Source: a virus
Strand: one strand, 5' to 3'
Length of the DNA stretch: 64,000 nt
IMG/VR virus record: IMGVR_UViG_3300031521_000043
Location: 1-64,000 of that record
Position numbers and translations under genes: made by a program. This document shows positions 1 to 64,000 of the stretch, piece after piece. The notes beneath the pieces were generated by a model. That model ran no database searches, was not told the DNA's origin, and worked only from the letters and a program-made list of their open reading frames with translations. Each line of letters starts with the position of its first letter. The first letter of the stretch is position 1.

Positions 1-947
1 TCTTTCCAGTTAGGACGTTTGACATAAACCTTATGTTCATTTAAGATTTCCAATCCCATTTTCATTAAACGAACTAGGTGTGATGCGTGTTTCGTATCAT
101 AACCTGACTTTACTTCAAGTTCATGTCTGGCAGGATTACGATTCTTTTTCCAATTTAACCAAGATTGATATGTTTCCAGTTCTTTCTTATACAATCTTTC
201 TCTATGCAGAATGTCAACAACTTCTTCTTTCCAATTGTATTCTTTGGCCAAACGTTCGATTACACCTGCTTCATAAACTTTTGGCCAATTACCTTCGTTA
301 ACGTTTACCTTGGAAACATTGAAAATGAGTTCCCACATTGTCGATTTTAGTTCATCACGTTCTTCTTCGTTTAATGGAAACTGTGAAAGATTCCAACGTT
401 CGACTTCGGACTTTATTAAACCGAAAATTTCTGTCATTTGTGACGCACGTTCCTCCGGCAAACCAAAATTGGTTCTATCAGGTTTTTCAATATCACCACG
501 AATAATCCATTTACGATGACGTTCAATTTTTGCTGCTTGAGCAAAGGCATATCCTGAAAATGTAAATTTAGCTTTTGAAGACAAAAACATTTCTTTATTT
601 GCCAGAAGTTCGTCCATCGGAGATTTTTCAATAAAGTGGTCGGTAGGGTCAGTCCATAAAACTTCGATGATGTTAGGGTTGACATTAGCTGCCAAGACCA
701 TAAACTTTTTCAAAGAAAAGACGGTAGATTCAAACTTTGGATTCTTTGGATTCTTCAAATGCGACAATGAAGTTTCAAGGTCAATGTTGTTTTCTGCTTG
801 TTCAAACTTGTGAAAAAGGTTGTTTTCTACCTCTTTTGGAGGGATGACAATGCCTTTAACGTCCACGTCAGATAGTTCGTTATTCAAACCATAAGCCTGT
901 GAACCGTGTAGAGTTACATAGATTGTATTTGGTAAAAGCCAATTCAT
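1..947 (-). CDS. Nucleotidyltransferase-superfamily protein (COG3541-like), 3' end cut by window
   Basis: The frame is open from an ATG at 947 to the window edge, so about 315 residues are visible and the C-terminus is missing. Near the N-terminus the segment GSQAYGLNNELSDVDVKGI carries the GS...DxD signature of the Pol-beta-like nucleotidyltransferase fold, and HLVRLMKMGLEIL further on resembles the helical part of the COG3541/YcgL-type phage family. The substrate is unknown; members are predicted to transfer a nucleotide to a protein or RNA. A sigma70-like promoter lies directly upstream at 957-984. The fold is fairly sure, the function is not. Confidence 0.8.
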   Translation of the reverse strand, partial: MNWLLPNTIYVTLHGSQAYGLNNELSDVDVKGIVIPPKEVENNLFHKFEQAENNIDLETSLSHLKNPKNPKFESTVFSLKKFMVLAANVNPNIIEVLWTDPTDHFIEKSPMDELLANKEMFLSSKAKFTFSGYAFAQAAKIERHRKWIIRGDIEKPDRTNFGLPEERASQMTEIFGLIKSEVERWNLSQFPLNEEERDELKSTMWELIFNVSKVNVNEGNWPKVYEAGVIERLAKEYNWKEEVVDILHRERLYKKELETYQSWLNWKKNRNPARHELEVKSGYDTKHASHLVRLMKMGLEILNEHKVYVKRPNWK

Positions 948-956
948 AATAAACAA

Positions 957-984
957 AGTATATCAGTCATTTTATAAATGTCAA
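957..984 (-). promoter_or_regulatory. Early sigma70-like promoter
   Basis: On the minus strand TTGACA (979-984) is followed after 16 bp by TATACT (957-962), ten bases before the ATG at 947. The -35 box is preceded by ACGC, as in the promoters at 59041, 57217 and 61520. Confidence 0.7.
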
Positions 985-1253
985 GCGTAACGTGTCGAAA
1001 TCCATCGGCGTAATTGTTCGTCGGATAGATGACTATTATTTTTAATAAATTGAATCATATCACATACGAACGATTGCCTTATAAGATTTTGACAGTCGGC
1101 AAGATGAATATCGAATTTATCACCACAATGACGTTCGTTATATTTCTGTGATTCAATGCCAAATCGTATTACACGTTCTTGAAAATATGATGACTCCCAC
1201 CGTGGAATATATTTTTCAAGATTATATTTTTTTATGATTTCTAAATCGGTCAT
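981..1253 (-). CDS. Small conserved-looking hypothetical protein (90 aa)
   Basis: This compact 90-residue protein has many charged and aromatic residues and no recognisable domain, signal peptide or membrane segment. It starts at an ATG one base after the stop of the SLOG gene at 1255, so the two are translationally coupled. Its end overlaps the -35 box of the promoter for the next gene. I do not recognise the family. Confidence 0.6.
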   Translation of the reverse strand: MTDLEIIKKYNLEKYIPRWESSYFQERVIRFGIESQKYNERHCGDKFDIHLADCQNLIRQSFVCDMIQFIKNNSHLSDEQLRRWISTRYA

Positions 1254-1254
1254 A

Positions 1255-1710
1255 TTAATCTTTGAAACATTTCCAAACCACTTGACTGACGGGGTTTATC
1301 CAATAGAAGTCAATTTTCTTTTCAATCAATTGCTGGAAAACGTTGTGTGTTCCACCTTTATTTCCGTCAAATACAACAATGGCAACATCACAATTTTCAA
1401 CCATCCAAGAATTTTTAACTTTCTTAATTTCTTTGGCATATCCAAGAAATTCGTCTCTAAGAAGAGCATCATTTGGTGTCATTGTATTTTCTTGACCATC
1501 AAACGGAACACATGCTATATATGGTAATTTATGATAAAAACAGGCATTACAAAATATTATATCTACCCCGCTTGCCATTCCTGAATATGCTAAAGATATT
1601 CCATGAGTTTTAATACATTCAAGAACTGTTTGTTCAACGGTTCGTTCAATCCAATTGTAATTATACTCTTCTAATTTATGTCTTCTATGACCTGTGATTA
1701 TAAGTCTCAT
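1255..1710 (-). CDS. SLOG/Rossmann-fold nucleotide-binding protein
   Basis: The 151-residue protein opens with MRLIITGHRRH and has SGMASGVDIIFCNA and later GGTHNV, the arrangement of YpsA/DUF1273 and related SLOG proteins, which bind nucleotides or nucleotide-derived ligands in a Rossmannoid pocket. Standalone SLOG proteins are common in phages, and their ligand is usually unknown. The gene overlaps the stop of the DUF5662-like gene by 4 bp (ATGA-type junction), so the two are probably expressed together. A second SLOG protein is encoded at 59120-59674. Fold fairly sure, role unknown. Confidence 0.75.
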   Translation of the reverse strand: MRLIITGHRRHKLEEYNYNWIERTVEQTVLECIKTHGISLAYSGMASGVDIIFCNACFYHKLPYIACVPFDGQENTMTPNDALLRDEFLGYAKEIKKVKNSWMVENCDVAIVVFDGNKGGTHNVFQQLIEKKIDFYWINPVSQVVWKCFKD

Positions 1711-2225
1711 TTAATTTGTTCAAATGATTTTTGACAGAGCATATCAACATATTTTATAATTTCTTTGTAAATATCATCTTCTTTTGTGAAACCAAATCTT
1801 TTGGTTGCCGCTTCATCAATCCATTCTCTTAATGATGTTCCGAATTCCTCTGACCGAGCCTTCCAGTCTGCGACCATTTCCGCAACAAAAACACTTGGCA
1901 TATTCTTTATGCCCTGCCAATGTTCCGGATGATGTTCGTTGGTTTGATTATGATGGATTATTGCCATCTTTAATTTCAACTTCGTTTCTTCTTCCTTGGT
2001 CGGCAAGATTGATAGAAAATCCCACTCTATTCCGAAAAATTTCGAAGAATCGTGAACAAACCCATTGGCAATAAGATGATGTCCTAATTCTACTTCGCCA
2101 TTTAGAATTAATTTTTCACCAAGTAATAGGCAATTATCTTCAACATTTCGTATATGTCTTGTCAATGCCCTAACTTTAGCCATCGTATGTTCTGCTTCTT
2201 TACGAAGTCTGTCTATTTTTTTCAT
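1707..2225 (-). CDS. DUF5662-like phage protein with HD-like motifs
   Basis: The 172-residue protein has an N-terminal basic helix, then VHDSSKF and a histidine-rich segment HHNQTNEHHPEHW followed by a conserved-looking acidic helix. This pattern of a histidine-aspartate pair, then HH and HPEH, is what I associate with the phage family DUF5662, which may bind a metal. No activity is established. It is the first gene of a leftward four-gene unit, with a T4-type late octamer upstream at 2267-2274. Confidence 0.6.
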   Translation of the reverse strand: MKKIDRLRKEAEHTMAKVRALTRHIRNVEDNCLLLGEKLILNGEVELGHHLIANGFVHDSSKFFGIEWDFLSILPTKEEETKLKLKMAIIHHNQTNEHHPEHWQGIKNMPSVFVAEMVADWKARSEEFGTSLREWIDEAATKRFGFTKEDDIYKEIIKYVDMLCQKSFEQIK

Positions 2226-2266
2226 GATATCGTCACGATTTTTGTCACTTTAAATAATTTCAACTC

Positions 2267-2274
2267 TATTTATA
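2267..2274 (-). promoter_or_regulatory. T4-type late promoter octamer
   Basis: Minus-strand TATAAATA lies about 40 bp upstream of the start at 2225, in the intergenic space between the leftward unit and the rightward endonuclease. gp55-type late sigma factors recognise this octamer as a -10 element, and this phage encodes a gp55. Confidence 0.55.
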
Positions 2275-2278
2275 TCAT

Positions 2279-3223
2279 ATGAACAGTGAAATGTCAACAA
2301 CGAAAGGTGTTATATGGGAAGAAAGAAACTTAATAGAACCGAAGAGGAAATTAGAGAACAGTGGAGAATCCGACGTATGCGGTATTACAACAAGCATAAA
2401 CGAATCGAAAGAAAACGTTCCCTTAATAGATACTATAAAAACAAAGAAGAAAATATCGGGAATCTACAAGATAATAAACAAAATTAATGGAAAATATTAT
2501 ATTGGGTCATCCGATAACATTTATAAAAGGCAAATGACTCACAAAAACTTTTTAAATAAAAATAAACACATAAATGTTATATTGCAAAATTCTTGGAATT
2601 GTCACGGTGAAAATAATTTTAATTTTATAATAATTGAAACGGTTTTAAAAGAAAATCTTTTATTTGTTGAACAAAAACATCTTGACATTGCCAAGACAGA
2701 ACGAGATAAGTGTTATAACATTTGTTTTGATGCGGCGTCTCCAATGAAAGGAAGAAGACATAATGAAAAAACAAAAGAACAAATGTCAATAAAAAGAAAA
2801 TTACAAATAAGACCTCCATGTTCACAAGAGACAAAAGAAAAAATAAGAGCATCTAACACTCGACCATATGAAGAAATATATGGAATTGAAAAATCTAAAG
2901 AAAAGAGGAAATTTCAATCTATTTTATGGAAAGGTAGTAATAATCCAATGTATAATAAACATCATACATTAGAAACCAGATTGAAAATGTCAAATTGTAA
3001 AGTTGGCAAAAAACATTCTGATACAACAAAAGAAAAAATTGGGAAGTATTCAATAGATAAAACTATATTTTCATTAAAAAATACTAAAACTCATGAAATG
3101 TTCATAGGAACAAAACATGAGTTTATAGTAAAATACAATAATGGTAAACGAAATTATAGTATATATTGTATCTTTAATAAGAATAAACCATATAAGGGAT
3201 GGATATTAAATACGTCAATGTAG
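2279..3223 (+). CDS. GIY-YIG homing endonuclease with NUMOD3 repeats
   Basis: The GIY-YIG core begins about residue 60 (GIYKI, then KYYIGSS) and includes a catalytic-type arginine nearby. C-terminal repeats such as HNEKTKEQMS and HHTLETRLKMS are NUMOD3 DNA-binding modules. It is the only large plus-strand gene in the left half and converges on the minus-strand gene ending at 3215, overlapping it by 9 bp. The ATG at 2279 lacks a ribosome binding site and the first 55 residues look non-coding in this frame. Real translation may begin at 2314 in the other frame and shift, or internally. The enzyme is freestanding rather than intron-borne. Confidence 0.85.
   Translation: MNSEMSTTKGVIWEERNLIEPKRKLENSGESDVCGITTSINESKENVPLIDTIKTKKKISGIYKIINKINGKYYIGSSDNIYKRQMTHKNFLNKNKHINVILQNSWNCHGENNFNFIIIETVLKENLLFVEQKHLDIAKTERDKCYNICFDAASPMKGRRHNEKTKEQMSIKRKLQIRPPCSQETKEKIRASNTRPYEEIYGIEKSKEKRKFQSILWKGSNNPMYNKHHTLETRLKMSNCKVGKKHSDTTKEKIGKYSIDKTIFSLKNTKTHEMFIGTKHEFIVKYNNGKRNYSIYCIFNKNKPYKGWILNTSM
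2314..2487 (+). CDS. Short basic ORF overlapping the GIY-YIG gene; likely its frame-split N-terminal segment
   Basis: This 57-codon frame begins MGRKKLNRTEEE and continues as a very basic helix with the YYNKHK and YYKNKE motifs found at the N-terminus of many phage homing endonucleases. It has a good ribosome binding site, AAAGGTG six bases upstream of the ATG. The downstream GIY-YIG nuclease is in the +1 frame relative to it. The same arrangement, with the same frame offset, recurs at 17803-17958. It may be an upstream ORF, a decayed N-terminus, or the first half of a frameshifted protein. Confidence 0.6.
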   Translation: MGRKKLNRTEEEIREQWRIRRMRYYNKHKRIERKRSLNRYYKNKEENIGNLQDNKQN

Positions 3224-3697
3224 TTTTCCATCGCTGATGACACACCGGGTTAAATCCTTCGTTTTTATTTTCAACTTCTTTGGAGTCAACCATTTAGATT
3301 TCAACGACTCAAACGCTTCTGTCAAATTGGTCATCGAATGTTTCTTTCTCTTGGCGCCTGCGTTTTGGTCTTTAACGGCATCAGAAATTCTTGAAACAAT
3401 CAATCCCGCGTCGGCGTTTTCTTCTTGTTGAACCACCCAGCCAGCAATCTCCTTATCTTTCAAGTAGCCTTCCTTGTCGTTCAGAACGATGACATATTCA
3501 TATTTTACCTTTGGCAAATCTTCTGAACCATCGGTCAAATCATCATTCGTTGGTTGGTCATCGATTTCTTCAACTTCAGGTTGAATTTCTTCCTCCGCAA
3601 TTTCAGATTTTAATTGTGTAATTACGGCTGCAATGATTGCTTCATCTACGCCATTTTCACTCATTGCTGTTTCAATTTTTTCAAGTTCGATTTTCAT
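3215..3697 (-). CDS. Acidic hypothetical protein (160 aa)
   Basis: The N-terminal 70 residues are strongly acidic (EEEIQPEVEEIDDQ region). A mixed middle part follows, and the C-terminal 45 residues are lysine-rich. No domain is recognised. The gene stands alone behind its own sigma70-like promoter (3723-3751), which suggests early expression as a separate unit. The stop lies inside the 3' end of the converging homing endonuclease gene. Confidence 0.65.
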   Translation of the reverse strand: MKIELEKIETAMSENGVDEAIIAAVITQLKSEIAEEEIQPEVEEIDDQPTNDDLTDGSEDLPKVKYEYVIVLNDKEGYLKDKEIAGWVVQQEENADAGLIVSRISDAVKDQNAGAKRKKHSMTNLTEAFESLKSKWLTPKKLKIKTKDLTRCVISDGKLH

Positions 3698-3722
3698 GTT
3701 TTTTATATTTTGTTACATCACA

Positions 3723-3751
3723 ACTATACTATACTATCCGTTTAATGTCAA
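3723..3751 (-). promoter_or_regulatory. Consensus-like sigma70 early promoter
   Basis: Minus-strand TTGACA (3746-3751), a 17-bp spacer and TATAGT (3723-3728) lie about 25 bp upstream of the ATG at 3697. This is one of the best matches to a sigma70 promoter in the window. Confidence 0.8.
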
Positions 3752-4731
3752 TGAAAAGGTAAAATACGTCCCCATTTTACCATTCTGAATGCCGATAAAT
3801 CATTGCCGCCGGCGTAAGATATGGAAGATTGGATTGATTCTTTTATTTCTATTAATCGTTGTTCATATGTGGTTCCTTCCACAAGTTCGATTTGTTTTCC
3901 TTCGATATGCTTTCTATGACCTTTTGATTCGTAAGAAGTTGACCCTCTATATACTTTTTTACCATCTATAATTTTTGCAGGAGAGTCAATACAAGAAGCA
4001 AACCAACCTCCACTCATGACCATAGTGGCGCCAAATGTAAGGGCCTTGGCAACGTCACCATAGTGTTTTGCCCCGCCATCCGCTATGATAGGAATAGCAT
4101 AACCAATTGATTCCATCGCATATTTTATAGACTGAAGAGTAGGTATATGAAATCCTGTCATATAACGTGTAGTACATATTGACCCTCCACCAATTCCTAC
4201 TTTTATAACATCTACTTTTAGTTTGGCCAAATATTCAACTCCTTCACAGGTTGCTACATTTCCAACAATAAGTCTTGTGTTTGGAAAGTTTTGTTTAATG
4301 TAGTTGATTGTAGATTTAACGTTTTCGTGATGCGCGTGCGCAATATCAATAGTGATAAAGTTAACTCTCATTCGTAATGCTTTAATTGTCATCAACTCTT
4401 TCATTGATGTTTCACTTACACCAGTCGATATGCTAATCAGCTTCCATTTTTCACTATTTGCTTTTTTAACGAAATATACGGTGTTTAAATCTGAATCAAC
4501 ATCTTCGTATGAAGATTGTCCAAATCTGTGATAGATATAAAAATAATCATTCTCTGAGAAAAACTTTGCCATAACAGGATTTATAACATCCTTCATATTA
4601 GCAGGAACCACTGGTATTTTAAATTTATATCCGCACAAAGTAACGGTGGTGTCAGCCTGACTTCTACTTGATAGAGAAGAATAATTTGGAAGTAGTGTTA
4701 CTGTATCGTAGGATAATAAAAAATCGTTCAT
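3748..4731 (-). CDS. guaC: GMP reductase (IMPDH/GMPR family)
   Basis: The 327-residue TIM-barrel enzyme is predicted to convert GMP to IMP and ammonia with NADPH. The N-terminal NYSSLSSRSQADTT and the catalytic loop GIGGGSICTTR, with the cysteine near residue 186, match GMP reductase. No CBS pair is present, unlike most IMP dehydrogenases, and the length is close to bacterial GuaC. It presumably steers purine nucleotide pools during infection. The start at 4731 is preferred because a promoter (4740-4768) would start transcription only one or two bases before it; a GTG at 4749 lies inside that promoter. IMP dehydrogenase activity is less likely. Confidence 0.85.
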   Translation of the reverse strand: MNDFLLSYDTVTLLPNYSSLSSRSQADTTVTLCGYKFKIPVVPANMKDVINPVMAKFFSENDYFYIYHRFGQSSYEDVDSDLNTVYFVKKANSEKWKLISISTGVSETSMKELMTIKALRMRVNFITIDIAHAHHENVKSTINYIKQNFPNTRLIVGNVATCEGVEYLAKLKVDVIKVGIGGGSICTTRYMTGFHIPTLQSIKYAMESIGYAIPIIADGGAKHYGDVAKALTFGATMVMSGGWFASCIDSPAKIIDGKKVYRGSTSYESKGHRKHIEGKQIELVEGTTYEQRLIEIKESIQSSISYAGGNDLSAFRMVKWGRILPFH

Positions 4732-4739
4732 AAGAGTGA

Positions 4740-4768
4740 ATATTATCACGCATATGAACGATTTTCAA
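4740..4768 (-). promoter_or_regulatory. Promoter giving a near-leaderless GMP reductase mRNA
   Basis: Minus-strand TTGAAA (4763-4768), a 17-bp spacer and TAATAT (4740-4745). The ATG at 4731 begins eight bases after the -10 box, so the expected mRNA has almost no 5' leader. Confidence 0.6.
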
Positions 4769-4778
4769 GATTTTATAT

Positions 4779-5102
4779 TTACTTTGGAGGCAAATATTTA
4801 GTAACAAATGGCTTTAATTGAGTTGCTAGTTTGTCATTTCTATCGGAGTATTTTGTTGCTAAATCAGCAGCAGTCATGTTCGTTTCGTCAGGTAATACTT
4901 GATTTGGATTTTGAAATTTTCTATGAGATATTACTTGAGTCCACAATTGATTAGCTTTTTCTTTTGTACGTTGTATTTGTGGAATACGAGCCCAAGTTTG
5001 TTTAACAGTATTCACCATCCTCTGACCTTCTGGTGTGTGCATTAAACCTTTAACTACAGGAGTATTAAATCCAATCGTTCCTAACATTAAAGCGGCAACC
5101 AA
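4779..5102 (-). CDS. Hypothetical protein of the head region (107 aa)
   Basis: This small basic protein has a hydrophobic N-terminus (AALMLGTIGF) and a C-terminal helix ending YLPPK. A TTG at 5102 lies about ten bases after GAGGGG, a strong ribosome binding site; the first ATG in frame is five codons later and less well placed. It directly follows the 261-residue gene of the prohead block and is probably part of the same late transcript. No family recognised. Confidence 0.6.
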   Translation of the reverse strand: MVAALMLGTIGFNTPVVKGLMHTPEGQRMVNTVKQTWARIPQIQRTKEKANQLWTQVISHRKFQNPNQVLPDETNMTAADLATKYSDRNDKLATQLKPFVTKYLPPK

Positions 5103-5125
5103 AGATTGAAGTTTCCCCTCAGTTT

Positions 5126-5911
5126 TTAACGTTTTTTTTTACTCTCTTGAATATTAAATAATTTTCTAAAATGGTCATAACTATATACCATATCTCCACG
5201 AAATGCATAAACTCCAATATCAATTTTACCTGATGGATATTTAGCATTAACATATTCAAACTTTTCTAGTCCGTTGCCCGTTTTCATTGTAAATGGTTCT
5301 TCACCTTGTCTTTGAGATACATATTCAACGTAATCAACATCTTTATCAGACGCACTATTCTCTCTCAATGTTCCTTTATCAATTCTATTTTTAATTCCAC
5401 TCCAATCGAAGTTCTGAACTGATAATTTTTTCTTTGGTGTAGGTTTACCAAAAAGTGTTTTTGATTTTTGTTTATTGATAGGTGAAGTCACAGAATCGTC
5501 ATCGGAATCTGCCCACATATCATTCGCAGCATCGGCTTCATCTCCCTCATTCGTTGAGTTATGTTTCTTTTGAATTTCAATAGCTTCTTCCGATTTAGGC
5601 GCAAAGTGAAGAACTAAATCTTCATACATCATCTCTTCCGATGATTGTGGTTCTGGCCCTTTGGCTATAGGGCCTGGATGGAATCTTGATGTACTTAAAA
5701 TCGAATAAAGATTACTAGATTGTCCACCATGAAAAAAATTGGCAAACCAATAAATAGCAACCTCAGCATCGTCTCTAAATCCTTCTTCATTGCCATACAT
5801 CTGATGAAGATAATTAAACATCTCATCCTTTGATGGGTCGCCTATAGTTTCAAGAAGAATTGATTCTTTAACAATTTTCTTTATTATTAATTTTAATTGT
5901 GAACGTTTCAT
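5126..5911 (-). CDS. Putative internal head protein with an N-terminal targeting-like helix (261 aa)
   Basis: It starts MKRSQLKLIIKKIVKES, nearly the same basic amphipathic peptide as the gene at 8382 (MKKSQLKSLIKRIIQES). Both contain an I-x-E motif of the kind cut by T4 gp21 protease. The remainder is polar, with a low-complexity acidic middle and no known enzyme motif. It lies three bases after the prohead protease gene. By analogy with T4 internal proteins, the N-terminal peptide may direct the protein into the prohead and then be removed; this is inference. Confidence 0.6.
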   Translation of the reverse strand: MKRSQLKLIIKKIVKESILLETIGDPSKDEMFNYLHQMYGNEEGFRDDAEVAIYWFANFFHGGQSSNLYSILSTSRFHPGPIAKGPEPQSSEEMMYEDLVLHFAPKSEEAIEIQKKHNSTNEGDEADAANDMWADSDDDSVTSPINKQKSKTLFGKPTPKKKLSVQNFDWSGIKNRIDKGTLRENSASDKDVDYVEYVSQRQGEEPFTMKTGNGLEKFEYVNAKYPSGKIDIGVYAFRGDMVYSYDHFRKLFNIQESKKKR

Positions 5912-5914
5912 GAT

Positions 5915-6547
5915 TTAACCAATTTCAGTTAGAATATCTCTTACAATGTCTTCGACTCTTTCCCACTTTTGATTGATGGGATTTTTTACTAAATTTTTAT
6001 TTACACCTTCTTGAAGATTTCCTGATGGGAACATGAACGCTCCCCTTGTACTTGGATTTGATACAAAATCAAAAGCAATCAATTCAAAATCGTCTTGAAC
6101 TACATCTGCTTCTTCATTCATACTCTTATTGACAGTTCCAAGACCACGGCTAGAAATACCAAGCCTTATGTTTGATTTAAACAATTCTTTTAAAATGTTT
6201 CCATTAGGAGTTGTCAACACTTCTATAGTTCCAATCAAATCATCACCATCCCAATGCATCTCTACAACGTTATGTGATACGTTTTGAAGATTTACAACGG
6301 ATGATTCTGGATGGTCTAGCTCGCCCAACGCACGTCTTTCTTTAATAAAATTTTCTTCGTATTTTTTGGATTCACGAAATAACGTGTCTTTTGGATATAT
6401 ACGTCCATTTTGATTTTTAATTTTTGCACGTTGTAAAATACCTTTAACAACCAAACGTCTATTTTGGTCACGGACGGCTTCTTCGAATAAGTTATCTTTT
6501 ACGAATTCAAAAGATATACAATTTTCTAACAGTTGTTTTTGATTCAT
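5915..6547 (-). CDS. 21: Prohead core protease (T4 gp21-like)
   Basis: This protease matures the prohead by cutting scaffold and internal proteins after short L/I-x-E motifs. The herpes-protease-like fold is recognised from LGELDHPESS, carrying the catalytic histidine, and GISSRGLGTV, carrying the serine nucleophile. The SNPSTRGAF segment near the end is also typical. I place the start at ATG 6547 (MNQKQ), one base past the previous stop; an upstream start at 6577 would overlap that gene by 29 bp. The length, about 210 residues, fits the family. It is flanked by candidate substrates. Confidence 0.9.
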   Translation of the reverse strand: MNQKQLLENCISFEFVKDNLFEEAVRDQNRRLVVKGILQRAKIKNQNGRIYPKDTLFRESKKYEENFIKERRALGELDHPESSVVNLQNVSHNVVEMHWDGDDLIGTIEVLTTPNGNILKELFKSNIRLGISSRGLGTVNKSMNEEADVVQDDFELIAFDFVSNPSTRGAFMFPSGNLQEGVNKNLVKNPINQKWERVEDIVRDILTEIG

Positions 6548-6548
6548 A

Positions 6549-7679
6549 TTAATTGTTCCATCCAATCTCTTTAACATACTCTAAAAGATAATATCTTCCA
6601 GTTTTGTTAATTTCAATAGACCCCTTAGAATATTTACCAAAATATGAATTTTGTCTCATAACATCAACGGCAGCTAACTTAATGTCTCTGGTATCAAATC
6701 GAATCATATGATTTTCAGGAATTAATAGTTTAACTTTCGTTTTTGTTACATTTACACCTTCGGATAACATTTTAACGGAATCTTGTATGTATGTAACAAA
6801 GTTAACATTTCCATTTTGATTTTTTACGTCATCGGACATAAATTCCAAAAGGAACTTACTTAAATCTTTTTGAACCCACTCTGCGACTGGTTGTGGTTGT
6901 ACCTTTTTCTTCTTTTTAGGAGGGACTGGAGCGGTCTGAGGAACCTCAGGTTGTGTTTGATTAGGAACGGCAGGTTTTGATGTCTGAGTTGAAGTGGCCT
7001 GAGCAGGTTCTGTCTCAGGAGGTTGTGGTGTTACTCCCTGTGGTTCTCCTGCCGGTTCTTCTGACTCTTCTCCTGCTGGTGGAGGTGTCCCGTTTGGAGA
7101 TTCTTGTCCGCCTGGCTGGTTATCTGACTTAGCTTGGTCTGCTTTAGGTTGTTCCTCTGTTCCTCCTGCCACAGGCGGCTGTTCGCTTCCTGGGGCTGGT
7201 TGAGAACCTTCACTATCAATTTTAATGTTAATTCCTGGGGTTAAAAAATATTTCTTATCGTTTTCGTCTGAAACTATGACTACATAATCTTTATACCAAA
7301 ATTCGACACTAACCTTTTTTACTGCTTTAATTGTATAATCCGTCTTTGGCTGTCCATATCCACGGGAAGCATTTGCGACGATGGTTTTATCCAAGAGTCG
7401 TTCATTCATCTTATCCAAAAGAACTTTTTTCGCTTCTGATTCCGCTTTGTTCTTTTTATCTTCAAATGCTCTGAAATCTTTTGTAAAATCATATTCCCCT
7501 GGGTCTTCTGGTTCAGGAGAAGTGTTAGGAGTCGTTGGTGGTTGTTGACCATCAGGCTGACCGGCATTCATACCTGCTGGTGGCGCAACTGGAGCAGGTG
7601 CAGGGGCCAATGGGTCGGCCATCGGAGCCGAGGGGGCTTGTTCTGTCAGATTCAATAGATTACGTAATTTTATTCTCAT
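6549..7679 (-). CDS. Proline-rich head-region protein (376 aa)
   Basis: The protein begins MRIKLRNLLNLTEQ, a short basic helix ending in an L-x-E motif. It alternates low-complexity proline, alanine and glutamine-rich linkers (about residues 15-60 and 165-265) with two compact segments. A lysine stretch PKKKKKV separates the second linker from the C-terminal domain. Position between gp21 and other head genes, and the gp21-like cleavage motif near the N-terminus, suggest a scaffold or internal head component. No enzyme motif is visible. Confidence 0.6.
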   Translation of the reverse strand: MRIKLRNLLNLTEQAPSAPMADPLAPAPAPVAPPAGMNAGQPDGQQPPTTPNTSPEPEDPGEYDFTKDFRAFEDKKNKAESEAKKVLLDKMNERLLDKTIVANASRGYGQPKTDYTIKAVKKVSVEFWYKDYVVIVSDENDKKYFLTPGINIKIDSEGSQPAPGSEQPPVAGGTEEQPKADQAKSDNQPGGQESPNGTPPPAGEESEEPAGEPQGVTPQPPETEPAQATSTQTSKPAVPNQTQPEVPQTAPVPPKKKKKVQPQPVAEWVQKDLSKFLLEFMSDDVKNQNGNVNFVTYIQDSVKMLSEGVNVTKTKVKLLIPENHMIRFDTRDIKLAAVDVMRQNSYFGKYSKGSIEINKTGRYYLLEYVKEIGWNN

Positions 7680-7680
7680 A

Positions 7681-8385
7681 TCATTTTACCGTTTCTGAAA
7701 TTATACTGTCGGTAATAACATCATATAATTTATTATTTCTTTTATCATATCTGATAAATGAATTGGGTTTAATCTCATTTATAAGTATATCTTGACGAAT
7801 TTTATCTTTACGTCTTAATTTTCCATCTATTTGATAGTGATGTGGTTCATCATATTCAAATATGACATTCTTCTCTTTATCATACCCATCAACAAAGTAT
7901 CCACAAACTTCTATTTCTCCGCCGTTTAATGCGTGTTGAAAATTATAACCACTTTTCTTTCCAAATTCTTCAATGAATTTACAAGCATTTAAATTAAATG
8001 AACGAATAACCCCTTGTCTTTTAATTCTATCTATTGCCAACAATCTAAGTTTTAATTTAGTTTCGGATGATAATTTTTTTCCTTTAATAGATAGAGAAAT
8101 CTTTTTTCTTACTTTTCTTGAAATTTTTTCTCCTTTATTCCAAGGAACATTTCCATTTAGAAATCGATTCCGGTTTTTATCTCCGGATAAACTTTTTGAT
8201 AATTTTTGTTTAATTTCTTCCGTTGTAATTTTTCCAAAATTTGGATTATTTTCTCCCTTATTAGCACACTTTTTACAAACCCTACCAAATTTTATAGCAC
8301 GCATCAGTCCATCTCTAGTCGCAAATGATTGAAAACTCCCACAATCAGGACAATTTCTATTCCATGATGCATTTTTTATACTCAT
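7681..8385 (-). CDS. EDxHD/Vsr-like homing endonuclease with zinc ribbon
   Basis: An N-terminal zinc ribbon (NCPDCG, then CKKCANKG) is followed by NUMOD-type helices (KKISLSIKGKKLSSETK) and a C-terminal nuclease domain with GYFVDGYD, FEYDEPHHY and RRKDKIR, the pattern of Vsr-like EDxHD homing nucleases. It shares this domain with the gene at 17238. It is freestanding, inserted between two head genes, overlapping the upstream gene by 4 bp and ending one base before the next start, so it rides on the late operon. It is a mobile element of no structural role. Confidence 0.8.
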   Translation of the reverse strand: MSIKNASWNRNCPDCGSFQSFATRDGLMRAIKFGRVCKKCANKGENNPNFGKITTEEIKQKLSKSLSGDKNRNRFLNGNVPWNKGEKISRKVRKKISLSIKGKKLSSETKLKLRLLAIDRIKRQGVIRSFNLNACKFIEEFGKKSGYNFQHALNGGEIEVCGYFVDGYDKEKNVIFEYDEPHHYQIDGKLRRKDKIRQDILINEIKPNSFIRYDKRNNKLYDVITDSIISETVK

Positions 8386-8969
8386 TTCTTTTCAGATATA
8401 CTTTTTACTACAGTTCCGTATTTCTTAGCAGAGGCGATTGCCTTTGCACTACCATCTTTTTTCTTAGAAAAGGCATAAGGTGTTTGGTATCCAGCTACTG
8501 CGCCGGTTCCGGTTTCTTCATTAACTGTGGAATTTTCTTTATCTACTTGTTTTTTCATTAAAACAAAAGTAGTATATGCGTCTTTAATATCACTGGTAAA
8601 ATATGATTTATCTTCATTCAATTTACCGTTCTCATACCATAATACAATAAATTCATCAGTTGCTGTGTTTTTAGATAAACGAATATAGTTTTTAAATGAT
8701 TTAAAGTTTTGTGGATATATAACACCTCTTTTATAAGATTCCACTTCATCTAAATTATGTAATTTCTTAACTGCTACGCCACTTTGCATATCATCAACAT
8801 ATTTTCCATCAAATCCTACCTTTTCACCGATATTGACTGCTTTCATTACACTACTTCTACCAGCGTCAAATTCGTGGTCATTTTTAACGCCACCAACAGC
8901 CTGTCCTTCGGAAGATAAAGACTCTTGAATAATTCTCTTAATTAGAGATTTTAGCTGTGATTTTTTCAT
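8382..8969 (-). CDS. Putative internal head protein (195 aa)
   Basis: The N-terminus MKKSQLKSLIKRIIQES matches that of the 5126 gene and carries an I-x-E cleavage-like motif. The rest is a small mixed domain with GFDGKYVDDMQSGVAVK and a lysine-rich tail. It overlaps its upstream neighbour by 4 bp and lies between the portal and protease genes. I infer a prohead component with a cleavable targeting peptide; the family is not recognised. Confidence 0.6.
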   Translation of the reverse strand: MKKSQLKSLIKRIIQESLSSEGQAVGGVKNDHEFDAGRSSVMKAVNIGEKVGFDGKYVDDMQSGVAVKKLHNLDEVESYKRGVIYPQNFKSFKNYIRLSKNTATDEFIVLWYENGKLNEDKSYFTSDIKDAYTTFVLMKKQVDKENSTVNEETGTGAVAGYQTPYAFSKKKDGSAKAIASAKKYGTVVKSISEKK

Positions 8970-9847
8970 TTTTTTATACTATTACGTATCTCTTTCAATA
9001 ATTCATAAGACAAAAGAACGACCATAACTTGATTATCTTTAACGACTTTTCCTGTTAATGGTTTTACTTTGTCCAATTGTCTAACTACTTCATTGATTTT
9101 GATTTTGATGACATCGTTATCGTTGATGCTTACGGATAGTTCATTTAATTGCTTTTTAACACCATCTACTTGACTTATCAAAAATGCTCCTAGTGAGTTT
9201 GTGTTTGAAATATTGTTAATGTATTCACGAAGAACATTTTTTTGATTTTCATCCAAATCTTTATATTTCTTGTTCATTCCTTCGACTAAAATTCGATATG
9301 ACAATAGACGAATATCTTCGTTTTGTTGTGCGTAGAAATTAAGAATGTCTTCTTCTTCGTTAATTTTCTTAGGTTTATCTACTATGTTTTCGATTATGCA
9401 TGTTTTAGCTTGATAAACTTCTTTTGCGTCGAATTTTAAATCTTTTGAAGATGCGTCCTCGAAGAGTTTGAATATAGAGGCCAAGCTTCGATAATTTTTA
9501 ATACTCGCTTTTAGAAAATCATCAATGGGATAAAGTTCTTTAATTTCTTTAATTAGTTCGTATTTTTCTTTAGAAAGTTTTAAGTTACTTAACTTTTTAC
9601 GTTGTTCGACAATAACAGATAAAAATCTGTCAGCATGTGATTCATCTTTTATCTTTTCAGACAAAAGAAAATTGTATAGTCTCCACTCTTTGCCTAATTC
9701 GGTATTTTCTTTGAAATACTTAAAGAGCAAATCTTTGGCTTCTGAATTTTCTTTTCCAGCGATGATGTCCGCCGTTATCTGTCTAGTTAACAGTTCAAAC
9801 AAAATCCCGGTGTTTTTAAACTTTGAATGGCGCAATTTTTTAAGCAT
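8966..9847 (-). CDS. Conserved T4-like phage protein of the portal region (FELL family)
   Basis: The start MLKKLRHSKFKNTGILFELLTRQIT is a signature I associate with an uncharacterised family located next to the portal gene in marine T4-like phages. The 293-residue protein is all-helical and highly charged, with no catalytic motif. ATG 9847 is preferred: GGGAAGAG lies 12 bases upstream and the family N-terminus begins here. A scaffold or core role is plausible from position only. Confidence 0.65.
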   Translation of the reverse strand: MLKKLRHSKFKNTGILFELLTRQITADIIAGKENSEAKDLLFKYFKENTELGKEWRLYNFLLSEKIKDESHADRFLSVIVEQRKKLSNLKLSKEKYELIKEIKELYPIDDFLKASIKNYRSLASIFKLFEDASSKDLKFDAKEVYQAKTCIIENIVDKPKKINEEEDILNFYAQQNEDIRLLSYRILVEGMNKKYKDLDENQKNVLREYINNISNTNSLGAFLISQVDGVKKQLNELSVSINDNDVIKIKINEVVRQLDKVKPLTGKVVKDNQVMVVLLSYELLKEIRNSIKK

Positions 9848-9910
9848 ATATTCAACTCTTCCCACTTAATTTATAAATATGTACACAATACGTGAAAATG
9901 TATTATTTCA

Positions 9911-11974
9911 CTATTCACTGATTATGTTTCCTTCGTCGAGAAGAGATGGTTTGCCACGTTCTTCCGATTCTTTAATTAATTCTTTTTTTTCTGATTTAGA
10001 TTTTAAATAGGAACCCAAACTCTGAAGTAAGGTTCCACGTTCCATTGTTTCCAGACTTAATGGCGAATTTTTTGCCCATTTTGGTGTTAAAGAATCGTGT
10101 CCTTTTCTAGGCGTTCTATTATTTTCTAAATTCCCCAATGGGTCTTCACCGAACGGATGTTGGCTGCGAGCATCATGTTCTCCTTTTTGAGATGGTCTTT
10201 CGTAATCATCAGCATATTCTCCTTGTTCTTCATCTATACTTCCACTATCTTGATTCTTAGTCATTTGATTCCACTTTATATGGTTTACACTGCCTTTTAT
10301 TTTAGCCTCTTGTAATGGAGGCAATCCGCCACCTCCACCTAAATCAGGTAATTCGCTTCCGCCCGCACCACCTAAATCAGGCAAACCACCACCTAAGTCT
10401 GACATTCCTCCGCCTTCGCCGGCTCCACCTTCTGCATTAGGGTTAATTTTCTGGAATGGCTTTGCTGGGTCGTTTCCCTCTTCTTCAATAGATTTAAATC
10501 TCCACATCTGTTTAGAATCTTCAACAATTTGGTCAAGCAATTCATCGGAATCGTCTTTTGAAAGATTAAACACGTTTTTATAAATCCAACTTTTAGAAAA
10601 TAACTTATTTTCCATCATGTTTTTTGCTAACTCGGTTTTATTACTCCACACTTCAATTTTTTCTTTTTCAAAAATAGTTGAAGGATTTGTCAATTCTAGT
10701 TTAAAATTTACCAAACTCTCATCACGATATCCTTGTGAATATAAATGAACTATTGCAATCTTTTCTAATTCGGAAATAATTACTTTCTGAATACGTTGAA
10801 TTGTTCGTGCAAATCTTACATCTTCTGATGCCAACGTAGCCTTGCCGGAAAGTTCTTCTTCATATCCCAAAAATGCTTTTGGAATTTTTAATGCTGCCAT
10901 TAATTTGTTACGAAGATATTGAATATCGTCAATGCCAGTAAACTCCATGCCTGATAGAGTTTCAATAGATGTTCCACTATCACTGCCACGAACAGGAAGA
11001 TAGAAGTCTTCTACCATGTTTTGAAGATTGAATCTAAGATTGTAATCGCCCGTTTGTGGGTCAATATATGGAACCTTTTTCATCTTAGAGATGGCTTTCT
11101 CCATAAAAGTATCAACATCTTGTGGAGGGATATTACCAACATCCAATTTAAATATACGTTTTTCAGGCGCACGCATGATACGATGAATTAACATAGCATC
11201 TTCCATCAATGACAATTGTTTCCACACACGACGTGCGCCTTCAATCATGGCTTTACCATATGGAAGAAAGTTAGAATCTGAAAGTAACCTAAAATGCGCA
11301 CATTCAAAGAATTCCAACGTTTCTACTTGAGATGTATCCGTAGGACGAATTTGAAACTTTACATAATTCTTGTTAAGTGGGTCTGTATTTTCAAGACGTT
11401 CGACATTATATGCTGAAATAGGTTCTATTTGATAAACTCCGTATTCAGGCGAGACATACAATCTCATAAAAAAATCGCCGTATTTACATAAATTTCTTGT
11501 CCACGACCACAAATTATGTTCTACGTTTAAGATGTCATAAAATAAATTAGTAAGAATTCCTTTGATGTTATCGTCCTCGGCATGAACAACTAACATCTTA
11601 CCCAACTCGTTTGTAGTTAACGATTCATCAGCATAGATGTCTAATGCTGAAGCAAGAATCGGGTCCATATCCATCGTATCGTAATCTCTAAATAAATCGA
11701 TACGAGCGGCTTGATAGGCTAGTGAAAAGTCCCTTGTGTAAGCATTATATGAAGTAGAACGAACTCTATTAAAACGGTCACGAAGACTGTTTCTATCCGT
11801 CGCATACATCAAATCACTAGTATCTTTAACTTTTAGTTTTTTACCACCAACGTTTCTAACTACAACACCCGCAGAAAACAACTTCTTTAAACGAGCGAAT
11901 AACGATTTTTGCTTTATATCAATCTCGTCATTATCTACGTTTACTTCTGGTCGTATTGGTGTGTTAGATGGCAT
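9911..11974 (-). CDS. 20: Portal vertex protein (T4 gp20-like)
   Basis: The 687-residue portal forms the dodecameric DNA channel at one head vertex. Family features include YQAARIDLFRDYDTMDMDPI, the WSWTRNLCKYGDFFMRL region, RIMRAPEKRIFKLDVG and LRNKLMAALKIPKAFLGYE. The C-terminal 180 residues form a glycine-rich linker (about 520-565) and a charged tail longer than in T4. The gene directly follows the terminase gene, the usual order in this group. Confidence 0.93.
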   Translation of the reverse strand: MPSNTPIRPEVNVDNDEIDIKQKSLFARLKKLFSAGVVVRNVGGKKLKVKDTSDLMYATDRNSLRDRFNRVRSTSYNAYTRDFSLAYQAARIDLFRDYDTMDMDPILASALDIYADESLTTNELGKMLVVHAEDDNIKGILTNLFYDILNVEHNLWSWTRNLCKYGDFFMRLYVSPEYGVYQIEPISAYNVERLENTDPLNKNYVKFQIRPTDTSQVETLEFFECAHFRLLSDSNFLPYGKAMIEGARRVWKQLSLMEDAMLIHRIMRAPEKRIFKLDVGNIPPQDVDTFMEKAISKMKKVPYIDPQTGDYNLRFNLQNMVEDFYLPVRGSDSGTSIETLSGMEFTGIDDIQYLRNKLMAALKIPKAFLGYEEELSGKATLASEDVRFARTIQRIQKVIISELEKIAIVHLYSQGYRDESLVNFKLELTNPSTIFEKEKIEVWSNKTELAKNMMENKLFSKSWIYKNVFNLSKDDSDELLDQIVEDSKQMWRFKSIEEEGNDPAKPFQKINPNAEGGAGEGGGMSDLGGGLPDLGGAGGSELPDLGGGGGLPPLQEAKIKGSVNHIKWNQMTKNQDSGSIDEEQGEYADDYERPSQKGEHDARSQHPFGEDPLGNLENNRTPRKGHDSLTPKWAKNSPLSLETMERGTLLQSLGSYLKSKSEKKELIKESEERGKPSLLDEGNIISE

Positions 11975-12028
11975 ATATTGTCCTTTTTACGCTGTGTGTA
12001 TATTTAATCAAGTATAAATATATGTAAA

Positions 12029-13639
12029 TTATCGTAACAACCATGTTAGTGAAGTTACATCACCAGGTTTTCCGCCTGTTTTCATTTGCCATGAATCTTT
12101 ACCACTAGAAACCATACCGGCTCTATAAATTGGAGTTTTATCATTGTTTTGATTTACGTGAATTTTATCTAACATAGCTTTTGACAAAAGAATACCATCC
12201 GACCTCAATCTTAATGCTGTATCTCTGACCCACAATCCGATAGCCAAAGACATCACTAAATCGTCGTTATAATTTTCTGCGGCTTGCGCTTTTCCATTTT
12301 CCCAAATAAATGTTTTTAGTTCGTTTATCAATCTTACTGAATGGATTGTGACGGATTTTTCTCTAAAATATGCTTCCATCTTTGAAATGATTACTGGTCT
12401 TGTACTTATTGTTGTAGTAAATCCTGGTTTTAGTTTCTTTTCTTCGGAATTATATCTGTTGCTAAGTTGTCTATGAACTTCGATTACTTTCAAATCCAAA
12501 CTACTATAAAATGTATTTTTATATTCGCGGTCTATTATTTGTTGTAACACTGCCGGCCCAAGACCGTTATATTCAACAATCAATAATGCGTCATTATATT
12601 TTGTTGACATAAAAACAAGTTCGTTACCAAAATCTTTCATAGACAACTGTCCGTGATATTCTGCCACTTGTTCCAAAGTATCTACGTCAATAATATGTGC
12701 GGCGGAATAGTCTAATCCATCACCACGAGCAGGGTCTGCGGAAGTAATATAACTATGACCTTCTTCAGGTTGTTTAAAAATCCACCATTCTTCACCTCGA
12801 TATTGTTCTATTCTATCAAAAATCATCTTTTGGTCGTCTTCATATTCTTTTAGAATCATTAAATCGACAACGTTAGTTCCTGATGATAGGAAGTCACAAT
12901 CACACTCCTGATTTGCTCCTTTTATTCCTAGTTGTTTTGTTTGTTCATCTCTCCAGTTTTGGTCACGTTCTGGATGTAATTGCCATGGCAGTTTAAGAGT
13001 TTTAAAATCATTCTTTTTCTTATCTGCATTTACCCACATCTTATGGAACCAATTACCTACACCATTAGGAGTAGAAAGAACAATAGCTCTACCACCGGTT
13101 GACAATGTGTTGTAGCAAGATGTCCAAATATCTTCCGCTTCGTCGATGAATGCGGCTTCGTCGATAATCAACAAACTCAATGCTTTTGAACGTCCGGCAT
13201 CTCTTGATGATGACGTAGCAGCAACTTGCGAACCATTTTCAAATCGAAGTGACATGTGGTTATTTGTCGTTTCTTTAACTTTTAACCATGATGGTAAATG
13301 TTCATTTGCAAAACGAACCTTTGTAACAATTTCCTTTGATACTTCTTGTTTAATTGAAATAATCAAAATACTTTTATCACTGTTAAAAATTGATAACCAA
13401 AGAGAATACGCAGCTACCAATGTAGTAATACCTAACTGACGTGACTTAAGAATCAAAAGAAATCGGTCATCATGAAAATGTTGTAAAGCATCTTCCTGAA
13501 AAGGAAACAAGTTAAATGGGATTGTTCCCTTATTTGGATGTTGAATTTTTACATATTTACGCATGAAATAAATCGGGTCTTCCATGCATTTTCGTGTTTC
13601 TTCACGAATGACGTCTCTTAAGTTTGGTACTGCTGCCAT
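12029..13639 (-). CDS. 17: Terminase large subunit (T4 gp17-like)
   Basis: This is the ATP-driven DNA packaging motor and headful nuclease. The ATPase domain has Walker A SRQLGITT (about residues 66-73), Walker B LLIIDEAAF (about 155-163) and the coupling segment STPNGVGN. The C-terminal RNase H-like nuclease begins with TSADPARGDGLDYS, whose aspartates coordinate metal. Length (536) is near that of T4 gp17 (610). It starts one base after the zinc-ribbon gene stop and is followed by the portal gene. Confidence 0.95.
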   Translation of the reverse strand: MAAVPNLRDVIREETRKCMEDPIYFMRKYVKIQHPNKGTIPFNLFPFQEDALQHFHDDRFLLILKSRQLGITTLVAAYSLWLSIFNSDKSILIISIKQEVSKEIVTKVRFANEHLPSWLKVKETTNNHMSLRFENGSQVAATSSSRDAGRSKALSLLIIDEAAFIDEAEDIWTSCYNTLSTGGRAIVLSTPNGVGNWFHKMWVNADKKKNDFKTLKLPWQLHPERDQNWRDEQTKQLGIKGANQECDCDFLSSGTNVVDLMILKEYEDDQKMIFDRIEQYRGEEWWIFKQPEEGHSYITSADPARGDGLDYSAAHIIDVDTLEQVAEYHGQLSMKDFGNELVFMSTKYNDALLIVEYNGLGPAVLQQIIDREYKNTFYSSLDLKVIEVHRQLSNRYNSEEKKLKPGFTTTISTRPVIISKMEAYFREKSVTIHSVRLINELKTFIWENGKAQAAENYNDDLVMSLAIGLWVRDTALRLRSDGILLSKAMLDKIHVNQNNDKTPIYRAGMVSSGKDSWQMKTGGKPGDVTSLTWLLR

Positions 13640-13640
13640 A

Positions 13641-14255
13641 TTATTTTACTATTGTTGATTCGATACCTTCTATCTCTTTATTAATTCTGTCTAATTCTGT
13701 ATTAACTTTTTCCAAGTCAAGTTTAGCATCGATTAACCATTTTGGATTTGATGTACCAGAGAAGGTTAATTCTTGACCGTCCGGCATAGTTTCTTTTATT
13801 TTACCTGTCTCTTTACTTAAAAATTCAATCGATTCTAAAACCTTATCTTTAAAATCTTTCAATGCTCCACGGTGATTTTTTAAGATTTTCATTTGTTGAT
13901 ATTCTTCCCATTTACCAGTTACTCTATAAATCATCTCTTCAGCTTCTAGGCATTCGTAACACATCTGCGTTTTTGGAAAAATCTTTTTGTCCAATCTATC
14001 TCCATAAAGTCTTACATTCATTCCACATTTAGAACATTTAGAAACAGAATTGATGGCATCAAGAACCGGAGTATCTGATGAATTTAATGACACATTTCTT
14101 CCGTCTTTTCTTTGCCATTTCTTTCCTTTAGAGTCTTCCCACGTTTCTCCGTCTTTTCTAGTAGAAGATGCAGGCGTATATCCAATCTGTATAAACGGAT
14201 TTTCTCCGTCTAACACTTGTTCAATTATTTTTAAATTCCATTTTCGTCTAGCCAT
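13641..14255 (-). CDS. Zinc-ribbon/coiled-coil protein, positional candidate for small terminase
   Basis: The 204-residue protein has a zinc ribbon (CSKCG at about residue 73 and CYEC about 25 residues later) and a C-terminal coiled coil of about 60 residues. It lies immediately upstream of the large terminase in the same transcript, where a gp16-like small terminase or an adaptor would be expected. I see no direct sequence similarity to gp16, so this is positional inference. A good ribosome binding site (AAAGGAT) precedes the ATG. Confidence 0.6.
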   Translation of the reverse strand: MARRKWNLKIIEQVLDGENPFIQIGYTPASSTRKDGETWEDSKGKKWQRKDGRNVSLNSSDTPVLDAINSVSKCSKCGMNVRLYGDRLDKKIFPKTQMCYECLEAEEMIYRVTGKWEEYQQMKILKNHRGALKDFKDKVLESIEFLSKETGKIKETMPDGQELTFSGTSNPKWLIDAKLDLEKVNTELDRINKEIEGIESTIVK

Positions 14256-14299
14256 AGATTAATCCTTTGTATTATATAGGTCACAGAAAATTGTCATTA

Positions 14300-14307
14300 T
14301 ATTTATA
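14300..14307 (-). promoter_or_regulatory. T4-type late promoter octamer upstream of the packaging block
   Basis: Minus-strand TATAAATA followed by TAATG about 45 bp upstream of the start at 14255. It is the best placed late promoter for the packaging genes. A sigma70-like TATAAT also lies closer to the gene. Confidence 0.6.
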
Positions 14308-14320
14308 AACAACATGATTA

Positions 14321-16567
14321 TCAACTTGTTTCTATAACTTTAGACCCTGTAACCCAGTATATTTTTCTTCCGGCCAAAACTCCATATTCAGATGAAAGTG
14401 ATTTTTTTGTAGTAATTGTAGTATCTAATCGATTACTTGCATTTCCAAGTGATAGATACAAATATTCATTATCTCCATTAATATCAACAATTGGGTCAAA
14501 TACTAATGCTCCGTCAGCTCTAACAGATACTACTCTACTTTGACTTATTGCTGGCTGCCCAGGCCTAGCTACAATGTTTGGTATATAAATGTCTCCCGTT
14601 TGAACAATTATACTTTGTGATACATATAAACTTCCTGATATGTATAAGTCGTTATAACTGCTACCACTACCAGGAATATATGGAATTAACGTACTTCCAG
14701 ATGGGTCAAAGTTTTGAAAGGCATTTAAGCCAGAATATATAAGATTGTTATTAATATCAAATAATTCAGCCTTTATTTGAAATGTTTCATTTGCTACACT
14801 TATAGGCCAAGGAATTTTTGTGGCATAAATGTCAGGAGAAAATCCATCATCTCCATATACACTTATTGAAATATCTTTTATATAAGCAGTACATAAAGTA
14901 GGAACTATTACCAACGTTCCAAACAAATCATTCTGAGGTGTGTAGAAGGTGTATGAATCAGTAAAATCCGAAATTGACCCACTGTTATTTGCTTTAAGTT
15001 CTGCAATCTTTACACCAAATTTGTTGTTATAATTAGATTCCTTTTGTGCGTTAGGATATGAACTTGTAATGTAAAAAGTTAACTTAGCTCCTGTTTCGGA
15101 TTGATTTTTTAACAATACCGCCGAAATATCAAGTGTATATTGAACATTTTTATAAAATGCCATGAAATTGGAATCATATGCCGAACCAGATTCCGATAAA
15201 TTTTCATCTGAGTTAAATGGAACGTATGTAGCGTTTCTATTAATTGGAGATGAATCATTTTTTACAATAAAATAATCCGCGTCTGAGGTGGGAGTGACAG
15301 ATGAAACATACATACTGTCTATAGCATAACTCGGAGTATGAGTTAATAAAATATTGTTTGAACTTGTAAACCAATATCGGTTTATATGTTCTTGATTATA
15401 AAACTTACCAAGTAAATCATAATATTTATTCTGTGTTAAACTATCAATCAATACTTGATTTGAGTGAATTGGTTCATCAGCAATAACTGAAAAATCAGCA
15501 TTAGATAATAAACTTTTTCTATAGATTTTGTGTCTTGCCACATATCCAGAAAATGTTCTGATATTTTTATAAACTATATCTGCATATGATTCTTTTACAA
15601 TATATGATACACCGCCGATGTTAGTAGTCTGATAACTGGCCGATGTATCATTGTAGTTTATAAACGAATATGGTATTGAAAAGTCCGCATCTAAAATGTT
15701 TGTTATAGATGTATTTCCCAATCCATCCAAATAATAGTAAGGTTGGTCTATTTGAATGGTATTATTATTTAAAACGTTCTTTATGGTATATGAAGCTGTT
15801 TGTGATACGGAAATCTCATCAGCCGATATTGGAGATTGAATCTTGTTTATATTAAGAAATATGGTAGCTCCGACCATTTGAGAATTGAAAGCATTGACTT
15901 CAGGAGTCGAATTTACAACTAAAGGAGTGTTTAAAGTTAATCTATAATCTATATCGATGTTTGATTTGTTAATAGTAGCTTGATTTACACTTTTTTTAGG
16001 ACTTACTGCCAAACCATTTATTTTCCCTGTAAAATCTTGGTTGCTGACCAAATTCATAGAAATGTTAGAACTAAGAACAGGCAGTTCTGCGGAAGTAATT
16101 TCTAAAGCCGGAGTCTGATAAAATCTTACTCTCGAATGATTTGTTAAAGTTTTGTTGATAACTACATTTTGCATCCATTTTACAGAACGACCATCAATTA
16201 AAGTTCCATAAAGTATCAACTTACCCACTCCATCGGCGGTATCATCATAAACATGAATTGAAACTATAGTGGCAACGCCTTCTTTATATGTGTTGTTTAT
16301 AGTTCCGTCGTCCGAATACTTAGCCATCTCTATGAAGAGATAATTTCCTTGAGCATCCAAGCATTCAATATAAATTTCACCATCTGTAGTTAAAAACGGA
16401 GAACCATTAATAGCAATAGGATTTTTACCCGCAGTGAACGTGGAGTCAAATTCCGACACTACAAAGTATCGTGAAAGATACTCAGTATCAGTTACATCTG
16501 CTTGTTTTTTGTAAAGCCCGTAATTAACGCCGGATGCGCCAAAACTGTCAATTAAATTCAATACCAT
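14321..16567 (-). CDS. Large virion structural protein (748 aa)
   Basis: The protein is rich in serine, threonine, asparagine and tyrosine with almost no charged clusters, the composition of beta-rich tail or fibre proteins. It begins MVLNLIDSFGASGVNYG and ends in a small beta domain (IVDINGDNEYLYLSLG). No enzymatic motif is visible. It is the gene upstream of the packaging block and is separated from it by a short space with a late promoter. An inverted TATAAATA octamer sits only three bases before its ATG. Confidence 0.7.
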   Translation of the reverse strand: MVLNLIDSFGASGVNYGLYKKQADVTDTEYLSRYFVVSEFDSTFTAGKNPIAINGSPFLTTDGEIYIECLDAQGNYLFIEMAKYSDDGTINNTYKEGVATIVSIHVYDDTADGVGKLILYGTLIDGRSVKWMQNVVINKTLTNHSRVRFYQTPALEITSAELPVLSSNISMNLVSNQDFTGKINGLAVSPKKSVNQATINKSNIDIDYRLTLNTPLVVNSTPEVNAFNSQMVGATIFLNINKIQSPISADEISVSQTASYTIKNVLNNNTIQIDQPYYYLDGLGNTSITNILDADFSIPYSFINYNDTSASYQTTNIGGVSYIVKESYADIVYKNIRTFSGYVARHKIYRKSLLSNADFSVIADEPIHSNQVLIDSLTQNKYYDLLGKFYNQEHINRYWFTSSNNILLTHTPSYAIDSMYVSSVTPTSDADYFIVKNDSSPINRNATYVPFNSDENLSESGSAYDSNFMAFYKNVQYTLDISAVLLKNQSETGAKLTFYITSSYPNAQKESNYNNKFGVKIAELKANNSGSISDFTDSYTFYTPQNDLFGTLVIVPTLCTAYIKDISISVYGDDGFSPDIYATKIPWPISVANETFQIKAELFDINNNLIYSGLNAFQNFDPSGSTLIPYIPGSGSSYNDLYISGSLYVSQSIIVQTGDIYIPNIVARPGQPAISQSRVVSVRADGALVFDPIVDINGDNEYLYLSLGNASNRLDTTITTKKSLSSEYGVLAGRKIYWVTGSKVIETS

Positions 16568-16597
16568 GCCTATAAATAGGCAATAATATCATATTTA

Positions 16598-17245
16598 TTA
16601 AGTTAATCCGTTGATATAATTCTTATGAATCCAAAAAGATTCTATTTGAATATCTCCCAATCTACAAAATAATACTTCTATAAAATTGTTATTTTGTAAA
16701 AATAATTTTACATCCGAATATAGAGATTGACCTTCCCACACAGTTTTTATTTCAGATTCTAATTGAATAGATTTAACAATATCAATTTTTTCTCCAAATG
16801 ATTTAAGAACATCTAAGGTTGTTCCTTCTGTATCTATTTTACAAATATCAATGTGAGTTAAATTCAAATTCGATATTACAGATTTCATATCAATACAATC
16901 AACTTTTATTGAATTTTGTGTAGAATCCGTCTTTTTAAGTAAACTGCAGTTACCTATATTATTTTCGTTAATATATAACTCTTTTGTCAATACAGTCGAT
17001 GATATAGCATTGTTAAATGTTTGAAATTGTGGATAATTTTGTATAATTTCTTGACAAGAGTTCGGATTTGGTTCAAAAATTATACAATTTTTAGATGGTA
17101 TATGAAAATGATTAGATATAAAGTTTGTATCATATCCATCTCTTGACCCTATTTCAACACAATTTATAGGTTTTATCGACGATAAATTTTGAATGCCCAA
17201 AATTATAAAAGTTAAATCAAATCGACACGGTGGAGTATTATTCAT
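16598..17245 (-). CDS. FkbM-family SAM-dependent methyltransferase
   Basis: The 215-residue protein has the SAM-binding motif CVEIGSRDGYD, the acidic loop FEPNPNS and the FkbM-type ICKIDTEGTTLDVL. FkbM enzymes O-methylate sugars or natural products. In a phage, modification of a glycan on the virion or host surface is possible but not shown. It overlaps the end of the upstream homing endonuclease gene by 8 bp and precedes a large virion protein gene, suggesting late co-expression. Confidence 0.8.
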   Translation of the reverse strand: MNNTPPCRFDLTFIILGIQNLSSIKPINCVEIGSRDGYDTNFISNHFHIPSKNCIIFEPNPNSCQEIIQNYPQFQTFNNAISSTVLTKELYINENNIGNCSLLKKTDSTQNSIKVDCIDMKSVISNLNLTHIDICKIDTEGTTLDVLKSFGEKIDIVKSIQLESEIKTVWEGQSLYSDVKLFLQNNNFIEVLFCRLGDIQIESFWIHKNYINGLT

Positions 17246-17999
17246 ATTTCTTTAATTCTTTTGTGTATTCATTGTATCTTAAAAATTTACAATTTAAGAT
17301 TAATTTTATTTCATTCATTCTTTTAATATCTTTTTCTTTTAAATTTCCATATACATAATGTCTTGGTTCGTCATATTCAATTACAATGTTTAAACTGGGT
17401 TCGTAATAATCTACAAAATAACCGAGATTTTCTATCAAAAATTGTTGATTTGATTTTTTGTAATAGATACCATTCCATATATTTTCTTTTTCAATTGTAT
17501 CAAAATAATTACCTTCTTTCATTCCAACATTATTTATTCGACCATCTTTACTATTTCTTTGCAATTTTAAAATTCGTTTACATGCGGCAATTCTCATTTT
17601 TCTTCTGGATTCTTCTGTATGATGTTTTCCGTGGAATGGATTCAGGTTATCATATCTATGAGTTCCATACATACCATTATTTTTTCCTGACATCTTTTCT
17701 TTAGTTTTATTTGTGTGCGTTCTACACCGTTTGCATATAGAATTACTATCAATACCATATTGTAATGTATACTTTGTTGAATAATAGATTTCTCTATTAC
17801 ATTTAGGACAATGTTTCGTCCATTTCTTTTCTTTTGTAATACTTTTGCATACGTTCTTTGTTGATTTGTCTTTTGTTTCGTTGATAATATTCTCGTCTCC
17901 AACGTCGTTTTGCCTCAAGTTGTTCATCATATGTTCTATATTTAGATTTTCGTCCCATATGAATATAAGTATATTACTCCAATCAAAAAACTCCAACAA
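17238..17999 (-). CDS. EDxHD/Vsr-like homing endonuclease, N-terminus frame-split
   Basis: A zinc ribbon (HCPKCN, CKRCR), NUMOD3-like helices (HHTEESRRKMRIAACKR) and a C-terminal nuclease with GYFVDYYE and IEYDEPRHY show the same architecture as the gene at 7681. The open frame begins at a TTG (17999), but its first 55 residues look unrelated to coding sequence. They overlap a separate frame starting MGRKSKYRT (17803-17958). Initiation may be at the ATG pair near 17935 or by frameshift from that ORF. It separates the recombination gene from the FkbM gene. Confidence 0.8.
   Translation of the reverse strand: MLEFFDWSNILIFIWDENLNIEHMMNNLRQNDVGDENIINETKDKSTKNVCKSITKEKKWTKHCPKCNREIYYSTKYTLQYGIDSNSICKRCRTHTNKTKEKMSGKNNGMYGTHRYDNLNPFHGKHHTEESRRKMRIAACKRILKLQRNSKDGRINNVGMKEGNYFDTIEKENIWNGIYYKKSNQQFLIENLGYFVDYYEPSLNIVIEYDEPRHYVYGNLKEKDIKRMNEIKLILNCKFLRYNEYTKELKKYE
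17803..17958 (-). CDS. Short basic ORF overlapping the EDxHD endonuclease in another frame
   Basis: The 51-codon frame reads MGRKSKYRTYDEQ, then REYYQRNKRQ and KYYKRKEMDE, clearly paralogous to the ORF at 2314-2487. The zinc-ribbon frame of the nuclease is +1 relative to it, exactly as in the other case. No good ribosome binding site is visible here. It probably represents the N-terminal DNA-binding segment of the endonuclease. Confidence 0.55.
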   Translation of the reverse strand: MGRKSKYRTYDEQLEAKRRWRREYYQRNKRQINKERMQKYYKRKEMDETLS

Positions 18000-18000
18000 A

Positions 18001-21000
18001 TTAAATATAATTTACATAAGAAAATCCGTCTTTTTTGGAGATTTCAAGATGACTATCTACCATATCACGTAATGCTTCCAGGTGTGACACAACCAATAAA
18101 AAATCAAAATTTGATTTTAAATATTCAAATAATATTGGTAATTTAGATAAATTTTCGGCATCCATTACGCCCATGCCTTCATCAATAATGAGAAAATTTG
18201 GCTTTGGTAAATTGGATATGTTAATCAATGCCACACGTATTGCCAGAGACAAGGCAAACTTCTCAAATCCACTTGTGAGGCTCATTAACCACTGTCTTCC
18301 ATTATAAACGATATATGGAACAATGTTATTACCGTCAGTTTCAAATAACGCGGTAAATTCACATATTTGACTCAAAATACTATTTACTTCATTTTGAACT
18401 TCAGGAACCGTTGCAGTGATAACATCAAATGGAATTCCGTCTCGACTCACGGACTGGCAGTAAAGTTCGTATAGTTTGTATTCCTTTTCAACAATTTGAA
18501 TTTTAGCAATTTTATTGTTAATTTCAGAAATCTGATTTTTACACACTGATATTTTACTGTTAATATCCATTACTGTTTTAGTTTTTGTCTTGTATGAATA
18601 TTCTACATTTTCTAGTTCTTGTTTAAATTCATTAATTTGACTTGTGATATTATCATTAAACGTCATCGATTCTATGTTTTTATTATAGAGTTCAACATTC
18701 TTTTCATGTGTTTTGATGTCGTCTTCAAACTTAGACAGGTCTTTTCTTAATGAGTTAATATCATCAGTTAATTTGATTCTATCGTCCTTTAAAGTATTAC
18801 GTTTTGATAGGAGTCCTGTCAATCTTATATTAGATTCATGTGACCATTGTATCTCTACAATCTTAGCTTCAACGATATCAAGTTTAGCCTTGATTTCAGA
18901 TGCTTCAGATTGAATTTTTTCCATCCGTTCTTTGGCTTCTTTGGCATCTTGAGCTATTGAACCAACATGTTTTACGCAAAATTCACAATCAGGGTCATAA
19001 TCAATATCTTTCGCTCTATCAAAAACCTTCATATCTCTAAGATAACTTAACTTCAACTGTTCTCGTTTATTTTCAATACTTCTTTTAGTTTCTTGAAACG
19101 TTCTTAATTGAGAAGCTAAATCAGAAACGTTTTTAGATTCAAGATTAGTTATTTCAAGTTCAACTTGTGTAAGTTGCCCCGCTACCGTCTCTATTTCCTT
19201 CTCTTTGTTTATTATGTTATCTTTTGATGTAATAGCCGACTTTTTAACTTTGTCTAACATCGATAAACTACGTTCTATTGATGGTATGTTGCCATCAATT
19301 TTAATTAGTTTTTTGGTTGTTTCAAGTATGGAGGACTGAAGTAATTCACGATGCTTACCAATACCAACCAATGTAGATTGTTCAGACTCATATAACAATT
19401 CGGCTTGTTCCAAGAAATTCTGATATTCAAGTAGTTTAGTCGTATAATCATCATTACGATACGTCTTAATCAACACAAACAACTCTTTTAACCGTTCATT
19501 TCCTTCTGTATAAAGTCTATCAAATACTGTAAGACCCATGAATTGAGCAAACAAATCCTTTCTATCTGCGTCTCCCATATCAATGACCGACGCATTATTT
19601 TTACCGTTTTGAACGCTTAAGGATGTTAAAGCGAAGTCGTCATATGACCCCAAGTATTCTCTAATAACCTCATTAGTATTACGTCTCTGTTCTCCGTTTA
19701 AGTCTACTTTTTCACCGTTTTCCAATTTCCAAAACTTGACGTCTACCTTGACTTTTCCCTTTTTGTCAGTCGTAGCATTACGAGAGATAAAGTATCTTTT
19801 TCCATCCAACTCGAACTCAAATTTACAACTAAAAGTTGTTTTTTTATCATTCATTATGTTTTTAGCCGTGGATGTACGTTCACATTTATCAAACAAACAG
19901 AACGTTAAAGCAGAAAAAATACTTGATTTTCCAGAAGCATTAGCGGCAAACAAACCAACCAAATCTTTGGTTTTAGTAAAGTCGATTACATTACCTTCAC
20001 CATATGAAAACATGTTTTCCCACTCAAATTTGATAGGCATCCAACGAATATTCCTTGCAAAATCATCTTTTTTAACTAGGTCATTAACCTCGTTATTTAT
20101 TTTGATTATACCATCTATCAAGGATTGGTCGGTGATTTTTAACTTAGTTTTTAAGTAATCAGTAATAAGTGTGACTTGATAGTTTTTATCATCAATGTTA
20201 CCCAAAACTACATTTCCACTGGATGACGGAATTCTAATTAACGACGTTCCGGTGTCTAATTTATCATAAGATATATCGACGACTTCGGTTGCCTGTTTCG
20301 CCAATGATATGGCGGCTTTAATTTCAGATGGAGTTGAATTTTTATGTTGAATACGAATTCTGGCTTTTTTTGGTATATTAGTAAAATCCGTCGTTACTGT
20401 ACCATTATCAACTACCACACTAAAAAATCCATATTCGTTCGGGACTTCGATGTGTGAATAATCTCTACGTTGTAGATTCCAAAATGAATAACCATGACCT
20501 GTTAATGGTTCATCGTGTTTTTGTTGAATAAGAGAACCGCAATAATGAATTATTGGTTTGAATGCGTCGTAATCGTATTCTTGAAGGTCTTGAATTTTAT
20601 GAATATCGCCCATTAATACGATATCGTGGTTATCAAATAAATCAACAGAAACTTGTGGAAACACAAACTTGAACCCCAAATCACTAACCGCACCATCCAT
20701 CTGTCCATGATATGTGGCAATAAAGTATTCAAATTGATTTTTGTAAATCGATGGAATGTCGGCCCCTTTTAAATATTTGTCAGGTGTATCAAACACACTA
20801 TAATTGTTTATACAAATGTTGCCAAGACCATACAATCCAGATTCTTTTAAATAAAACAGATTGGGATGATTTAATGCATCAACTATCGGACTCAAACTAT
20901 CCATTCGATTTCGATTGGTCAAGTTAGTATCATGATTTCCGGTAATAAGGACGGTTGGCCGTAGATTTGCCGCCTCACGTAAAAATTCCGCTGCAACATC

Positions 21001-21210
21001 TACACATTCAGGACTTAAATCCAATTTACTATTAACAACATCACCAAGAATAAAAATGGCTGTAGTTGGTGGGGTCTTATAAATATCCTCAAATAGTTTA
21101 TGAAATACTGTTCGATATTCTTCATGGCGTCGTGTAAGTCGAATGTGAATATCTGCGACGTGGACGATATGACTGAATTGTATGTTAGTTGGTAATTGTG
21201 TAATTGGCAT
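18001..21210 (-). CDS. Fused gp47-gp46 (SbcD-SbcC / Mre11-Rad50-like) recombination nuclease
   Basis: One 1069-residue chain contains both subunits of the T4 recombination exonuclease. Residues 1 to about 340 are a calcineurin-type phosphoesterase (VADIHIR, LGDVVNS, ITGNHD, MGDIHK). From about 380 there is an SMC-like ATPase with Walker A ANASGKSS (about 422), long coiled coils around a zinc hook DPDCEFC (about 742), signature TSGFEKFALSLA (about 981) and Walker B FLIIDEGMG (about 1008). In T4 these are two genes, 47 and 46. It processes DNA ends for recombination-dependent replication. It overlaps the zincin gene by 26 bp. I see no internal stop or frameshift. Confidence 0.95.
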   Translation of the reverse strand: MPITQLPTNIQFSHIVHVADIHIRLTRRHEEYRTVFHKLFEDIYKTPPTTAIFILGDVVNSKLDLSPECVDVAAEFLREAANLRPTVLITGNHDTNLTNRNRMDSLSPIVDALNHPNLFYLKESGLYGLGNICINNYSVFDTPDKYLKGADIPSIYKNQFEYFIATYHGQMDGAVSDLGFKFVFPQVSVDLFDNHDIVLMGDIHKIQDLQEYDYDAFKPIIHYCGSLIQQKHDEPLTGHGYSFWNLQRRDYSHIEVPNEYGFFSVVVDNGTVTTDFTNIPKKARIRIQHKNSTPSEIKAAISLAKQATEVVDISYDKLDTGTSLIRIPSSSGNVVLGNIDDKNYQVTLITDYLKTKLKITDQSLIDGIIKINNEVNDLVKKDDFARNIRWMPIKFEWENMFSYGEGNVIDFTKTKDLVGLFAANASGKSSIFSALTFCLFDKCERTSTAKNIMNDKKTTFSCKFEFELDGKRYFISRNATTDKKGKVKVDVKFWKLENGEKVDLNGEQRRNTNEVIREYLGSYDDFALTSLSVQNGKNNASVIDMGDADRKDLFAQFMGLTVFDRLYTEGNERLKELFVLIKTYRNDDYTTKLLEYQNFLEQAELLYESEQSTLVGIGKHRELLQSSILETTKKLIKIDGNIPSIERSLSMLDKVKKSAITSKDNIINKEKEIETVAGQLTQVELEITNLESKNVSDLASQLRTFQETKRSIENKREQLKLSYLRDMKVFDRAKDIDYDPDCEFCVKHVGSIAQDAKEAKERMEKIQSEASEIKAKLDIVEAKIVEIQWSHESNIRLTGLLSKRNTLKDDRIKLTDDINSLRKDLSKFEDDIKTHEKNVELYNKNIESMTFNDNITSQINEFKQELENVEYSYKTKTKTVMDINSKISVCKNQISEINNKIAKIQIVEKEYKLYELYCQSVSRDGIPFDVITATVPEVQNEVNSILSQICEFTALFETDGNNIVPYIVYNGRQWLMSLTSGFEKFALSLAIRVALINISNLPKPNFLIIDEGMGVMDAENLSKLPILFEYLKSNFDFLLVVSHLEALRDMVDSHLEISKKDGFSYVNYI

Positions 21211-21679
21211 AACTGAAAATTGGTTTGACGTGTAAATCTTCTACAAAATCGTAAAATAATTTTTCCCACGGTTTATATTTTCCTAAAAATCCTACATGTT
21301 TATATTGAAATCTTAAAGCATCCATTTCTGATGCTGACGTCCCAAAATATTTTCTTGCAACCTTATCATATTCATCTCCATCTGCCTCATACGATTTACA
21401 GTGCGGTTCGTCATATTTTACTCCACGGTAATACTGCATGTGATGTCGCCATTCATGTGCAATAATTCCAGCCTTAACATCATCTTCAAATTCATTACCT
21501 ACAACAATTACTCCATATTTCATAGATAGTGGCTTTCCTGTAATAGTGAATATTTCAGTTTCTTCATTGGGTGAATAATAAAGTCCGCCGCTTCCAGTTA
21601 AGGGATATTCCATGACTTCAGGAATAGGCAGAGTTTTGTCGGTTTTATTTCTAATCCAATTTGTTTCTAATGATTTCAT
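21185..21679 (-). CDS. Putative zincin-type metallopeptidase
   Basis: The 164-residue protein has AGIIAHEWRHHMQYY, a clear HExxH zinc motif in a helix, and acidic residues further on (YEADGDEYDKVARKYF) that could give the third ligand. Beta strands before the motif fit a minimal zincin fold. It lies between the primase and recombinase genes, with overlaps on both sides, so its job is not suggested by context. Substrate unknown. Confidence 0.65.
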   Translation of the reverse strand: MKSLETNWIRNKTDKTLPIPEVMEYPLTGSGGLYYSPNEETEIFTITGKPLSMKYGVIVVGNEFEDDVKAGIIAHEWRHHMQYYRGVKYDEPHCKSYEADGDEYDKVARKYFGTSASEMDALRFQYKHVGFLGKYKPWEKLFYDFVEDLHVKPIFSYANYTITN

Positions 21680-22608
21680 GAGTTAAGTTTCGCTTTAATT
21701 ATGTCGCAGAAGTCAAATGCTTTTGAGTTGTTAATAAGTTCTTGCATCGCATCAAATCCAAGAACAGACGGGTCTTTCTTTCCCAATTCTATCAAATGAA
21801 TGTCAATTTTATTGACTTGTAAATCTTCAATTCTATCAAAAATGTTTATAGCTTGTTTTAAAGCGTCGTTATCCAATACAATGTTTACACGTTTTACTTT
21901 ATTAGTTACTATTGCAAGTTTTAATGCAAAATTAATGGTAGTTCCAAATAACGGTATTACATTATTCTTAACTGCCATACCGTCAAATGTTCCTTCCACC
22001 AAAGTAATCGGCTCGGCCCAATTTATGAATAGTTCAAAACCTATAACATCTTTTGGCCAAGGAGGCAACATGTATTTGTAAGAATTTCCTTCGTGGTATG
22101 CTCGAGCGGCAAAGAAATTTATGTCACCATTTTTATCGTAAGATGGAACTACTACACGATGCTGATAATTGCCTTGTTCACAAAATCCTATATTATATCT
22201 AATAATATCATCCATTGTAACATTTCTGTTTTGAAGATACGACATGGCATGACCATATCCAAAATTATTGGACGGTTCCCATAAAGGTATGAATTCGTCA
22301 GGCAAAGACAAATTAACCGTTGGTTTACTGTCTACATCAGATTTAACCCAATTTTGACCTATGATTTTATATAACTCATCAAAGTATTTTTCTTTTGTTT
22401 TGAGTTTATAAAATAACGAACGAATTGATTTTCCACATGCATTACAAATCCAACAATGCCATTCTTGAGTTCTAACGTTAACTTCTAGTTTTTTCTTGTA
22501 ATGTGAACAAAAAGGACAATAATAAACTGCTTCTTCACCCTTACGAATGAATGAAGTTTGGTTTAATACTTTATCAAGCAGAGAAAATAATTGTGACTCT
22601 TTTAGCAT
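21676..22608 (-). CDS. DNA primase (CHC2-type zinc finger plus TOPRIM)
   Basis: The N-terminal zinc ribbon (YYCPFC about residue 29, WHCWICNACGKS about 51) and a TOPRIM domain with LVEGTFDG (about 203) and IVLDNDA (about 247) identify a DnaG-type primase that makes RNA primers on the lagging strand. At 310 residues it is short and resembles T4 gp61 in size. It stands directly upstream of the zincin and fused gp47-gp46 genes, a replication and recombination unit. Confidence 0.88.
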   Translation of the reverse strand: MLKESQLFSLLDKVLNQTSFIRKGEEAVYYCPFCSHYKKKLEVNVRTQEWHCWICNACGKSIRSLFYKLKTKEKYFDELYKIIGQNWVKSDVDSKPTVNLSLPDEFIPLWEPSNNFGYGHAMSYLQNRNVTMDDIIRYNIGFCEQGNYQHRVVVPSYDKNGDINFFAARAYHEGNSYKYMLPPWPKDVIGFELFINWAEPITLVEGTFDGMAVKNNVIPLFGTTINFALKLAIVTNKVKRVNIVLDNDALKQAINIFDRIEDLQVNKIDIHLIELGKKDPSVLGFDAMQELINNSKAFDFCDIIKAKLNS

Positions 22609-22649
22609 TTTGAGAGATGCTAATGTATAAAAAGTCGACAGTCAACTTA

Positions 22650-23003
22650 TTATGAAATGATACCGGAACTTCTTAAATATGACAATAACGTGTTAAATTG
22701 TTGAAGTGACGAAGAAACGGACGTTATAAAATTGTTAAATTCTGTAGGTGAACTAAACCCATATCCAGATGCCGAAACTGAACCTGTAAGAGAACCAGCA
22801 TCAGTTACTGCGCCTTTCGATGGATAAAAGTATGATGCGCTTAATGATTGACTTGCAAAAGAAGATGATGCACAATTTAACTGTAAATAGGTAATTTGGT
22901 TTCCAAGTCCATCGGCTATAATAGACCCGGACGTAACCACAGATGCAGTATAAGTTATAACAGGGTTTTGGTTTGTTAAAGTTAATGAAGATATGATAGG
23001 CAT
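22650..23003 (-). CDS. Small virion-type protein (117 aa), paralogue of next gene
   Basis: Serine and threonine rich, with the motif DGLGNQITYLQL shared with the adjacent 93-residue protein (DGLGYEITSVNI). Low charge and beta-prone sequence suggest a fibre or tail-associated protein. The ATG is about 8 bp after the neighbouring stop. Function not recognised. Confidence 0.6.
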   Translation of the reverse strand: MPIISSLTLTNQNPVITYTASVVTSGSIIADGLGNQITYLQLNCASSSFASQSLSASYFYPSKGAVTDAGSLTGSVSASGYGFSSPTEFNNFITSVSSSLQQFNTLLSYLRSSGIIS

Positions 23004-23011
23004 ATATTAAA

Positions 23012-23293
23012 TTATGGGGCAACTGACCAACTTATAATTAGACCGTTATTCACGTATACAGATTGAGTAGTGTGTGTTCCAGTATCAACCCACGATTTGG
23101 TTGTTGTCAACCCTACTGTAGACGTATAAGATGAAGATAGAGAATATGATGATGTAATGTTAACTGATGTTATCTCGTATCCAAGGCCATCTACAAAAGA
23201 TGATGATGCCGTATTCGATTGTAGTAAATCATTATAGGTCGCTGCTGGAGTTTTACCTGTTAGGTCAAATGTTGGATAGTGTGTTGCTGGCAT
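23012..23293 (-). CDS. Small virion-type protein (93 aa), paralogue of previous gene
   Basis: It starts MPATHYPTFDLTGKTPAATY and shares the DGLG...IT core and Ser-rich SSSY repeats with the 22650 gene, so the pair arose by duplication. The ending is tryptophan-containing (IISWSVAP). No known domain. An inverted late octamer lies 24 bp upstream. Confidence 0.6.
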   Translation of the reverse strand: MPATHYPTFDLTGKTPAATYNDLLQSNTASSSFVDGLGYEITSVNITSSYSLSSSYTSTVGLTTTKSWVDTGTHTTQSVYVNNGLIISWSVAP

Positions 23294-23352
23294 AGTTTTA
23301 TGATTTTATGGTTCTTTTATAAATATGTAAATTTCCACCCTTTATATCATTT

Positions 23353-23847
23353 TTAACCAAATAATGCCAAGGTCACGGCATCATACATATCTCCGTTATG
23401 CATATCCCAATCTCCATTTCTATTAAGTTTTTCAAATTCTTTTATATTTGGAACATAGAGAGGAACTTGAGATTTAACGTATTCTTTTGGTTTTATTCCT
23501 TTAATTCTTGATTTACCAAACACTTTCTTCCTTACTGTATTAACATTCAAACTGATTATTGGTTTTTTCCAAGTTTCTTCTAAAATATAACAAATTACCG
23601 ATTTATTTTTTACCAATTTAATTAATGTTTGTTGTGATGTAAAGCCAGAAGAAAATCCTGATAAAGTTTCTTCTACATTAATTTTATCAAATTCTTTACC
23701 GTCTAAACCCTCTATAATCATTTTTGATTTTTCTTTATATGTTTCAACTTTTTCTATTCGAAAAAATCCGGCATCTACTATAATGCCGCTGTCGGATATT
23801 GCCCAGCCGCAAGTAGAGGTTGATAAATCTAATCCAAGTATTTTCAT
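23353..23847 (-). CDS. RuvC-like Holliday junction resolvase
   Basis: The RNase H-like fold is indicated by MKILGLDLSTSTCGWAI (first catalytic Asp at residue 7), INVEETLSGF (second acidic residue) and the C-terminal DMYDAVTLALFG (acidic cluster). At 164 residues it is RuvC-sized. It would cut four-way junctions before packaging, replacing T4 endonuclease VII. It is overlapped at its start by the stop of the GIY-YIG gene. Confidence 0.85.
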   Translation of the reverse strand: MKILGLDLSTSTCGWAISDSGIIVDAGFFRIEKVETYKEKSKMIIEGLDGKEFDKINVEETLSGFSSGFTSQQTLIKLVKNKSVICYILEETWKKPIISLNVNTVRKKVFGKSRIKGIKPKEYVKSQVPLYVPNIKEFEKLNRNGDWDMHNGDMYDAVTLALFG

Positions 23848-24407
23848 ATAGGTTTATTAAATCTTTTCTTTTGAGAAATAGACATTTTTAATTTGGTTTC
23901 TTCACTAATAGGTTTTCGAGTTTTCCACGCCAATGACATTTTTTGTTTTGCCTCATTTGAATGTATTTTTCCAAACATAGAATTTCTATTTCCTACTCTT
24001 AATTTTGCCGATTGACTCATTTTCTTCTTTGTTTCTTCTGAAAATGTTAGTCCTTTACTCCAACTTACTTGGACGCCTATTTTTCCTTTATTCCACGGAA
24101 TTTTATTTTTCATTGGAGATAATGCGTCGTATGCTATATTGTAATATAGAGTTGGGTTAACTTTACAAACATCTAAATATTTTTGTTCATATTCTATAAG
24201 TTTATCTTTAATAGTTTCTTCAATTATACAAAACTCAAAATTATCAGCGCCATATTTATTCCATGAAGATTGTAAATGGTTATTATCATGTCGATTTTCT
24301 TTGAGTAATCGTTGATGATATCTCCACCTATGAAAAATGTCATTGGAACTTCCAATATAACACTTTCCATTTACTTTATTGATTATTTTATAAATTCCAC
24401 AAGGCAT
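23844..24407 (-). CDS. GIY-YIG homing endonuclease with NUMOD3 repeats
   Basis: A GIY-YIG core (CGIYKIINKVNG, KCYIGSS, RWRYHQR) is at the very N-terminus, followed by NUMOD3 modules (FSEETKKKMSQSA, HSNEAKQKMS, ISEETKLKMS). It is similar to the plus-strand enzyme at 2279. ATG 24407 is preferred to a GTG at 24416. The start region is covered by a 16-bp hairpin with a late promoter in its loop, an arrangement like that of T4 I-TevI. It lies upstream of the RuvC-like gene. Confidence 0.85.
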   Translation of the reverse strand: MPCGIYKIINKVNGKCYIGSSNDIFHRWRYHQRLLKENRHDNNHLQSSWNKYGADNFEFCIIEETIKDKLIEYEQKYLDVCKVNPTLYYNIAYDALSPMKNKIPWNKGKIGVQVSWSKGLTFSEETKKKMSQSAKLRVGNRNSMFGKIHSNEAKQKMSLAWKTRKPISEETKLKMSISQKKRFNKPI

Positions 24408-24410
24408 ACT

Positions 24411-24456
24411 AAACACAAAAGAACTTTCTATTTATATGGGAAGTTCTTTTGTGTTT
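24411..24456 (-). promoter_or_regulatory. Hairpin with late promoter in its loop, controlling the endonuclease start
   Basis: AAACACAAAAGAACTT (24411-24426) and its perfect complement (24441-24456) flank a 14-nt loop holding minus-strand TATAAATA (24429-24436). The proximal arm ends four bases before the ATG at 24407. Read-through transcripts would hide the start in the stem. Transcripts from the loop promoter would start near 24423 and lack the distal arm. Confidence 0.7.
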
Positions 24457-24472
24457 ATTTTTTTATATCGTA

Positions 24473-24748
24473 TTAACTTGGAAATGAAGAATCATATTTT
24501 TTAGTGTTAAGTCCCTTGACATATATGGATAAATCGCCGCCATCATTTTTAAAATCGGATACTTCTAGTTTTTGAGCGGTTAGGAATCCGTTTTTAATTT
24601 GAAATTGTGAACTCTGAAAACTTGCAAATAATGCATCAACACCGCTTTCGATGATGTTTTTAGCGTCATATGCTCCACCGGCTTTCTGTGTGGCATATCT
24701 TGTTGCCAAGTCGGTTGTCAATGATGGTCTTGGTGATGGTGTTGGCAT
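24473..24748 (-). CDS. Small virion-region protein (91 aa)
   Basis: It begins MPTPSPRPSLTTDLATRYATQK and has a compact mixed C-terminal part (FKNDGGDLSIYVKGLNTKKY). It is the last gene of the tail block before the hairpin at 24411. No family recognised. Position suggests a late virion protein. Confidence 0.6.
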   Translation of the reverse strand: MPTPSPRPSLTTDLATRYATQKAGGAYDAKNIIESGVDALFASFQSSQFQIKNGFLTAQKLEVSDFKNDGGDLSIYVKGLNTKKYDSSFPS

Positions 24749-24778
24749 AATACTTTATTCCTTTAATTATAAATATAG

Positions 24779-27469
24779 TTAAAAATCTATTTTCACTACA
24801 AAATTGATTGGAAAGTCTGGAGTTATTTTAATAGGAGAACCTAATTTCGCAATTGCAACCAAATCTGTTCCATTATAAAGGCCAATTGATGTCACTGTTG
24901 GGGCCAGGTACGAGCCTGTTGGGTCGGCCGTACTTAATCGACTATAATCTAAGAAATTTTGATTTATCACAGGAGGTTGACCTCTAAGGGTTTTTCCGTC
25001 CATATAATCGAGAATACTGCTTAGATACTTGTTTTGAGAATTTGGTGTAATATATGACTCATAGTTTTTTTGGGTCAATCTATAAATAAAATATTTCCAT
25101 AAAATGTTCATGTCGTTGGAATTGATTTTATTATCATCGTTAAAATCCAAATCTTCAAACATGGTATTATTGATATAAGAATAACTTGAAGAAAACAAAC
25201 TATCTGTACTTACCCAAGACGAAGAATACATGTTATACACGGATGTTTCTTCGTCTGTTGTAATGTCAAGAACTGAAGAAGTCCAATCGGTATTTGGTCT
25301 ACCTGTAGTTTCTGTGTTTTTATATGCCATATATCTCAATAAAACATCAGCGTCTTGGAAATCAAACCTCCCGTTTTTGTTGACATCAAATTTAGCATTA
25401 GGTAACACTATAGCCGAAGGATTTGTACTAACATTAAACTCACCAGGTTCTACAGGACATACAACTTGTTTTTCAAATACTGTCTGTTTTGATTTGAAAT
25501 CAATTTCATACTCATATTCATTGGTAGCAACACTATTCAATTGCAATCCTTCAAAGTTTGAACCTGAGGTCATGATTACAACTTTTCCATTTCTATAAAA
25601 TACATTTCCTACATAGAATTGTTCACGTAGATTTTTAAGATTATAGATATAAGCCTTGCCACTCAAATCGGCTATATCACTAACACTTCCAGTAAAACTT
25701 CCTGTAAGACTGTTTAAATCCATTTGTGTAGTAGAACCTGACATTAACATTGGAGCGCCAATAATAATAAATTGATTTGATATATCTACATCCCATCCAT
25801 ACGCTCTATATGGAGATAATAGTCGTTTTTTTGTTTGATAAACATTAGTAATGTTCCAATCCACATTAGTTGTATCAGAGACGGATGATGTTATTTTATT
25901 GTATAACACAAACTGACCGTTAAGAGAATTTTCACTGGCATCTCCACAGTAATTTTCTTGAAATAATGACCCTCTAAGATAACAAATAGAAGATGATAAT
26001 GCGTTTACTTTTGGTACACCGGCAACCGCATATTTATCAAAAATACTAACTGACCAGCCCAACAAATTATTATCCATTATTTTTTCGTTGCCATATGATT
26101 TGCGTGCGAGATAATATCCGTAGTCTCTATTACTACAACGGTCAAAGAAATACACAGCGCCTTGCTGATATAATGATGACCCAGTATATTCATGAATAAT
26201 TCTATCGTATGGTGCGCCGACCATTACACTATCACCATACATTGATACGGCGTATCCAAAAGAATCTTGATTGTTTGGATAATTTTCAACGATTGGTAAT
26301 GTCGGATAAAATGGCAATGGATAGATTGAACTGCTATCAGGTTTTAATGTAAATGTATTTTTCCATTGATTCCCATCAAATTCATAAATATATGCCTTGG
26401 AACTGCTGACTTTAGAGCTACCAACCACCATACTCCAACTAAACGATGATGACGCCTTGTTCATTCCAATGTCAGAACCAAATTTGTCTCCGGTTCCTAT
26501 ATCTGATGGCAATGGTAAGGTTTGAACAAATGACCAACTTAGGTTGTTTCCATTATATTTTCTGAACATGAATACCGAACCAAAACTACTGGATTCATAA
26601 GGAGAACCTACAGCCAACCATTCATCGTTTAATGATACTGAATATCCAAATGAAGATGTAGTTAATGTGTTTGGGTTGTATAAGGTTGTTAAATATGGAT
26701 TTGTTCCAACGACACCAACGGCTCTTTGAGATAATCCTACTATGCTTGACGTAGTATAATATGTTGGAATAGTAATATCCCCGCCGCTGTTAGATGTGAC
26801 CCCTACTGCTACGTTTAACCATGTAGAGGTTGGAGATGAGTCTTTTGTTTGAAAAATTACATATGAATAATTTTGTAATGATGGTACATCGACAGTCACG
26901 GTTATATAACCACCAATTGAGCCGGTTCCTATAATTGTTGGAGATGTTCTGTTTGCATAAGGGTCGATATCCAAAACAGACAAATCAAATAAATCCACAT
27001 ATCCAGAACCAGAAAACACTAACGATTGTGATGAAAATGTAAATACATTTCTGTAATATGGATTGCCAACAGCTAATAATGTATTGCGTATGTCTATGGC
27101 CCAACCATAACCATCTTCCGATGATGTATAATATTGAGCAGAATCCACCATCAAATCCTTATCAGCAGTATATGGAATAGAGCCCGTGTATTCTGTATGG
27201 ATAATGTCGTATGGGCCAGTCGAACCTGTATTGTTCAGCTCTGTGGATAAAAGAACTTGTTCTGTAGATGTTGCTGGTCTATAAAGAATTGTTTTAACAT
27301 CATGAACGTCGGTGTTAATATTATATTTATAAACTTCTACTGACCCTGTTCGGTTTATACTTGATGTTAATGGGTTAAATCGAAATGGGTTTGGATTTCC
27401 AACCGCCGCCCACACGTTATCGCAAGCCACAGAAAATCCAAAATTTTGATTATAAACTTGTGCAATCAT
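24779..27469 (-). CDS. Tail-associated protein with seven FG-GAP blades and a dockerin
   Basis: Seven repeats of the FG-GAP type (for example FGYSVSLNDEWLAVGSP) start near residues 10, 121, 273, 329, 403, 470 and 556, the number expected for a complete integrin-alpha-like beta-propeller. Two calcium-loop segments, FDVNKNGRFDFQDADVLLRY (about 694) and LDFNDDNKINSNDMNILWKY (about 774), make a type I dockerin pair. The last 45 residues (VTSIGLYN, VAIAKLGSP) resemble the C-terminus of the protein at 30894, probably a shared attachment module. It probably sits on the tail or baseplate as an adhesin. An inverted late octamer lies three bases before the ATG. Confidence 0.8.
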   Translation of the reverse strand: MIAQVYNQNFGFSVACDNVWAAVGNPNPFRFNPLTSSINRTGSVEVYKYNINTDVHDVKTILYRPATSTEQVLLSTELNNTGSTGPYDIIHTEYTGSIPYTADKDLMVDSAQYYTSSEDGYGWAIDIRNTLLAVGNPYYRNVFTFSSQSLVFSGSGYVDLFDLSVLDIDPYANRTSPTIIGTGSIGGYITVTVDVPSLQNYSYVIFQTKDSSPTSTWLNVAVGVTSNSGGDITIPTYYTTSSIVGLSQRAVGVVGTNPYLTTLYNPNTLTTSSFGYSVSLNDEWLAVGSPYESSSFGSVFMFRKYNGNNLSWSFVQTLPLPSDIGTGDKFGSDIGMNKASSSFSWSMVVGSSKVSSSKAYIYEFDGNQWKNTFTLKPDSSSIYPLPFYPTLPIVENYPNNQDSFGYAVSMYGDSVMVGAPYDRIIHEYTGSSLYQQGAVYFFDRCSNRDYGYYLARKSYGNEKIMDNNLLGWSVSIFDKYAVAGVPKVNALSSSICYLRGSLFQENYCGDASENSLNGQFVLYNKITSSVSDTTNVDWNITNVYQTKKRLLSPYRAYGWDVDISNQFIIIGAPMLMSGSTTQMDLNSLTGSFTGSVSDIADLSGKAYIYNLKNLREQFYVGNVFYRNGKVVIMTSGSNFEGLQLNSVATNEYEYEIDFKSKQTVFEKQVVCPVEPGEFNVSTNPSAIVLPNAKFDVNKNGRFDFQDADVLLRYMAYKNTETTGRPNTDWTSSVLDITTDEETSVYNMYSSSWVSTDSLFSSSYSYINNTMFEDLDFNDDNKINSNDMNILWKYFIYRLTQKNYESYITPNSQNKYLSSILDYMDGKTLRGQPPVINQNFLDYSRLSTADPTGSYLAPTVTSIGLYNGTDLVAIAKLGSPIKITPDFPINFVVKIDF

Positions 27470-27472
27470 AAC

Positions 27473-27480
27473 TATAAATA
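27473..27480 (+). repeat. Inverted TATAAATA element at gene starts (one of at least eight)
   Basis: TATAAATA on the plus strand, antisense to the genes, sits just upstream of the ATG at 27469. The same placement occurs at 9872-9879, 12013-12020, 16571-16578, 23318-23325, 24768-24775, 45719-45726 and 52309-52316, usually 3-24 bases before a start codon (longer at 12013). The coding strand therefore reads TATTTATA, often as CTATTTATAG. Confidence 0.6.
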
Positions 27481-27496
27481 GACTGACGTTACAAGT

Positions 27497-28735
27497 TTAG
27501 GACAATGTACGTCCCCAGTTCCACACATAAGTTAACGACAATGTTTGAATGTTTGACTTTGTTTGTGGTTGGTTAAATACACATGCAAATCCACAATAAA
27601 ATCCTTGATGTCCGTTAAAAGAGCTTCCTACGCCTATACAACGAATGTTATTAACGTTCGCGTTAGCAACAGCAAAAGTAGCAGTTTTATATGCCGTAAA
27701 CGATAATGGAACATATGCATCTTGAGTAAACGTGTCAGCAGCATACGAAACTCCATTAATTTCTCTATTTACACCTGAATTATAATTTGCGCAAGATTGT
27801 GAGTTTGTTGAAACAAATGCGCCCATAGTTGTTGCCGCCGGCTCACATACTCTTCCATCGGAGCCACCAGTATCATCTACCACAGAAACCCAACCAATGG
27901 TTGGCCCACCCAACTGTAAATTGTAAAAAAATCCAGTATCAGTTGAAGGAGAAACCGGCCATCCGGATACAGAGGCTGTTGCAGGATATCCAGGAGAACT
28001 TCCTGTTGGATATACTGCTATATCCAACTCATACATCAACCTAAGTTTTTGTCCTGCTAAAATGGATTGTGTTTGTGGTAATAATACTCTACTAAACACA
28101 TTGGCATTAGAAGTTCCTGACCCAACACCAACTTCTGTAAACACGATTGATGCCGTTTCATAAACAAAATCCCAAGTTCTTTTATTTTTTTGAACGTTTC
28201 CAACTATAGTAGTTCCACAATATGTTCCGTCCGAATTACCTACAAACATGTTGTTAGTAGAATGTACTAATGATTGTAATCCTGTTTGAGATGTTTTATA
28301 TATTGTAAATGGTTGTACACTTATTGTAGAGGTTGGTGTAATTGATGCGCTTATTCCTGATACGGCTAGTACTCGTACTTCTGATAAATCATTAAACTTA
28401 ATCATATCTCCTACTGACAATGCAGAAGAGTGACCTGAATTTGAACTGGTTAAGTTTTGTAGTCCTGTAGACCCAGTTACTAGTGTAAAAACAGAAGAGG
28501 CTACCGAACCAGAAGAATTTCCTGATGAAATGTTGTTAGTTCTTGTTCCTGTACCTACAAATCCATATGACATTACATCTGCATACAAAATAGTAGGTAT
28601 CTGGTCCATACCTTGGTTTAAAATTAAGTTTTTTTGCCATGGTAGTTCTGATACTACTTGTTCTTGTTGGTCAATAACAAACAGTTTATAACGTCCACTT
28701 AACGATTGTCCAATTTCGGCTTTTACATTATTCAT
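27497..28735 (-). CDS. Tail fibre or baseplate structural protein (412 aa)
   Basis: The N-terminal region (GRYKLFVIDQQ, LPWQKNLILNQGMDQIP) is of a type seen in phage tail proteins. The rest is glycine, serine and threonine rich with many short beta strands. No enzyme motif. It sits between the propeller protein and the tandem pair at 28761/29877. Assigned as virion structural by composition and context. Confidence 0.65.
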   Translation of the reverse strand: MNNVKAEIGQSLSGRYKLFVIDQQEQVVSELPWQKNLILNQGMDQIPTILYADVMSYGFVGTGTRTNNISSGNSSGSVASSVFTLVTGSTGLQNLTSSNSGHSSALSVGDMIKFNDLSEVRVLAVSGISASITPTSTISVQPFTIYKTSQTGLQSLVHSTNNMFVGNSDGTYCGTTIVGNVQKNKRTWDFVYETASIVFTEVGVGSGTSNANVFSRVLLPQTQSILAGQKLRLMYELDIAVYPTGSSPGYPATASVSGWPVSPSTDTGFFYNLQLGGPTIGWVSVVDDTGGSDGRVCEPAATTMGAFVSTNSQSCANYNSGVNREINGVSYAADTFTQDAYVPLSFTAYKTATFAVANANVNNIRCIGVGSSFNGHQGFYCGFACVFNQPQTKSNIQTLSLTYVWNWGRTLS

Positions 28736-28760
28736 AAATTATCACCTCATACATAGTTTA

Positions 28761-29870
28761 TTATATTACATTTCCACTGACAAATCCCGTCATCATTCTA
28801 GTATTGTCAAAGCTCATAGTTACAGTAAATGTCGTAACCAAACAAGAACCGGTGAAAAATGTTGTATAAAATTGGGATGTTTCAGGAAAACTTCCAGATA
28901 TAGGACTTGCCACGACGGGCAACACGGTAGTTAAAAGTGACCCTGTCAATAAGTTAGTAGTGATATAAGGATAATCAATTGAACTACTATCAGTAATAAC
29001 CAAGTCTACTACAGAACCGGAAAATAGTCCAACTACATATGATGAATTTTCAAAAGAACTACTATTAGTTACTACAGTATCTATTAATTGTCCAGAAACA
29101 AATGACATTATAGGGCCGGTAATATAATCCGTAATAGGTGGGGCTAGGTCTAAACTGCCACGAAAGAACGACGTTTCCATGCTAGGATAGTCTGTGATTG
29201 GCGATGTGTTATCATGCCAGTAATAATCACAGTATGATGATGACATATTTGCAATGAATTCATTGACGTATTCGCCCAACTCTTGTTGATGTGAAAACAG
29301 ATTTGTACCAGCAAAAAGATTACCATTACCATCATCTTTAATTTGATATGAATTATCTAAAGTATTATCATAAGCCACAAACGTTTTTGGAGTAATTTTT
29401 TCACCATAAACTGTTCTAGGAATATCAATCAACCGAAATCTATCCGATAAAATTCTTTTTGTTTGAGAAATTTGAAAATCTATATTTTCAATGCCCCAAA
29501 TTTTTGACGGGTCGAGATACATGTTATAAAACATCGTCTCTATTTGATGATATATGGAACGTTGGTATGTACCGTCATCGTTTGTTGGGTCTGTATCAGG
29601 ATAAAAAATTCCTTTAACATTTAATCCAATTTCTGTAGTAGCTAAATCGTTTGCTTGTTGTTCTAATGCTATGTCACACAAACTATTATCGATTGGATAT
29701 TCAGTTCCGTCTCCATAATCGATAAATTCTAATGCAAATGGGGTTCCATCATCTGAACCTGTAGATTCAGATAACAAAAGGTTTTCATTGTCACTATTGT
29801 TCAATCTCCAATCCTTCACCGCTGCGAACGGTGTAGTTTGAATTTGATATTTTTTCAATAGTTTTATCAT
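28761..29870 (-). CDS. Tail structural protein, paralogue A of a tandem pair (369 aa)
   Basis: The first 210 residues align closely with the neighbouring gene at 29877 (TTPFAAVKDW/TTPFVVTKNW, GIFYPDTDPTNDDGTYQR, DDGNGNLFAGTN, FSHQQELGEYVN). The C-terminal 150 residues differ and hold short repeats of the type GSVVDLVITDSSS. Tandem duplication followed by tail swapping is the simplest reading. Probably a baseplate or fibre-connecting protein. Confidence 0.7.
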   Translation of the reverse strand: MIKLLKKYQIQTTPFAAVKDWRLNNSDNENLLLSESTGSDDGTPFALEFIDYGDGTEYPIDNSLCDIALEQQANDLATTEIGLNVKGIFYPDTDPTNDDGTYQRSIYHQIETMFYNMYLDPSKIWGIENIDFQISQTKRILSDRFRLIDIPRTVYGEKITPKTFVAYDNTLDNSYQIKDDGNGNLFAGTNLFSHQQELGEYVNEFIANMSSSYCDYYWHDNTSPITDYPSMETSFFRGSLDLAPPITDYITGPIMSFVSGQLIDTVVTNSSSFENSSYVVGLFSGSVVDLVITDSSSIDYPYITTNLLTGSLLTTVLPVVASPISGSFPETSQFYTTFFTGSCLVTTFTVTMSFDNTRMMTGFVSGNVI

Positions 29871-29876
29871 AATAAG

Positions 29877-30884
29877 TTATATAGGACTGGAATCCCAATA
29901 TGTAGGCCCACATGTTATTATACTTGCATCCCAGTTATTTATATCTGTATCCCAATAAACAGATGATGCTGCTGTAATCGTTATTGCCGGTGTATACGAA
30001 GATGTACCAGCAGGATTTACTGCAAACATTCGATACCAATAAGTTACACTATGAGAAATGTTTGAGTCTGTGTAACTATATGACATACCATTAAATAATT
30101 GGTTGTATAACACTCCATCAGTAGACTTTTCTATTACATAACTTGTTACCAACCAATTGTTTACATTCCAACTAATTATTGAAGATGTAGCGCAAACGTT
30201 ATACAATACTGACATAATTGGCATATCAGGACGGTTAATTGCATCATAGAAATCACAATAATTTAAACTTCCTGTTACAAAGCCATTTACAAATTCTCCT
30301 ATTTCCTGTTGATGTGCAAAAATATTTTTTCCGGCGAATAAGTTACAATTTCCATCATCAGTTATTAAATAATCATTGTCTGTGGTTTTATCATATATTA
30401 CAATTGTATTTGGAATCATTTTTTCCCCATATACTAATTGTGGTATTTCAAACATTTTAAATTTATCTGCGAGAAATCTTTTTGTTTGAGACTTATCAAA
30501 ATCTATTTGTTCAAGTCCCCATATCTTGGTAGGGTCGCGATAGTTGTTATAAAACATATTAACAACTTGAGAGTATACAACTCGTTGATATGTTCCATCA
30601 TTATTTTTTGGGTCGGAGTCAGGATAGAAGATTCCTGACAGTTTTAATCCATCACGATAACGAGCTAAATCATTGGTTTGATTTTCCAATGCAACATTAC
30701 AATTGCTTGCAGTCACAGGAAAATTAGGCCCAAAAATAAGATACTCTATCCCAACAGGCAAACCATCACTGCCACTATGTTCCATGAGGATAACATCCTC
30801 GTTTGTTACATTTGACAGTTCCCAATTTTTTGTAACAACGAACGGTGTGGTTTGTGTGTCATCTTTATGGAGTAACTTGAGCAT
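29877..30884 (-). CDS. Tail structural protein, paralogue B with FN3 domain (335 aa)
   Basis: The N-terminal 210 residues are shared with paralogue A. Residues about 222-305 form a fibronectin type III domain (SSIISWNVNN, TSYVIEKSTDG, YWYRMFAVNPAGTSSYTPA). FN3 modules in tail proteins are thought to help bind carbohydrate at the cell surface. The end is a short repeat containing tryptophans. It is separated from paralogue A by six bases. Confidence 0.75.
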   Translation of the reverse strand: MLKLLHKDDTQTTPFVVTKNWELSNVTNEDVILMEHSGSDGLPVGIEYLIFGPNFPVTASNCNVALENQTNDLARYRDGLKLSGIFYPDSDPKNNDGTYQRVVYSQVVNMFYNNYRDPTKIWGLEQIDFDKSQTKRFLADKFKMFEIPQLVYGEKMIPNTIVIYDKTTDNDYLITDDGNCNLFAGKNIFAHQQEIGEFVNGFVTGSLNYCDFYDAINRPDMPIMSVLYNVCATSSIISWNVNNWLVTSYVIEKSTDGVLYNQLFNGMSYSYTDSNISHSVTYWYRMFAVNPAGTSSYTPAITITAASSVYWDTDINNWDASIITCGPTYWDSSPI

Positions 30885-30893
30885 TTCATTCTA

Positions 30894-32075
30894 TTAGAAA
30901 TCTAGTCTAACTTTGATAAGTAATTCGTTATCGAACGTTTTCACAGCTGGACGGCTCAATTTAGCAACGGCGACAAGTTCATTAGTATCATTATATAGAC
31001 CGACAGTTGTAATGTATGTAGTCGGATTTGAAATAAAATCTTGATTGTAAATCAATCCTGCGGAATGTACTCCATCCGTTCCATCATAAACATATGTTGG
31101 ATTGTTTGAATAGTTAAAATCACGATTCATAACTCTGATAAAATAGTTCAATGAAGGAACATATTCAGATTTACGAACTTTGATGGTGGCATTTGCGTTT
31201 TGTATTGCCCAAGCAAACACTTCATGGTTCCATGTGGTAGGAATTAAAGAACCGGAACTTTGTCCTGGTATTGCAATTCCGTCTATACTGTTTGTTGTAT
31301 AATTAGCCGGACATACTTTGCCATTTGGAGCAGTAGAACCTGATACACCATTTAGACCAATTAAATTATTAATTGTAGATGCATTAAATACAACAACACC
31401 ATCATCTGGATAGAACAATCCTATACCCTGATATGGTGGCAATGTTGTTGTGGAATCATTAATCGAACCTTGTATCAAATTGTACACAGATGATGCTTGA
31501 GATAAGAAAGGCGAATCATCACGAAGAGTGATAGACCCATTTGAACCTGATAATGTGATTTCAAAAACACCCTCGTCAATTTTATCTTTCATCTTATAAG
31601 AAGAAAAATTAATTACAAAAATATCTCTCGATTTAATCATCGTTGGATTTGCTGCGCTTCCTGATGCAAATTGAAATAGTCCAGATTCTCCTTCGCCCAA
31701 AAGTAAGTTTTGATATTGTGTATAAATTGCTTTTGGCGCAAAAGCTTTAATACTTGCAGTATCAAGATTAAAAGTTCCACTGCCAGATGCTTCGCAGTCA
31801 TAATTTCCATATGCAACAGACATATATGGGTCATTATTAGATAACGTAGTTGAATCTGGAAACATATCAACATAGTACATTGTTCTACGAATATCATAAA
31901 TTGATGTTCCATATGATGGTGATGGTGTAACAGATGATTGCGTCAAAGCATAAAAATTGTCTGTTAATCCGCTTTGGCTGATAAATGTGATTCCATCAGG
32001 CCAAAATCCACTATCGATACGATTCGTTCTTCCTGCAACGATGTCTGTATTTGCGTTTAATTGATTAAATATCAT
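30894..32075 (-). CDS. Tail/baseplate structural protein (393 aa)
   Basis: A beta-rich protein beginning MIFNQLNANTDIVAG. The C-terminus (TTVGLYNDTNELVAVAKLSRP, then IKVRLDF) is shared with the end of the FG-GAP/dockerin protein, so both may dock onto the same partner. Its order beside the 213-residue VDAILTTKGR protein is typical of T4-like phages of aquatic bacteria. Exact role unknown. Confidence 0.7.
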   Translation of the reverse strand: MIFNQLNANTDIVAGRTNRIDSGFWPDGITFISQSGLTDNFYALTQSSVTPSPSYGTSIYDIRRTMYYVDMFPDSTTLSNNDPYMSVAYGNYDCEASGSGTFNLDTASIKAFAPKAIYTQYQNLLLGEGESGLFQFASGSAANPTMIKSRDIFVINFSSYKMKDKIDEGVFEITLSGSNGSITLRDDSPFLSQASSVYNLIQGSINDSTTTLPPYQGIGLFYPDDGVVVFNASTINNLIGLNGVSGSTAPNGKVCPANYTTNSIDGIAIPGQSSGSLIPTTWNHEVFAWAIQNANATIKVRKSEYVPSLNYFIRVMNRDFNYSNNPTYVYDGTDGVHSAGLIYNQDFISNPTTYITTVGLYNDTNELVAVAKLSRPAVKTFDNELLIKVRLDF

Positions 32076-32089
32076 ATGCTATGTTTCTG

Positions 32090-32731
32090 TTATACTGTGG
32101 TTGGAACAGTCACCGTGACTTCAATACTCAAACTTCCTCCGGATTCATTTCCGATGATTGTTAAAGTTGTAGAAGTAGTCTGTCCCAAACTACTGTTTGG
32201 AATAAATCTGAACGTTTGACCGACAACGACCTGTGCGCTGGTCGTATTAATATCTCCTGCAAATGTTGGAATTGTACTAGATACAGAGTTGATAGAATTT
32301 GCTTGGTCTACAATTAACACTCCGACGTTTTTATTTCCTAAAATTGCCGTATAACCTAATGTCAAATTGTATGCCGGATTTGTTGATGGAGAAATTGAAA
32401 TAGTTCCTGTATAACTACTTGGAACGGAAATTTTATCTTGTGCAATGCTAATTACAGGAATTGTTGTTACACCTTGATTCAAACTAACCAATTTGTATTT
32501 CATTACCTGAGTTTCGTCGGACACAGGTTCGAATACAGGAGTATTTCTTATAGCGATATCATAAAACGCACTACCGTTTGGATGATTTGGCTGATAAAGT
32601 GTATAATCAATTTCATCATCGGCTAATCCAAAACTGGTGATGCTAAGATTGCCATTTTGCGCTAAAAGTTGACGACCTTTGGTTGTCAAAATTGCATCTA
32701 CTGTTATTGTTGTATTGTCTACGTATGCCAT
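32090..32731 (-). CDS. Conserved virion structural protein (VDAILTTKGR family)
   Basis: The N-terminal 60 residues (VDAILTTKGRQLLAQ, SITSFGLADDEIDYTLY) are a signature I recall from many T4-like cyanophage and marine phage structural proteins. The C-terminal 150 residues are an all-beta Ig-like region. Likely a tail or baseplate component. The start is followed on the genome by an 80-bp gap before the giant structural gene. Confidence 0.7.
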   Translation of the reverse strand: MAYVDNTTITVDAILTTKGRQLLAQNGNLSITSFGLADDEIDYTLYQPNHPNGSAFYDIAIRNTPVFEPVSDETQVMKYKLVSLNQGVTTIPVISIAQDKISVPSSYTGTISISPSTNPAYNLTLGYTAILGNKNVGVLIVDQANSINSVSSTIPTFAGDINTTSAQVVVGQTFRFIPNSSLGQTTSTTLTIIGNESGGSLSIEVTVTVPTTV

Positions 32732-32813
32732 ATCGTTTATTCCTAAGTTTTAATTCACACTATTACATAAATAGAATGATTTCACCATTTCGTGTCCGTT
32801 TTTATGGTTTTGT

Positions 32814-35800
32814 TTATGTTAGATAATGTTTATCTTTTATATTTTTACCCTGTTTTGACTTATTTCCGATGTTAAGCTGTCCTGTAGTTGGGGTGACGGT
32901 ACCTGCCACAGAAGATGGAATGTTCTGAATCACGTTGGTCGTATTGATTATGTTTACATTACTTGTATCGGACGTTTGTACAGGATAACTACCATCATTA
33001 ATACCTTGTTCGTTGATAGTTGTATTGATTGTCTGTCTTCCTTTTATAAAAATACCTTGACTAATTGTTCCATATTTCGTTTTAGAAAACTGTTGCGCTT
33101 TATGAATATAATGATTTCTAGGATATCCTGTCACTAATTCAAAATATTGTGCGACCGAGTTCAAATTTAATGAAAAGTTTGTTTTTAATATTGGTGTAAG
33201 ACTGTTAGCTATTGCAAATATATTACTTACTTTTTGGTCAGGAGTGTTTAAGAACGTATTAACTGCATGTAAGTATGAGTTATTCACAGCATCGTAGTTA
33301 TATGATAAACTAGACGAATTATAGACGGACAAATATATTTGGTCTGTAAAATATACCAAATTTCTCATATAATACTCATCAACAACAATATATTTATAAA
33401 GATATATAGATGCCGATGCGTATGTATTTTCCAAAGGATTTGTAGTATGGGTATAATTTCCGGTCTTTGTATAGTAATAATACTTATCCCACACTTTTAA
33501 CATATAATAAACTATAGGATGATTTCCGTGATTTGACCCTGAGAAAAATTTATTAGAATAGTTTACACCTTGGTCTGGTCCAATTAAAAATCTACCATTA
33601 TCTCCTGGTTGGTTTGTTACCGAACCATTAATTGGTCGAGTATATCCTACTGGTAAAGTTCCAGTAGAAGATGTCTCCCACAATCTAGGGAGAGTTTCAA
33701 AATTTGGATAAAATCCTTGTTGAACGTTATCCATACAGTCAGTGTAATATCCGTCATTAAAGTTACATTGCCAACTGCGGACTGGATTGCCTGTATATCT
33801 TAAATCAAAGACTGTGTTGTAGTTTGGAGGCATCGAATTTGACATAGATATTTGCAAACTTGGATTTGAGTCGTTGATTTTAGAAAAATCCGTATTGAAA
33901 TTTATCCATAGAGGAACGGTATCAAATTTATAAATGTTGTTTATAATAGACTGTCTAGTCGATTGATATGATATTTGCGCACTGGATGTCAAAGGTCTGT
34001 TTTGATATTTTGGTCTTTCTAATAACGTTGGTTCTACCACAACGCCCATATACGCATTGGCTCTTGCTGGAATGATATTTTTTATTGCTTGAAAAATCGA
34101 CTTATCAAAATAGAACTTATAAACTGTCAATAATTCATTGAAATATGTTCTTTTGTTTCCGTTTAAGTTGTATTGATAATTTTTATTTCTTAAATCATAA
34201 TATCTATCACTATAAAGATTTGATGGGTCGCCTAAAAACTCCATGATACCAGTTTTACCAACATATCTCAAAATATCTTTGTTCTTCGAATCTTGGGGGT
34301 CAATAAAAAATCCTAGTTGATTGGATTCTCCTGAAACAGACGAATCAGGTTCACTAGTAGACCTATTAAATGAATCTAATCTAGCATCTAATGTATAACT
34401 CAATCTGTTAATTTTTAGATTTTTGTATTTGTTTGGGCCATATTTTGATGCGTTTATGTTTTGTTCATAAGTTAATTCATCGAATTGATATGGATATACC
34501 GATTGTGACACCCAACTACACACAGGCGCACCTACGAATGATGCTGAGAATGCATTTCCTATTGCGGCTGGAAAGTTATAAGCAATAATATCTACCGAGC
34601 CTGTCGGATAATACGCTCTCCATACATTGTTTATAATGTTAACTGACGCAGAATATAATGTAGGATTGACTGTTGTAAATGTATTATTTGTATAATAATT
34701 TGGAATATTGTAGTATGCGGAATCATTACTTACCCAAACTTTACCTGTATTTGAATACATATTTTGTGGATAATCCCAATTAAGTCTTATCCATAAATTT
34801 TGGTCTGCCACAGACCCGCTATAACCATACGAATTTAAATCGTTTACGTGTTCTTCGAAATCTGCGTTGTCAATTGGAACATCCCAAATTGATAACTTAT
34901 CCAACGTCCCTTTTAAATTTCCGTTTGTTAACCTAAACCTCCCCCATTGAGAGAAGATTTTGTTATCATCATTGTAAAGTATGGCGCTGGACGTTGAATA
35001 GAAAATTCTATTTCCACGTTCGTTTCTTTGAACGGTCAAATCATATTCTAATGGAATTTCGTTAATGTCTAATGCCGGCTCAAATAACGAATCCGGCTGA
35101 TTTCTTCTAACCATTACACTAAAAATATCTCCATTAAATATTGGTAATGCGCTACTTGTTATTGAAGTTCCAGAAGAACCAGAACCCATTTGAAATATCA
35201 CTTTACCTGTAGATTGGCCAGGAACTTTATAGAATCCAACAGTCCAATTAAAGTTCGCTGAACTGGTGAATTGATATGGGATGCTTGTAAATAATGGAAC
35301 ATATGTGAAATCTTCATATACATCCGATGTTAGTTTATCTATAGAAAACTTAAATTCTACAGTATTAGTTGAATATGGAATTGGGCCTTCAATGTAATCT
35401 CCTATACCAGAAAAATTTAACATGTAAGTTTTTTCATCCAACGCATAAGTTGGAGATGTATCGTCGGCATAATCGGTTCCGCCGTATTCCCGAACAGTTA
35501 TCATCGATGATGGCAATCCATAACATGACATCAAATAATTAACACACTCCAAAGTTCCTTTGGTCTTATACAATCCAGGCAAACTTACTAAAATACGATT
35601 CCAAATAGTTTGTAATCTTTGTTGTCCTGACAACGCATTATAAGATGCTGAATCCATGCTGTTCAGATACACTTCGTCAATATCCAATGAACCAATAATA
35701 TCATCAACATTCCACCCAAATGAATACAACATTTCTTTTAAAGTATTGTTTGGAATGCTTGATGTTAATTCGTTTCTTACTTGCCTTTCTATAGGCATAG

Positions 35801-37661
35801 CAGAAATATATGTATAGATGTTATCGAAATGATGACCTGCCATGTTTAAGAACGTCAAATAATCGGAATTGTTTGAATCGGTTCTGATATAATCAGGAAC
35901 ATTTGTATATAAACTATCTCTGTTATTTCTGTCGTATAAATTAGCTCTTAAATCTTCATCTGATACATAACTTGCGCTATAAAATGTACTAGATACTGCG
36001 TTATATTTATACTTTCCATTGTTAAAAAGATAAGAATCAAATCCATCAAAAGAGTTTACAATTTGCGTTGTTTGTAAAGTTAAGTCTGCATATTCTTTTG
36101 AATAGTATGGGTATGATACTGATGATGATAATGAAACATCATACCGTCTGTTTAATTCAGATATAGACGAACTTAAAATAGTCCATTGAATCATCTTATT
36201 TTTGAAAATACTAAGACGATTTTGCGCAGATGAAAAAACAATAAAGTTAGAATAATCGCTGTAATCCGTATTTAATTCGGCAATTTTTTTGTTAACTTGA
36301 ACATTATCATTTGTATTGGCATTACTTGTTAAATCATCGGACGAATACAATTGGTTTGTATTTTCTTTATTAATTAAATTTTGTGGCGAACCAAAATTTG
36401 GCGGAGAAATTTTTATAGTCTGATATTTTACCGGATTCTGAATGATTACCGTAAAGATATAAGGCGTCATACCGAAGTTTGATACCCAACATGTATCTTT
36501 AACAGAAATATCATAAGGCAATGCCTCAGATAACTTTATAATTAACGTTAATGGGTCGGTTGGAGATGTCTTCTCATCAATATACGCCGTATTTAATATT
36601 GAAAAATATCTGTTATTTCCAAAATTTAAAACATTTTTAAACTGTCCAAAATATTTTGTTTCATAACTTTGTTTCAATGGAGTAACTGAAACATCATAAA
36701 AATATGTAACAAAATAATCATAACAAAATTGACGCATGTCACTATAATTTTTGTCTTGAGAATTCAAAAATTGATTAAATACTTCATCTAATCTGGTGTT
36801 TACAAAGTTAATGTAAAGATTACGTATATCATCAAAATCGGCAATCTGTTCATAATTTTGTAATAAAAAGTTGTTATAATACGTTTTTATACCTTGTATT
36901 CTTGTAAGAGTTGACGAAGATGTACTAATATTCGTTATAGTTGGAGATGAATATTTTATAAAATCCTCATACAAATTTCTTAAGAAAGTTATTATAGAAC
37001 CATCATCAGTAAGAAAGAAAACGAATTTTAAATATGATATACCGGCTTGATAAGTGTTTAACGAACTCATCTTCTTATAAACACTATCATATGAAAAATT
37101 TTTAGATATTGACAATAATACCGAAGCAACATCTTTTATTGGAAACTTTTTTATACAAAAAGAATTATATTGTATATCAGATTTTTGAGATGGTATCAAC
37201 TTGATTTCAGTTCTTGACGTTGATATATCTTTAATTGTTAATGATGAAGATATGCTTCCTGCTATATTTCTTACAAAATTATAACCGACTACATAGTTTC
37301 CTTCTGTAATTCCTATTTGATTTAAATCGGACGAAGGTTGAATTAATATTTTATCATTCTTGTAAAACGTAAAAGGATTTACAAGTTGATTGTATGAATA
37401 GGTCGTCGGCGTATTTAAACTATTCAAATATGTTAATGTAATAGTTTGAAAATTTTTATCTTGGTCTAAAATTCCCCAAGCTACTTGAGTTTGGTCATCT
37501 GTAGAATATGAAGAAACTTCAATTGCGTCATTTGAAGACAATCCAAACCATATATCTGAACTCTGAGAGACATAAAACAAAGAAGTATCATTACTGTCCA
37601 GATATGAGCCGGATTTAATGCTTCCTGTGTATTCTCCTAAAACTGGGTATGGTAATGACAT
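32814..37661 (-). CDS. Giant tail/baseplate structural protein with LamG-like domain (1615 aa)
   Basis: This is the largest gene in the window. Residues about 700-760 (LYKTKGTLECVNYLMSCYGL) resemble a domain found in phage baseplate/tail proteins. The following 270 residues look like a concanavalin/LamG sandwich (VEFKFSIDKLTS, FNWTVGFYKVPG, GTLDKLSIWDVPID). The C-terminal part is rich in Tyr and Asn. It precedes the gp6 and gp25 genes in the same block, so a baseplate wedge or peripheral role is likely. Confidence 0.75.
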   Translation of the reverse strand: MSLPYPVLGEYTGSIKSGSYLDSNDTSLFYVSQSSDIWFGLSSNDAIEVSSYSTDDQTQVAWGILDQDKNFQTITLTYLNSLNTPTTYSYNQLVNPFTFYKNDKILIQPSSDLNQIGITEGNYVVGYNFVRNIAGSISSSLTIKDISTSRTEIKLIPSQKSDIQYNSFCIKKFPIKDVASVLLSISKNFSYDSVYKKMSSLNTYQAGISYLKFVFFLTDDGSIITFLRNLYEDFIKYSSPTITNISTSSSTLTRIQGIKTYYNNFLLQNYEQIADFDDIRNLYINFVNTRLDEVFNQFLNSQDKNYSDMRQFCYDYFVTYFYDVSVTPLKQSYETKYFGQFKNVLNFGNNRYFSILNTAYIDEKTSPTDPLTLIIKLSEALPYDISVKDTCWVSNFGMTPYIFTVIIQNPVKYQTIKISPPNFGSPQNLINKENTNQLYSSDDLTSNANTNDNVQVNKKIAELNTDYSDYSNFIVFSSAQNRLSIFKNKMIQWTILSSSISELNRRYDVSLSSSVSYPYYSKEYADLTLQTTQIVNSFDGFDSYLFNNGKYKYNAVSSTFYSASYVSDEDLRANLYDRNNRDSLYTNVPDYIRTDSNNSDYLTFLNMAGHHFDNIYTYISAMPIERQVRNELTSSIPNNTLKEMLYSFGWNVDDIIGSLDIDEVYLNSMDSASYNALSGQQRLQTIWNRILVSLPGLYKTKGTLECVNYLMSCYGLPSSMITVREYGGTDYADDTSPTYALDEKTYMLNFSGIGDYIEGPIPYSTNTVEFKFSIDKLTSDVYEDFTYVPLFTSIPYQFTSSANFNWTVGFYKVPGQSTGKVIFQMGSGSSGTSITSSALPIFNGDIFSVMVRRNQPDSLFEPALDINEIPLEYDLTVQRNERGNRIFYSTSSAILYNDDNKIFSQWGRFRLTNGNLKGTLDKLSIWDVPIDNADFEEHVNDLNSYGYSGSVADQNLWIRLNWDYPQNMYSNTGKVWVSNDSAYYNIPNYYTNNTFTTVNPTLYSASVNIINNVWRAYYPTGSVDIIAYNFPAAIGNAFSASFVGAPVCSWVSQSVYPYQFDELTYEQNINASKYGPNKYKNLKINRLSYTLDARLDSFNRSTSEPDSSVSGESNQLGFFIDPQDSKNKDILRYVGKTGIMEFLGDPSNLYSDRYYDLRNKNYQYNLNGNKRTYFNELLTVYKFYFDKSIFQAIKNIIPARANAYMGVVVEPTLLERPKYQNRPLTSSAQISYQSTRQSIINNIYKFDTVPLWINFNTDFSKINDSNPSLQISMSNSMPPNYNTVFDLRYTGNPVRSWQCNFNDGYYTDCMDNVQQGFYPNFETLPRLWETSSTGTLPVGYTRPINGSVTNQPGDNGRFLIGPDQGVNYSNKFFSGSNHGNHPIVYYMLKVWDKYYYYTKTGNYTHTTNPLENTYASASIYLYKYIVVDEYYMRNLVYFTDQIYLSVYNSSSLSYNYDAVNNSYLHAVNTFLNTPDQKVSNIFAIANSLTPILKTNFSLNLNSVAQYFELVTGYPRNHYIHKAQQFSKTKYGTISQGIFIKGRQTINTTINEQGINDGSYPVQTSDTSNVNIINTTNVIQNIPSSVAGTVTPTTGQLNIGNKSKQGKNIKDKHYLT

Positions 37662-37664
37662 ATT

Positions 37665-38150
37665 TTATCCTAATGTTGGGGTTTGTGATTCCAATGGAAT
37701 TGGGAGATACGGATAAACATCTTGAAAATCACTTGTTAACGACCCTTGACCTAATTGAATTCTCAAATTTATAATTGTATTTTTTATAGATTGTGCATCA
37801 GCTGACCCGCTGTTCATTTCACTGGAAATAATCAAATTTTGTAATTGGTTTTGTAACTGGACATTCTGATAAGTTACCGCATTAATTTGGTCAATCGCAT
37901 CTTGTGGAAATATAGACGCAGTCAATGTTGAACTGGTTATAGTTGTTGGAATAAATTCAGTAAAAGTAGAGTCATAAAATGATTCTATTCTTGATGTGTT
38001 GTAAATGTAATTTCTCAATGGAATTGAGAAATATACCTGTTGAAATACAGATGATGATGGATTTACAATTTCGTTGCCAACAACATCAAAAATGTATGTG
38101 TAGGTTCCGTTTGTCGTAAAATCTGCTATCTGTTGGCTAAAATCTGTCAT
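37665..38150 (-). CDS. Small tail-region protein (161 aa)
   Basis: It begins MTDFSQQIADFTTNG, is polar, and has a helical middle (NQLQNLIISSEMNSG region) and a proline-rich end. It is tightly packed between the giant protein and the DNRLRE-like protein, with 2-3 bp gaps. No family recognised; probably a baseplate accessory. Confidence 0.6.
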   Translation of the reverse strand: MTDFSQQIADFTTNGTYTYIFDVVGNEIVNPSSSVFQQVYFSIPLRNYIYNTSRIESFYDSTFTEFIPTTITSSTLTASIFPQDAIDQINAVTYQNVQLQNQLQNLIISSEMNSGSADAQSIKNTIINLRIQLGQGSLTSDFQDVYPYLPIPLESQTPTLG

Positions 38151-38152
38151 TT

Positions 38153-40225
38153 TTATCTCACAATCTTGAATATGTTACCTTTATCAAAAGTATATATCGT
38201 TCCGTTCTCTTCAACCCTGATTAAAAGTTTAAAATACCTCTCTTGTGGGTAACTTGTGGTGTCTAATAGGAAATAATTTCCATTTTGGTCACAACTTATC
38301 TGGGTATAATTATCGAAATCAAGTATTATTTGCTCAGTTTCGTTATCTTTAATCGCGTAGTATGATGATGATGGTAAGTATTGTGGTGTTAAAAATTGTG
38401 TAAATTGAGTTTGACGATTGAAATTTTTCAATGGAAATTGTTGACGACCAAATACGTTTATCTTAATAACATCACCTGACTTTACAGAAGATGGGATGTT
38501 TTGTAATACTGTTGTAAAAGGTTTTTGAACATTTACAGGCGATAAACTAGATGATGTTATGTTTAAACTACTTGTATAAAAATAACTAGAACTCAAAATA
38601 CTTCCTGAAAATGGCGCATATATTTGTGTTCCTTTTAATGGGCCTGTAGTAAATACACCACTAAAGGTTCCATAATTATATAATCCATAACTAGCCGAAA
38701 GATTTGTAATAGAACCAAATGCAGTTCCGTTAACATAATCTCCATAGAACGATACAAATAAAGCGGTAGGATATAATGGTTTAAATGGATAACTTGAACT
38801 CATATGAGTTCCTATTATCATAGATTCTTTCCAACTACCAATTAGTGTTCCATATCCAAGTATATATCCATTGATTAAACTTGAAGTAAATGTACTTCCG
38901 CTGAAATTTCCATCTATAATTATTCCCATCAAATATGAAGAAGTTACTTGGTATTCACTACAATTCGAACCTGAGAATCCTGGGCCAAATTCTTGTTGAT
39001 ACAAATGGTCGCTTGTCCAATCGTATTGGTTAAATGTATTAAATTCATGACCCCAACCGTAAATGTCATGTCCTTCATATTGTGTTTGATTTTGTCCTGG
39101 ACCAGGATAATTAAATCCTGCGCCAAACTGTGGTGTACAAGCTTGACAAGTGTGTGTTATAGTATCAATTGAGTGACTTATTGACCCTGAAAAATTGCCC
39201 ACTATAGACATACTAACTATTAATCCGTTTACTCCTGTAGCTATCATCAACCCACTAGCGTTTTCAAAAAAGAATGACGATGTTGTCATTGAAGAAGTAT
39301 CATAACTAGATGAGAAACTTGAACTGAATGTTATGTTTGCAAAACCCGTAAATCCTCCATATAACGAACCGCTTATAGAAGCGCTGTCAGATACCGTGGC
39401 CAAAAGTCCGGCATCAATAGATGAAATATTTGCGCTGGCTGTTATTATACTTCCTGTTGACCAAGAAAAATCATTAGACCAACCAACATCTAAAACTGGT
39501 TCATAAATTGTATTTGTATCTTTACTAAAGAAATACAATCCAAAACCTGAGCCCGTTGATTGAAATTCATCACTACTAATTAAAACTATACCGTTATTTT
39601 GGACAGTTCCATTTATCCAAGCATTTACGATTGGTGTAACGTCCATATTAATATCACCGACCTGATAATCGAATGATTGTGTCACGGAAATAGATTGGAT
39701 ATAAGATGAACCGGTAGTCGTCCAAGGAGTTCCGTTTTTAAAATCTCTATAAATCCAGCTTGCGCCGGCCGTAGACCCATTATCAGAAATATATCCGTCC
39801 CCCATCACCCAACTTTGTGAAATTGGAAACGCATAAATATTATATCTAATAGGTAATTCCATCTCTCTTGCTACGTTTAATTTAAGTTTAAATTTAGGAT
39901 TTGTTATATCTCCGTCTGCAATAGATTTTGAAATTGATGTTACATCAAACTGAACCAATACTCTTTGAATATATGTGTTTACTACTGTTTTTTTAGAGTA
40001 ACTTCCAGTAGGATTATCACCCCAAGGAGTTATCCAATTATCCCAAGACGAAGATGGACAATATATATTTTCCCAATTTACTCCTATTTCTGTAGGTACC
40101 TGTATTGCTACTGTCGCAGCAGTTGTTCCTACTCGTAGAATTTCATCTATTCCAAAGTTTAAATCGGTGAATCCGGCGACATTAGTTATGAATGTGTCTT
40201 GTGATGGATAAATGAAATGATGCAT
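38153..40225 (-). CDS. Tail protein with DNRLRE/CBM96-like N-terminal domain (690 aa)
   Basis: The first 240 residues (HFIYPSQDTFI, VQFDVTSISK, VTPIVNAWINGTVQNNGIVL) match the DNRLRE/CBM96 beta-sandwich found in secreted carbohydrate-associated proteins and some phage tails. The middle is made of serine-glycine beta repeats (GSFSGS, SSSY) resembling a spun fibre. The start at 40225 is chosen because it has AAGGAACC nine to ten bases upstream and avoids a 47-bp overlap with the gp6 gene. Confidence 0.75.
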   Translation of the reverse strand: MHHFIYPSQDTFITNVAGFTDLNFGIDEILRVGTTAATVAIQVPTEIGVNWENIYCPSSSWDNWITPWGDNPTGSYSKKTVVNTYIQRVLVQFDVTSISKSIADGDITNPKFKLKLNVAREMELPIRYNIYAFPISQSWVMGDGYISDNGSTAGASWIYRDFKNGTPWTTTGSSYIQSISVTQSFDYQVGDINMDVTPIVNAWINGTVQNNGIVLISSDEFQSTGSGFGLYFFSKDTNTIYEPVLDVGWSNDFSWSTGSIITASANISSIDAGLLATVSDSASISGSLYGGFTGFANITFSSSFSSSYDTSSMTTSSFFFENASGLMIATGVNGLIVSMSIVGNFSGSISHSIDTITHTCQACTPQFGAGFNYPGPGQNQTQYEGHDIYGWGHEFNTFNQYDWTSDHLYQQEFGPGFSGSNCSEYQVTSSYLMGIIIDGNFSGSTFTSSLINGYILGYGTLIGSWKESMIIGTHMSSSYPFKPLYPTALFVSFYGDYVNGTAFGSITNLSASYGLYNYGTFSGVFTTGPLKGTQIYAPFSGSILSSSYFYTSSLNITSSSLSPVNVQKPFTTVLQNIPSSVKSGDVIKINVFGRQQFPLKNFNRQTQFTQFLTPQYLPSSSYYAIKDNETEQIILDFDNYTQISCDQNGNYFLLDTTSYPQERYFKLLIRVEENGTIYTFDKGNIFKIVR

Positions 40226-40226
40226 A

Positions 40227-42215
40227 TTACAATACGGTTCCTTGAATATCGCTGTTTGGATATTTAACTTCAAATATTGATGGGTCTAATGAAGGATAAA
40301 TCATATCGTTTTGTGTCGCAGAGGCAATATCATACTCCACTGGTGAATAATTACCACCATTAGTAGTCAATGGCGTTTTATTTATAATATCCAAAGATAC
40401 TACGGTCTGTACTCCATCAACTTTAGCTATTTCCAACTTTAAACTACTGAGATTGATTGCTTGCGAAAATTCCCATTTATCGATAGCAAAAAAGTTTTGA
40501 ACAGCAGAAATACAGTTTGATAACACATCTTTCTTGTTATAGCCCTTAAACGTTGTAATCACAAACTCTACACCAATGTTAATAATATATCCATCTATAA
40601 CGTTAATACCATCAGTAAGCATTCTATAACGTCTTAGATAGGTCAGTAGATTTGTGACCAATGCTTCATTGGATTGTGTTAAATTTCCATTTTCATCAAA
40701 TGATAACATGTACAAATTCACAGAAAATGGATTACTTCTATCAAAAGCTATTTTTCTAAAATAGTTTTGGGTATTAGAATTATTAACTGTCGCTACGTTA
40801 TTTGAATCGACCGTTCCTGTTAAAATTTGATTTTGATTTACGTCCAAACTATTATAGGTTATAATTTGCGCCTTTGCAATGGAACCATATTTTGCTGGTA
40901 TAGCATATACTCTTGCTAGATAATCACTCTGAGTGACTATACGATTTTGAGAAGCAAATGATGCTATTGCATTTTGACGAATCATATCGTTACTCTCAGG
41001 GCCTGCGCCGCCTACGGTCGCCACGGAGTTATTTACTCGTAATGAGGTCTTGACAGTATTAAGCAAAGAAACTTGTTCAGGCGTCAATCCATCTAAATTG
41101 TTATTAATAGTTGATGCGTCAATGTTAATTATTGAATTTGAAGGTGAGTTTGATTCAAATCCACCGCCTACCGTATAGGTAACTGTTAAAGTTGTATTCG
41201 ATGGAGCCAAACCATATGTGTCGTTCTTTAAAAAGTTAGAAGGGTCTAATGACAAATTTAAATTATTGATATTTGACAAGCCAACTCCTACTTGTTGAGA
41301 ACTTAAGTTAATAATTTCATCAGCAAATCCGTCTGTTCCTGCTCCAAACTCTAAGAATGTTCTGTTGTTTTCGTCTACATTTACTGTAAATCTTTTTGAT
41401 GTTTTAAGATAATTCAAAATGTATGGAACTGTTCCTTGATATTGTGAAAGAATTCCTTGGTTGGCTTCATCATTTGGTACATCAGTTAATATCATTTCTT
41501 GAGATAAGAAATCTACTTGATGCCAGTTATTGTTATCAGCGTCAACGACGCTTATAATTTCCAACACATTATCTTCGTCAAGATACAAATCCAAATAAGA
41601 TTGCATATCCCCAACAGTAAATGTTTTTGTAACAACTCTTCCTGAACGAACATTGACCGTTTTTTGAAGTAAAAAGAATGTTGGAATGCCTGTAGAATCT
41701 CTCTGATATACAGATGATGTAAGTGGAGATAGGTTTGTATTAACCGAAAAATCCAATGATGTAGAAGTTAAAAATGAAGACCCTACGTTATTAGATACTT
41801 GCATGTTTTCTTGAATACTCAATGCATAGTTATTGTCAGGAATATAACTTCCATTATTATTTGTAGTAGCAGGACAAATTTGAAATACGTCTACTGTTCC
41901 TGTTGCGCCTTTTGCTGGAGAAGTGGTATAACCCAAATATCTAGCCAATGCAATAATATTTTTTCTTTCTGTCGTATTATATAAAAGACCTTCTTTAAAA
42001 GTATAATCGGTATAATATGACAAAACATCTCCAACATAAGATGCCATGTCTATAAACATCATTCCTGGTGCAGCATCATTAAAATCTGCGTAGGTATTAG
42101 GATAGTAATATTTAGCAAAATTAATTAAATTCTCACGAAAAGCCGAGAAATCTTTGTTAAGATATCTTACATCTTTGCTGCCCGGCTGAAATGATTTTTG
42201 TATTGTTGTGGACAT
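40227..42215 (-). CDS. 6: Baseplate wedge protein (T4 gp6/gpJ-like)
   Basis: The N-terminus (SKDVRYLNKDFSAFRENLINFAKYYYPN, split over residues 12-40) followed by DAAPGMMFIDMASYVGDVLSYYTD is the hallmark of gp6, which dimerises to join wedges into the hexagonal baseplate. GGAGPESNDMIRQNAIASFASQ is the Baseplate_J core. The protein is 662 residues, close to T4 gp6 (660). Start at 42215, one base after the gp25 stop. Confidence 0.92.
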   Translation of the reverse strand: MSTTIQKSFQPGSKDVRYLNKDFSAFRENLINFAKYYYPNTYADFNDAAPGMMFIDMASYVGDVLSYYTDYTFKEGLLYNTTERKNIIALARYLGYTTSPAKGATGTVDVFQICPATTNNNGSYIPDNNYALSIQENMQVSNNVGSSFLTSTSLDFSVNTNLSPLTSSVYQRDSTGIPTFFLLQKTVNVRSGRVVTKTFTVGDMQSYLDLYLDEDNVLEIISVVDADNNNWHQVDFLSQEMILTDVPNDEANQGILSQYQGTVPYILNYLKTSKRFTVNVDENNRTFLEFGAGTDGFADEIINLSSQQVGVGLSNINNLNLSLDPSNFLKNDTYGLAPSNTTLTVTYTVGGGFESNSPSNSIINIDASTINNNLDGLTPEQVSLLNTVKTSLRVNNSVATVGGAGPESNDMIRQNAIASFASQNRIVTQSDYLARVYAIPAKYGSIAKAQIITYNSLDVNQNQILTGTVDSNNVATVNNSNTQNYFRKIAFDRSNPFSVNLYMLSFDENGNLTQSNEALVTNLLTYLRRYRMLTDGINVIDGYIINIGVEFVITTFKGYNKKDVLSNCISAVQNFFAIDKWEFSQAINLSSLKLEIAKVDGVQTVVSLDIINKTPLTTNGGNYSPVEYDIASATQNDMIYPSLDPSIFEVKYPNSDIQGTVL

Positions 42216-42216
42216 A

Positions 42217-42657
42217 TTACATCGTTGCATTGTTGATTGTTACTATCACAGTATCCGTCTGTTTTGTCAAATTTACAGTGAATGTTACAACAATCTTTAA
42301 CATATAAATATCAACATTATTTGATATTTCGTTACTTGTTAATAGATTTGCTGTAATATCGTTAACTGTGACATTTGGTATCCACGCCGAAATGTCTTCA
42401 CTTACTACGTTTATCGCTTGTTCTTTTAGTGTTTCTTGATTTTGTTCAAACACCAAATTCCATAAACGAGTTCCAAATGTTGGTTGGAATCGTCTTTCCC
42501 CCTGACGAGTATTAAGTAAATTTACTATATTTGTCTTGATTTGAGTCAACGTATCGAAAGATTGAGCAAAATATCCTGTATTTCCGTCTTGAATTGGAAT
42601 AGTAATTCCAATCGGTTTTGCGGAAACCGTTTTCGATTGTGTAGTTGTTCTTGCCAT
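42217..42657 (-). CDS. 25: Baseplate wedge protein (T4 gp25-like)
   Basis: The 146-residue protein has the gp25 pattern: IKTNIVNLLNTRQGERRFQP, FGTRLWNLVFEQN and a beta C-terminus. gp25 nucleates sheath polymerisation on the baseplate and is conserved in all contractile systems. It lies directly upstream of gp6, as in T4-like phages. Confidence 0.93.
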   Translation of the reverse strand: MARTTTQSKTVSAKPIGITIPIQDGNTGYFAQSFDTLTQIKTNIVNLLNTRQGERRFQPTFGTRLWNLVFEQNQETLKEQAINVVSEDISAWIPNVTVNDITANLLTSNEISNNVDIYMLKIVVTFTVNLTKQTDTVIVTINNATM

Positions 42658-42662
42658 AATAA

Positions 42663-43211
42663 TTATCCCATTGATACCCTACTTGGGTCGATACATCCAC
42701 CGGTTTTTTTACTTTCGTCAATTTTCTTCAAAACTGCCCTAAAATCTTTTTTAAATACGTTCTTCAATACATCAGGAATTTCATTTCCTGAATCTAATAC
42801 GGATTTTTGTTGTGGAATCATAGGAGAACTCCCGACCATTTGTTTTATAAATGCCATATTTGTTTTAGGCTGTACAACTCCAACATCTTCAGTATTACCT
42901 ACTTTATCAAATTCTCCGCCCATTAATTCGGCTAAATTAGATGATAAATCTTGTCTTGGTAATGGTCGAGAGTATCTTGCCGTCTCAGATAATACAGAGT
43001 TTAGTTTTGGATTCTTGGTATGAATTACTTCCGGAATAACTTCCTCTTCTTCGACTTGTTCTTCTAGTTTTGGTTTATCATTAGATTTTATTTCTTTAAC
43101 CATTTCAACCAACACCTTTCCCATTGCTTTACTTACTTCTTCAGCAACGGCCTTTCTAACTTCCTCTCTTACGAGTCCTCTTATAGCTTTTTTTAAATCA
43201 TCTATTTTCAT
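42663..43211 (-). CDS. Hypothetical baseplate-region protein with N-terminal helix (182 aa)
   Basis: It begins MKIDDLKKAIRGLVREEVRK, an amphipathic helix followed by acidic EEEVIPEV, then a more structured C-terminal part (KSVLDSGNEIPDVLKNVF). It sits between the hub gene and gp25. The N-terminal helix is like those of the putative head proteins at 5126 and 8382, but weaker. Function unknown. Confidence 0.6.
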   Translation of the reverse strand: MKIDDLKKAIRGLVREEVRKAVAEEVSKAMGKVLVEMVKEIKSNDKPKLEEQVEEEEVIPEVIHTKNPKLNSVLSETARYSRPLPRQDLSSNLAELMGGEFDKVGNTEDVGVVQPKTNMAFIKQMVGSSPMIPQQKSVLDSGNEIPDVLKNVFKKDFRAVLKKIDESKKTGGCIDPSRVSMG

Positions 43212-43229
43212 AATTTTGTGTGTGTTTTA

Positions 43230-45335
43230 TTATACAAATCTAGTTACATTTCCTCTGGATGTTGTTAATAATTTATTTTGTTTTTCTACTTTAGTTACTT
43301 CTGTTTGTGCAACTGACACTGACGATTGAGCTGCTTTCTTTTGAGAATCTGCCAAGTTTGCATAATATTTTGATTTATCAGCTGCATCTTTAGCTTGTTC
43401 CTCTACTTTTATTCTCAAAAGTTCATTGTCTGTTGATGATGCGGTATCAGATGCAATTTTTGCAGTCTTTGCATATTGTTCAGCTAACATTGCATTTGTG
43501 TTTGCTAAACTTGATTGTTGTTTAACCACAATCAAAGCATTTGATACTATAGAATCATTTACTCTTTTAGATAAATTAGTCACATCAGTAACCGCTTTTA
43601 CAGCATCAGCCGCAGACGACTTTGCTGCTGCCGCTGAATCGGCCGCAGACTTTGCTGCTGCCGCCGTATCAATAATTTCGGTTTGCATCTGTTGTTTTTC
43701 AGATGAACTATATTTTCTGTTTACACCATTCCATCCTCCAGGAATGCCAGTTCCAGATGGAATAGTTATAGATACTGGCGGAACTCCATTCGGAATACTT
43801 CCTCCATTCTGACCTGGAGCATATCCGCCGCCGACCACAAATACTCGTCTACTCATTAACAAATTCAATTTATCTCTTAATACAGTTAAAGATGCAGCTT
43901 CAACTGTCATTTGTGTTGATGGTGGGTCGGATTGACCTACATTTGGATGTGTATGTTTATACCAGTGGGTATGAATTAACAGCCAGTTACACAAATCATA
44001 TAACCAATTAACTGACGTCTGTCCTAACAATACAGGCTCATTAGTTTGATTATACTCTCCTAAATAAATAGCCGGGGAATTTAAGACCGTTTTGTTATTT
44101 GTAGTAATAACTATCTGATTTTGGGCGTCAACAGTATACTCATCATCGGTTACAAAAGACATTCTTTTCTTTGAATATTGAAACATTTCATTCTTTTTAG
44201 CAGAAATTATGATTCTATCACTGTTCATTACCATCTGGTCACCAATGAGTTTTGGATAAATAAAGGAAGTTATTCCATTAAATTGTGGTTGTTCTTCAGA
44301 CCCAACTCCCCACATTTTCTTAATACATGTGGTCTGAAATTGACTAAATGTTACGCCTGATGTAAGATGTATAGATGAACCATCATTGTTTATATCTTCC
44401 AACATATATCCACCAACATTTTTCTCTTCTTCAGTAGTCTTACTCAATGGTCTTTGTCGATTTCTTATCAAAAACATTGGATTTCCGCCGCCACACTCAG
44501 TCTTTGGAGAATTTGCAGAACCAGTCCACGGATTCATAATTCCATTGCCTTTATAATCAGTATAACCACTAAAATCAAAATTATAACCTCTATCGTTATT
44601 TCTATCATCGTCGTAAGCAGCGAACCTTATTGACTGACCAAAGCGGCTTTCAAATATTAAATCTCCTTCTCTTCGTTTAAGTGAACGAATACGTGGATTG
44701 TAGTAAAAATATCTTCCTAATACTCCAGAATATCCTATACTTCCTATTAGATTTAGTTTGGAATTAGGACCGGAATAAGGAATGCTTGGGTCGGTAGTTT
44801 TTAAAATTAATTCACGATTACCATGAACAGCCTGAGATGCTAAATTATTAGACCTAAATCCACCTGCGTTTATTTCTACATTAAAATCGGCATCTGCATT
44901 TACTGTATTGAATGTATTAATTTTTCTGGTGTAATAATATTGACCAAGATAAAACACAACTCCAACCATTTCGTTTAACAGCGGATACTCTGAAATGTTT
45001 GATTCTAAAGGCATTGCCCAAATCAAATTTTCTTTTTCTACATTAGACTGATTATAAATTAATCTTACCAATGCACGACCGACCCACGTATAATCTTTAT
45101 CATCTTTTGATGCAGGCCTACCATTTATATCAACTGGCCATTGGTCTGGATTTAATTTAAAACTCTTACTTGTGAAGTAGGAATGATTTTTATCGAGGAT
45201 AATATCAAGAACCACGGCGGGTTCTATTTCATAAAATTCGTCAGATAGGGACGATTTTGTTCCATATCTTGAAGACAATGAGGTGGAGTCTAAAGATGGA
45301 GAAGATGTACTAGATTTTCTATTCCAATATGACAT
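43230..45335 (-). CDS. 5: Baseplate hub protein (gp5-like OB domain, no lysozyme)
   Basis: The 701-residue protein has an N-terminal beta domain (AVVLDIILDKNHSYF, VGRALVRLIYNQ), a segment on flow-marker data (SGVLGRYFYYNPRIRSLKRREGD) and the HTHWYKHTHPNVG motif of gp5/gpV-type proteins at about residue 460. No lysozyme domain is inserted. The C-terminal 180 residues are an alanine-rich coiled coil, unlike the triple beta-helix of T4 gp5. It probably forms the central spike or hub. Confidence 0.75.
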   Translation of the reverse strand: MSYWNRKSSTSSPSLDSTSLSSRYGTKSSLSDEFYEIEPAVVLDIILDKNHSYFTSKSFKLNPDQWPVDINGRPASKDDKDYTWVGRALVRLIYNQSNVEKENLIWAMPLESNISEYPLLNEMVGVVFYLGQYYYTRKINTFNTVNADADFNVEINAGGFRSNNLASQAVHGNRELILKTTDPSIPYSGPNSKLNLIGSIGYSGVLGRYFYYNPRIRSLKRREGDLIFESRFGQSIRFAAYDDDRNNDRGYNFDFSGYTDYKGNGIMNPWTGSANSPKTECGGGNPMFLIRNRQRPLSKTTEEEKNVGGYMLEDINNDGSSIHLTSGVTFSQFQTTCIKKMWGVGSEEQPQFNGITSFIYPKLIGDQMVMNSDRIIISAKKNEMFQYSKKRMSFVTDDEYTVDAQNQIVITTNNKTVLNSPAIYLGEYNQTNEPVLLGQTSVNWLYDLCNWLLIHTHWYKHTHPNVGQSDPPSTQMTVEAASLTVLRDKLNLLMSRRVFVVGGGYAPGQNGGSIPNGVPPVSITIPSGTGIPGGWNGVNRKYSSSEKQQMQTEIIDTAAAAKSAADSAAAAKSSAADAVKAVTDVTNLSKRVNDSIVSNALIVVKQQSSLANTNAMLAEQYAKTAKIASDTASSTDNELLRIKVEEQAKDAADKSKYYANLADSQKKAAQSSVSVAQTEVTKVEKQNKLLTTSRGNVTRFV

Positions 45336-45337
45336 AG

Positions 45338-45712
45338 TTATTCTTTAGATATCTTTTTTATTTCTACTGGAGCGCAATTTGCTATATCATTAATAGATGA
45401 CATCAAAGCTTTCTTTTCTTCTTCTGATAGTCCCATAGAACCTCCGCCTGCCTCTGATGTAGCTTGTGCGGACATAATTCTTTGACAAATTTGCGCCAAT
45501 TTAACTAAATGTTCATCGTTGGAAATTCCTGCGTCAATATATTGTTTGATTAGTGGGACTACCTGCATTGCATCGTTAATGGTTTTAATCATTGGACGCA
45601 AATCAGATATAAAGATTTCAATCTGTTCTTTTCGATTAGATTGATTTGTTACAATATCTTTACATAAATCCTTGAAGGATTTGCCATCATATAAGTCTAA
45701 GTCTATATCCAT
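45338..45712 (-). CDS. Hypothetical helical protein (124 aa)
   Basis: An all-helical acidic protein (MDIDLDLYDGKSFKDL, VPLIKQYIDAGISNDEHL, GLSEEEKKALMSS) two bases before the hub gene. It might be a baseplate assembly chaperone by size and place, but no family is recognised. An inverted late octamer (45719-45726) lies six bases before the ATG. Confidence 0.65.
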   Translation of the reverse strand: MDIDLDLYDGKSFKDLCKDIVTNQSNRKEQIEIFISDLRPMIKTINDAMQVVPLIKQYIDAGISNDEHLVKLAQICQRIMSAQATSEAGGGSMGLSEEEKKALMSSINDIANCAPVEIKKISKE

Positions 45713-45744
45713 ACGCCCTATAAATAGAAACGTATGGATGTTTA

Positions 45745-46692
45745 TTAGACCTTTATGTAATTTTCAGTATTTATAGAACCTTTATTCGTATAAGAACGAG
45801 AAATATTACTCTGATATTGTTTCATTTTGTTAATTACTTTTGTAATTTGTTGCGTTTTACAAGATGAAATTTCTCTAATATACAAATATAATGCTTTTTT
45901 ATTAAAGGCATCGATTCTATCTGAACTACGAAACAACTCAATTACTGCGTTAGCAATGTCCAAATCACGTTGTTTTGTAAAAATTTTACCTACATTATTT
46001 TCCCAAAACTTTATCATCAGCCTAATAAATTCACGCATTTCTTCATCTTTATGATGAGAATCTTCAGTCTGTAATTGAACTGTATGTTCATCATGTTCTT
46101 CCCCAATTTCTACATGTTGGTTTCGTCTTTTATATGTAGAATTATTTAAAGCTATTAAATAATGTTTTGCAATAATAGAAAAATATGAAAACGCTTTACC
46201 TTTGCCTGCCTCGAATTTATGCATATTTGACACCAAATGTGATACAGTTTCTTTTTGAACATCTAGTGGGCCTGTTTCAAAATAACTAAATTTAAACGTA
46301 TTGAATATATTTTCCACTAATTTTTCAAATGGATATTTGATTTTTGTATTATAAATTTCTTCCCTTACTTGCAAATCATCAGTTGCGTTGTATTTAATAA
46401 TATAATCTTCAGTATCTTGGGTAAAATACATTTTATCTGTAGTGATTCCACTTTTACTTTTTCTACCACGTTTTTTTGGTAGGATTGGAGGTAAAATGCT
46501 CGGAGGTACAATAATTGGAGGCAAAGTTAATGTTAACGGTATGCTTTCTGTGACATTTGTTATAGGAGTAGTTTTTACTCTTTTTTTGTATTGTTTTGTA
46601 ACTCTTTTTTTATGTTTGATTGTAACTTTCTTTTGTTTTTTAACAATAGATTTATGTACACGACGAACCTTTAGAATTTTCTTTTTTTTCAT
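45745..46692 (-). CDS. 55: Late transcription sigma factor (T4 gp55-like)
   Basis: Residues about 95-310 match gp55: LVSNMHKFEAGKGKAFSYF, IAKHYLIALNNSTYKRRNQ and the helices ending KVINKMKQYQSNISRSYTNKG. gp55 redirects host RNA polymerase to TATAAATA late promoters. The first 50 residues are extremely basic (KKKKILKVRRVHKS and similar), a region absent from T4 gp55 that may bind DNA or RNA nonspecifically. It lies upstream of the tail block it would activate. Confidence 0.88.
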   Translation of the reverse strand: MKKKKILKVRRVHKSIVKKQKKVTIKHKKRVTKQYKKRVKTTPITNVTESIPLTLTLPPIIVPPSILPPILPKKRGRKSKSGITTDKMYFTQDTEDYIIKYNATDDLQVREEIYNTKIKYPFEKLVENIFNTFKFSYFETGPLDVQKETVSHLVSNMHKFEAGKGKAFSYFSIIAKHYLIALNNSTYKRRNQHVEIGEEHDEHTVQLQTEDSHHKDEEMREFIRLMIKFWENNVGKIFTKQRDLDIANAVIELFRSSDRIDAFNKKALYLYIREISSCKTQQITKVINKMKQYQSNISRSYTNKGSINTENYIKV

Positions 46693-46698
46693 AGAGAC

Positions 46699-46995
46699 TT
46701 ATTCCTCTTCAATTTCTTCTGTCGTTTCCTCGGTTCTATCGTTTAGACTCTTAATAAGAATCTTCATGTCTTGAAACACAATACCAACATCGTCATCTTT
46801 TTCAAACATTTGTTTGTCGTCAAGCATCTTCATGTGAGCCCAAACCTTAAAGACTTGTTCTCTCCAATCAGATATCCAATCGACATAAAGTTCGTTTATA
46901 GCCAATTGACGCTCGCCGGCTTTCCAAAGAAAGACGTTAGCAACGATAGACCCAATCAACAACACCGTTAATAATATAACCAAAAAAATTAGCAT
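46699..46995 (-). CDS. Small single-pass membrane protein (98 aa)
   Basis: Residues 1-25 form a hydrophobic segment (MLIFLVILLTVLLIGSIVANVFLW), followed by a helical charged domain and an acidic tail (TEETTEEIEEE). Type and topology suggest an N-in or N-out anchored inner membrane protein with a cytoplasmic or periplasmic coiled region. It ends six bases before gp55. Function unknown. Confidence 0.65.
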   Translation of the reverse strand: MLIFLVILLTVLLIGSIVANVFLWKAGERQLAINELYVDWISDWREQVFKVWAHMKMLDDKQMFEKDDDVGIVFQDMKILIKSLNDRTEETTEEIEEE

Positions 46996-47000
46996 GATGC

Positions 47001-47135
47001 TTATTCTTCTTCATATTGGGGTTCGTCTTGGAATTCTTGAACATATTCAAAAACTTCCATTACTAAATCCCAATCGTTTCTTTTTATGGCCTTTGTTAAG
47101 GACTCAACTATGTAATTTATATCTGTTTGATTCAT
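47001..47135 (-). CDS. Very small acidic protein (44 aa)
   Basis: The short frame MNQTDINYIVESLTKAIKRN... ends in EDEPQYEEE-like acidic residues. It is five bases from the next gene in the same direction and preceded by an extended -10 promoter (47151-47160), which supports its being real. No family recognised. Confidence 0.5.
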   Translation of the reverse strand: MNQTDINYIVESLTKAIKRNDWDLVMEVFEYVQEFQDEPQYEEE

Positions 47136-47150
47136 CGTAGATTGCTAATG

Positions 47151-47160
47151 ATTATAGCAA
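47151..47160 (-). promoter_or_regulatory. Extended -10 promoter
   Basis: Minus-strand TTGCTATAAT (TGn plus TATAAT) lies 16 bases before the ATG at 47135. It is also the left arm of a 7-bp inverted repeat. The rest of the gap 47136-47253 shows no gene. Confidence 0.5.
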
Positions 47161-47253
47161 TCGTGACATACATAGTTTAGTAATTAATCAAATGCTTAAA
47201 AATTTTAACTTTCTAAGTTTAGTATGTATTATTATTTTTGGCAAGTACCAAGT

Positions 47254-48240
47254 TTAGTTAATCTTAAACATCTGTTTAAAAAAATCACTCATTTCATTTT
47301 TTTTATGATGTGATTCTTCTATTTTTTGCTCGATTGGAAGTGGAGTCGAAGGTTCTGGTAAGATTGTCGGTTGGACTACTGTCTGTATTGATTGTATTGG
47401 TTCCGAAGGAATTTGTGGTAATTTATCATATACCGATTCATCTTCTTTTTTATATACAGCTACGTTATATGCTAAAATTAAACAAATAGCAAGAGGGTCA
47501 AATACAAATATAATACCTAAAATAAACCATTTTACTACAGTATCTAATGGCAATTTCAATGCATCTGCAACAAATTTAAAAGTTTGAATATCTTTTTTGT
47601 TTGCGGTTCCTAATTTTAATTCGTTAACTTGATTGTCAATTTTAGAAATACCATCTATTGAATCTTGTATTTTTGTATTTTCGTCTTTAATATTTTTATC
47701 CGTATCATTTATTAAATCGACATTCTGTTGTTGAAGTTGTTTTAATTGTACAGGATTTCGTGCAATATATTCATTAGTTAACACTTGTGACATCCTAGAT
47801 TCTTCAGACGAACGAAGAACAGTCAAATCGGCTATTCTTTTTTTAGATGCATCAATCTTATCATGAAAATACGATTTTTGATTTTCTATGGATGTAATTT
47901 TTTCTTGTGTAACATTAAACTCGATAGACGATTTTTGATATGCGGCTGATAAATATCCAAAAATTCCCAATGATGTAATAACCATTAACACTATTATGGC
48001 GATGACTAAGTAAGTCTTTAAAAATCCTGTACATTTTGTCCAGTATCTATATAAAAATGTCGTTCCTACTAACTTGCCGATTTCTAATGATGATGCCATT
48101 ACCATTGCGGATATAGAAGCTCCTGCAAATAACGTAGCAATACCGTATACACTAAAAAACGCCGCACACAGAGCTATTAACAATGCGGAAACTCCTAATA
48201 TTAACGGAAATTTAGAATGAGGCAATAGTTTGTCTTTCAT
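47254..48240 (-). CDS. Multi-pass membrane protein with coiled coil (328 aa)
   Basis: There are three or four membrane segments: about residues 12-32 (LILGVSALLIALCAAFF), 34-52, 76-98 (TYLVIAIIVLMVITSLGIF) and 238-262 (WFILGIIFVFDPLAICLIL). Between the third and fourth lies a 130-residue coiled coil (QEKITSIENQKS...DKNIKDENTKI). The C-terminal tail is proline rich. Related proteins are common in T4-like phages of aquatic bacteria; their role, perhaps at the host membrane during assembly or lysis, is not known. Confidence 0.7.
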   Translation of the reverse strand: MKDKLLPHSKFPLILGVSALLIALCAAFFSVYGIATLFAGASISAMVMASSLEIGKLVGTTFLYRYWTKCTGFLKTYLVIAIIVLMVITSLGIFGYLSAAYQKSSIEFNVTQEKITSIENQKSYFHDKIDASKKRIADLTVLRSSEESRMSQVLTNEYIARNPVQLKQLQQQNVDLINDTDKNIKDENTKIQDSIDGISKIDNQVNELKLGTANKKDIQTFKFVADALKLPLDTVVKWFILGIIFVFDPLAICLILAYNVAVYKKEDESVYDKLPQIPSEPIQSIQTVVQPTILPEPSTPLPIEQKIEESHHKKNEMSDFFKQMFKIN

Positions 48241-48241
48241 T

Positions 48242-49258
48242 TTATAATTGATATCCTACCATAGCAACAGCCCAACCATTGTTAAAATTTGAACCTTGCC
48301 TATTAAAGAAAATAGTACCATCGGTATTTAATGGAAAAATTCCTTGTGATGCTCCAATGCCAGCTCCAGAACCTCCGCCTTGGCCGCCAGTCATTAACAA
48401 AAATTTACTAGATGAATTCGTCAATTGGATGTAGACGTATCCAGCAACACCTCCGTTTTGACTGTCAGAATGGGAACCAATTAAAATAACAGTTGAAGCA
48501 TTTATTGGAGTTGTTGTATTTGATACCACATTCCAAGCTCCACTTATTGGAGTCGTTATTGCGGCGGTATATACCGCATTTGAATAATTTGCTCCAGGGA
48601 ATGATTGTGATACATGTTGGCCTACAAAATTTGGATTTGTATATGGATATGCGCATCCATAAGCAATAACATACGGAGTATTAAAAAACACTATACTACT
48701 TTTTGAACTTACGGCATATGATGCAGTTAAAGCGTTAGATGAACTTATGGCATATGATGCAGTAGTAGCGACGGAGGCATTCGTAGAATTTGATGAGTTT
48801 GAGGAATACGATGATGTTACGGCATATGATGCAGTTAAAGCGTTAGATGAACTTAATGAACTACTTGCATATGATGAAGATTTAGCAAATAGCGATTGTG
48901 ACGCCCAAGATGATGACACAGAAGTAGAAGTTCCACCCAATACAGATAATGCAAAAGACGATGTTATTGCAAAGCTGGAGGTTATAGACATCGATGCAGT
49001 TGAATTGTTAGGATATATCAAATAACTAGAACTTTTTGATGTATTGCTATTGGCAGACAAACTACTTGAAATTGAATATGATGATGATATAGATGAAAAT
49101 GATGCATTAGATGTCACCGAGGATGAAATCCAATTAGCTATCGTCTGTAATGGTGTATTGAATGTTGTAGTTGTAGATTGTTGAACAATCGGTATATAAT
49201 CACTTGACGATACTACATTTAAAGGATTTAGTTGACTAATTGGTATGCTTGTTGCCAT
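48242..49258 (-). CDS. Tail fibre protein with ASYA-type repeats (338 aa)
   Basis: It starts MATSIPISQLNPLNVVSSSDYIPIV, an attachment domain also present in the next two genes. A long run of serine-rich repeats (NALTASYAVSS type) follows to about residue 200, then a 130-residue C-terminal globular tip (GAWNVVSNTTTPINAST, GGQGGGSGAGIG). ATG 49258 avoids overlap with the previous stop. It is the third of three related fibres. Confidence 0.75.
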   Translation of the reverse strand: MATSIPISQLNPLNVVSSSDYIPIVQQSTTTTFNTPLQTIANWISSSVTSNASFSSISSSYSISSSLSANSNTSKSSSYLIYPNNSTASMSITSSFAITSSFALSVLGGTSTSVSSSWASQSLFAKSSSYASSSLSSSNALTASYAVTSSYSSNSSNSTNASVATTASYAISSSNALTASYAVSSKSSIVFFNTPYVIAYGCAYPYTNPNFVGQHVSQSFPGANYSNAVYTAAITTPISGAWNVVSNTTTPINASTVILIGSHSDSQNGGVAGYVYIQLTNSSSKFLLMTGGQGGGSGAGIGASQGIFPLNTDGTIFFNRQGSNFNNGWAVAMVGYQL

Positions 49259-49262
49259 ATTT

Positions 49263-51266
49263 TTATATATCGTATAATGTTGTCCACGCAAATGTATTAT
49301 TTAAAGTCGTAACATTTGTTAATGATGTAAGACTTAAAGTTCCATTGCCTCTTATATCAAGAGTTCCACTTACCATTCCATTTGATACTAAATTTGATGT
49401 TATATTATCTATGGCAACTGTAGAAAAACTACAACTATATGCTGATAAATATGACATACTAAGTGGTAGTGACGGTAAAAGTTGTATAGGGTTGTTATTT
49501 ATTGACAAATAACTTAACGATATAGGAAGTATAACAGATGTTAAATTATTATTGGTAAATGACATAGTCGTTACCGTGATTGGCATGCTGGATATATTAC
49601 TAATAGTGTTAAAACTTCCATTTATACTAATCATTCCATATGGTAAACTTATAGGCAATGATGATAGATTATTATGAGAACAATCCAAATATGACAACGT
49701 CACAGGTAAATTTAACGAAGTTAAAACATTACTTGAACAATCCAAATATGACATTGAATTTGGAAAATTTGGCAATGAAGTCAACATATTGTGACTACAA
49801 TTAAGAAAATTCAATGATGATGATTCAAATGTATAAAAAGACGATATCAAACAATTTGAACAAGATAAATAAGTCAAAGAATTAGGTACACCGCTAATGT
49901 AAGATAATAATGTGTTATTTGAAAATGTTGAAGCCGTCACATTTTGTAATAACCAAAAATACTTTATAGAATAGAAGTTTTGATTTGATGCATTTATTGT
50001 GTATATCTGTTTTCCTAAAGACATTGAATATTGTAATCCAACGGTATTATCAGTGAATGGGCCTCCATCTGTAGATGTAAAAGTAAACGTGGCAGTATTT
50101 GATGGATATACATCAAAACTAATAGGTTCGTTTGAATATTCAGAAAAGTTATCACTCTCACTTTGAATATTAAACCTAGATGTTCTTGTTGAATCTATTT
50201 CTAAATTATTTGATGCGCTAATAAATACCATATAAGACCCATACAATGATGCTTGACCCATTAATGAGAATGGTTGTTTTATCGAACCACTATCATAATT
50301 TCCCCAAGTTCCCAGCGTAGGACTTAATTTAAAATCTATAGAAGTAGAATCTAACACAGTTTGCATACCTGTGTTTCTATCCAACACGGCCATATATAAT
50401 ATACCTGTGGTTGGAGCTGATGAAGTAAATGGAATTTTTAAAGTTCCCATTGATTCAATTGGTGTTCTTGCGCTTCCTGATGTTGACCAGAAAATATCTA
50501 CAGTATCCAATTGAGATTTTGTTGCAGATTGTGTATTTGCTAAGAATACGCCTTGACAACTTATAATATTAGCAAATGATTTTGCCTTCAAAGCGTATGA
50601 TGCAGTACCATTGTTTGGCGATGATATCAAATAACTGGAAGAATTAGAAAATCCCGAATTTGCTACTTGAGCAACAAATGCGTATGATGCGGTAGCAATT
50701 GACGCTCCCGTTGTGTTGTTTAAATATGATGCGGTGTCTGCATTAACTGCATTATTTACTTGGCCTGTTTTAATTGCATATGATGCGGTTCCATTGTCTC
50801 CGCCGAAATATAACAATTTAGATGTAACATTCGATGTTACAGAATTTGCTGCAATTAAAGCATATGATGCCGTTCCGTTTGGAACGCCTGAATATATCAA
50901 AAATGATGATGAGTTAGAACTATTATTTAAAGCGAATGACGCCGTTTGTGCGAAGTCTGCGAATGACGCACTTGTTGCGTTTGTTGCTGTATTTGCCTGG
51001 TTTGCGTTTAATGCTACTAATGCCGTGTTGGCATTATATGAGTTAAGTACATACCCATCTACGTTACTACCTAAAACATATGATGCTGTTCCTGCGTTTA
51101 CGACTACGCTGCCTGTACCACGAATCCAAATATCTAACTCCGAGGCTTTAATTCGTTTTGATTCTCTAGCAGTAACATCAATTATTAGAAATAAGTCATT
51201 GGGTTGAACTTCCGCTGACGTCAATTCTACTAACTGTGATACTCTTTTATTTCCTGTTGTTGGCAT
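49263..51266 (-). CDS. Tail fibre protein with leucine-rich repeats (667 aa)
   Basis: The N-terminal domain KRVSQLVELTSAEVQPNDLF is shared with the neighbouring fibres. Residues about 55-235 hold GTASYA-type repeats, 240-460 a beta region, and about 462-615 at least seven leucine-rich repeats of 20-21 residues (LNFLNCSHNMLTSLPNF, MSYLDCSSNVLTSLNLP, LSYLDCSHNNLSSLP). LRRs are protein-binding arcs, common in bacterial surface adhesins and rare in phage fibres. It probably forms a receptor-binding tip. Confidence 0.85.
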   Translation of the reverse strand: MPTTGNKRVSQLVELTSAEVQPNDLFLIIDVTARESKRIKASELDIWIRGTGSVVVNAGTASYVLGSNVDGYVLNSYNANTALVALNANQANTATNATSASFADFAQTASFALNNSSNSSSFLIYSGVPNGTASYALIAANSVTSNVTSKLLYFGGDNGTASYAIKTGQVNNAVNADTASYLNNTTGASIATASYAFVAQVANSGFSNSSSYLISSPNNGTASYALKAKSFANIISCQGVFLANTQSATKSQLDTVDIFWSTSGSARTPIESMGTLKIPFTSSAPTTGILYMAVLDRNTGMQTVLDSTSIDFKLSPTLGTWGNYDSGSIKQPFSLMGQASLYGSYMVFISASNNLEIDSTRTSRFNIQSESDNFSEYSNEPISFDVYPSNTATFTFTSTDGGPFTDNTVGLQYSMSLGKQIYTINASNQNFYSIKYFWLLQNVTASTFSNNTLLSYISGVPNSLTYLSCSNCLISSFYTFESSSLNFLNCSHNMLTSLPNFPNSMSYLDCSSNVLTSLNLPVTLSYLDCSHNNLSSLPISLPYGMISINGSFNTISNISSMPITVTTMSFTNNNLTSVILPISLSYLSINNNPIQLLPSLPLSMSYLSAYSCSFSTVAIDNITSNLVSNGMVSGTLDIRGNGTLSLTSLTNVTTLNNTFAWTTLYDI

Positions 51267-51269
51267 AAA

Positions 51270-52295
51270 TTAGTAATATCCTATTATATCTATAGTCGTT
51301 GTTCTGGAAGAACCTACGGATGTTAGAAAAAATGACGCAGACCCATTTAAGTCAATTGTTACCGGATACATTCCTTGACCAGAACAATCCGTTCCAGAAT
51401 CATCATTTCGTATAGCTCCCAGCCTATATGCTCCAGAACTACTCGTTACATATGATTGATATGCGGTTGAATTAAATCCAGAGGTAATCCAATATTGCAA
51501 TATAACTACTTTAGTAAATAATGGTATAGATACAACGGAACATGTTATAAATTTTCCTGCTGGAGACACAGGCAATGTAGTTGAGTTTACTAAATTTATT
51601 GGTGTTATGAATTTTGGCCCAAGGTTTTGACTTACAAAACTAGCAGTTTCAGATAAAACACTATAATTTGATGAGTTTGCTGTATTAGAATTATTTGCTT
51701 GATATGCGTATGATGATGTCAATGTCATCGACGATGATACGGAGTATGATGCCGATATAGAGTATGATGCGGCGTTTGCGTTTGAAGAGGTTATTGCATA
51801 TGACGCCGTTCCATTGGACGTTCCGTTATAAATTAAATTACTAGAAGACGTGGAAGTGTCAGATAATAATGACCGTAAGGCGTATGACGCCGTTCCGTTT
51901 GGAAATCCAGAATATATTAAATATGAAGCCGTATCAGCGTTACTTGTAGACGTTACACAAAAATTTGAATATGATGCTGAGTTTGAAAGTAACGCATACG
52001 AACTAGAAGTTGCTGTGTTAGCGTATGAGCTTGAGATTGATGTTGTTGATAATGATGATGTTAATGCTGCTGTTACTGTTCCGTGTACATTGTTACCATT
52101 GACATAAGAAGCCGTATCAGCCGTCGTCGCATGATAAGCGGAAAAACTTCCACTTCCTTCTATAAATAAAAGTAATTGACCAATTTCCAACTTCTTTGAC
52201 TCCCGTTGACTCATATCAGTCACAAGGAGTAAGTCGTTCGACTGTAAATCAGTTGCAAAAAGGTCGATTAGTTGCGATACTCGTTCATTAGCCAT
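51270..52295 (-). CDS. Tail fibre protein with ASYA-type repeats (341 aa)
   Basis: It begins MANERVSQLIDLFATDLQSN, homologous to the start of the 667-residue fibre. Repeats of the form GTASYAL/NTATSSSYA run to about residue 220. The C-terminal 115 residues are a different globular tip (FITPINLVNSTTLP, SSRTTTIDIIGYY). An inverted late octamer (52309-52316) precedes the start by 13 bp. Confidence 0.75.
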   Translation of the reverse strand: MANERVSQLIDLFATDLQSNDLLLVTDMSQRESKKLEIGQLLLFIEGSGSFSAYHATTADTASYVNGNNVHGTVTAALTSSLSTTSISSSYANTATSSSYALLSNSASYSNFCVTSTSNADTASYLIYSGFPNGTASYALRSLLSDTSTSSSNLIYNGTSNGTASYAITSSNANAASYSISASYSVSSSMTLTSSYAYQANNSNTANSSNYSVLSETASFVSQNLGPKFITPINLVNSTTLPVSPAGKFITCSVVSIPLFTKVVILQYWITSGFNSTAYQSYVTSSSGAYRLGAIRNDDSGTDCSGQGMYPVTIDLNGSASFFLTSVGSSRTTTIDIIGYY

Positions 52296-52321
52296 AAATT
52301 GTATAACCTATAAATAGACGG

Positions 52322-53053
52322 TTATATGCTTTTCTTGACTTTTTTAATGATGAACTTAACTAAAGCGCTACGTACAATGTCATCTTCCGTGAATTTAAAC
52401 ACATGAATACCTTGCGCCCTCGATTCGTCGTCATCAAAATGAGATATCATTTTAACAAATCCACTTTTTCCATTGATATCCGATTGGTCTGGGTCACCTA
52501 AAACAAATACTTTGCTAAATTCACCGGTTCTAGTAATCAGAGTAAATAATTCTTTAACGGTCATGTTTTGAGATTCATCTGAAATAATTACTTTAGCATT
52601 CCAGTTTAATCCTCTTAAGAATCCAACCGGAACAGACGAAATACGTTCTTCTTTTTTAAGATATTCAACGTCAGTAGATGGAAGTAATTCCATTAATTTA
52701 TCTACCAATGGAGCCAAATATGGAGCCATTTTATCATCTGCTTCACCTGGTAAAAATCCAAGTTTGGCATCGGATGATTCTACAGCAGAACGAATATAAA
52801 TGATATCGCTCATTCGTCTTTCATTTAATAGTTGAAGAGCAGAATAAACTGCCATGTAAGTTTTTGATGTTCCTGCTGGCCCTGTTACAAATATAATTTT
52901 TGTATTTTTATCCATAGCAACTTCTAAAAATTGCTTTTGTTTATCATTCAATTCTCTTTTACGAATTGACAATTTGATTTTGATTTTATCACGTTGTGGA
53001 ATACTAGGGCTATTGTCCTGAACTTTAGTTTGGTCGATGCGTTTTGTTTTCAT
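52322..53053 (-). CDS. phoH: PhoH-like ATPase
   Basis: The 243-residue P-loop protein has Walker A VTGPAGTSKT (about residue 55) and Walker B VIISDESQNMT (about 154), plus LGDPDQSDI and the family start ELNDKQKQFLEVA. PhoH proteins are widespread in marine phages; an RNA-related helicase or ribonuclease-coupled role is suspected. It overlaps the 53025 gene by 29 bp, so translation is coupled. No PIN domain is fused. Confidence 0.92.
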   Translation of the reverse strand: MKTKRIDQTKVQDNSPSIPQRDKIKIKLSIRKRELNDKQKQFLEVAMDKNTKIIFVTGPAGTSKTYMAVYSALQLLNERRMSDIIYIRSAVESSDAKLGFLPGEADDKMAPYLAPLVDKLMELLPSTDVEYLKKEERISSVPVGFLRGLNWNAKVIISDESQNMTVKELFTLITRTGEFSKVFVLGDPDQSDINGKSGFVKMISHFDDDESRAQGIHVFKFTEDDIVRSALVKFIIKKVKKSI

Positions 53054-53384
53054 CAGTAGGTTTAACGGACGTTTCCTTTATTGTTTTTTGTAACCTAACT
53101 ACTCTTGGGCAATTTTCATATTCTTCATTTCTCATATAGTAAGAATATATGTTGTCAAGATTAGTTAAATAATCTTTTTCTGATAATGTGATTACAAAAT
53201 CAGAATTCTTGAATTGAAATACTTCAATGAGGGGGAGTTTATGTTCAATAGCATATTCAATTATGCCCACCACTTGTTCCATCATGTCAACTTTGAATTT
53301 TTGAGAAAATGATTGTAAGTCCTTGTTCTCGGACGGAAGAACGTATATAGGCGGTATGTCAATGGTATTCTTTTTTTCTGCCAT
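53025..53384 (-). CDS. Hypothetical protein upstream of phoH (119 aa)
   Basis: From ATG 53384 (MAEKKNTIDIPPIYVLPS) it is a mixed alpha/beta protein with an acidic FQFKNSDFVITLSEKDYL core and a basic tail. A GAAG-type ribosome binding site lies about eight bases upstream. It is the first gene after the terminator at 53425 and so starts a new transcription unit with phoH. Function unknown. Confidence 0.65.
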   Translation of the reverse strand: MAEKKNTIDIPPIYVLPSENKDLQSFSQKFKVDMMEQVVGIIEYAIEHKLPLIEVFQFKNSDFVITLSEKDYLTNLDNIYSYYMRNEEYENCPRVVRLQKTIKETSVKPTDENKTHRPN

Positions 53385-53424
53385 AATCTTCAACGAATAA
53401 ATATCAGGTAACAATTGCAAAAAG

Positions 53425-53458
53425 AAAAAACGTAGCAGATTTCTCTACTACGTTTTTT
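53425..53458 (-). terminator. Rho-independent terminator, U-tract on both strands
   Basis: AAAAAACGTAG (53425-53435) pairs with CTACGTTTTTT (53448-53458), with extra pairs inside. It ends the transcript of the gene at 53480 and could act in both directions. Confidence 0.85.
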
Positions 53459-53479
53459 ATTTATCTATATGCGAGTATT

Positions 53480-53788
53480 TTATTTTTTTAACTCATTAAT
53501 GCGATTTTGTGCGATTTTTTGCCACTTCCGAACTGTTTTTGAACTAACGTTTTTATAATCTAACATTCCTTTTTTTAGAAGATTTTGAACTTCATTTTCT
53601 GTCATGGCGTTTTCGATTAGATTTGATAGTCCTGGGTCTGGAACAGATTTGAGTGAACCTACATGAGTAGTACGAATGATTGGAGTGTCACCATACTTCA
53701 TAATTTCTCTTACCGCAGTTTTCTTCTCTTCAAAAGAACTGGAAGAGTTTGCTTGTGTCCGAATTTGTTGAATCTGAGTTTTATTCAT
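53480..53788 (-). CDS. Hypothetical protein (102 aa)
   Basis: An all-helical basic protein (KTAVREIMKYGDTP, MTENEVQNLLKKGML, SKTVRKWQKIAQNRI). ATG 53788 follows the upstream stop at once. The C-terminal SKTVRKWQ helix could be a helix-turn-helix, but this is weak. It is the last gene before the terminator at 53425. Confidence 0.6.
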   Translation of the reverse strand: MNKTQIQQIRTQANSSSSFEEKKTAVREIMKYGDTPIIRTTHVGSLKSVPDPGLSNLIENAMTENEVQNLLKKGMLDYKNVSSKTVRKWQKIAQNRINELKK

Positions 53789-53790
53789 AA

Positions 53791-54078
53791 TTACCAAATA
53801 CGGTGTTTCTTTTTATCATACTGAACGATTTCAACTTTCGTTCCATCTGGCCATCGTTTTACAACTCTTTGCCAAAACGACTTTTCTGTGATTGCTCTTT
53901 CTTCGTCAGGGTTTTCATAGTCTTTATCTGAAACTCTCAATCCACCACGAACAACCACATATTTTATGGCTGCCTGACCTGGTGTCCAAGTTTCTTGTTC
54001 CACGTATTCGTTAATGGGAACTTCCAGATTAGGAACTGCGTCTGGTTGTGTCCGGTTTTTTGTCTTTTTATTTTCCAT
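53791..54078 (-). CDS. Hypothetical protein (95 aa)
   Basis: The protein has a disordered N-terminus and a compact C-terminal domain (GQAAIKYVVVRGGLRVSD, FWQRVVKRWPDGTKVEIVQYDKKKHRIW). No family recognised. Both an early-type promoter (54087-54115) and two late octamers (54127-54147) lie upstream, so it is likely expressed throughout infection. Confidence 0.65.
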   Translation of the reverse strand: MENKKTKNRTQPDAVPNLEVPINEYVEQETWTPGQAAIKYVVVRGGLRVSDKDYENPDEERAITEKSFWQRVVKRWPDGTKVEIVQYDKKKHRIW

Positions 54079-54086
54079 TACGGTTT

Positions 54087-54115
54087 TATTATGTCATAGT
54101 TTAACTAAAAGTCAA
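54087..54115 (-). promoter_or_regulatory. Early sigma70-like promoter
   Basis: Minus-strand TTGACT (54110-54115) with ATAATA 17 bp further on, close upstream of the ATG at 54078. Confidence 0.5.
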
Positions 54116-54126
54116 ATAGATTTTGG

Positions 54127-54147
54127 TATTTATAAAATGTATTTATA
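54127..54147 (-). promoter_or_regulatory. Two tandem late promoter octamers
   Basis: Minus-strand TATAAATA occurs at 54127-54134 and again at 54140-54147, 13 bp apart, about 50-60 bp upstream of the ATG at 54078. The 54148-54245 stretch beyond shows no gene. Confidence 0.6.
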
Positions 54148-54245
54148 ATCATATGTATAGATGTGGATTGACTCGGTTTGATAATATTAAATTTCACCTA
54201 CGATGTTTGATTCGCATCCAAGGTTTGCTTTTACGCAAAAAAATA

Positions 54246-54272
54246 CGACTTTCAGAATATTTCCGAAAGTCG
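54246..54272 (-). terminator. Terminator hairpin, possibly bidirectional
   Basis: CGACTTTC (54246-54253) pairs with GAAAGTCG (54265-54272). On the minus strand it is followed by TATTTTTTT, on the plus strand by AAATTTTTT. It ends the leftward transcript of the membrane protein gene at 54306. Confidence 0.8.
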
Positions 54273-54305
54273 AAATTTTTTATTGATGGTATTTTTAGAG
54301 CTATA

Positions 54306-54497
54306 TCATTCAAATTCCCATAATTCCCATTTAGTCATTCCGATGGTTCCGGCAATCATTCCTATTAAGAATCCAAGAACTGCTGCAAGAATGATAGAAA
54401 TATTAAATAAGAATGATACCAATCCCCACATAGCAGAAACCACTATCATCGTAAATGACCATTTTAATATATTATTCCATTTCCAAATAGTTTTCAT
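54306..54497 (-). CDS. Small two-pass membrane protein (63 aa)
   Basis: From ATG 54497 (MKTIWKWNNILKW), overlapping the HD gene stop as ATGA. Two hydrophobic segments (TMIVVSAMWGLVSFLF and IILAAVLGFLIGMIAGTIGM) with a glycine-rich second helix. It ends in the charged KWELWEFE. Unknown role; coupling to the HD hydrolase suggests a shared function. Confidence 0.65.
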   Translation of the reverse strand: MKTIWKWNNILKWSFTMIVVSAMWGLVSFLFNISIILAAVLGFLIGMIAGTIGMTKWELWEFE

Positions 54498-55177
54498 AAA
54501 TTTTCTTCTGTTTTTCTGAAGAACCACTTATCATATTCGCCACGACATGCGGCGTAATCTGCGCTGTGAATAATTCTTGGTAAGTTTGTTTTCAAATACA
54601 ATTCTTGATTATATTGTTTGAGATATTTTTCAGTTCCTTCGTTAAATAATCCGTCTGCCAATTTAATACCCAGATATTCTTTCCAATCGTAGACAACTCC
54701 ATATTTTTGTAGAAGATAAATTGCTCGGTCTGTGACTTCCATATAAGGAAGATTTGGATTCATTTTGTAGAATTCTCCCTTCTTATACTTCCAATCTTGG
54801 TCTTGTGGAGCATAGTATTCACCAAATTCAGGGTCACCTAATTTACCTAAATCGTGATGCATTGCAGCAAACACCATTTGTTCATCATTAAAATCTATTT
54901 TACATCCTGCAAGTTCAAAAAGTTTTTTAGAAGCGAATGACATTTTAATGACATTCATAATGTGTTGAAGATATCCGCCTGGATGGCATAAATGATAATG
55001 TTCACACATTGCAGCGGGAGCAGTAGCAAGTGATAGTCCTAATGCTCCGTCATCATCAGAATACATTTTAAGTAGTTTTGTTTTTCGTTCTCCTTTGAAG
55101 GTACTTCCGACAAACGATAGAAATTCTTGATAATTTTCTTGAATCTCTCCATCAGTTAAATTTGGCTTTTCAATCAT
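54494..55177 (-). CDS. HD-domain phosphohydrolase
   Basis: The 227-residue protein has the HD superfamily pattern: a first histidine (YLQHIMNV), then MHHDLGKLGD with the HD dyad, then IIHSADYAAC with the last aspartate. Such enzymes cleave phosphomonoesters or phosphodiesters of nucleotides; the phage substrate may be a nucleotide or a signalling nucleotide. A promoter (55187-55214) precedes it. Confidence 0.82.
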   Translation of the reverse strand: MIEKPNLTDGEIQENYQEFLSFVGSTFKGERKTKLLKMYSDDDGALGLSLATAPAAMCEHYHLCHPGGYLQHIMNVIKMSFASKKLFELAGCKIDFNDEQMVFAAMHHDLGKLGDPEFGEYYAPQDQDWKYKKGEFYKMNPNLPYMEVTDRAIYLLQKYGVVYDWKEYLGIKLADGLFNEGTEKYLKQYNQELYLKTNLPRIIHSADYAACRGEYDKWFFRKTEENL

Positions 55178-55186
55178 ATAACACGA

Positions 55187-55214
55187 ATATTAACAGAGAA
55201 TTAAGAATAATCAA
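55187..55214 (-). promoter_or_regulatory. Early-type promoter for the HD gene
   Basis: Minus-strand TTGATT (55209-55214), 16-bp spacer, TAATAT (55187-55192), ten bases before the ATG at 55177. Confidence 0.55.
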
Positions 55215-55215
55215 T

Positions 55216-55359
55216 TTATTTTAAAAGAACAAGTTCTATCTCTTTTAAAATTTTACAACGATGTAATTTGGTTAATTTGTCTTCGTTTGGCCAAGGATGG
55301 TTGTAATCCATTTTTATTTTTTCTAATAATGTCCTTGTTTTTTTATTGAATAGTTTCAT
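55216..55359 (-). CDS. Very small basic protein (47 aa)
   Basis: MKLFNKKTRTLLEKIK followed by a DYNHPWPNED turn and a C-terminal helix. Short but with phage-like composition. It lies between tRNA-Ser(CGA) and the HD gene. No family recognised. Confidence 0.5.
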   Translation of the reverse strand: MKLFNKKTRTLLEKIKMDYNHPWPNEDKLTKLHRCKILKEIELVLLK

Positions 55360-55396
55360 ATCGAAGTTACTGAAGGAAGTCAAGAAGAATATAAAA

Positions 55397-55487
55397 TGGC
55401 GGATGACAAGAGAATCGAACTCTCACCGGCTTTTGACCGGAACTGTTTTCGAGACAGCCGCAACAAACCAATATTTGCCTATCATCC
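55397..55487 (-). tRNA. tRNA-Ser(CGA), reads UCG
   Basis: The acceptor GGATGAT pairs with GTCATCC, and CCA is encoded. Anticodon loop CTCGAAA. Class II variable arm with stem CCGG/CCGG. T-loop TTCGATT. 91 nt, the leftmost tRNA of the cluster. Confidence 0.93.
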
Positions 55488-55490
55488 AAA

Positions 55491-55658
55491 TTAACTTTTT
55501 AATCGTTTACGTCCATTACGACGGTGACATACAGAACACCTTTTCCAGGGACGAACGGCATCCATATCACAAATACAATAAAATAATTTTCGTCTAGGTG
55601 TTAAAACTTTATCACGATTAGTTTGAGGATAGTCATCATCATAATAACTTTGATTCAT
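55491..55658 (-). CDS. Small zinc-binding-type protein (55 aa)
   Basis: The basic protein MNQSYYDDDYPQTNR... has FYCICDMD and CSVCHRRNGRKRLKS, giving four cysteines in a CxC...CxxC arrangement typical of tiny phage zinc ribbons. It begins just left of the 79-residue gene at 55660 and ends four bases before tRNA-Ser(CGA). Confidence 0.65.
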   Translation of the reverse strand: MNQSYYDDDYPQTNRDKVLTPRRKLFYCICDMDAVRPWKRCSVCHRRNGRKRLKS

Positions 55659-55659
55659 A

Positions 55660-55899
55660 TTAAAATCGTGAAAATCTCATTCGCTGATAATGATATTCCC
55701 AACAACCATTACAATTTTGTTTTGGTGGTTTTAAACCATTAAAATCTGGATGTAACTTACAATGTAAGTTTTCAATTCTATGACTTAAATCTAATGTTTC
55801 TATGTTAAATTGTTTACCATCTGGTAAAATAAAAGATACCGAACCTGTCTCTGGTTCCGTAATTTCTTTTACGAAAAATCTTTTTAACCAATTGAACAT
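55660..55899 (-). CDS. Hypothetical protein starting just after a tRNA (79 aa)
   Basis: From ATG 55899 (MFNWLKRFFVKEITEPE) the protein has a beta segment (GSVSFILPDGKQFNIETL) and cysteines (LHCKLHPDFN, QNCNGCWEYH) that may bind zinc. The ATG is only eight bases from the CCA end of tRNA-Ser(GGA), so tRNA processing would leave an almost leaderless mRNA. A longer frame running into the tRNA is not credible. Confidence 0.65.
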   Translation of the reverse strand: MFNWLKRFFVKEITEPETGSVSFILPDGKQFNIETLDLSHRIENLHCKLHPDFNGLKPPKQNCNGCWEYHYQRMRFSRF

Positions 55900-55906
55900 A
55901 ATAAAT

Positions 55907-55998
55907 TGGCGGTTGCGATAGGATTTGAACCTACGGGCCGCCTTTCGACGACCTCCTGATTTCCAATCAAGTGCGATAGACCACTCTGCCACACAACC
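55907..55998 (-). tRNA. tRNA-Ser(GGA), reads UCC/UCU
   Basis: The acceptor GGTTGTG pairs with CGCAACC, discriminator G, CCA encoded. Anticodon loop TTGGAAA. Long variable arm. T-loop TTCAAAT. 92 nt. Confidence 0.93.
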
Positions 55999-56002
55999 GA
56001 AG

Positions 56003-56165
56003 CAACGAATTTTATGAACCTTCAAGAATCTCGTCTTGATTACAAAGTCACGACTTGTGAATGTGACATCCTATCATGGTCTTCGGTGAAACTTAATCAC
56101 CTACTTATTTTTCATGATTTTCTTGAGTATAAAATACGTCAAGATTAAAATTTAGGTATTCGTTG
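56003..56165 (-). ncRNA. Predicted structured RNA (multi-hairpin, closed by an 8-bp stem)
   Basis: CAACGAAT (56158-56165) pairs with ATTCGTTG at the other end (56003-56010). Inside are TCTTGA/TCAAGA (121-126 with 139-144 of 56xxx), ATCATG/CATGAT (56073-56078 with 56113-56118) enclosing GGTGA/TCACC (56085-56089 with 56097-56101), GTCAC/GTGAC (56047-56051 with 56063-56067) and TCAAGA/TCTTGA (56022-56027 with 56034-56039). A promoter at 56176-56204 would start transcription a few bases upstream. tRNA-Ser(GGA) follows after four bases. No coding frame. Confidence 0.6.
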
Positions 56166-56175
56166 TTATGATATA

Positions 56176-56204
56176 AATATACCACACATTAGTAAGAATG
56201 TCAA
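56176..56204 (-). promoter_or_regulatory. Early promoter for the structured RNA and tRNA-Ser(GGA)
   Basis: Minus-strand TTGACA (56199-56204), 17-bp spacer, TATATT (56176-56181). Its -35 box overlaps the U-tract of the terminator at 56213. Confidence 0.75.
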
Positions 56205-56212
56205 AAAGAAAA

Positions 56213-56242
56213 CGCTCATCGAAAATTATTTTTCAATGAGCG
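56213..56242 (-). terminator. Rho-independent terminator after tRNA-Gln
   Basis: CGCTCAT pairs with ATGAGCG, with GAAAA/TTTTC inside. On the minus strand TTTTCTTTTT follows. Confidence 0.85.
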
Positions 56243-56254
56243 AATTTGTTAACT

Positions 56255-56328
56255 TGGCTGAATCGGATGGAATCGAACCATCACCAGAACTTTCAGAGAG
56301 TCCTGCGCTACCACTACGCCACGATTCA
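56255..56328 (-). tRNA. tRNA-Gln(CTG), reads CAG
   Basis: The acceptor TGAATCG pairs with CGATTCA, discriminator G, CCA encoded. Anticodon loop CTCTGAA. T-loop TTCGATT. The U1-A72 pair is typical of tRNA-Gln. Confidence 0.93.
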
Positions 56329-56334
56329 ATACAA

Positions 56335-56478
56335 TTAAAGCTTTACGCCGGCTTTTTCAGCAGCAGCTTTAACAGCGGTCAATTCTTTTTCGACAATTGC
56401 TTTGTTCTTACGACCAAAGAGTACGCCGAAAACGAAAGCGCCGACACCTACAACTGCCACAACTACGATAGTAATCAT
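56335..56478 (-). CDS. Small single-pass membrane protein (47 aa)
   Basis: MITIVVVAVVGVGAFVFGVL forms one N-terminal membrane helix, followed by a basic FGRKNK stop-transfer and an alanine-rich helix. The ribosome binding site AAGGAAA is 6-7 bases upstream. Its codons are richer in G and C than the neighbours, hinting at different ancestry. It ends seven bases before tRNA-Gln. Confidence 0.7.
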   Translation of the reverse strand: MITIVVVAVVGVGAFVFGVLFGRKNKAIVEKELTAVKAAAEKAGVKL

Positions 56479-56572
56479 ATATTTTCCTTTTTTATTTCGT
56501 TAATTTTATTTCAACTAACCACTGTGGTCAGTATCTATAAATATATGACTGAGAATGTAAAAACACTAAAAT

Positions 56573-56646
56573 TGGTGGAGCCACTGAGAATCGAACTCAG
56601 GCCTTTTCATTGCGAGTGAAACGTATTTCCACTTTACCATGACCCC
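56573..56646 (-). tRNA. tRNA-Ala(CGC), reads GCG
   Basis: The acceptor GGGGTCA pairs with TGGCTCC and includes the G3-U70 pair that specifies alanine. Discriminator A, CCA encoded. Anticodon loop CTCGCAA. T-loop TTCGATT. Confidence 0.92.
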
Positions 56647-56829
56647 AAAGTCTTCCAAAAAAGGAAGACACTAGATACAGAATTTAAGGTTATCTCCTAA
56701 GCCCTTTTTACAACTTACTTCTGTTGAGCGTTTTTAACGTAGCCACTGCTACGACCTGTCATCGACAGGATTTATCCCTTACGGGTTGTTTTTTAGTATA
56801 ATTTTTATTGCTGTGACCGTATCTAAAAT
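56647..56829 (-). ncRNA. Structured spacer RNA between the two tRNA-Ala genes
   Basis: No coding frame. AGATAC near the right end pairs with GTATCT near 56680. Inside are CCTGTC/GACAGG-type and CGTAGC/GCTACG hairpins and CAAC/GTTG. A hairpin GTCTTCC/GGAAGAC (56650-56669) lies four bases before tRNA-Ala(CGC). Its right end, AGATAC followed by ACAGCAATAAAAAT, resembles the element at 60579-60640. It shares CCCGTAAGGG and GGCTACGTTA with the leader at 56904. Confidence 0.4.
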
Positions 56830-56903
56830 TGGTGGAGCCACCGGGAATCGAACCCGAATCCTATCACTGCCAGCGATATGTCCTACCGTTGAACGATGAC
56901 CCC
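56830..56903 (-). tRNA. tRNA-Ala(GGC), reads GCC/GCU
   Basis: Acceptor GGGGTCA with TGGCTCC, including G3-U70. Discriminator A, CCA encoded. Anticodon loop CTGGCAG. T-loop TTCGATT. An extra G precedes position 1. Confidence 0.92.
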
Positions 56904-57190
56904 CATTAATAACGTAGCCGTAGCCGCGGTTCTGTTTTTATCTTTACATTTATCTCAGACTTCTTTCGAAGTAAGTCCCTTACGGGATGCCTCAACCCGG
57001 ACTTTTACAACGGGAAACATTACCCTTTGTCCTGTTTGAGTTGCTCCTAATTTGTGGTGTTAACGGGCGTCTTGTTCTCCAGACTCTACCCTCCCAATCA
57101 TCTGTTTTGGAGCCGCGAACTTCCTCTAATAGTGTTTGTTAACAAGTATCAGCGTAAAGTCGCTTGCGTCATTAAATCTCAAAGAACTGT
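56904..57190 (-). ncRNA. Long structured leader RNA of the tRNA-Ala transcript
   Basis: About 285 nt without a convincing gene lie between the promoter at 57195 and tRNA-Ala(GGC). Visible foldings include nested CTCAA/TTGAG, GGAC/GTCC and GGG/CCC, then TCCC-GTAA-GGGA and ACTTC-GAAA-GAAGT, two stems capped by GNRA tetraloops. GGCTACGTTA and CCCGTAAGGG recur in the spacer at 56647. Function unknown. Confidence 0.45.
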
Positions 57191-57194
57191 AATA

Positions 57195-57222
57195 ACTATA
57201 CTTCAAAATTCTCAAATGTCAA
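57195..57222 (-). promoter_or_regulatory. Early promoter of the tRNA-Ala unit
   Basis: Minus-strand ACGC-TTGACA (57217-57222), 16-bp spacer, TATAGT (57195-57200). Confidence 0.75.
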
Positions 57223-57228
57223 GCGTGA

Positions 57229-57615
57229 TTACTTTTCACCAAATCTTTGAACGGTTTTAATGCCTACAATACCTATCAAAATTTCTACTATTTCTTGTGG
57301 TAAAGATGGAATCGTATAAACTCCATGACATATACCAACAATATATGCTAGTAACCAAATAATAAATACTCCACATCCCCACAATAACATTAAAATACGA
57401 ATAGATGAAACTCCGCCTGTATTATCTTGAATCATACTTGAAAATACGTTTACTTTATTATCATTTCCATTTATTACTGTTGTAGAAGAAATATTAGTTC
57501 CAGAATTTACGACGGGCATTTGAACTGTTTGTGTTGGTTGAGTTACAACATTACCATCGGAATTTGGCTGAACAAATCCAGCTTGTGTCATCTCATCCTG
57601 TGAAATATTTATCAT
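57229..57615 (-). CDS. Small membrane protein, holin-like (128 aa)
   Basis: The N-terminal 65 residues are polar and QTNS-rich. They are followed by a membrane helix (SIRILMLLWGCGVFIIWLLAYIVG) and a second hydrophobic segment (QEIVEILIGIVGIKTVQRFGEK) resembling the end of several phage holins. A role in lysis is a guess from this pattern. It is a solitary gene between a terminator (57636) and the promoter at 57195. Confidence 0.55.
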   Translation of the reverse strand: MINISQDEMTQAGFVQPNSDGNVVTQPTQTVQMPVVNSGTNISSTTVINGNDNKVNVFSSMIQDNTGGVSSIRILMLLWGCGVFIIWLLAYIVGICHGVYTIPSLPQEIVEILIGIVGIKTVQRFGEK

Positions 57616-57635
57616 ATTTATAAATATATAAAAAA

Positions 57636-57663
57636 ACGTATCAATAATTTATCATTGATACGT
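57636..57663 (-). terminator. Terminator after tRNA-Leu(GAG)
   Basis: ACGTATCAAT pairs perfectly with ATTGATACGT (10 bp), followed on the minus strand by TTTTTTT. It ends the tRNA transcript that starts at 58286. Confidence 0.88.
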
Positions 57664-57671
57664 CTTAAATT

Positions 57672-57748
57672 TGGTGGCGCCTATGAGATTCGAACTCATA
57701 CATTCTACTTTCTCAGAGTAGCGACTCCTACCGTTGGTCTAAAGCGCC
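57672..57748 (-). tRNA. tRNA with anticodon GAG (Leu), but short variable loop
   Basis: The acceptor GGCGCTT pairs with AGGCGCC, discriminator A, CCA encoded. Anticodon stem CTACT/AGTAG with loop CTGAGAA. T-loop TTCGAAT. The variable loop is only about five bases, whereas bacterial tRNA-Leu is class II. Confidence 0.85.
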
Positions 57749-57752
57749 GAAA

Positions 57753-57830
57753 TGGTATGCGTGACAGGACTCGAACCTGTGATAAATCTCGGTGTAAACG
57801 AGACGCCGTTGCCGCTGGAGCCACACGCAC
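57753..57830 (-). tRNA. tRNA-Val(TAC), reads GUA
   Basis: Acceptor GTGCGTG with CACGCAT (G1-U72 wobble), discriminator A, CCA encoded. Anticodon loop TTTACAC. T-loop TTCGAGT. Confidence 0.9.
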
Positions 57831-57839
57831 ATTAAAAAC

Positions 57840-57917
57840 TGGTCGGAATGGTGGGATTCGAACCCACGACCCCCTGCGCCCAAGGCAGGTGCGCTAGCCA
57901 AGCTGCGCTACATTCCG
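57840..57917 (-). tRNA. tRNA-Pro(TGG), reads CCA
   Basis: Acceptor CGGAATG with CATTCCG, discriminator A, CCA encoded. Anticodon loop CTTGGGC. T-loop TTCGAAT. The C1-G72 pair is typical of tRNA-Pro. Confidence 0.95.
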
Positions 57918-57926
57918 AAATAAAAT

Positions 57927-58018
57927 TGGCGGAGTAGAAGGGATTTGAACCCTCATTGCTTTTTAGGGCAAACAAGTTTAGCAAACTTGCGCTACCAGCC
58001 GTATTAGCCTCTAACTCC
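57927..58018 (-). tRNA. tRNA-Ser(GCT), reads AGC/AGU, with imperfect acceptor stem
   Basis: Anticodon loop TTGCTAA. Long variable arm (TTGC/GCAA). T-loop TTCAAAT. Discriminator G, CCA encoded. The 5' acceptor GGAGTTA pairs with CTACTCC only if one base bulges or two mismatches are allowed. Confidence 0.85.
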
Positions 58019-58181
58019 ATTATAACATTGATATTTTATAGTGATTCAAGGTCTAACCACTGCCGAATTAGCAATTTTCGGTTTCCCTTTATAAGGGCAA
58101 ATTGGCCGCTCTATTTTACCCTCACTCACAGTCGTAAATCGCTGTATAGAGTTAAAGGATTGATACGGAATTACGATAAAT
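58019..58181 (-). ncRNA. Structured spacer between two tRNA-Ser genes
   Basis: No gene. Hairpins CTCTAT/ATAGAG enclosing ACAG/CTGT, CCGAA/TTCGG, CCC/GGG and AGTG/CACT can be drawn. It could contain a decayed class II tRNA, but no standard T-loop is present. Confidence 0.3.
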
Positions 58182-58274
58182 TGGCGGTTGGAGAGGGATT
58201 CGAACCCCCGGCACGTTTTTAGGGTGCTATAGTTTTCAAGACTATCGCCATAAGCCGGACTCGGCCACCCAACC
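58182..58274 (-). tRNA. tRNA-Ser(TGA), reads UCA
   Basis: Acceptor GGTTGGG with TCCAACC, discriminator G, CCA encoded. Anticodon loop CTTGAAA. Class II variable arm. T-loop TTCGAAT. Confidence 0.94.
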
Positions 58275-58285
58275 GTATGTCAATA

Positions 58286-58313
58286 ACTATATCATCAATT
58301 ACAAAATAGTCAA
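58286..58313 (-). promoter_or_regulatory. Early promoter of the Ser-Ser-Pro-Val-Leu tRNA unit
   Basis: Minus-strand TTGACT (58308-58313), 16-bp spacer, TATAGT (58286-58291), just upstream of tRNA-Ser(TGA). Confidence 0.65.
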
Positions 58314-58327
58314 TAATAAAATGTGAA

Positions 58328-58421
58328 TAATTAGAAAAGGATTCGAACCTTCGGTCAATCCACTTAAGGATTCGACATGACGTTCAATCGCCAATACAAT
58401 AAACCACTCTGACACCTAATC
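58328..58421 (-). pseudogene. Degenerate class II tRNA without encoded CCA
   Basis: Acceptor GATTAGG/TCTAATT (with wobbles), T-stem GAAGG/CCTTT with T-loop TTCGAAT, and a long variable arm are present. The anticodon stem TGGCG/CGTCA leaves a six-base loop ATTGAA, and the 3' bases are TTC, not CCA. It may be a decayed tRNA-Ser(TGA). Confidence 0.6.
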
Positions 58422-58453
58422 ATTCGTTTGTTTGTTAACAATCAAACATTTAT

Positions 58454-58696
58454 TCATATAGACAAATGTGTTTTAGACCATATTCTTAATTTAATATACC
58501 ATATTATCATGTTCAATTTAAATTTTGAATAATAACGTGGTATAAAATATCTAACTTCGTATTTTAAATAACTTTTTATCGTGATTGGATAATAATAAGT
58601 TAATATATGTTTATAAAAATGATATCTTGATTTATGATGTTCTTTATGTTCATCATACCTTACTACAAACTGATTTTTAAAACATGTATTAAACAT
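58454..58696 (-). CDS. Possible small basic protein (80 aa)
   Basis: A tyrosine, histidine and lysine-rich frame (YDEHKEHHKSRYHFYKH). No ribosome binding site is evident and the composition follows the local AT bias, so it may be spurious. Nothing else occupies this stretch. Confidence 0.35.
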   Translation of the reverse strand: MFNTCFKNQFVVRYDEHKEHHKSRYHFYKHILTYYYPITIKSYLKYEVRYFIPRYYSKFKLNMIIWYIKLRIWSKTHLSI

Positions 58697-58714
58697 AAAT
58701 TATTTTAAGGTCTA

Positions 58715-58867
58715 TTAACAATCAAATATTTGTTGATATTTTCCAATGGTCATATGAAAACACTTTATATGACCTGAAGGTGGTAATGTATACTTACTAT
58801 AAATCGACATACCAAGTTCTTCTCTAATTTTTTCTAATCTTTTCTTGATGTCAAAGGTCGATTCAAT
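58715..58867 (-). pseudogene. Remnant of a 2H phosphoesterase C-terminus
   Basis: This frame reads RLEKIREELGM ... CFHMTIGKYQ, matching the end of the intact gene at 59671 (RIEDVREELGL ... PWHLTIGN). Only about 50 residues remain and no good start codon exists, so it appears to be a truncated duplicate. It overlaps the end of the zinc-ribbon gene in another frame. Confidence 0.5.
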
Positions 58868-59013
58868 CTACCTTCAAGAGTTGGCCATTTTGGAGTCAAT
58901 TTTACAACATTTTTTCCATGTCTCCCACATTCATAACATATTGCGTCGGGATACTTTTCTAATTCTTCTGGTGTCACGTTATCACACCATTTACAATCGT
59001 CGTATTTTTCCAT
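58834..59013 (-). CDS. Small zinc-ribbon protein (59 aa)
   Basis: MEKYDDCKWCDNVTPEEL followed by CYECGRHGKN gives two CxxC knuckles. The ATG at 59013 begins five bases after the -10 box of a strong promoter, implying a leaderless mRNA. Its 3' end overlaps the 2H remnant. Function unknown; such ribbons often bind nucleic acid. Confidence 0.6.
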   Translation of the reverse strand: MEKYDDCKWCDNVTPEELEKYPDAICYECGRHGKNVVKLTPKWPTLEGRLNRPLTSRKD

Positions 59014-59018
59014 GTCTG

Positions 59019-59046
59019 ATATTATCACACTTTATAAATATGTCAA
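59019..59046 (-). promoter_or_regulatory. Early promoter for the zinc-ribbon gene
   Basis: Minus-strand ACGC-TTGACA (59041-59046), 16-bp spacer, TAATAT (59019-59024). The start codon lies where transcription should begin. Confidence 0.7.
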
Positions 59047-59058
59047 GCGTTCAAATTA

Positions 59059-59134
59059 TGGCGGGATGAAGGAGATTCGAACTCCCGGTCTGTTGCGGGA
59101 CAGGCAACCGCTTTAGCCACTAAGCTACCATCCC
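59059..59134 (-). tRNA. tRNA-Asp(GTC), reads GAC/GAU
   Basis: Acceptor GGGATGG with TCATCCC, discriminator G, CCA encoded. Anticodon loop CTGTCCC. T-loop TTCGAAT. Its first 15 bases are also the end of the SLOG gene. Confidence 0.93.
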
Positions 59135-59674
59135 AAAATTTACTTTATAGATTTCTCTAATGGCATCTTTACCATTTTCTTGTAATTCTCTAGTTCCGAT
59201 GCCGGCAAAATTCTGTGTCAATTTTGGAACATAATCAATTACTTCAAATTCTTCTTTTTCATAATTGAATTTATTCCAATTATTATTTTCTTGGTCAAAA
59301 AAGAAGATTGGTTTTTTATTATCAATCCCCATTTGAACGGCCCAACCCGTTCCTCCTGATACAATTTTTCGATTAATAAATTTACCGACGGCAAATATTG
59401 CATCCGAATTTTTAACCTGAAACCAATTCCTACAAATTAAATTTTTTACATAGGGCCAACGAACATTTGGATTTCTACCAATACCTTTTGAGGCAATTTT
59501 AACGGCTTCAAAACCTTCATCTAATTCTGGACGTTCAAGAATTTTTCTATTCTTACCTTGTTGAGTATGACCGTAAAAAGAATAAGCGATGGTGGTTACT
59601 CCATAATTATTGGCTTCATTTTCCCAGAACATATCGGAGCCAGGGCATCCGCCGCTATGACAAGTGTAATTCAT
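59120..59674 (-). CDS. SLOG-family protein overlapping a tRNA
   Basis: CHSGGCPGSDMFWENEANNYG at the N-terminus, then NSDAIFAVGKF, GGTGWAVQMG and FAGIGTRELQENG are SLOG/LOG-like Rossmann motifs. ATG 59674 overlaps the previous stop (ATGA). The last codons (FGMVA and stop) lie inside tRNA-Asp, so RNase P processing of the tRNA would remove the stop codon from the message. The ligand is unknown. It is coupled to the 2H phosphoesterase gene. Confidence 0.75.
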   Translation of the reverse strand: MNYTCHSGGCPGSDMFWENEANNYGVTTIAYSFYGHTQQGKNRKILERPELDEGFEAVKIASKGIGRNPNVRWPYVKNLICRNWFQVKNSDAIFAVGKFINRKIVSGGTGWAVQMGIDNKKPIFFFDQENNNWNKFNYEKEEFEVIDYVPKLTQNFAGIGTRELQENGKDAIREIYKVNFGMVA

Positions 59675-60051
59675 AAATTTTTTAAGTTTCCTATGGTTAA
59701 GTGCCATGGAATTGGAATTCTTCTTGGTAATCCAAGTTCTTCACGAACATCTTCGATTCGTTCACATTTCACAGGCAACCAGAAATATTCTCCATCATTT
59801 TCTACTTCCTGACAATACTGAAAATCAATTTGGCTGTCTTGGTATTTATTCCAAAATTGTTTATGGTATTCGTCTATTATTTCATATTTTCCTGCAATAA
59901 CAGAGATATGGGCACCATGCATAGGAGGATTCAAATTCATATGACGACAATGCATATTGAGTAAATGACTGTAATATTCACAGATATCACTCTCAACATA
60001 TATCATTAACCATGTTTTGTGGTAATGCAATTTTCCTTTGCAATGGAACAT
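59671..60051 (-). CDS. 2H phosphoesterase (LigT/CPDase-like)
   Basis: Two HxS/Tx motifs, GAHISVI and WHLTIGN, mark the 2H phosphoesterase fold, which opens cyclic phosphates in RNA or nucleotides. The length (126) is small for the family. ATG 60051 lies six bases beyond the CCA of the tRNA at 60058; a longer frame would run into that tRNA. Coupled to the SLOG gene, and placed among tRNAs, it could act in RNA end repair or in removing a cyclic nucleotide signal. These are inferences. Confidence 0.75.
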   Translation of the reverse strand: MFHCKGKLHYHKTWLMIYVESDICEYYSHLLNMHCRHMNLNPPMHGAHISVIAGKYEIIDEYHKQFWNKYQDSQIDFQYCQEVENDGEYFWLPVKCERIEDVREELGLPRRIPIPWHLTIGNLKNL

Positions 60052-60057
60052 AAAAAT

Positions 60058-60184
60058 TGGTGGGGAAGGTTCGACTTGAACGAACAAATAGATATGCGAC
60101 TTACTGGATATGCGTCTTTATCTACAATTTTAGCACACTATGTATCCAACCGTGCGCTGCGTTTACCTATTTCGCCACTTCCCC
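60058..60184 (-). tRNA. Unusual tRNA-Leu-like gene, 127 nt, anticodon unclear
   Basis: Perfect acceptor GGGGAAG/CTTCCCC, discriminator A, CCA encoded, Leu-like D-arm (GGCGAAATAGGTAAACGC), and T-arm GTTCG/CGAAC with loop TTCAAGT. The centre is about 40 nt too long. GCGCAC/GTGTGC closes a 13-nt loop, and a long variable hairpin begins TAGATA/TATCTA. No normal seven-base anticodon loop is seen. Confidence 0.6.
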
Positions 60185-60272
60185 AAATTGTCGTATTGTA
60201 TAAAATTAAAGAGGATTTCACTACAAGTTCCATTCAAGTTGACCGTGATGCCGTTTCACGCACCTGCCCATA

Positions 60273-60300
60273 TGGTGGGCAAGCCTGGATTTGAACCAAG
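60273..60300 (-). pseudogene. 3' part of a tRNA (T-arm, acceptor and CCA only)
   Basis: T-arm CTTGG/CCAGG with loop TTCAAAT, then CTTGCCC, A and CCA. No matching 5' half (GGGCAAG-like) is found nearby. Confidence 0.5.
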
Positions 60301-60365
60301 AACGTCGTTATCAATGTCTATCTCTCTTCAGGGGATTTCACGAATCGTCTCCGTCGAGACACATT

Positions 60366-60439
60366 CCATTCTTTTATGATTTGAACATAACTTCCAGCCT
60401 TCACGGCTAGCGTGCTACCAGATTACACCATTTAGAATG
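60366..60439 (-). tRNA. tRNA-like gene with abnormal anticodon loop
   Basis: Acceptor CATTCTA/AAGAATG, D-stem GTGT/GCAC and T-arm TTATG/CATAA with loop TTCAAAT are good. The anticodon stem CTAGCC/GGCTGG leaves a five-base GTGAA loop, and no CCA is encoded. Identity cannot be given. Confidence 0.5.
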
Positions 60440-60499
60440 TCTATCCCTGTTTAGCTAAAATTAACTATTTGTACTGTCTTCAAATGCCTTTTCATAAAT

Positions 60500-60573
60500 T
60501 GGTGCATCCACCCGGAATCGAACCGAGATTAATAGGGTAAAAGCCTATCAGCTTACCATTGACTTATGGATGC
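60500..60573 (-). tRNA. tRNA-Lys(TTT), reads AAA/AAG
   Basis: Acceptor GCATCCA with TGGATGC, discriminator A, CCA encoded. Anticodon loop CTTTTAC. T-loop TTCGATT. Confidence 0.94.
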
Positions 60574-60578
60574 TTTAC

Positions 60579-60640
60579 AAGATACCATCTTTTTAGTTCT
60601 GCGTATTAGGCGGATTTATTTTGATTGCTGTTGGTATCTT
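60579..60640 (-). repeat. Element closed by a 9-bp inverted repeat
   Basis: AAGATACCA (60579-60587) and TGGTATCTT (60632-60640) close a 62-nt element directly downstream of the unit at 60646. Its right end (AGATAC...ACAGCAATCAAAAT) resembles the end of the spacer at 56829. Confidence 0.5.
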
Positions 60641-60645
60641 AAAAT

Positions 60646-60719
60646 TGGCGGACGATGTATACTCGTCATTATTATCATCCTATGGTGCTAACTCCACCAG
60701 CAGATTCAGACGACCATCC
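60646..60719 (-). pseudogene. Degenerate tRNA-like unit with CCA
   Basis: Exactly 74 nt, acceptor GGATGGT/ATCGTCC, discriminator G and CCA. A stem TGGTG/CACCA has the loop GAGTTAG. D and T arms cannot be drawn normally and no TTC T-loop exists. Possibly a decayed tRNA-Asn. Confidence 0.4.
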
Positions 60720-60725
60720 GTAAAG

Positions 60726-60809
60726 CTCCGGCCGAGGGACTTGAACCCCCATAGACCTTTTGGGTCACTGATTAACAATCAGTTGCATTACCTATTATGC
60801 TAAACCGGA
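60726..60809 (-). tRNA. tRNA-Asn(GTT) with an extra variable arm, no encoded CCA
   Basis: Acceptor TCCGGTT/GGCCGGA, D-stem GCAT/ATGC, anticodon stem ACTGA/TCAGT with loop TTGTTAA, and T-loop TTCAAGT. A hairpin GACC-CAAAA-GGTC forms a class II-like variable arm, abnormal for Asn. 84 nt; the 3' bases are CTT instead of CCA. Confidence 0.8.
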
Positions 60810-60810
60810 A

Positions 60811-61242
60811 TTAAAATCTTTCTGCTGCATGGATTTCTCCATGACAATTATGACACAACAGTTGACACTTATCAACTTCATTTTTTTGTCGTTCAAATGA
60901 CAACGTTGTTCCACTAATCTGAAAATCTTTTTCTTTTGGGTCTAAATGATGAAATGAAAGACAATTTATACATTTATTGTATCCACAAATTTCACATTTT
61001 CCACCTTTATATTCTACAAGTTTTTGTTTAACACGTGTTCTCCATGTTACAACTCGGTTTACTGCTCGATTTTTTCTTTCTTCGTTTGAAATATTTTTCG
61101 GTTGTCTAGTCTTTAAATATTTAATCAAACTTGGCCTTGACCAAGAAAATTTAATTTGAACTTGTCTTAATGAATTTCCTTCATCATAGAATTTCTGCAT
61201 CAATTCTATTTCTACTGACGTTGGTTTTGTATTCTTTACCAT
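60811..61242 (-). CDS. HNH endonuclease with N-terminal helix-turn-helix
   Basis: Residues 1-50 hold a basic HTH-like segment (SLRQVQIKFSWSRPSLIKYL). The HNH domain has CEICGYNK, LSFHHLDP and LLCHNCHGEIH, with zinc cysteines and the catalytic HH. A freestanding mobile nuclease placed one base after the end of tRNA-Asn, in a tRNA cluster where such elements often settle. Confidence 0.85.
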   Translation of the reverse strand: MVKNTKPTSVEIELMQKFYDEGNSLRQVQIKFSWSRPSLIKYLKTRQPKNISNEERKNRAVNRVVTWRTRVKQKLVEYKGGKCEICGYNKCINCLSFHHLDPKEKDFQISGTTLSFERQKNEVDKCQLLCHNCHGEIHAAERF

Positions 61243-61294
61243 ATGGTTAATAACTATTATTAACCAATCGGTAAATGTAATTTTATTTTTTAAA

Positions 61295-61368
61295 TGGTAG
61301 CCCGAAGAGGACTTGAACCTCTAACTTCACGCCTATCAAGCATGCATTCTACCTTGAATTACCGGGCC
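61295..61368 (-). tRNA. tRNA-Ile(GAT), reads AUC/AUU
   Basis: Acceptor GGCCCGG/TCGGGCT, discriminator A, CCA encoded. Anticodon loop TTGATAG. T-loop TTCAAGT. Confidence 0.92.
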
Positions 61369-61379
61369 ATTAAAATGTT

Positions 61380-61468
61380 GTTCCGTAACCACGGAATATA
61401 GTATTTGAAACTTATCGGGTTGACGATTGTGGAATCATCAACATGAACTTTGCGTTCACTTACGGAAC
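61380..61468 (-). ncRNA. Predicted cloverleaf-like RNA upstream of tRNA-Ile
   Basis: GTTCCGTAA and TTACGGAAC (61460-61468 with 61380-61388) form a perfect 9-bp closing stem. Inside are TGAAC-GCAAA-GTTCA and a 9-bp hairpin GTTGATGAT-TCCACA-ATCGTCAAC with one wobble. The promoter at 61498 starts transcription about 20 bases before it. It has no T-loop or CCA, so it is not a tRNA. Confidence 0.6.
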
Positions 61469-61497
61469 TGAAATTCATTCTTCAAATAACTGTCAAT

Positions 61498-61525
61498 ATA
61501 CTATCATGGATATTGAAGTTGTCAA
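61498..61525 (-). promoter_or_regulatory. Early promoter of the tRNA-Ile unit
   Basis: Minus-strand ACGC-TTGACA (61520-61525), 16-bp spacer, TAGTAT (61498-61503). Confidence 0.7.
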
Positions 61526-61534
61526 GCGTGGAAA

Positions 61535-61614
61535 TGGTGGAACAGATGGGAGTTAAACCCATATAGTTCGTTTACTTCGTAACGCCATTATGCCTACGGA
61601 AGCTTTACTGTCCC
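61535..61614 (-). tRNA. Atypical tRNA-like gene with CCA
   Basis: Acceptor GGGACAG/CTGTTCC and T-stem ATGGG/CCCAT are good, discriminator A, CCA encoded. The T-loop is TTTAACT instead of TTC-type, and the anticodon stem CGTT/AACG closes an eight-base loop. Identity unclear; likely decaying. Confidence 0.5.
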
Positions 61615-61619
61615 TAAAA

Positions 61620-61688
61620 TGGTGGAGGTTTGAGGATTTTTACCCCACGTTCTATTGTCGCCCGAACAAGGCTTATCCTACATACTCC
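61620..61688 (-). pseudogene. Degenerate tRNA-like unit with CCA
   Basis: The 3' part AACCTCC, A, CCA and a T-stem TGGGG/CCTCA with loop TAAAAAT remain; GCC-TTGTTCG-GGC could be an anticodon arm. The acceptor 5' strand pairs over only four bases. A 7-bp inverted repeat TATCCTA/TAGGATA overlaps its 5' end. Confidence 0.35.
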
Positions 61689-61732
61689 CGGCATAGGATA
61701 ATACTTTCTGAACATCACTCAATATTCATAAA

Positions 61733-61897
61733 TTATTTTAAAATCTTCAATACTAATCGAGCTTTCTTTAACTTTTGTTCGGTTTTAGAATACTCTTCTT
61801 TACTAACATTCTTTTTATAGTTTTCACTATTCAAACGTTTTTCAAGAAAGGCAATATAATCTATTTCTTGTTTAATTCGTTTTTCTTTTGCGTTCAT
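61733..61897 (-). CDS. Small coiled-coil protein starting just after a tRNA (54 aa)
   Basis: MNAKEKRIKQEIDYIAFLEKRL continues as one charged helix to the end. The ATG lies five bases after the CCA of the tRNA-like gene at 61903, leaving essentially no leader after processing. No family recognised. Confidence 0.55.
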   Translation of the reverse strand: MNAKEKRIKQEIDYIAFLEKRLNSENYKKNVSKEEYSKTEQKLKKARLVLKILK

Positions 61898-61902
61898 AAA
61901 TT

Positions 61903-61976
61903 TGGTCGGTAAAATGAGGCTTTAACTCATATCTCATGTCCCAGTGACATGCGCTTTTCATTTTAGCTATTTACCG
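61903..61976 (-). tRNA. Atypical tRNA-like gene, anticodon uncertain
   Basis: Perfect acceptor CGGTAAA/TTTACCG, discriminator A, CCA encoded, T-stem ATGAG/CTCAT. The T-loop is TTAAAGC, and the anticodon stem CATGT/ACATG has the loop CACTGGG without the usual U33. It might be a Pro or Gln tRNA in decay. Confidence 0.55.
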
Positions 61977-61981
61977 AAATA

Positions 61982-62074
61982 TGGTCGGCGTGGAGGGAGT
62001 CGAACCCACGTTGTAGCATTACCATGTAATAGATTTTAAGTCTATCGCGTTTCAGCCAGCTTCGCCACACGCCG
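61982..62074 (-). tRNA. tRNA-Leu(TAA), reads UUA
   Basis: Acceptor CGGCGTG/CACGCCG, discriminator A, CCA encoded. Anticodon loop CTTAAAA. Long variable arm as expected for Leu. T-loop TTCGACT. 93 nt. Confidence 0.93.
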
Positions 62075-62081
62075 ATTAAAT

Positions 62082-62158
62082 TGGTAGTGGTAAAGAGAGT
62101 CGAACTCTTAAAATCATTATTTTGAGTAATGAATGTCTTCCAGTTGCATCATACCACC
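62082..62158 (-). tRNA. tRNA with anticodon CAA (Leu), but short variable loop
   Basis: Acceptor GGTGGTA/TACCACT, D-stem ATG/CAT, anticodon stem CATTA/TAATG with loop CTCAAAA, T-stem AAGAG/CTCTT with TTCGACT. Variable loop about five bases. Discriminator A, CCA encoded. Confidence 0.85.
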
Positions 62159-62218
62159 ATTAAAATTTGTCTTCTTCTCCCTACACGGGCTACCGGCATA
62201 ACTGCCGCCGACTGAAAT

Positions 62219-62294
62219 TGGGGTGAGTAGGGGGAATCGAACCCGCCATAGGTAGCTTCACAGGCCACGACATTACCACTATGCTATACTCACC
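62219..62294 (-). tRNA. tRNA-His(GTG), reads CAC/CAU
   Basis: Acceptor GTGAGTA/TACTCAC plus the diagnostic extra G-1 opposite C73. CCA encoded. Anticodon loop CTGTGAA. T-loop TTCGATT. Confidence 0.95.
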
Positions 62295-62301
62295 ATTAAA
62301 A

Positions 62302-62333
62302 TTGTTTATTTACTGTTTATTTACTGTTTATAA
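62302..62333 (+). repeat. Short tandem repeat (TGTTTATTTAC unit)
   Basis: An 11-bp unit occurs twice in full and a third time in part, just right of tRNA-His and before the plus-strand gene at 62350. Confidence 0.7.
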
Positions 62334-62349
62334 TAAGCCCGTTCTACTT

Positions 62350-62586
62350 ATGCTCATGAATTTTACCGATGAACAATTAAAAAAAGAAAAACAAAATATT
62401 ATTATATTGATTATTTTGACTGTTATTTGGTTTGGTTTTTTTCTTCATAATTCGATTACTGTAAACAAACAGTACGTTCAAATGGAACAAATTTCACAAA
62501 CCATAGCAACTAACAGTCAACAAATTCTTAAAACTCAAGAACTTATCTTAGAAAAAGAATTGTTACTCATCGAACTTCAAAAATAA
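62350..62586 (+). CDS. Plus-strand small membrane protein with coiled coil (78 aa)
   Basis: From ATG 62350 (MLMNFTDEQLKKEKQN) the protein has one membrane helix (IIILIILTVIWFGFFL) and a C-terminal coiled coil (MEQISQTIATNSQQI...ELILEKELLL). It is against the direction of all its neighbours and ends two bases before tRNA-Glu(CTC). The ATG at 62356 is an alternative. No ribosome binding site is clear, but composition and hydropathy support it. Confidence 0.55.
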   Translation: MLMNFTDEQLKKEKQNIIILIILTVIWFGFFLHNSITVNKQYVQMEQISQTIATNSQQILKTQELILEKELLLIELQK

Positions 62587-62588
62587 AT

Positions 62589-62662
62589 TGGTAGCCCTAC
62601 GGAGAATCGAACTCCGGCTACATGCTTGAGAAGCATTTGTCCTTCCACTAGACGACAGGGCC
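62589..62662 (-). tRNA. tRNA-Glu(CTC), reads GAG
   Basis: Acceptor GGCCCTG/TAGGGCT, discriminator A, CCA encoded. Anticodon loop TTCTCAA. D-arm GTCTAGTGG typical of Glu. T-loop TTCGATT. Confidence 0.92.
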
Positions 62663-62941
62663 ATTTTTAGAAAAGAATAATATGCTATTACGCCAAAAGA
62701 ACGGTTTCCCCAATTTTTATTATTGGTGACGACATACCAATGTTATTTCACTGGTTTTTACTGTCACAAAGTATTGTTGTCCTCCTGTCCTTCAACCGAA
62801 TACGTCGGCCTTCATATTTGTTATCAACCTTCACAATATTACAGTGGAAACTACTTTACGCCGATTCCACAAATAGACTAGGAGACTTGTTTCTACTTAT
62901 TATAGGATGGCTGCCTCTAAGCCCACCTTTTATTACTTTTA
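62663..62941 (-). ncRNA. Structured RNA with 23S rRNA GTPase-centre-like hairpins
   Basis: Minus-strand GGCTTAGAGGCAGCCATC, followed by CTATAA (within 62898-62925), matches the 23S rRNA segment around E. coli 1062-1087 at about 22 of 24 positions (one A-to-G in the loop). It keeps the GGCU/AGCC stem. GCGTAATAGC (62684-62693) equals the core of the second hairpin of the same rRNA domain. Between them lie GTGGAA/TTCCAC, CCGA/TCGG, GTGAC/GTCAC with inner CCAGTG/CATTGG, and CCAAT/ATTGG. It begins 15 bases after the SpoU gene stop. There is no convincing coding frame. Confidence 0.55.
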
Positions 62942-63472
62942 CTAAATTGTTCCCACATACATACCCATGATAATCGCGGCACACGAACCGACGTTTAATG
63001 AACGAACTGTACCACGAGCAGGAATAGTAACTATTCTTTCTGAATTGTCAAGCATGTATTCTGATAATCCGAGTTGTTCTTCGCCGACCATAAAGATTGG
63101 TGGTAACTTTAAATTACTAAAAGGATTATCATATATTGATACCGTCTTAGATTCAAACTTAGGAATATTATTTTCTACGGAAACTAAAGAATACTTTCCA
63201 TTTATAAATTCCATAAAAGATTCTTCGGTTCTAATATAGACAGTCGGAATATAATGATGTGTTCCGACTGTACTTCGACGGTCATACTGTTTTGAACCAC
63301 CGACATAACAAAATTCACTAAATCCAAAAAAGTTGGCAGAACGTATACAATTTCCTAAATTAAAATCACCTGTCACGTGCGCCATACCAAATGCTGCCTT
63401 ATGAGAATGGTCAGAATAACTTTCCTTGATTTCTTCAACCGACAGTGACTTTAAGTAATCGTGAACATTCAT
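62942..63472 (-). CDS. SpoU/TrmH-family RNA 2'-O-methyltransferase
   Basis: The 176-residue SPOUT enzyme has the three family motifs: NLGNCIRSANFFGF, MVGEEQLGLSE and VTIPARGTVRSLNVGSCAAI, which form the SAM-binding trefoil knot. It methylates ribose in tRNA or rRNA. No extra substrate-binding domain is fused apart from a short N-terminal helix, as in TrmH/TrmL. It lies in the tRNA cluster, which favours a tRNA substrate. The RNA immediately downstream, however, resembles the rRNA loop methylated by the SpoU relative TsnR. Confidence 0.9.
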   Translation of the reverse strand: MNVHDYLKSLSVEEIKESYSDHSHKAAFGMAHVTGDFNLGNCIRSANFFGFSEFCYVGGSKQYDRRSTVGTHHYIPTVYIRTEESFMEFINGKYSLVSVENNIPKFESKTVSIYDNPFSNLKLPPIFMVGEEQLGLSEYMLDNSERIVTIPARGTVRSLNVGSCAAIIMGMYVGTI

Positions 63473-63485
63473 AATTTTATTTTGT

Positions 63486-63764
63486 TTATCTAATTTTTTT
63501 CCATGACCCTAATTCATATTTTTCTAAATTTGATGTGATAAGATTATCATTACTGTCGGCCAAATAAAAATGGTCTTCCGGAATATATTTTCCTTTATAT
63601 AAATGAAATAATGTTACACGAAATGGCCAACTATTTGGATTGTCATTTGAATTAGAAATGGCCGGACTAAATATAGCTCGCCACACTTTACCATAGTTTG
63701 ACACACATTCAAATTCTTTTCCGTTTTCATAACGACCTTCTAATATCAATTTTAATTTAATCAT
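63486..63764 (-). CDS. Hypothetical protein (92 aa)
   Basis: A beta-rich protein (MIKLKLILEGRYENGKEF, WPFRVTLFHLYKGKYIP, HFYLADSNDNLITS) with no recognised family. It lies between tRNA-Glu(TTC) and the SpoU gene in the same direction and probably forms a unit with the latter. Confidence 0.65.
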   Translation of the reverse strand: MIKLKLILEGRYENGKEFECVSNYGKVWRAIFSPAISNSNDNPNSWPFRVTLFHLYKGKYIPEDHFYLADSNDNLITSNLEKYELGSWKKIR

Positions 63765-63793
63765 ATCAATAAATATTGAAGAATTTGTTTAAA

Positions 63794-63867
63794 TGGTATT
63801 CCGAAGGAGAATCGAACTCCTTTATTCGCATGGAAAGTGCGATGTATTACCATTATACGACCGGAAC
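63794..63867 (-). tRNA. tRNA-Glu(TTC), copy 1, reads GAA/GAG
   Basis: Acceptor GTTCCGG/TCGGAAT, discriminator A, CCA encoded. Anticodon loop CTTTCCA. T-loop TTCGATT. Confidence 0.92.
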
Positions 63868-63874
63868 ATAAAGT

Positions 63875-63950
63875 TGGCAGCCCTACTCGGAGTCGAACCG
63901 AGTTCGCCGGAATGAAAGTCCAGCATCCTTTCCTATTAGACGATAGGGCC
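63875..63950 (-). tRNA. tRNA-Glu(TTC), copy 2
   Basis: Acceptor GGCCCTA/TAGGGCT, discriminator G, CCA encoded. Anticodon loop CTTTCAT. T-loop TTCGACT. It is quite different from copy 1 and closer in the acceptor to tRNA-Glu(CTC). Confidence 0.92.
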
Positions 63951-64000
63951 ATTCATGGATGTTTGATTGACGTCCTCACAGGGAACTTATCATTACTATA

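What the first reader, a model, noticed from the sequence alone, without database searches (positions are those of the whole stretch)
24779..27469. Phage virion protein combining an integrin-type propeller with a dockerin
Seven FG-GAP repeats, the number for a closed propeller, are followed by two dockerin calcium loops. Dockerins bind cohesins in cellulosomes and on cell surfaces. In a tail protein this suggests calcium-dependent docking, either to a cohesin-like domain on the host surface or to another virion protein.
Basis: partly seen in the sequence, partly recalled or inferred. Interest (0 to 1): 0.66.

Follow-up and report, generated by a model that had tools for sequence, protein, structure and literature searches.

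The report
Phage propeller protein with inserted dockerin
A large tailed phage from an environmental sample carries a probable tail protein made of a seven-bladed propeller (likely the part that touches the host) and a calcium-binding dockerin module set inside its conserved tail-attachment domain; the parts are known, the combination in a phage looks unreported, and the module more likely helps build the tail than grips a host cellulosome.

Summary
The ORF at 24779-27469 (minus strand, 896 aa) has seven FG-GAP repeats and two dockerin calcium loops, both above Pfam cut-offs. AlphaFold with 29 orthologues gives a propeller over residues 5-616 that superposes on seven-bladed integrin-alpha heads (Z up to 29). 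The dockerin module (690-830) is modelled confidently and is nearest in sequence to solved cellulosomal dockerins. The calcium-ligand positions are invariant in 29 orthologues.

The reading needs changing. The dockerin is not appended to the propeller. It is inserted into a conserved C-terminal domain of a tail-protein family found in Flavobacterium phage immuto, Microcystis phage Mel-JY01 and huge phage LR756508, and part-shared with the neighbouring gene 30894-32075. Those relatives have roughly 17-33 residues where this protein has 166. No cohesin was found in 15 related phage records (up to 369 kb), and no second dockerin in the nine scanned. Dockerin helices and the C-terminal domain are better conserved than the propeller, which argues for a fixed partner inside the virion, or self-stabilisation, rather than a variable host receptor. 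This is a new domain architecture in a known kind of phage adhesin. Virion location, calcium binding and partner are untested.

The parts
24779..27469 (-). whole gene: propeller + dockerin protein, 896 aa
   Evidence: ORF; orthologues in IMG/VR; dN/dS well below 1, dS near saturation
25634..27469 (-). seven-bladed FG-GAP beta-propeller, residues 1-612
   Evidence: Pfam FG-GAP_2; AlphaFold model; integrin alpha heads, Z up to 29 over residues 5-613
27392..27442 (-). FG-GAP repeat 1 (residues 10-26)
27059..27109 (-). FG-GAP repeat 2 (residues 121-137)
   Evidence: sequence; conserved columns G122, D126, G135
26684..26962 (-). optional all-beta insert between blades 2 and 3 (residues 170-262)
   Evidence: strands in model; absent or nearly so in 17 of 29 orthologues
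26600..26650 (-). FG-GAP repeat 3 (residues 274-290)
   Evidence: sequence; conserved columns F274, G275, W284
26414..26482 (-). FG-GAP repeat 4 (residues 330-352)
26210..26260 (-). FG-GAP repeat 5 (residues 404-420)
   Evidence: Pfam best stretch 400-440
26012..26062 (-). FG-GAP repeat 6 (residues 470-486)
25751..25801 (-). FG-GAP repeat 7 (residues 557-573)
25394..25624 (-). first half of the conserved C-terminal tail-protein domain (residues 616-692, GNVFY...EFNxSTNP)
   Evidence: hhalign 98.5% to the immuto gp105/Mel-JY01/LR756508 profile
25319..25387 (-). dockerin half 1: calcium loop 695-706 and F-helix to 717
   Evidence: ligand positions invariant in 29 orthologues; helix 704-720
25148..25318 (-). 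long helical linker inside the dockerin (residues 718-774)
   Evidence: 52-68 residues in all orthologues; helices 739-751 and 755-769
25079..25147 (-). dockerin half 2: calcium loop 775-786 and F-helix to 797 (invariant WKY...RL)
24920..25078 (-). rest of the insert, helical (residues 798-850)
24782..24919 (-). second half of the conserved C-terminal domain (residues 851-896, TGSYLAPxVTTIGLY...KIDF)
   Evidence: hhalign 98.7% to gp105-like and 97.0% to 30894-like profiles
30894..32075 (-). neighbouring protein whose C-terminus is the same domain without a dockerin
   Evidence: blastp 46% over 39 aa; hhalign; homologues in phages
28761..30884 (-). two paralogues sharing a 217-aa N-terminal domain that in LR756508 sits on one chain with the C-terminal domain

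Best explanation
This is a host-recognition (adhesin-type) protein of the tail or baseplate of a large myovirus-like phage. The seven-bladed FG-GAP propeller is the outward, more variable part and probably binds a host-surface ligand. The C-terminal domain, shared with other proteins of the same tail module, fixes it to the virion. A dockerin-type calcium-binding module, enlarged by a helical linker, is inserted in one loop of that domain. Loaded with calcium, it most likely makes a fixed contact inside the virion (with the propeller, another copy, or a neighbouring tail protein), so the adhesin is assembled or held in place in a calcium-dependent way. Shown by computation: ORF, repeats, loops, ligand conservation, insertion point, synteny. 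Predicted: propeller closure and helical dockerin. Inferred: virion location, calcium binding, ligand binding, and the internal-contact role.
For: Pfam FG-GAP_2 in 29 of 29 and Dockerin_1 in 26 of 29 orthologues. Model pLDDT mostly 75-94 over the propeller and 78-92 over residues 690-800; integrin alpha heads Z 26-29, and the seven-bladed WD40 proteins CIAO1 and G-beta Z 26-28, over residues 5-616. D695, N697, N699, D703, D706 and D775, N777, D779, D786 invariant in 29 sequences; dockerin half-repeats (majority fraction 0.82 and 0.77) and C-end (0.80) exceed the propeller (0.54-0.61). The dockerin splits a domain whose two halves each match the gp105-like family at 98.5% and 98.7%. In LR756508 the N-terminal domain of 28761/29877 and this C-terminal domain lie on one 304-aa protein at the same place, before the RuvC-like, primase and SbcC-like genes. 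In Mel-JY01 the positional equivalent carries a LamG domain instead. A neighbouring gene matches a tail-fibre family, and a baseplate wedge gene lies upstream at 40227-42230. dN/dS about 0.1, with dS near saturation.
Against: No virion proteomics was found for this group. No partner has been identified. The C-terminal domain itself was modelled poorly (pLDDT about 30), so how the insert sits on it is unknown. High conservation of the dockerin could also come from folding constraints alone.
Confidence: 0.45

Rival explanations
1. The dockerin is only a calcium-stabilised structural insertion: it folds, rigidifies the C-terminal domain and contacts nothing specific.
For: It is inserted in a loop of a conserved domain with both ends returning to it; no cohesin found; calcium-ligand positions are among the most strictly kept.
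Against: Non-ligand helix residues (W791, K792, Y793, R797, L798) are also invariant, which suggests an interface, although core packing could explain part of that.
Confidence: 0.3
2. The dockerin docks the phage to a cohesin-like domain on the host surface (one of the first reader's two options).
For: Sequence nearest to dockerins that bind cohesins; tail-gene context.
Against: The module is the conserved part and the propeller the variable one, the reverse of usual receptor-binding evolution; it is set within the C-terminal domain; related isolates infect Flavobacterium, Microcystis and Rhodothermus, not known to me as cellulosome bearers. Host unknown, so not excluded.
Confidence: 0.1
3. 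The dockerin binds a divergent cohesin-like beta-sandwich in another protein of the same virion: a true dockerin-cohesin pair used for tail assembly.
For: Dockerin signature; invariant helix residues; many neighbouring tail proteins of unknown fold.
Against: Pfam cohesin finds nothing in 15 records, including contigs of 251-369 kb. A diverged cohesin could be missed, and the records may be incomplete.
Confidence: 0.13

Closest known systems
Laminin G-bearing tail protein of Microcystis phage Mel-JY01 (WWT39517.1), and gp105 of Flavobacterium phage immuto
   Same: Same C-terminal domain (GNVFY...EFNxSxNP...TTIGLY), and same genomic place after the 30894-like gene and, in Mel-JY01, before the primase/SbcC genes
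   Different: They keep an N-terminal domain that here sits in separate genes; Mel-JY01 carries a LamG domain instead of a propeller; both have roughly 17-33 residues instead of the 166-residue dockerin insert
FG-GAP propeller proteins of viruses (e.g. Cyanophage S-TIM5 H6WG31, described as virion structural protein; Agrobacterium phage Atu_ph07 A0A2L0UZX4)
   Same: FG-GAP-type propeller in a tailed-phage protein
   Different: Only the propeller was compared; whether they carry a dockerin was not examined
Type I dockerins of cellulosomal enzymes (4fl4, 2vn5/2vn6, 1daq, 2mte)
   Same: Two loops with D/N at positions 1, 3, 5, D/N at 9 and D at 12, each followed by an F-helix
   Different: Internal rather than a terminal module; about 56-residue helical linker between halves; Phe-Gln at positions 10-11 of loop 1; no cohesin found
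Integrin alpha-subunit heads (1jv2, 9t3y)
   Same: Closed seven-bladed FG-GAP propeller fold
   Different: No DxDxDG calcium motifs in the blades; about 15% identity; no evidence of shared ligand

Membership tests
FG-GAP seven-bladed beta-propeller | seven FG-GAP repeats | tested here: met
   FG-GAP_2 77.8 bits, cut-off 23; seven repeats located (plus sequence reading)
FG-GAP seven-bladed beta-propeller | closed propeller fold | tested here: met
   AlphaFold model; alignment to seven-bladed integrin, CIAO1 and G-beta over residues 5-616, Z 26-29. Predicted, not solved
Integrin alpha-type propeller | DxDxDG calcium loops in the blades | tested here: not met
   Only two such motifs in the protein, both in the dockerin
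Dockerin type I (Pfam PF00404) | profile score above the curated cut-off | tested here: met
   26.7 bits vs 22.9; matched at E 0.01 in 26 of 29 orthologues
Dockerin type I (Pfam PF00404) | two F-hand calcium loops with Asp at position 12, loop then helix | tested here: met
   Ligand positions invariant in 29 sequences; helices 704-720 and 784-794 after the loops
Dockerin type I (Pfam PF00404) | compact module of about 60-70 residues with a short linker | tested here: not met
   52-68 residue linker in all orthologues; so it is filed as dockerin-like, not as a typical type I dockerin
Dockerin type I (Pfam PF00404) | dockerin fold by structure comparison | tested here: inconclusive
Dockerin type I (Pfam PF00404) | binds a cohesin | not testable with these tools
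   No cohesin detected in the phage records; host unknown
gp105-like phage tail protein C-terminal domain | both conserved half-motifs in order at the C-terminus | tested here: met
   hhalign 98.5% and 98.7%
Phage virion proteins | present in purified particles | not testable with these tools
   Inferred from gene neighbourhood only

The most novel reading that the evidence does not exclude
A dockerin module inserted in the tail-anchoring domain works as a calcium-dependent lock that joins the propeller adhesin to another virion component, so that a plug-in interaction known from cellulosomes is used for assembly or calcium-triggered deployment of a phage tail.
Probability: 0.27. Interest if true: 0.65.

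Novelty: new variant of a known kind. Interest (0 to 1): 0.42.

Why it matters
Dockerins are known chiefly from cellulosomes, and I know of none studied in a phage virion. A dockerin kept with invariant calcium ligands across a whole clade of large environmental phages, built into the domain thought to anchor a tail adhesin, would be a natural case of dockerin chemistry used in virus assembly. It would offer a concrete molecular reason for calcium dependence of infection in such phages, and possibly a new natural dockerin-partner pair. It also shows a tail-protein scaffold in which binding domains (LamG, propeller) are exchanged between phages.

Tried and rejected
Chance match for the loops: rejected (shuffles; conservation). 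Plain EF-hands: EF-hand profiles score below their cut-offs while Dockerin_1 passes; position 12 is Asp in both loops and no helix precedes loop 1 in the model. A cohesin in the phage or its relatives: none in 15 records. A second dockerin in nine related records: none. Close relatives in named phages: no whole-protein match; the C-terminal part matches immuto phages and LR756508 only. Relatives in cellular genomes by profile: none; the terminase gave no host hint either. First AlphaFold run with 8 sequences was too poor at the C-terminus; the run with 29 was used. Dockerin fold by structure search: the lists were filled by propellers, no verdict. Literature: no paper found describing a dockerin or FG-GAP domain in a natural phage virion; PMC5967307 mentions a 2wz8-like module in a coliphage protein and PMC3558961 a dockerin-like blastp hit for a vibriophage gene. 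A dockerin query against named phages gave five weak gut-phage hits, among them a Ruminococcus phage gene annotated only as hypothetical, so a dockerin in a phage record as such is not unique. Rfam on 20000-34000: nothing.

Full report
What was checked. The ORF at 24779-27469 on the minus strand encodes 896 residues. The window lies in a 73,489-base virus record that is probably a fragment of a large tailed phage: portal, large terminase, baseplate wedge and SbcC-like genes are present, 22 tRNA-like genes lie at 55-64 kb, and relatives sit on contigs of up to 369 kb.

Propeller. Pfam finds FG-GAP_2 with 77.8 bits. Seven repeats start at residues 10, 121, 274, 330, 404, 470 and 557 (and direct reading). 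AlphaFold with 29 orthologues gives mean pLDDT 73.8, with mostly 75-94 over the blades. The model aligns over residues 5-616 with seven-bladed propellers: integrin alpha heads (Z 26-29) and the WD40 proteins CIAO1 and G-beta (Z 26-28). So the prediction is a closed seven-bladed propeller. The calcium motifs of integrin blades are absent. An all-beta insert between blades 2 and 3 is optional among orthologues. Similar propellers occur in other tailed-phage and giant-virus proteins.

Dockerin. Dockerin_1 scores 26.7 bits over the whole protein and 28.7 on the region alone, above the cut-off of 22.9; EF-hand models stay below theirs. A profile of the region finds cellulosomal dockerins first in the PDB, best E-value 8e-5. 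Loops 695-706 and 775-786 carry Asp/Asn at positions 1, 3 and 5, Asp or Asn at 9 and Asp at 12; positions 1, 3, 5 and 12 of both loops, and position 9 of loop 1, are invariant in 29 orthologues sharing 40-82% identity with the window protein. The model has a helix after each loop, and two extra helices in a linker of about 56 residues between the halves, longer than in ordinary dockerins. The dockerin half-repeats are more conserved (0.77-0.82) than the propeller (0.54-0.61).

Where the dockerin sits. Residues 616-692 and 851-896 match, in order, the two halves of the C-terminal domain of a tail-protein family represented by immuto gp105, Mel-JY01 WWT39517.1 and an ORF of LR756508 (hhalign 98.5% and 98.7%). 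The second half also matches the neighbouring protein 30894-32075 and its homologues. In the immuto and Mel-JY01 proteins the halves are about 17-33 residues apart; here 166 residues (162-178 in the orthologues) lie between them. The dockerin is therefore an insertion into a conserved domain. Since it is missing from all other members seen, gain in this clade is the simplest history (inference).

Gene context. The order tail genes, 30894-like, 28761/29877-like, propeller, RuvC-like, primase, SbcC-like is largely kept in relatives. The two genes 28761 and 29877 share a 217-aa N-terminal domain with different C-terminal parts. In LR756508 that N-terminal domain and the C-terminal domain of the propeller protein are on one 304-aa chain. 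In Mel-JY01 the protein at this place carries a LamG domain. This looks like a scaffold on which binding domains are exchanged, and it supports an adhesin role for the propeller. The neighbouring gene 27497-28735 matches a tail-fibre PHROG.

Partner search. Pfam cohesin finds nothing in 15 related phage records, including contigs of 279, 354, 365 and 369 kb. The dockerin occurs only in this gene in the nine records scanned. The host is unknown; scans of cellular genomes with this protein and with the terminase gave nothing. The nearest named phages infect Flavobacterium, Microcystis and Rhodothermus.

Mechanism. Best reading: the propeller faces the host, the C-terminal domain holds the protein on the tail, and the calcium-loaded dockerin makes a fixed internal contact. 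The main argument is that the dockerin and its helix residues W791, K792, Y793, R797 and L798 are kept while the propeller varies. A host-docking role is not excluded but has no support. Calcium binding, virion location and partners are inferred, not shown.

Novelty. Each module is known. I found no report of a dockerin in a natural phage virion protein, nor of this combination, in the held literature; gut-phage records with weak dockerin matches exist. This is a new variant of a known kind, of moderate interest until a partner is found.

Noticed in passing
L038:9989-12240: In the most diverged orthologue the gene is split in two overlapping ORFs (overlap at 11359-11365), propeller in one and C-terminal domain with dockerin in the other; could be a frameshift or a real split.
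   Followed up: partly
L008:4838-7525 (same contig as L037): A close orthologue carries an in-frame TAA about 46 codons after its start, in an otherwise open gene.
   Followed up: no
16598-17245: FkbM-type methyltransferase (Pfam Methyltransf_21, 43.7 bits) encoded in the phage, beside a NUMOD3 gene and near the packaging genes.
   Followed up: no
23844-24416 and 17238-17999: Probable homing endonucleases: the first looks GIY-YIG-like by sequence, the second has a NUMOD3 motif.
   Followed up: no
55397-63950: A cluster of 22 tRNA-like genes on the minus strand, including four Ser and three Glu.
   Followed up: no
32090-32731: A 213-aa protein of unknown function is the most conserved of the tail module (66-91% identity in relatives) and has homologues in RM378, Mel-JY01 and immuto.
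   Followed up: no
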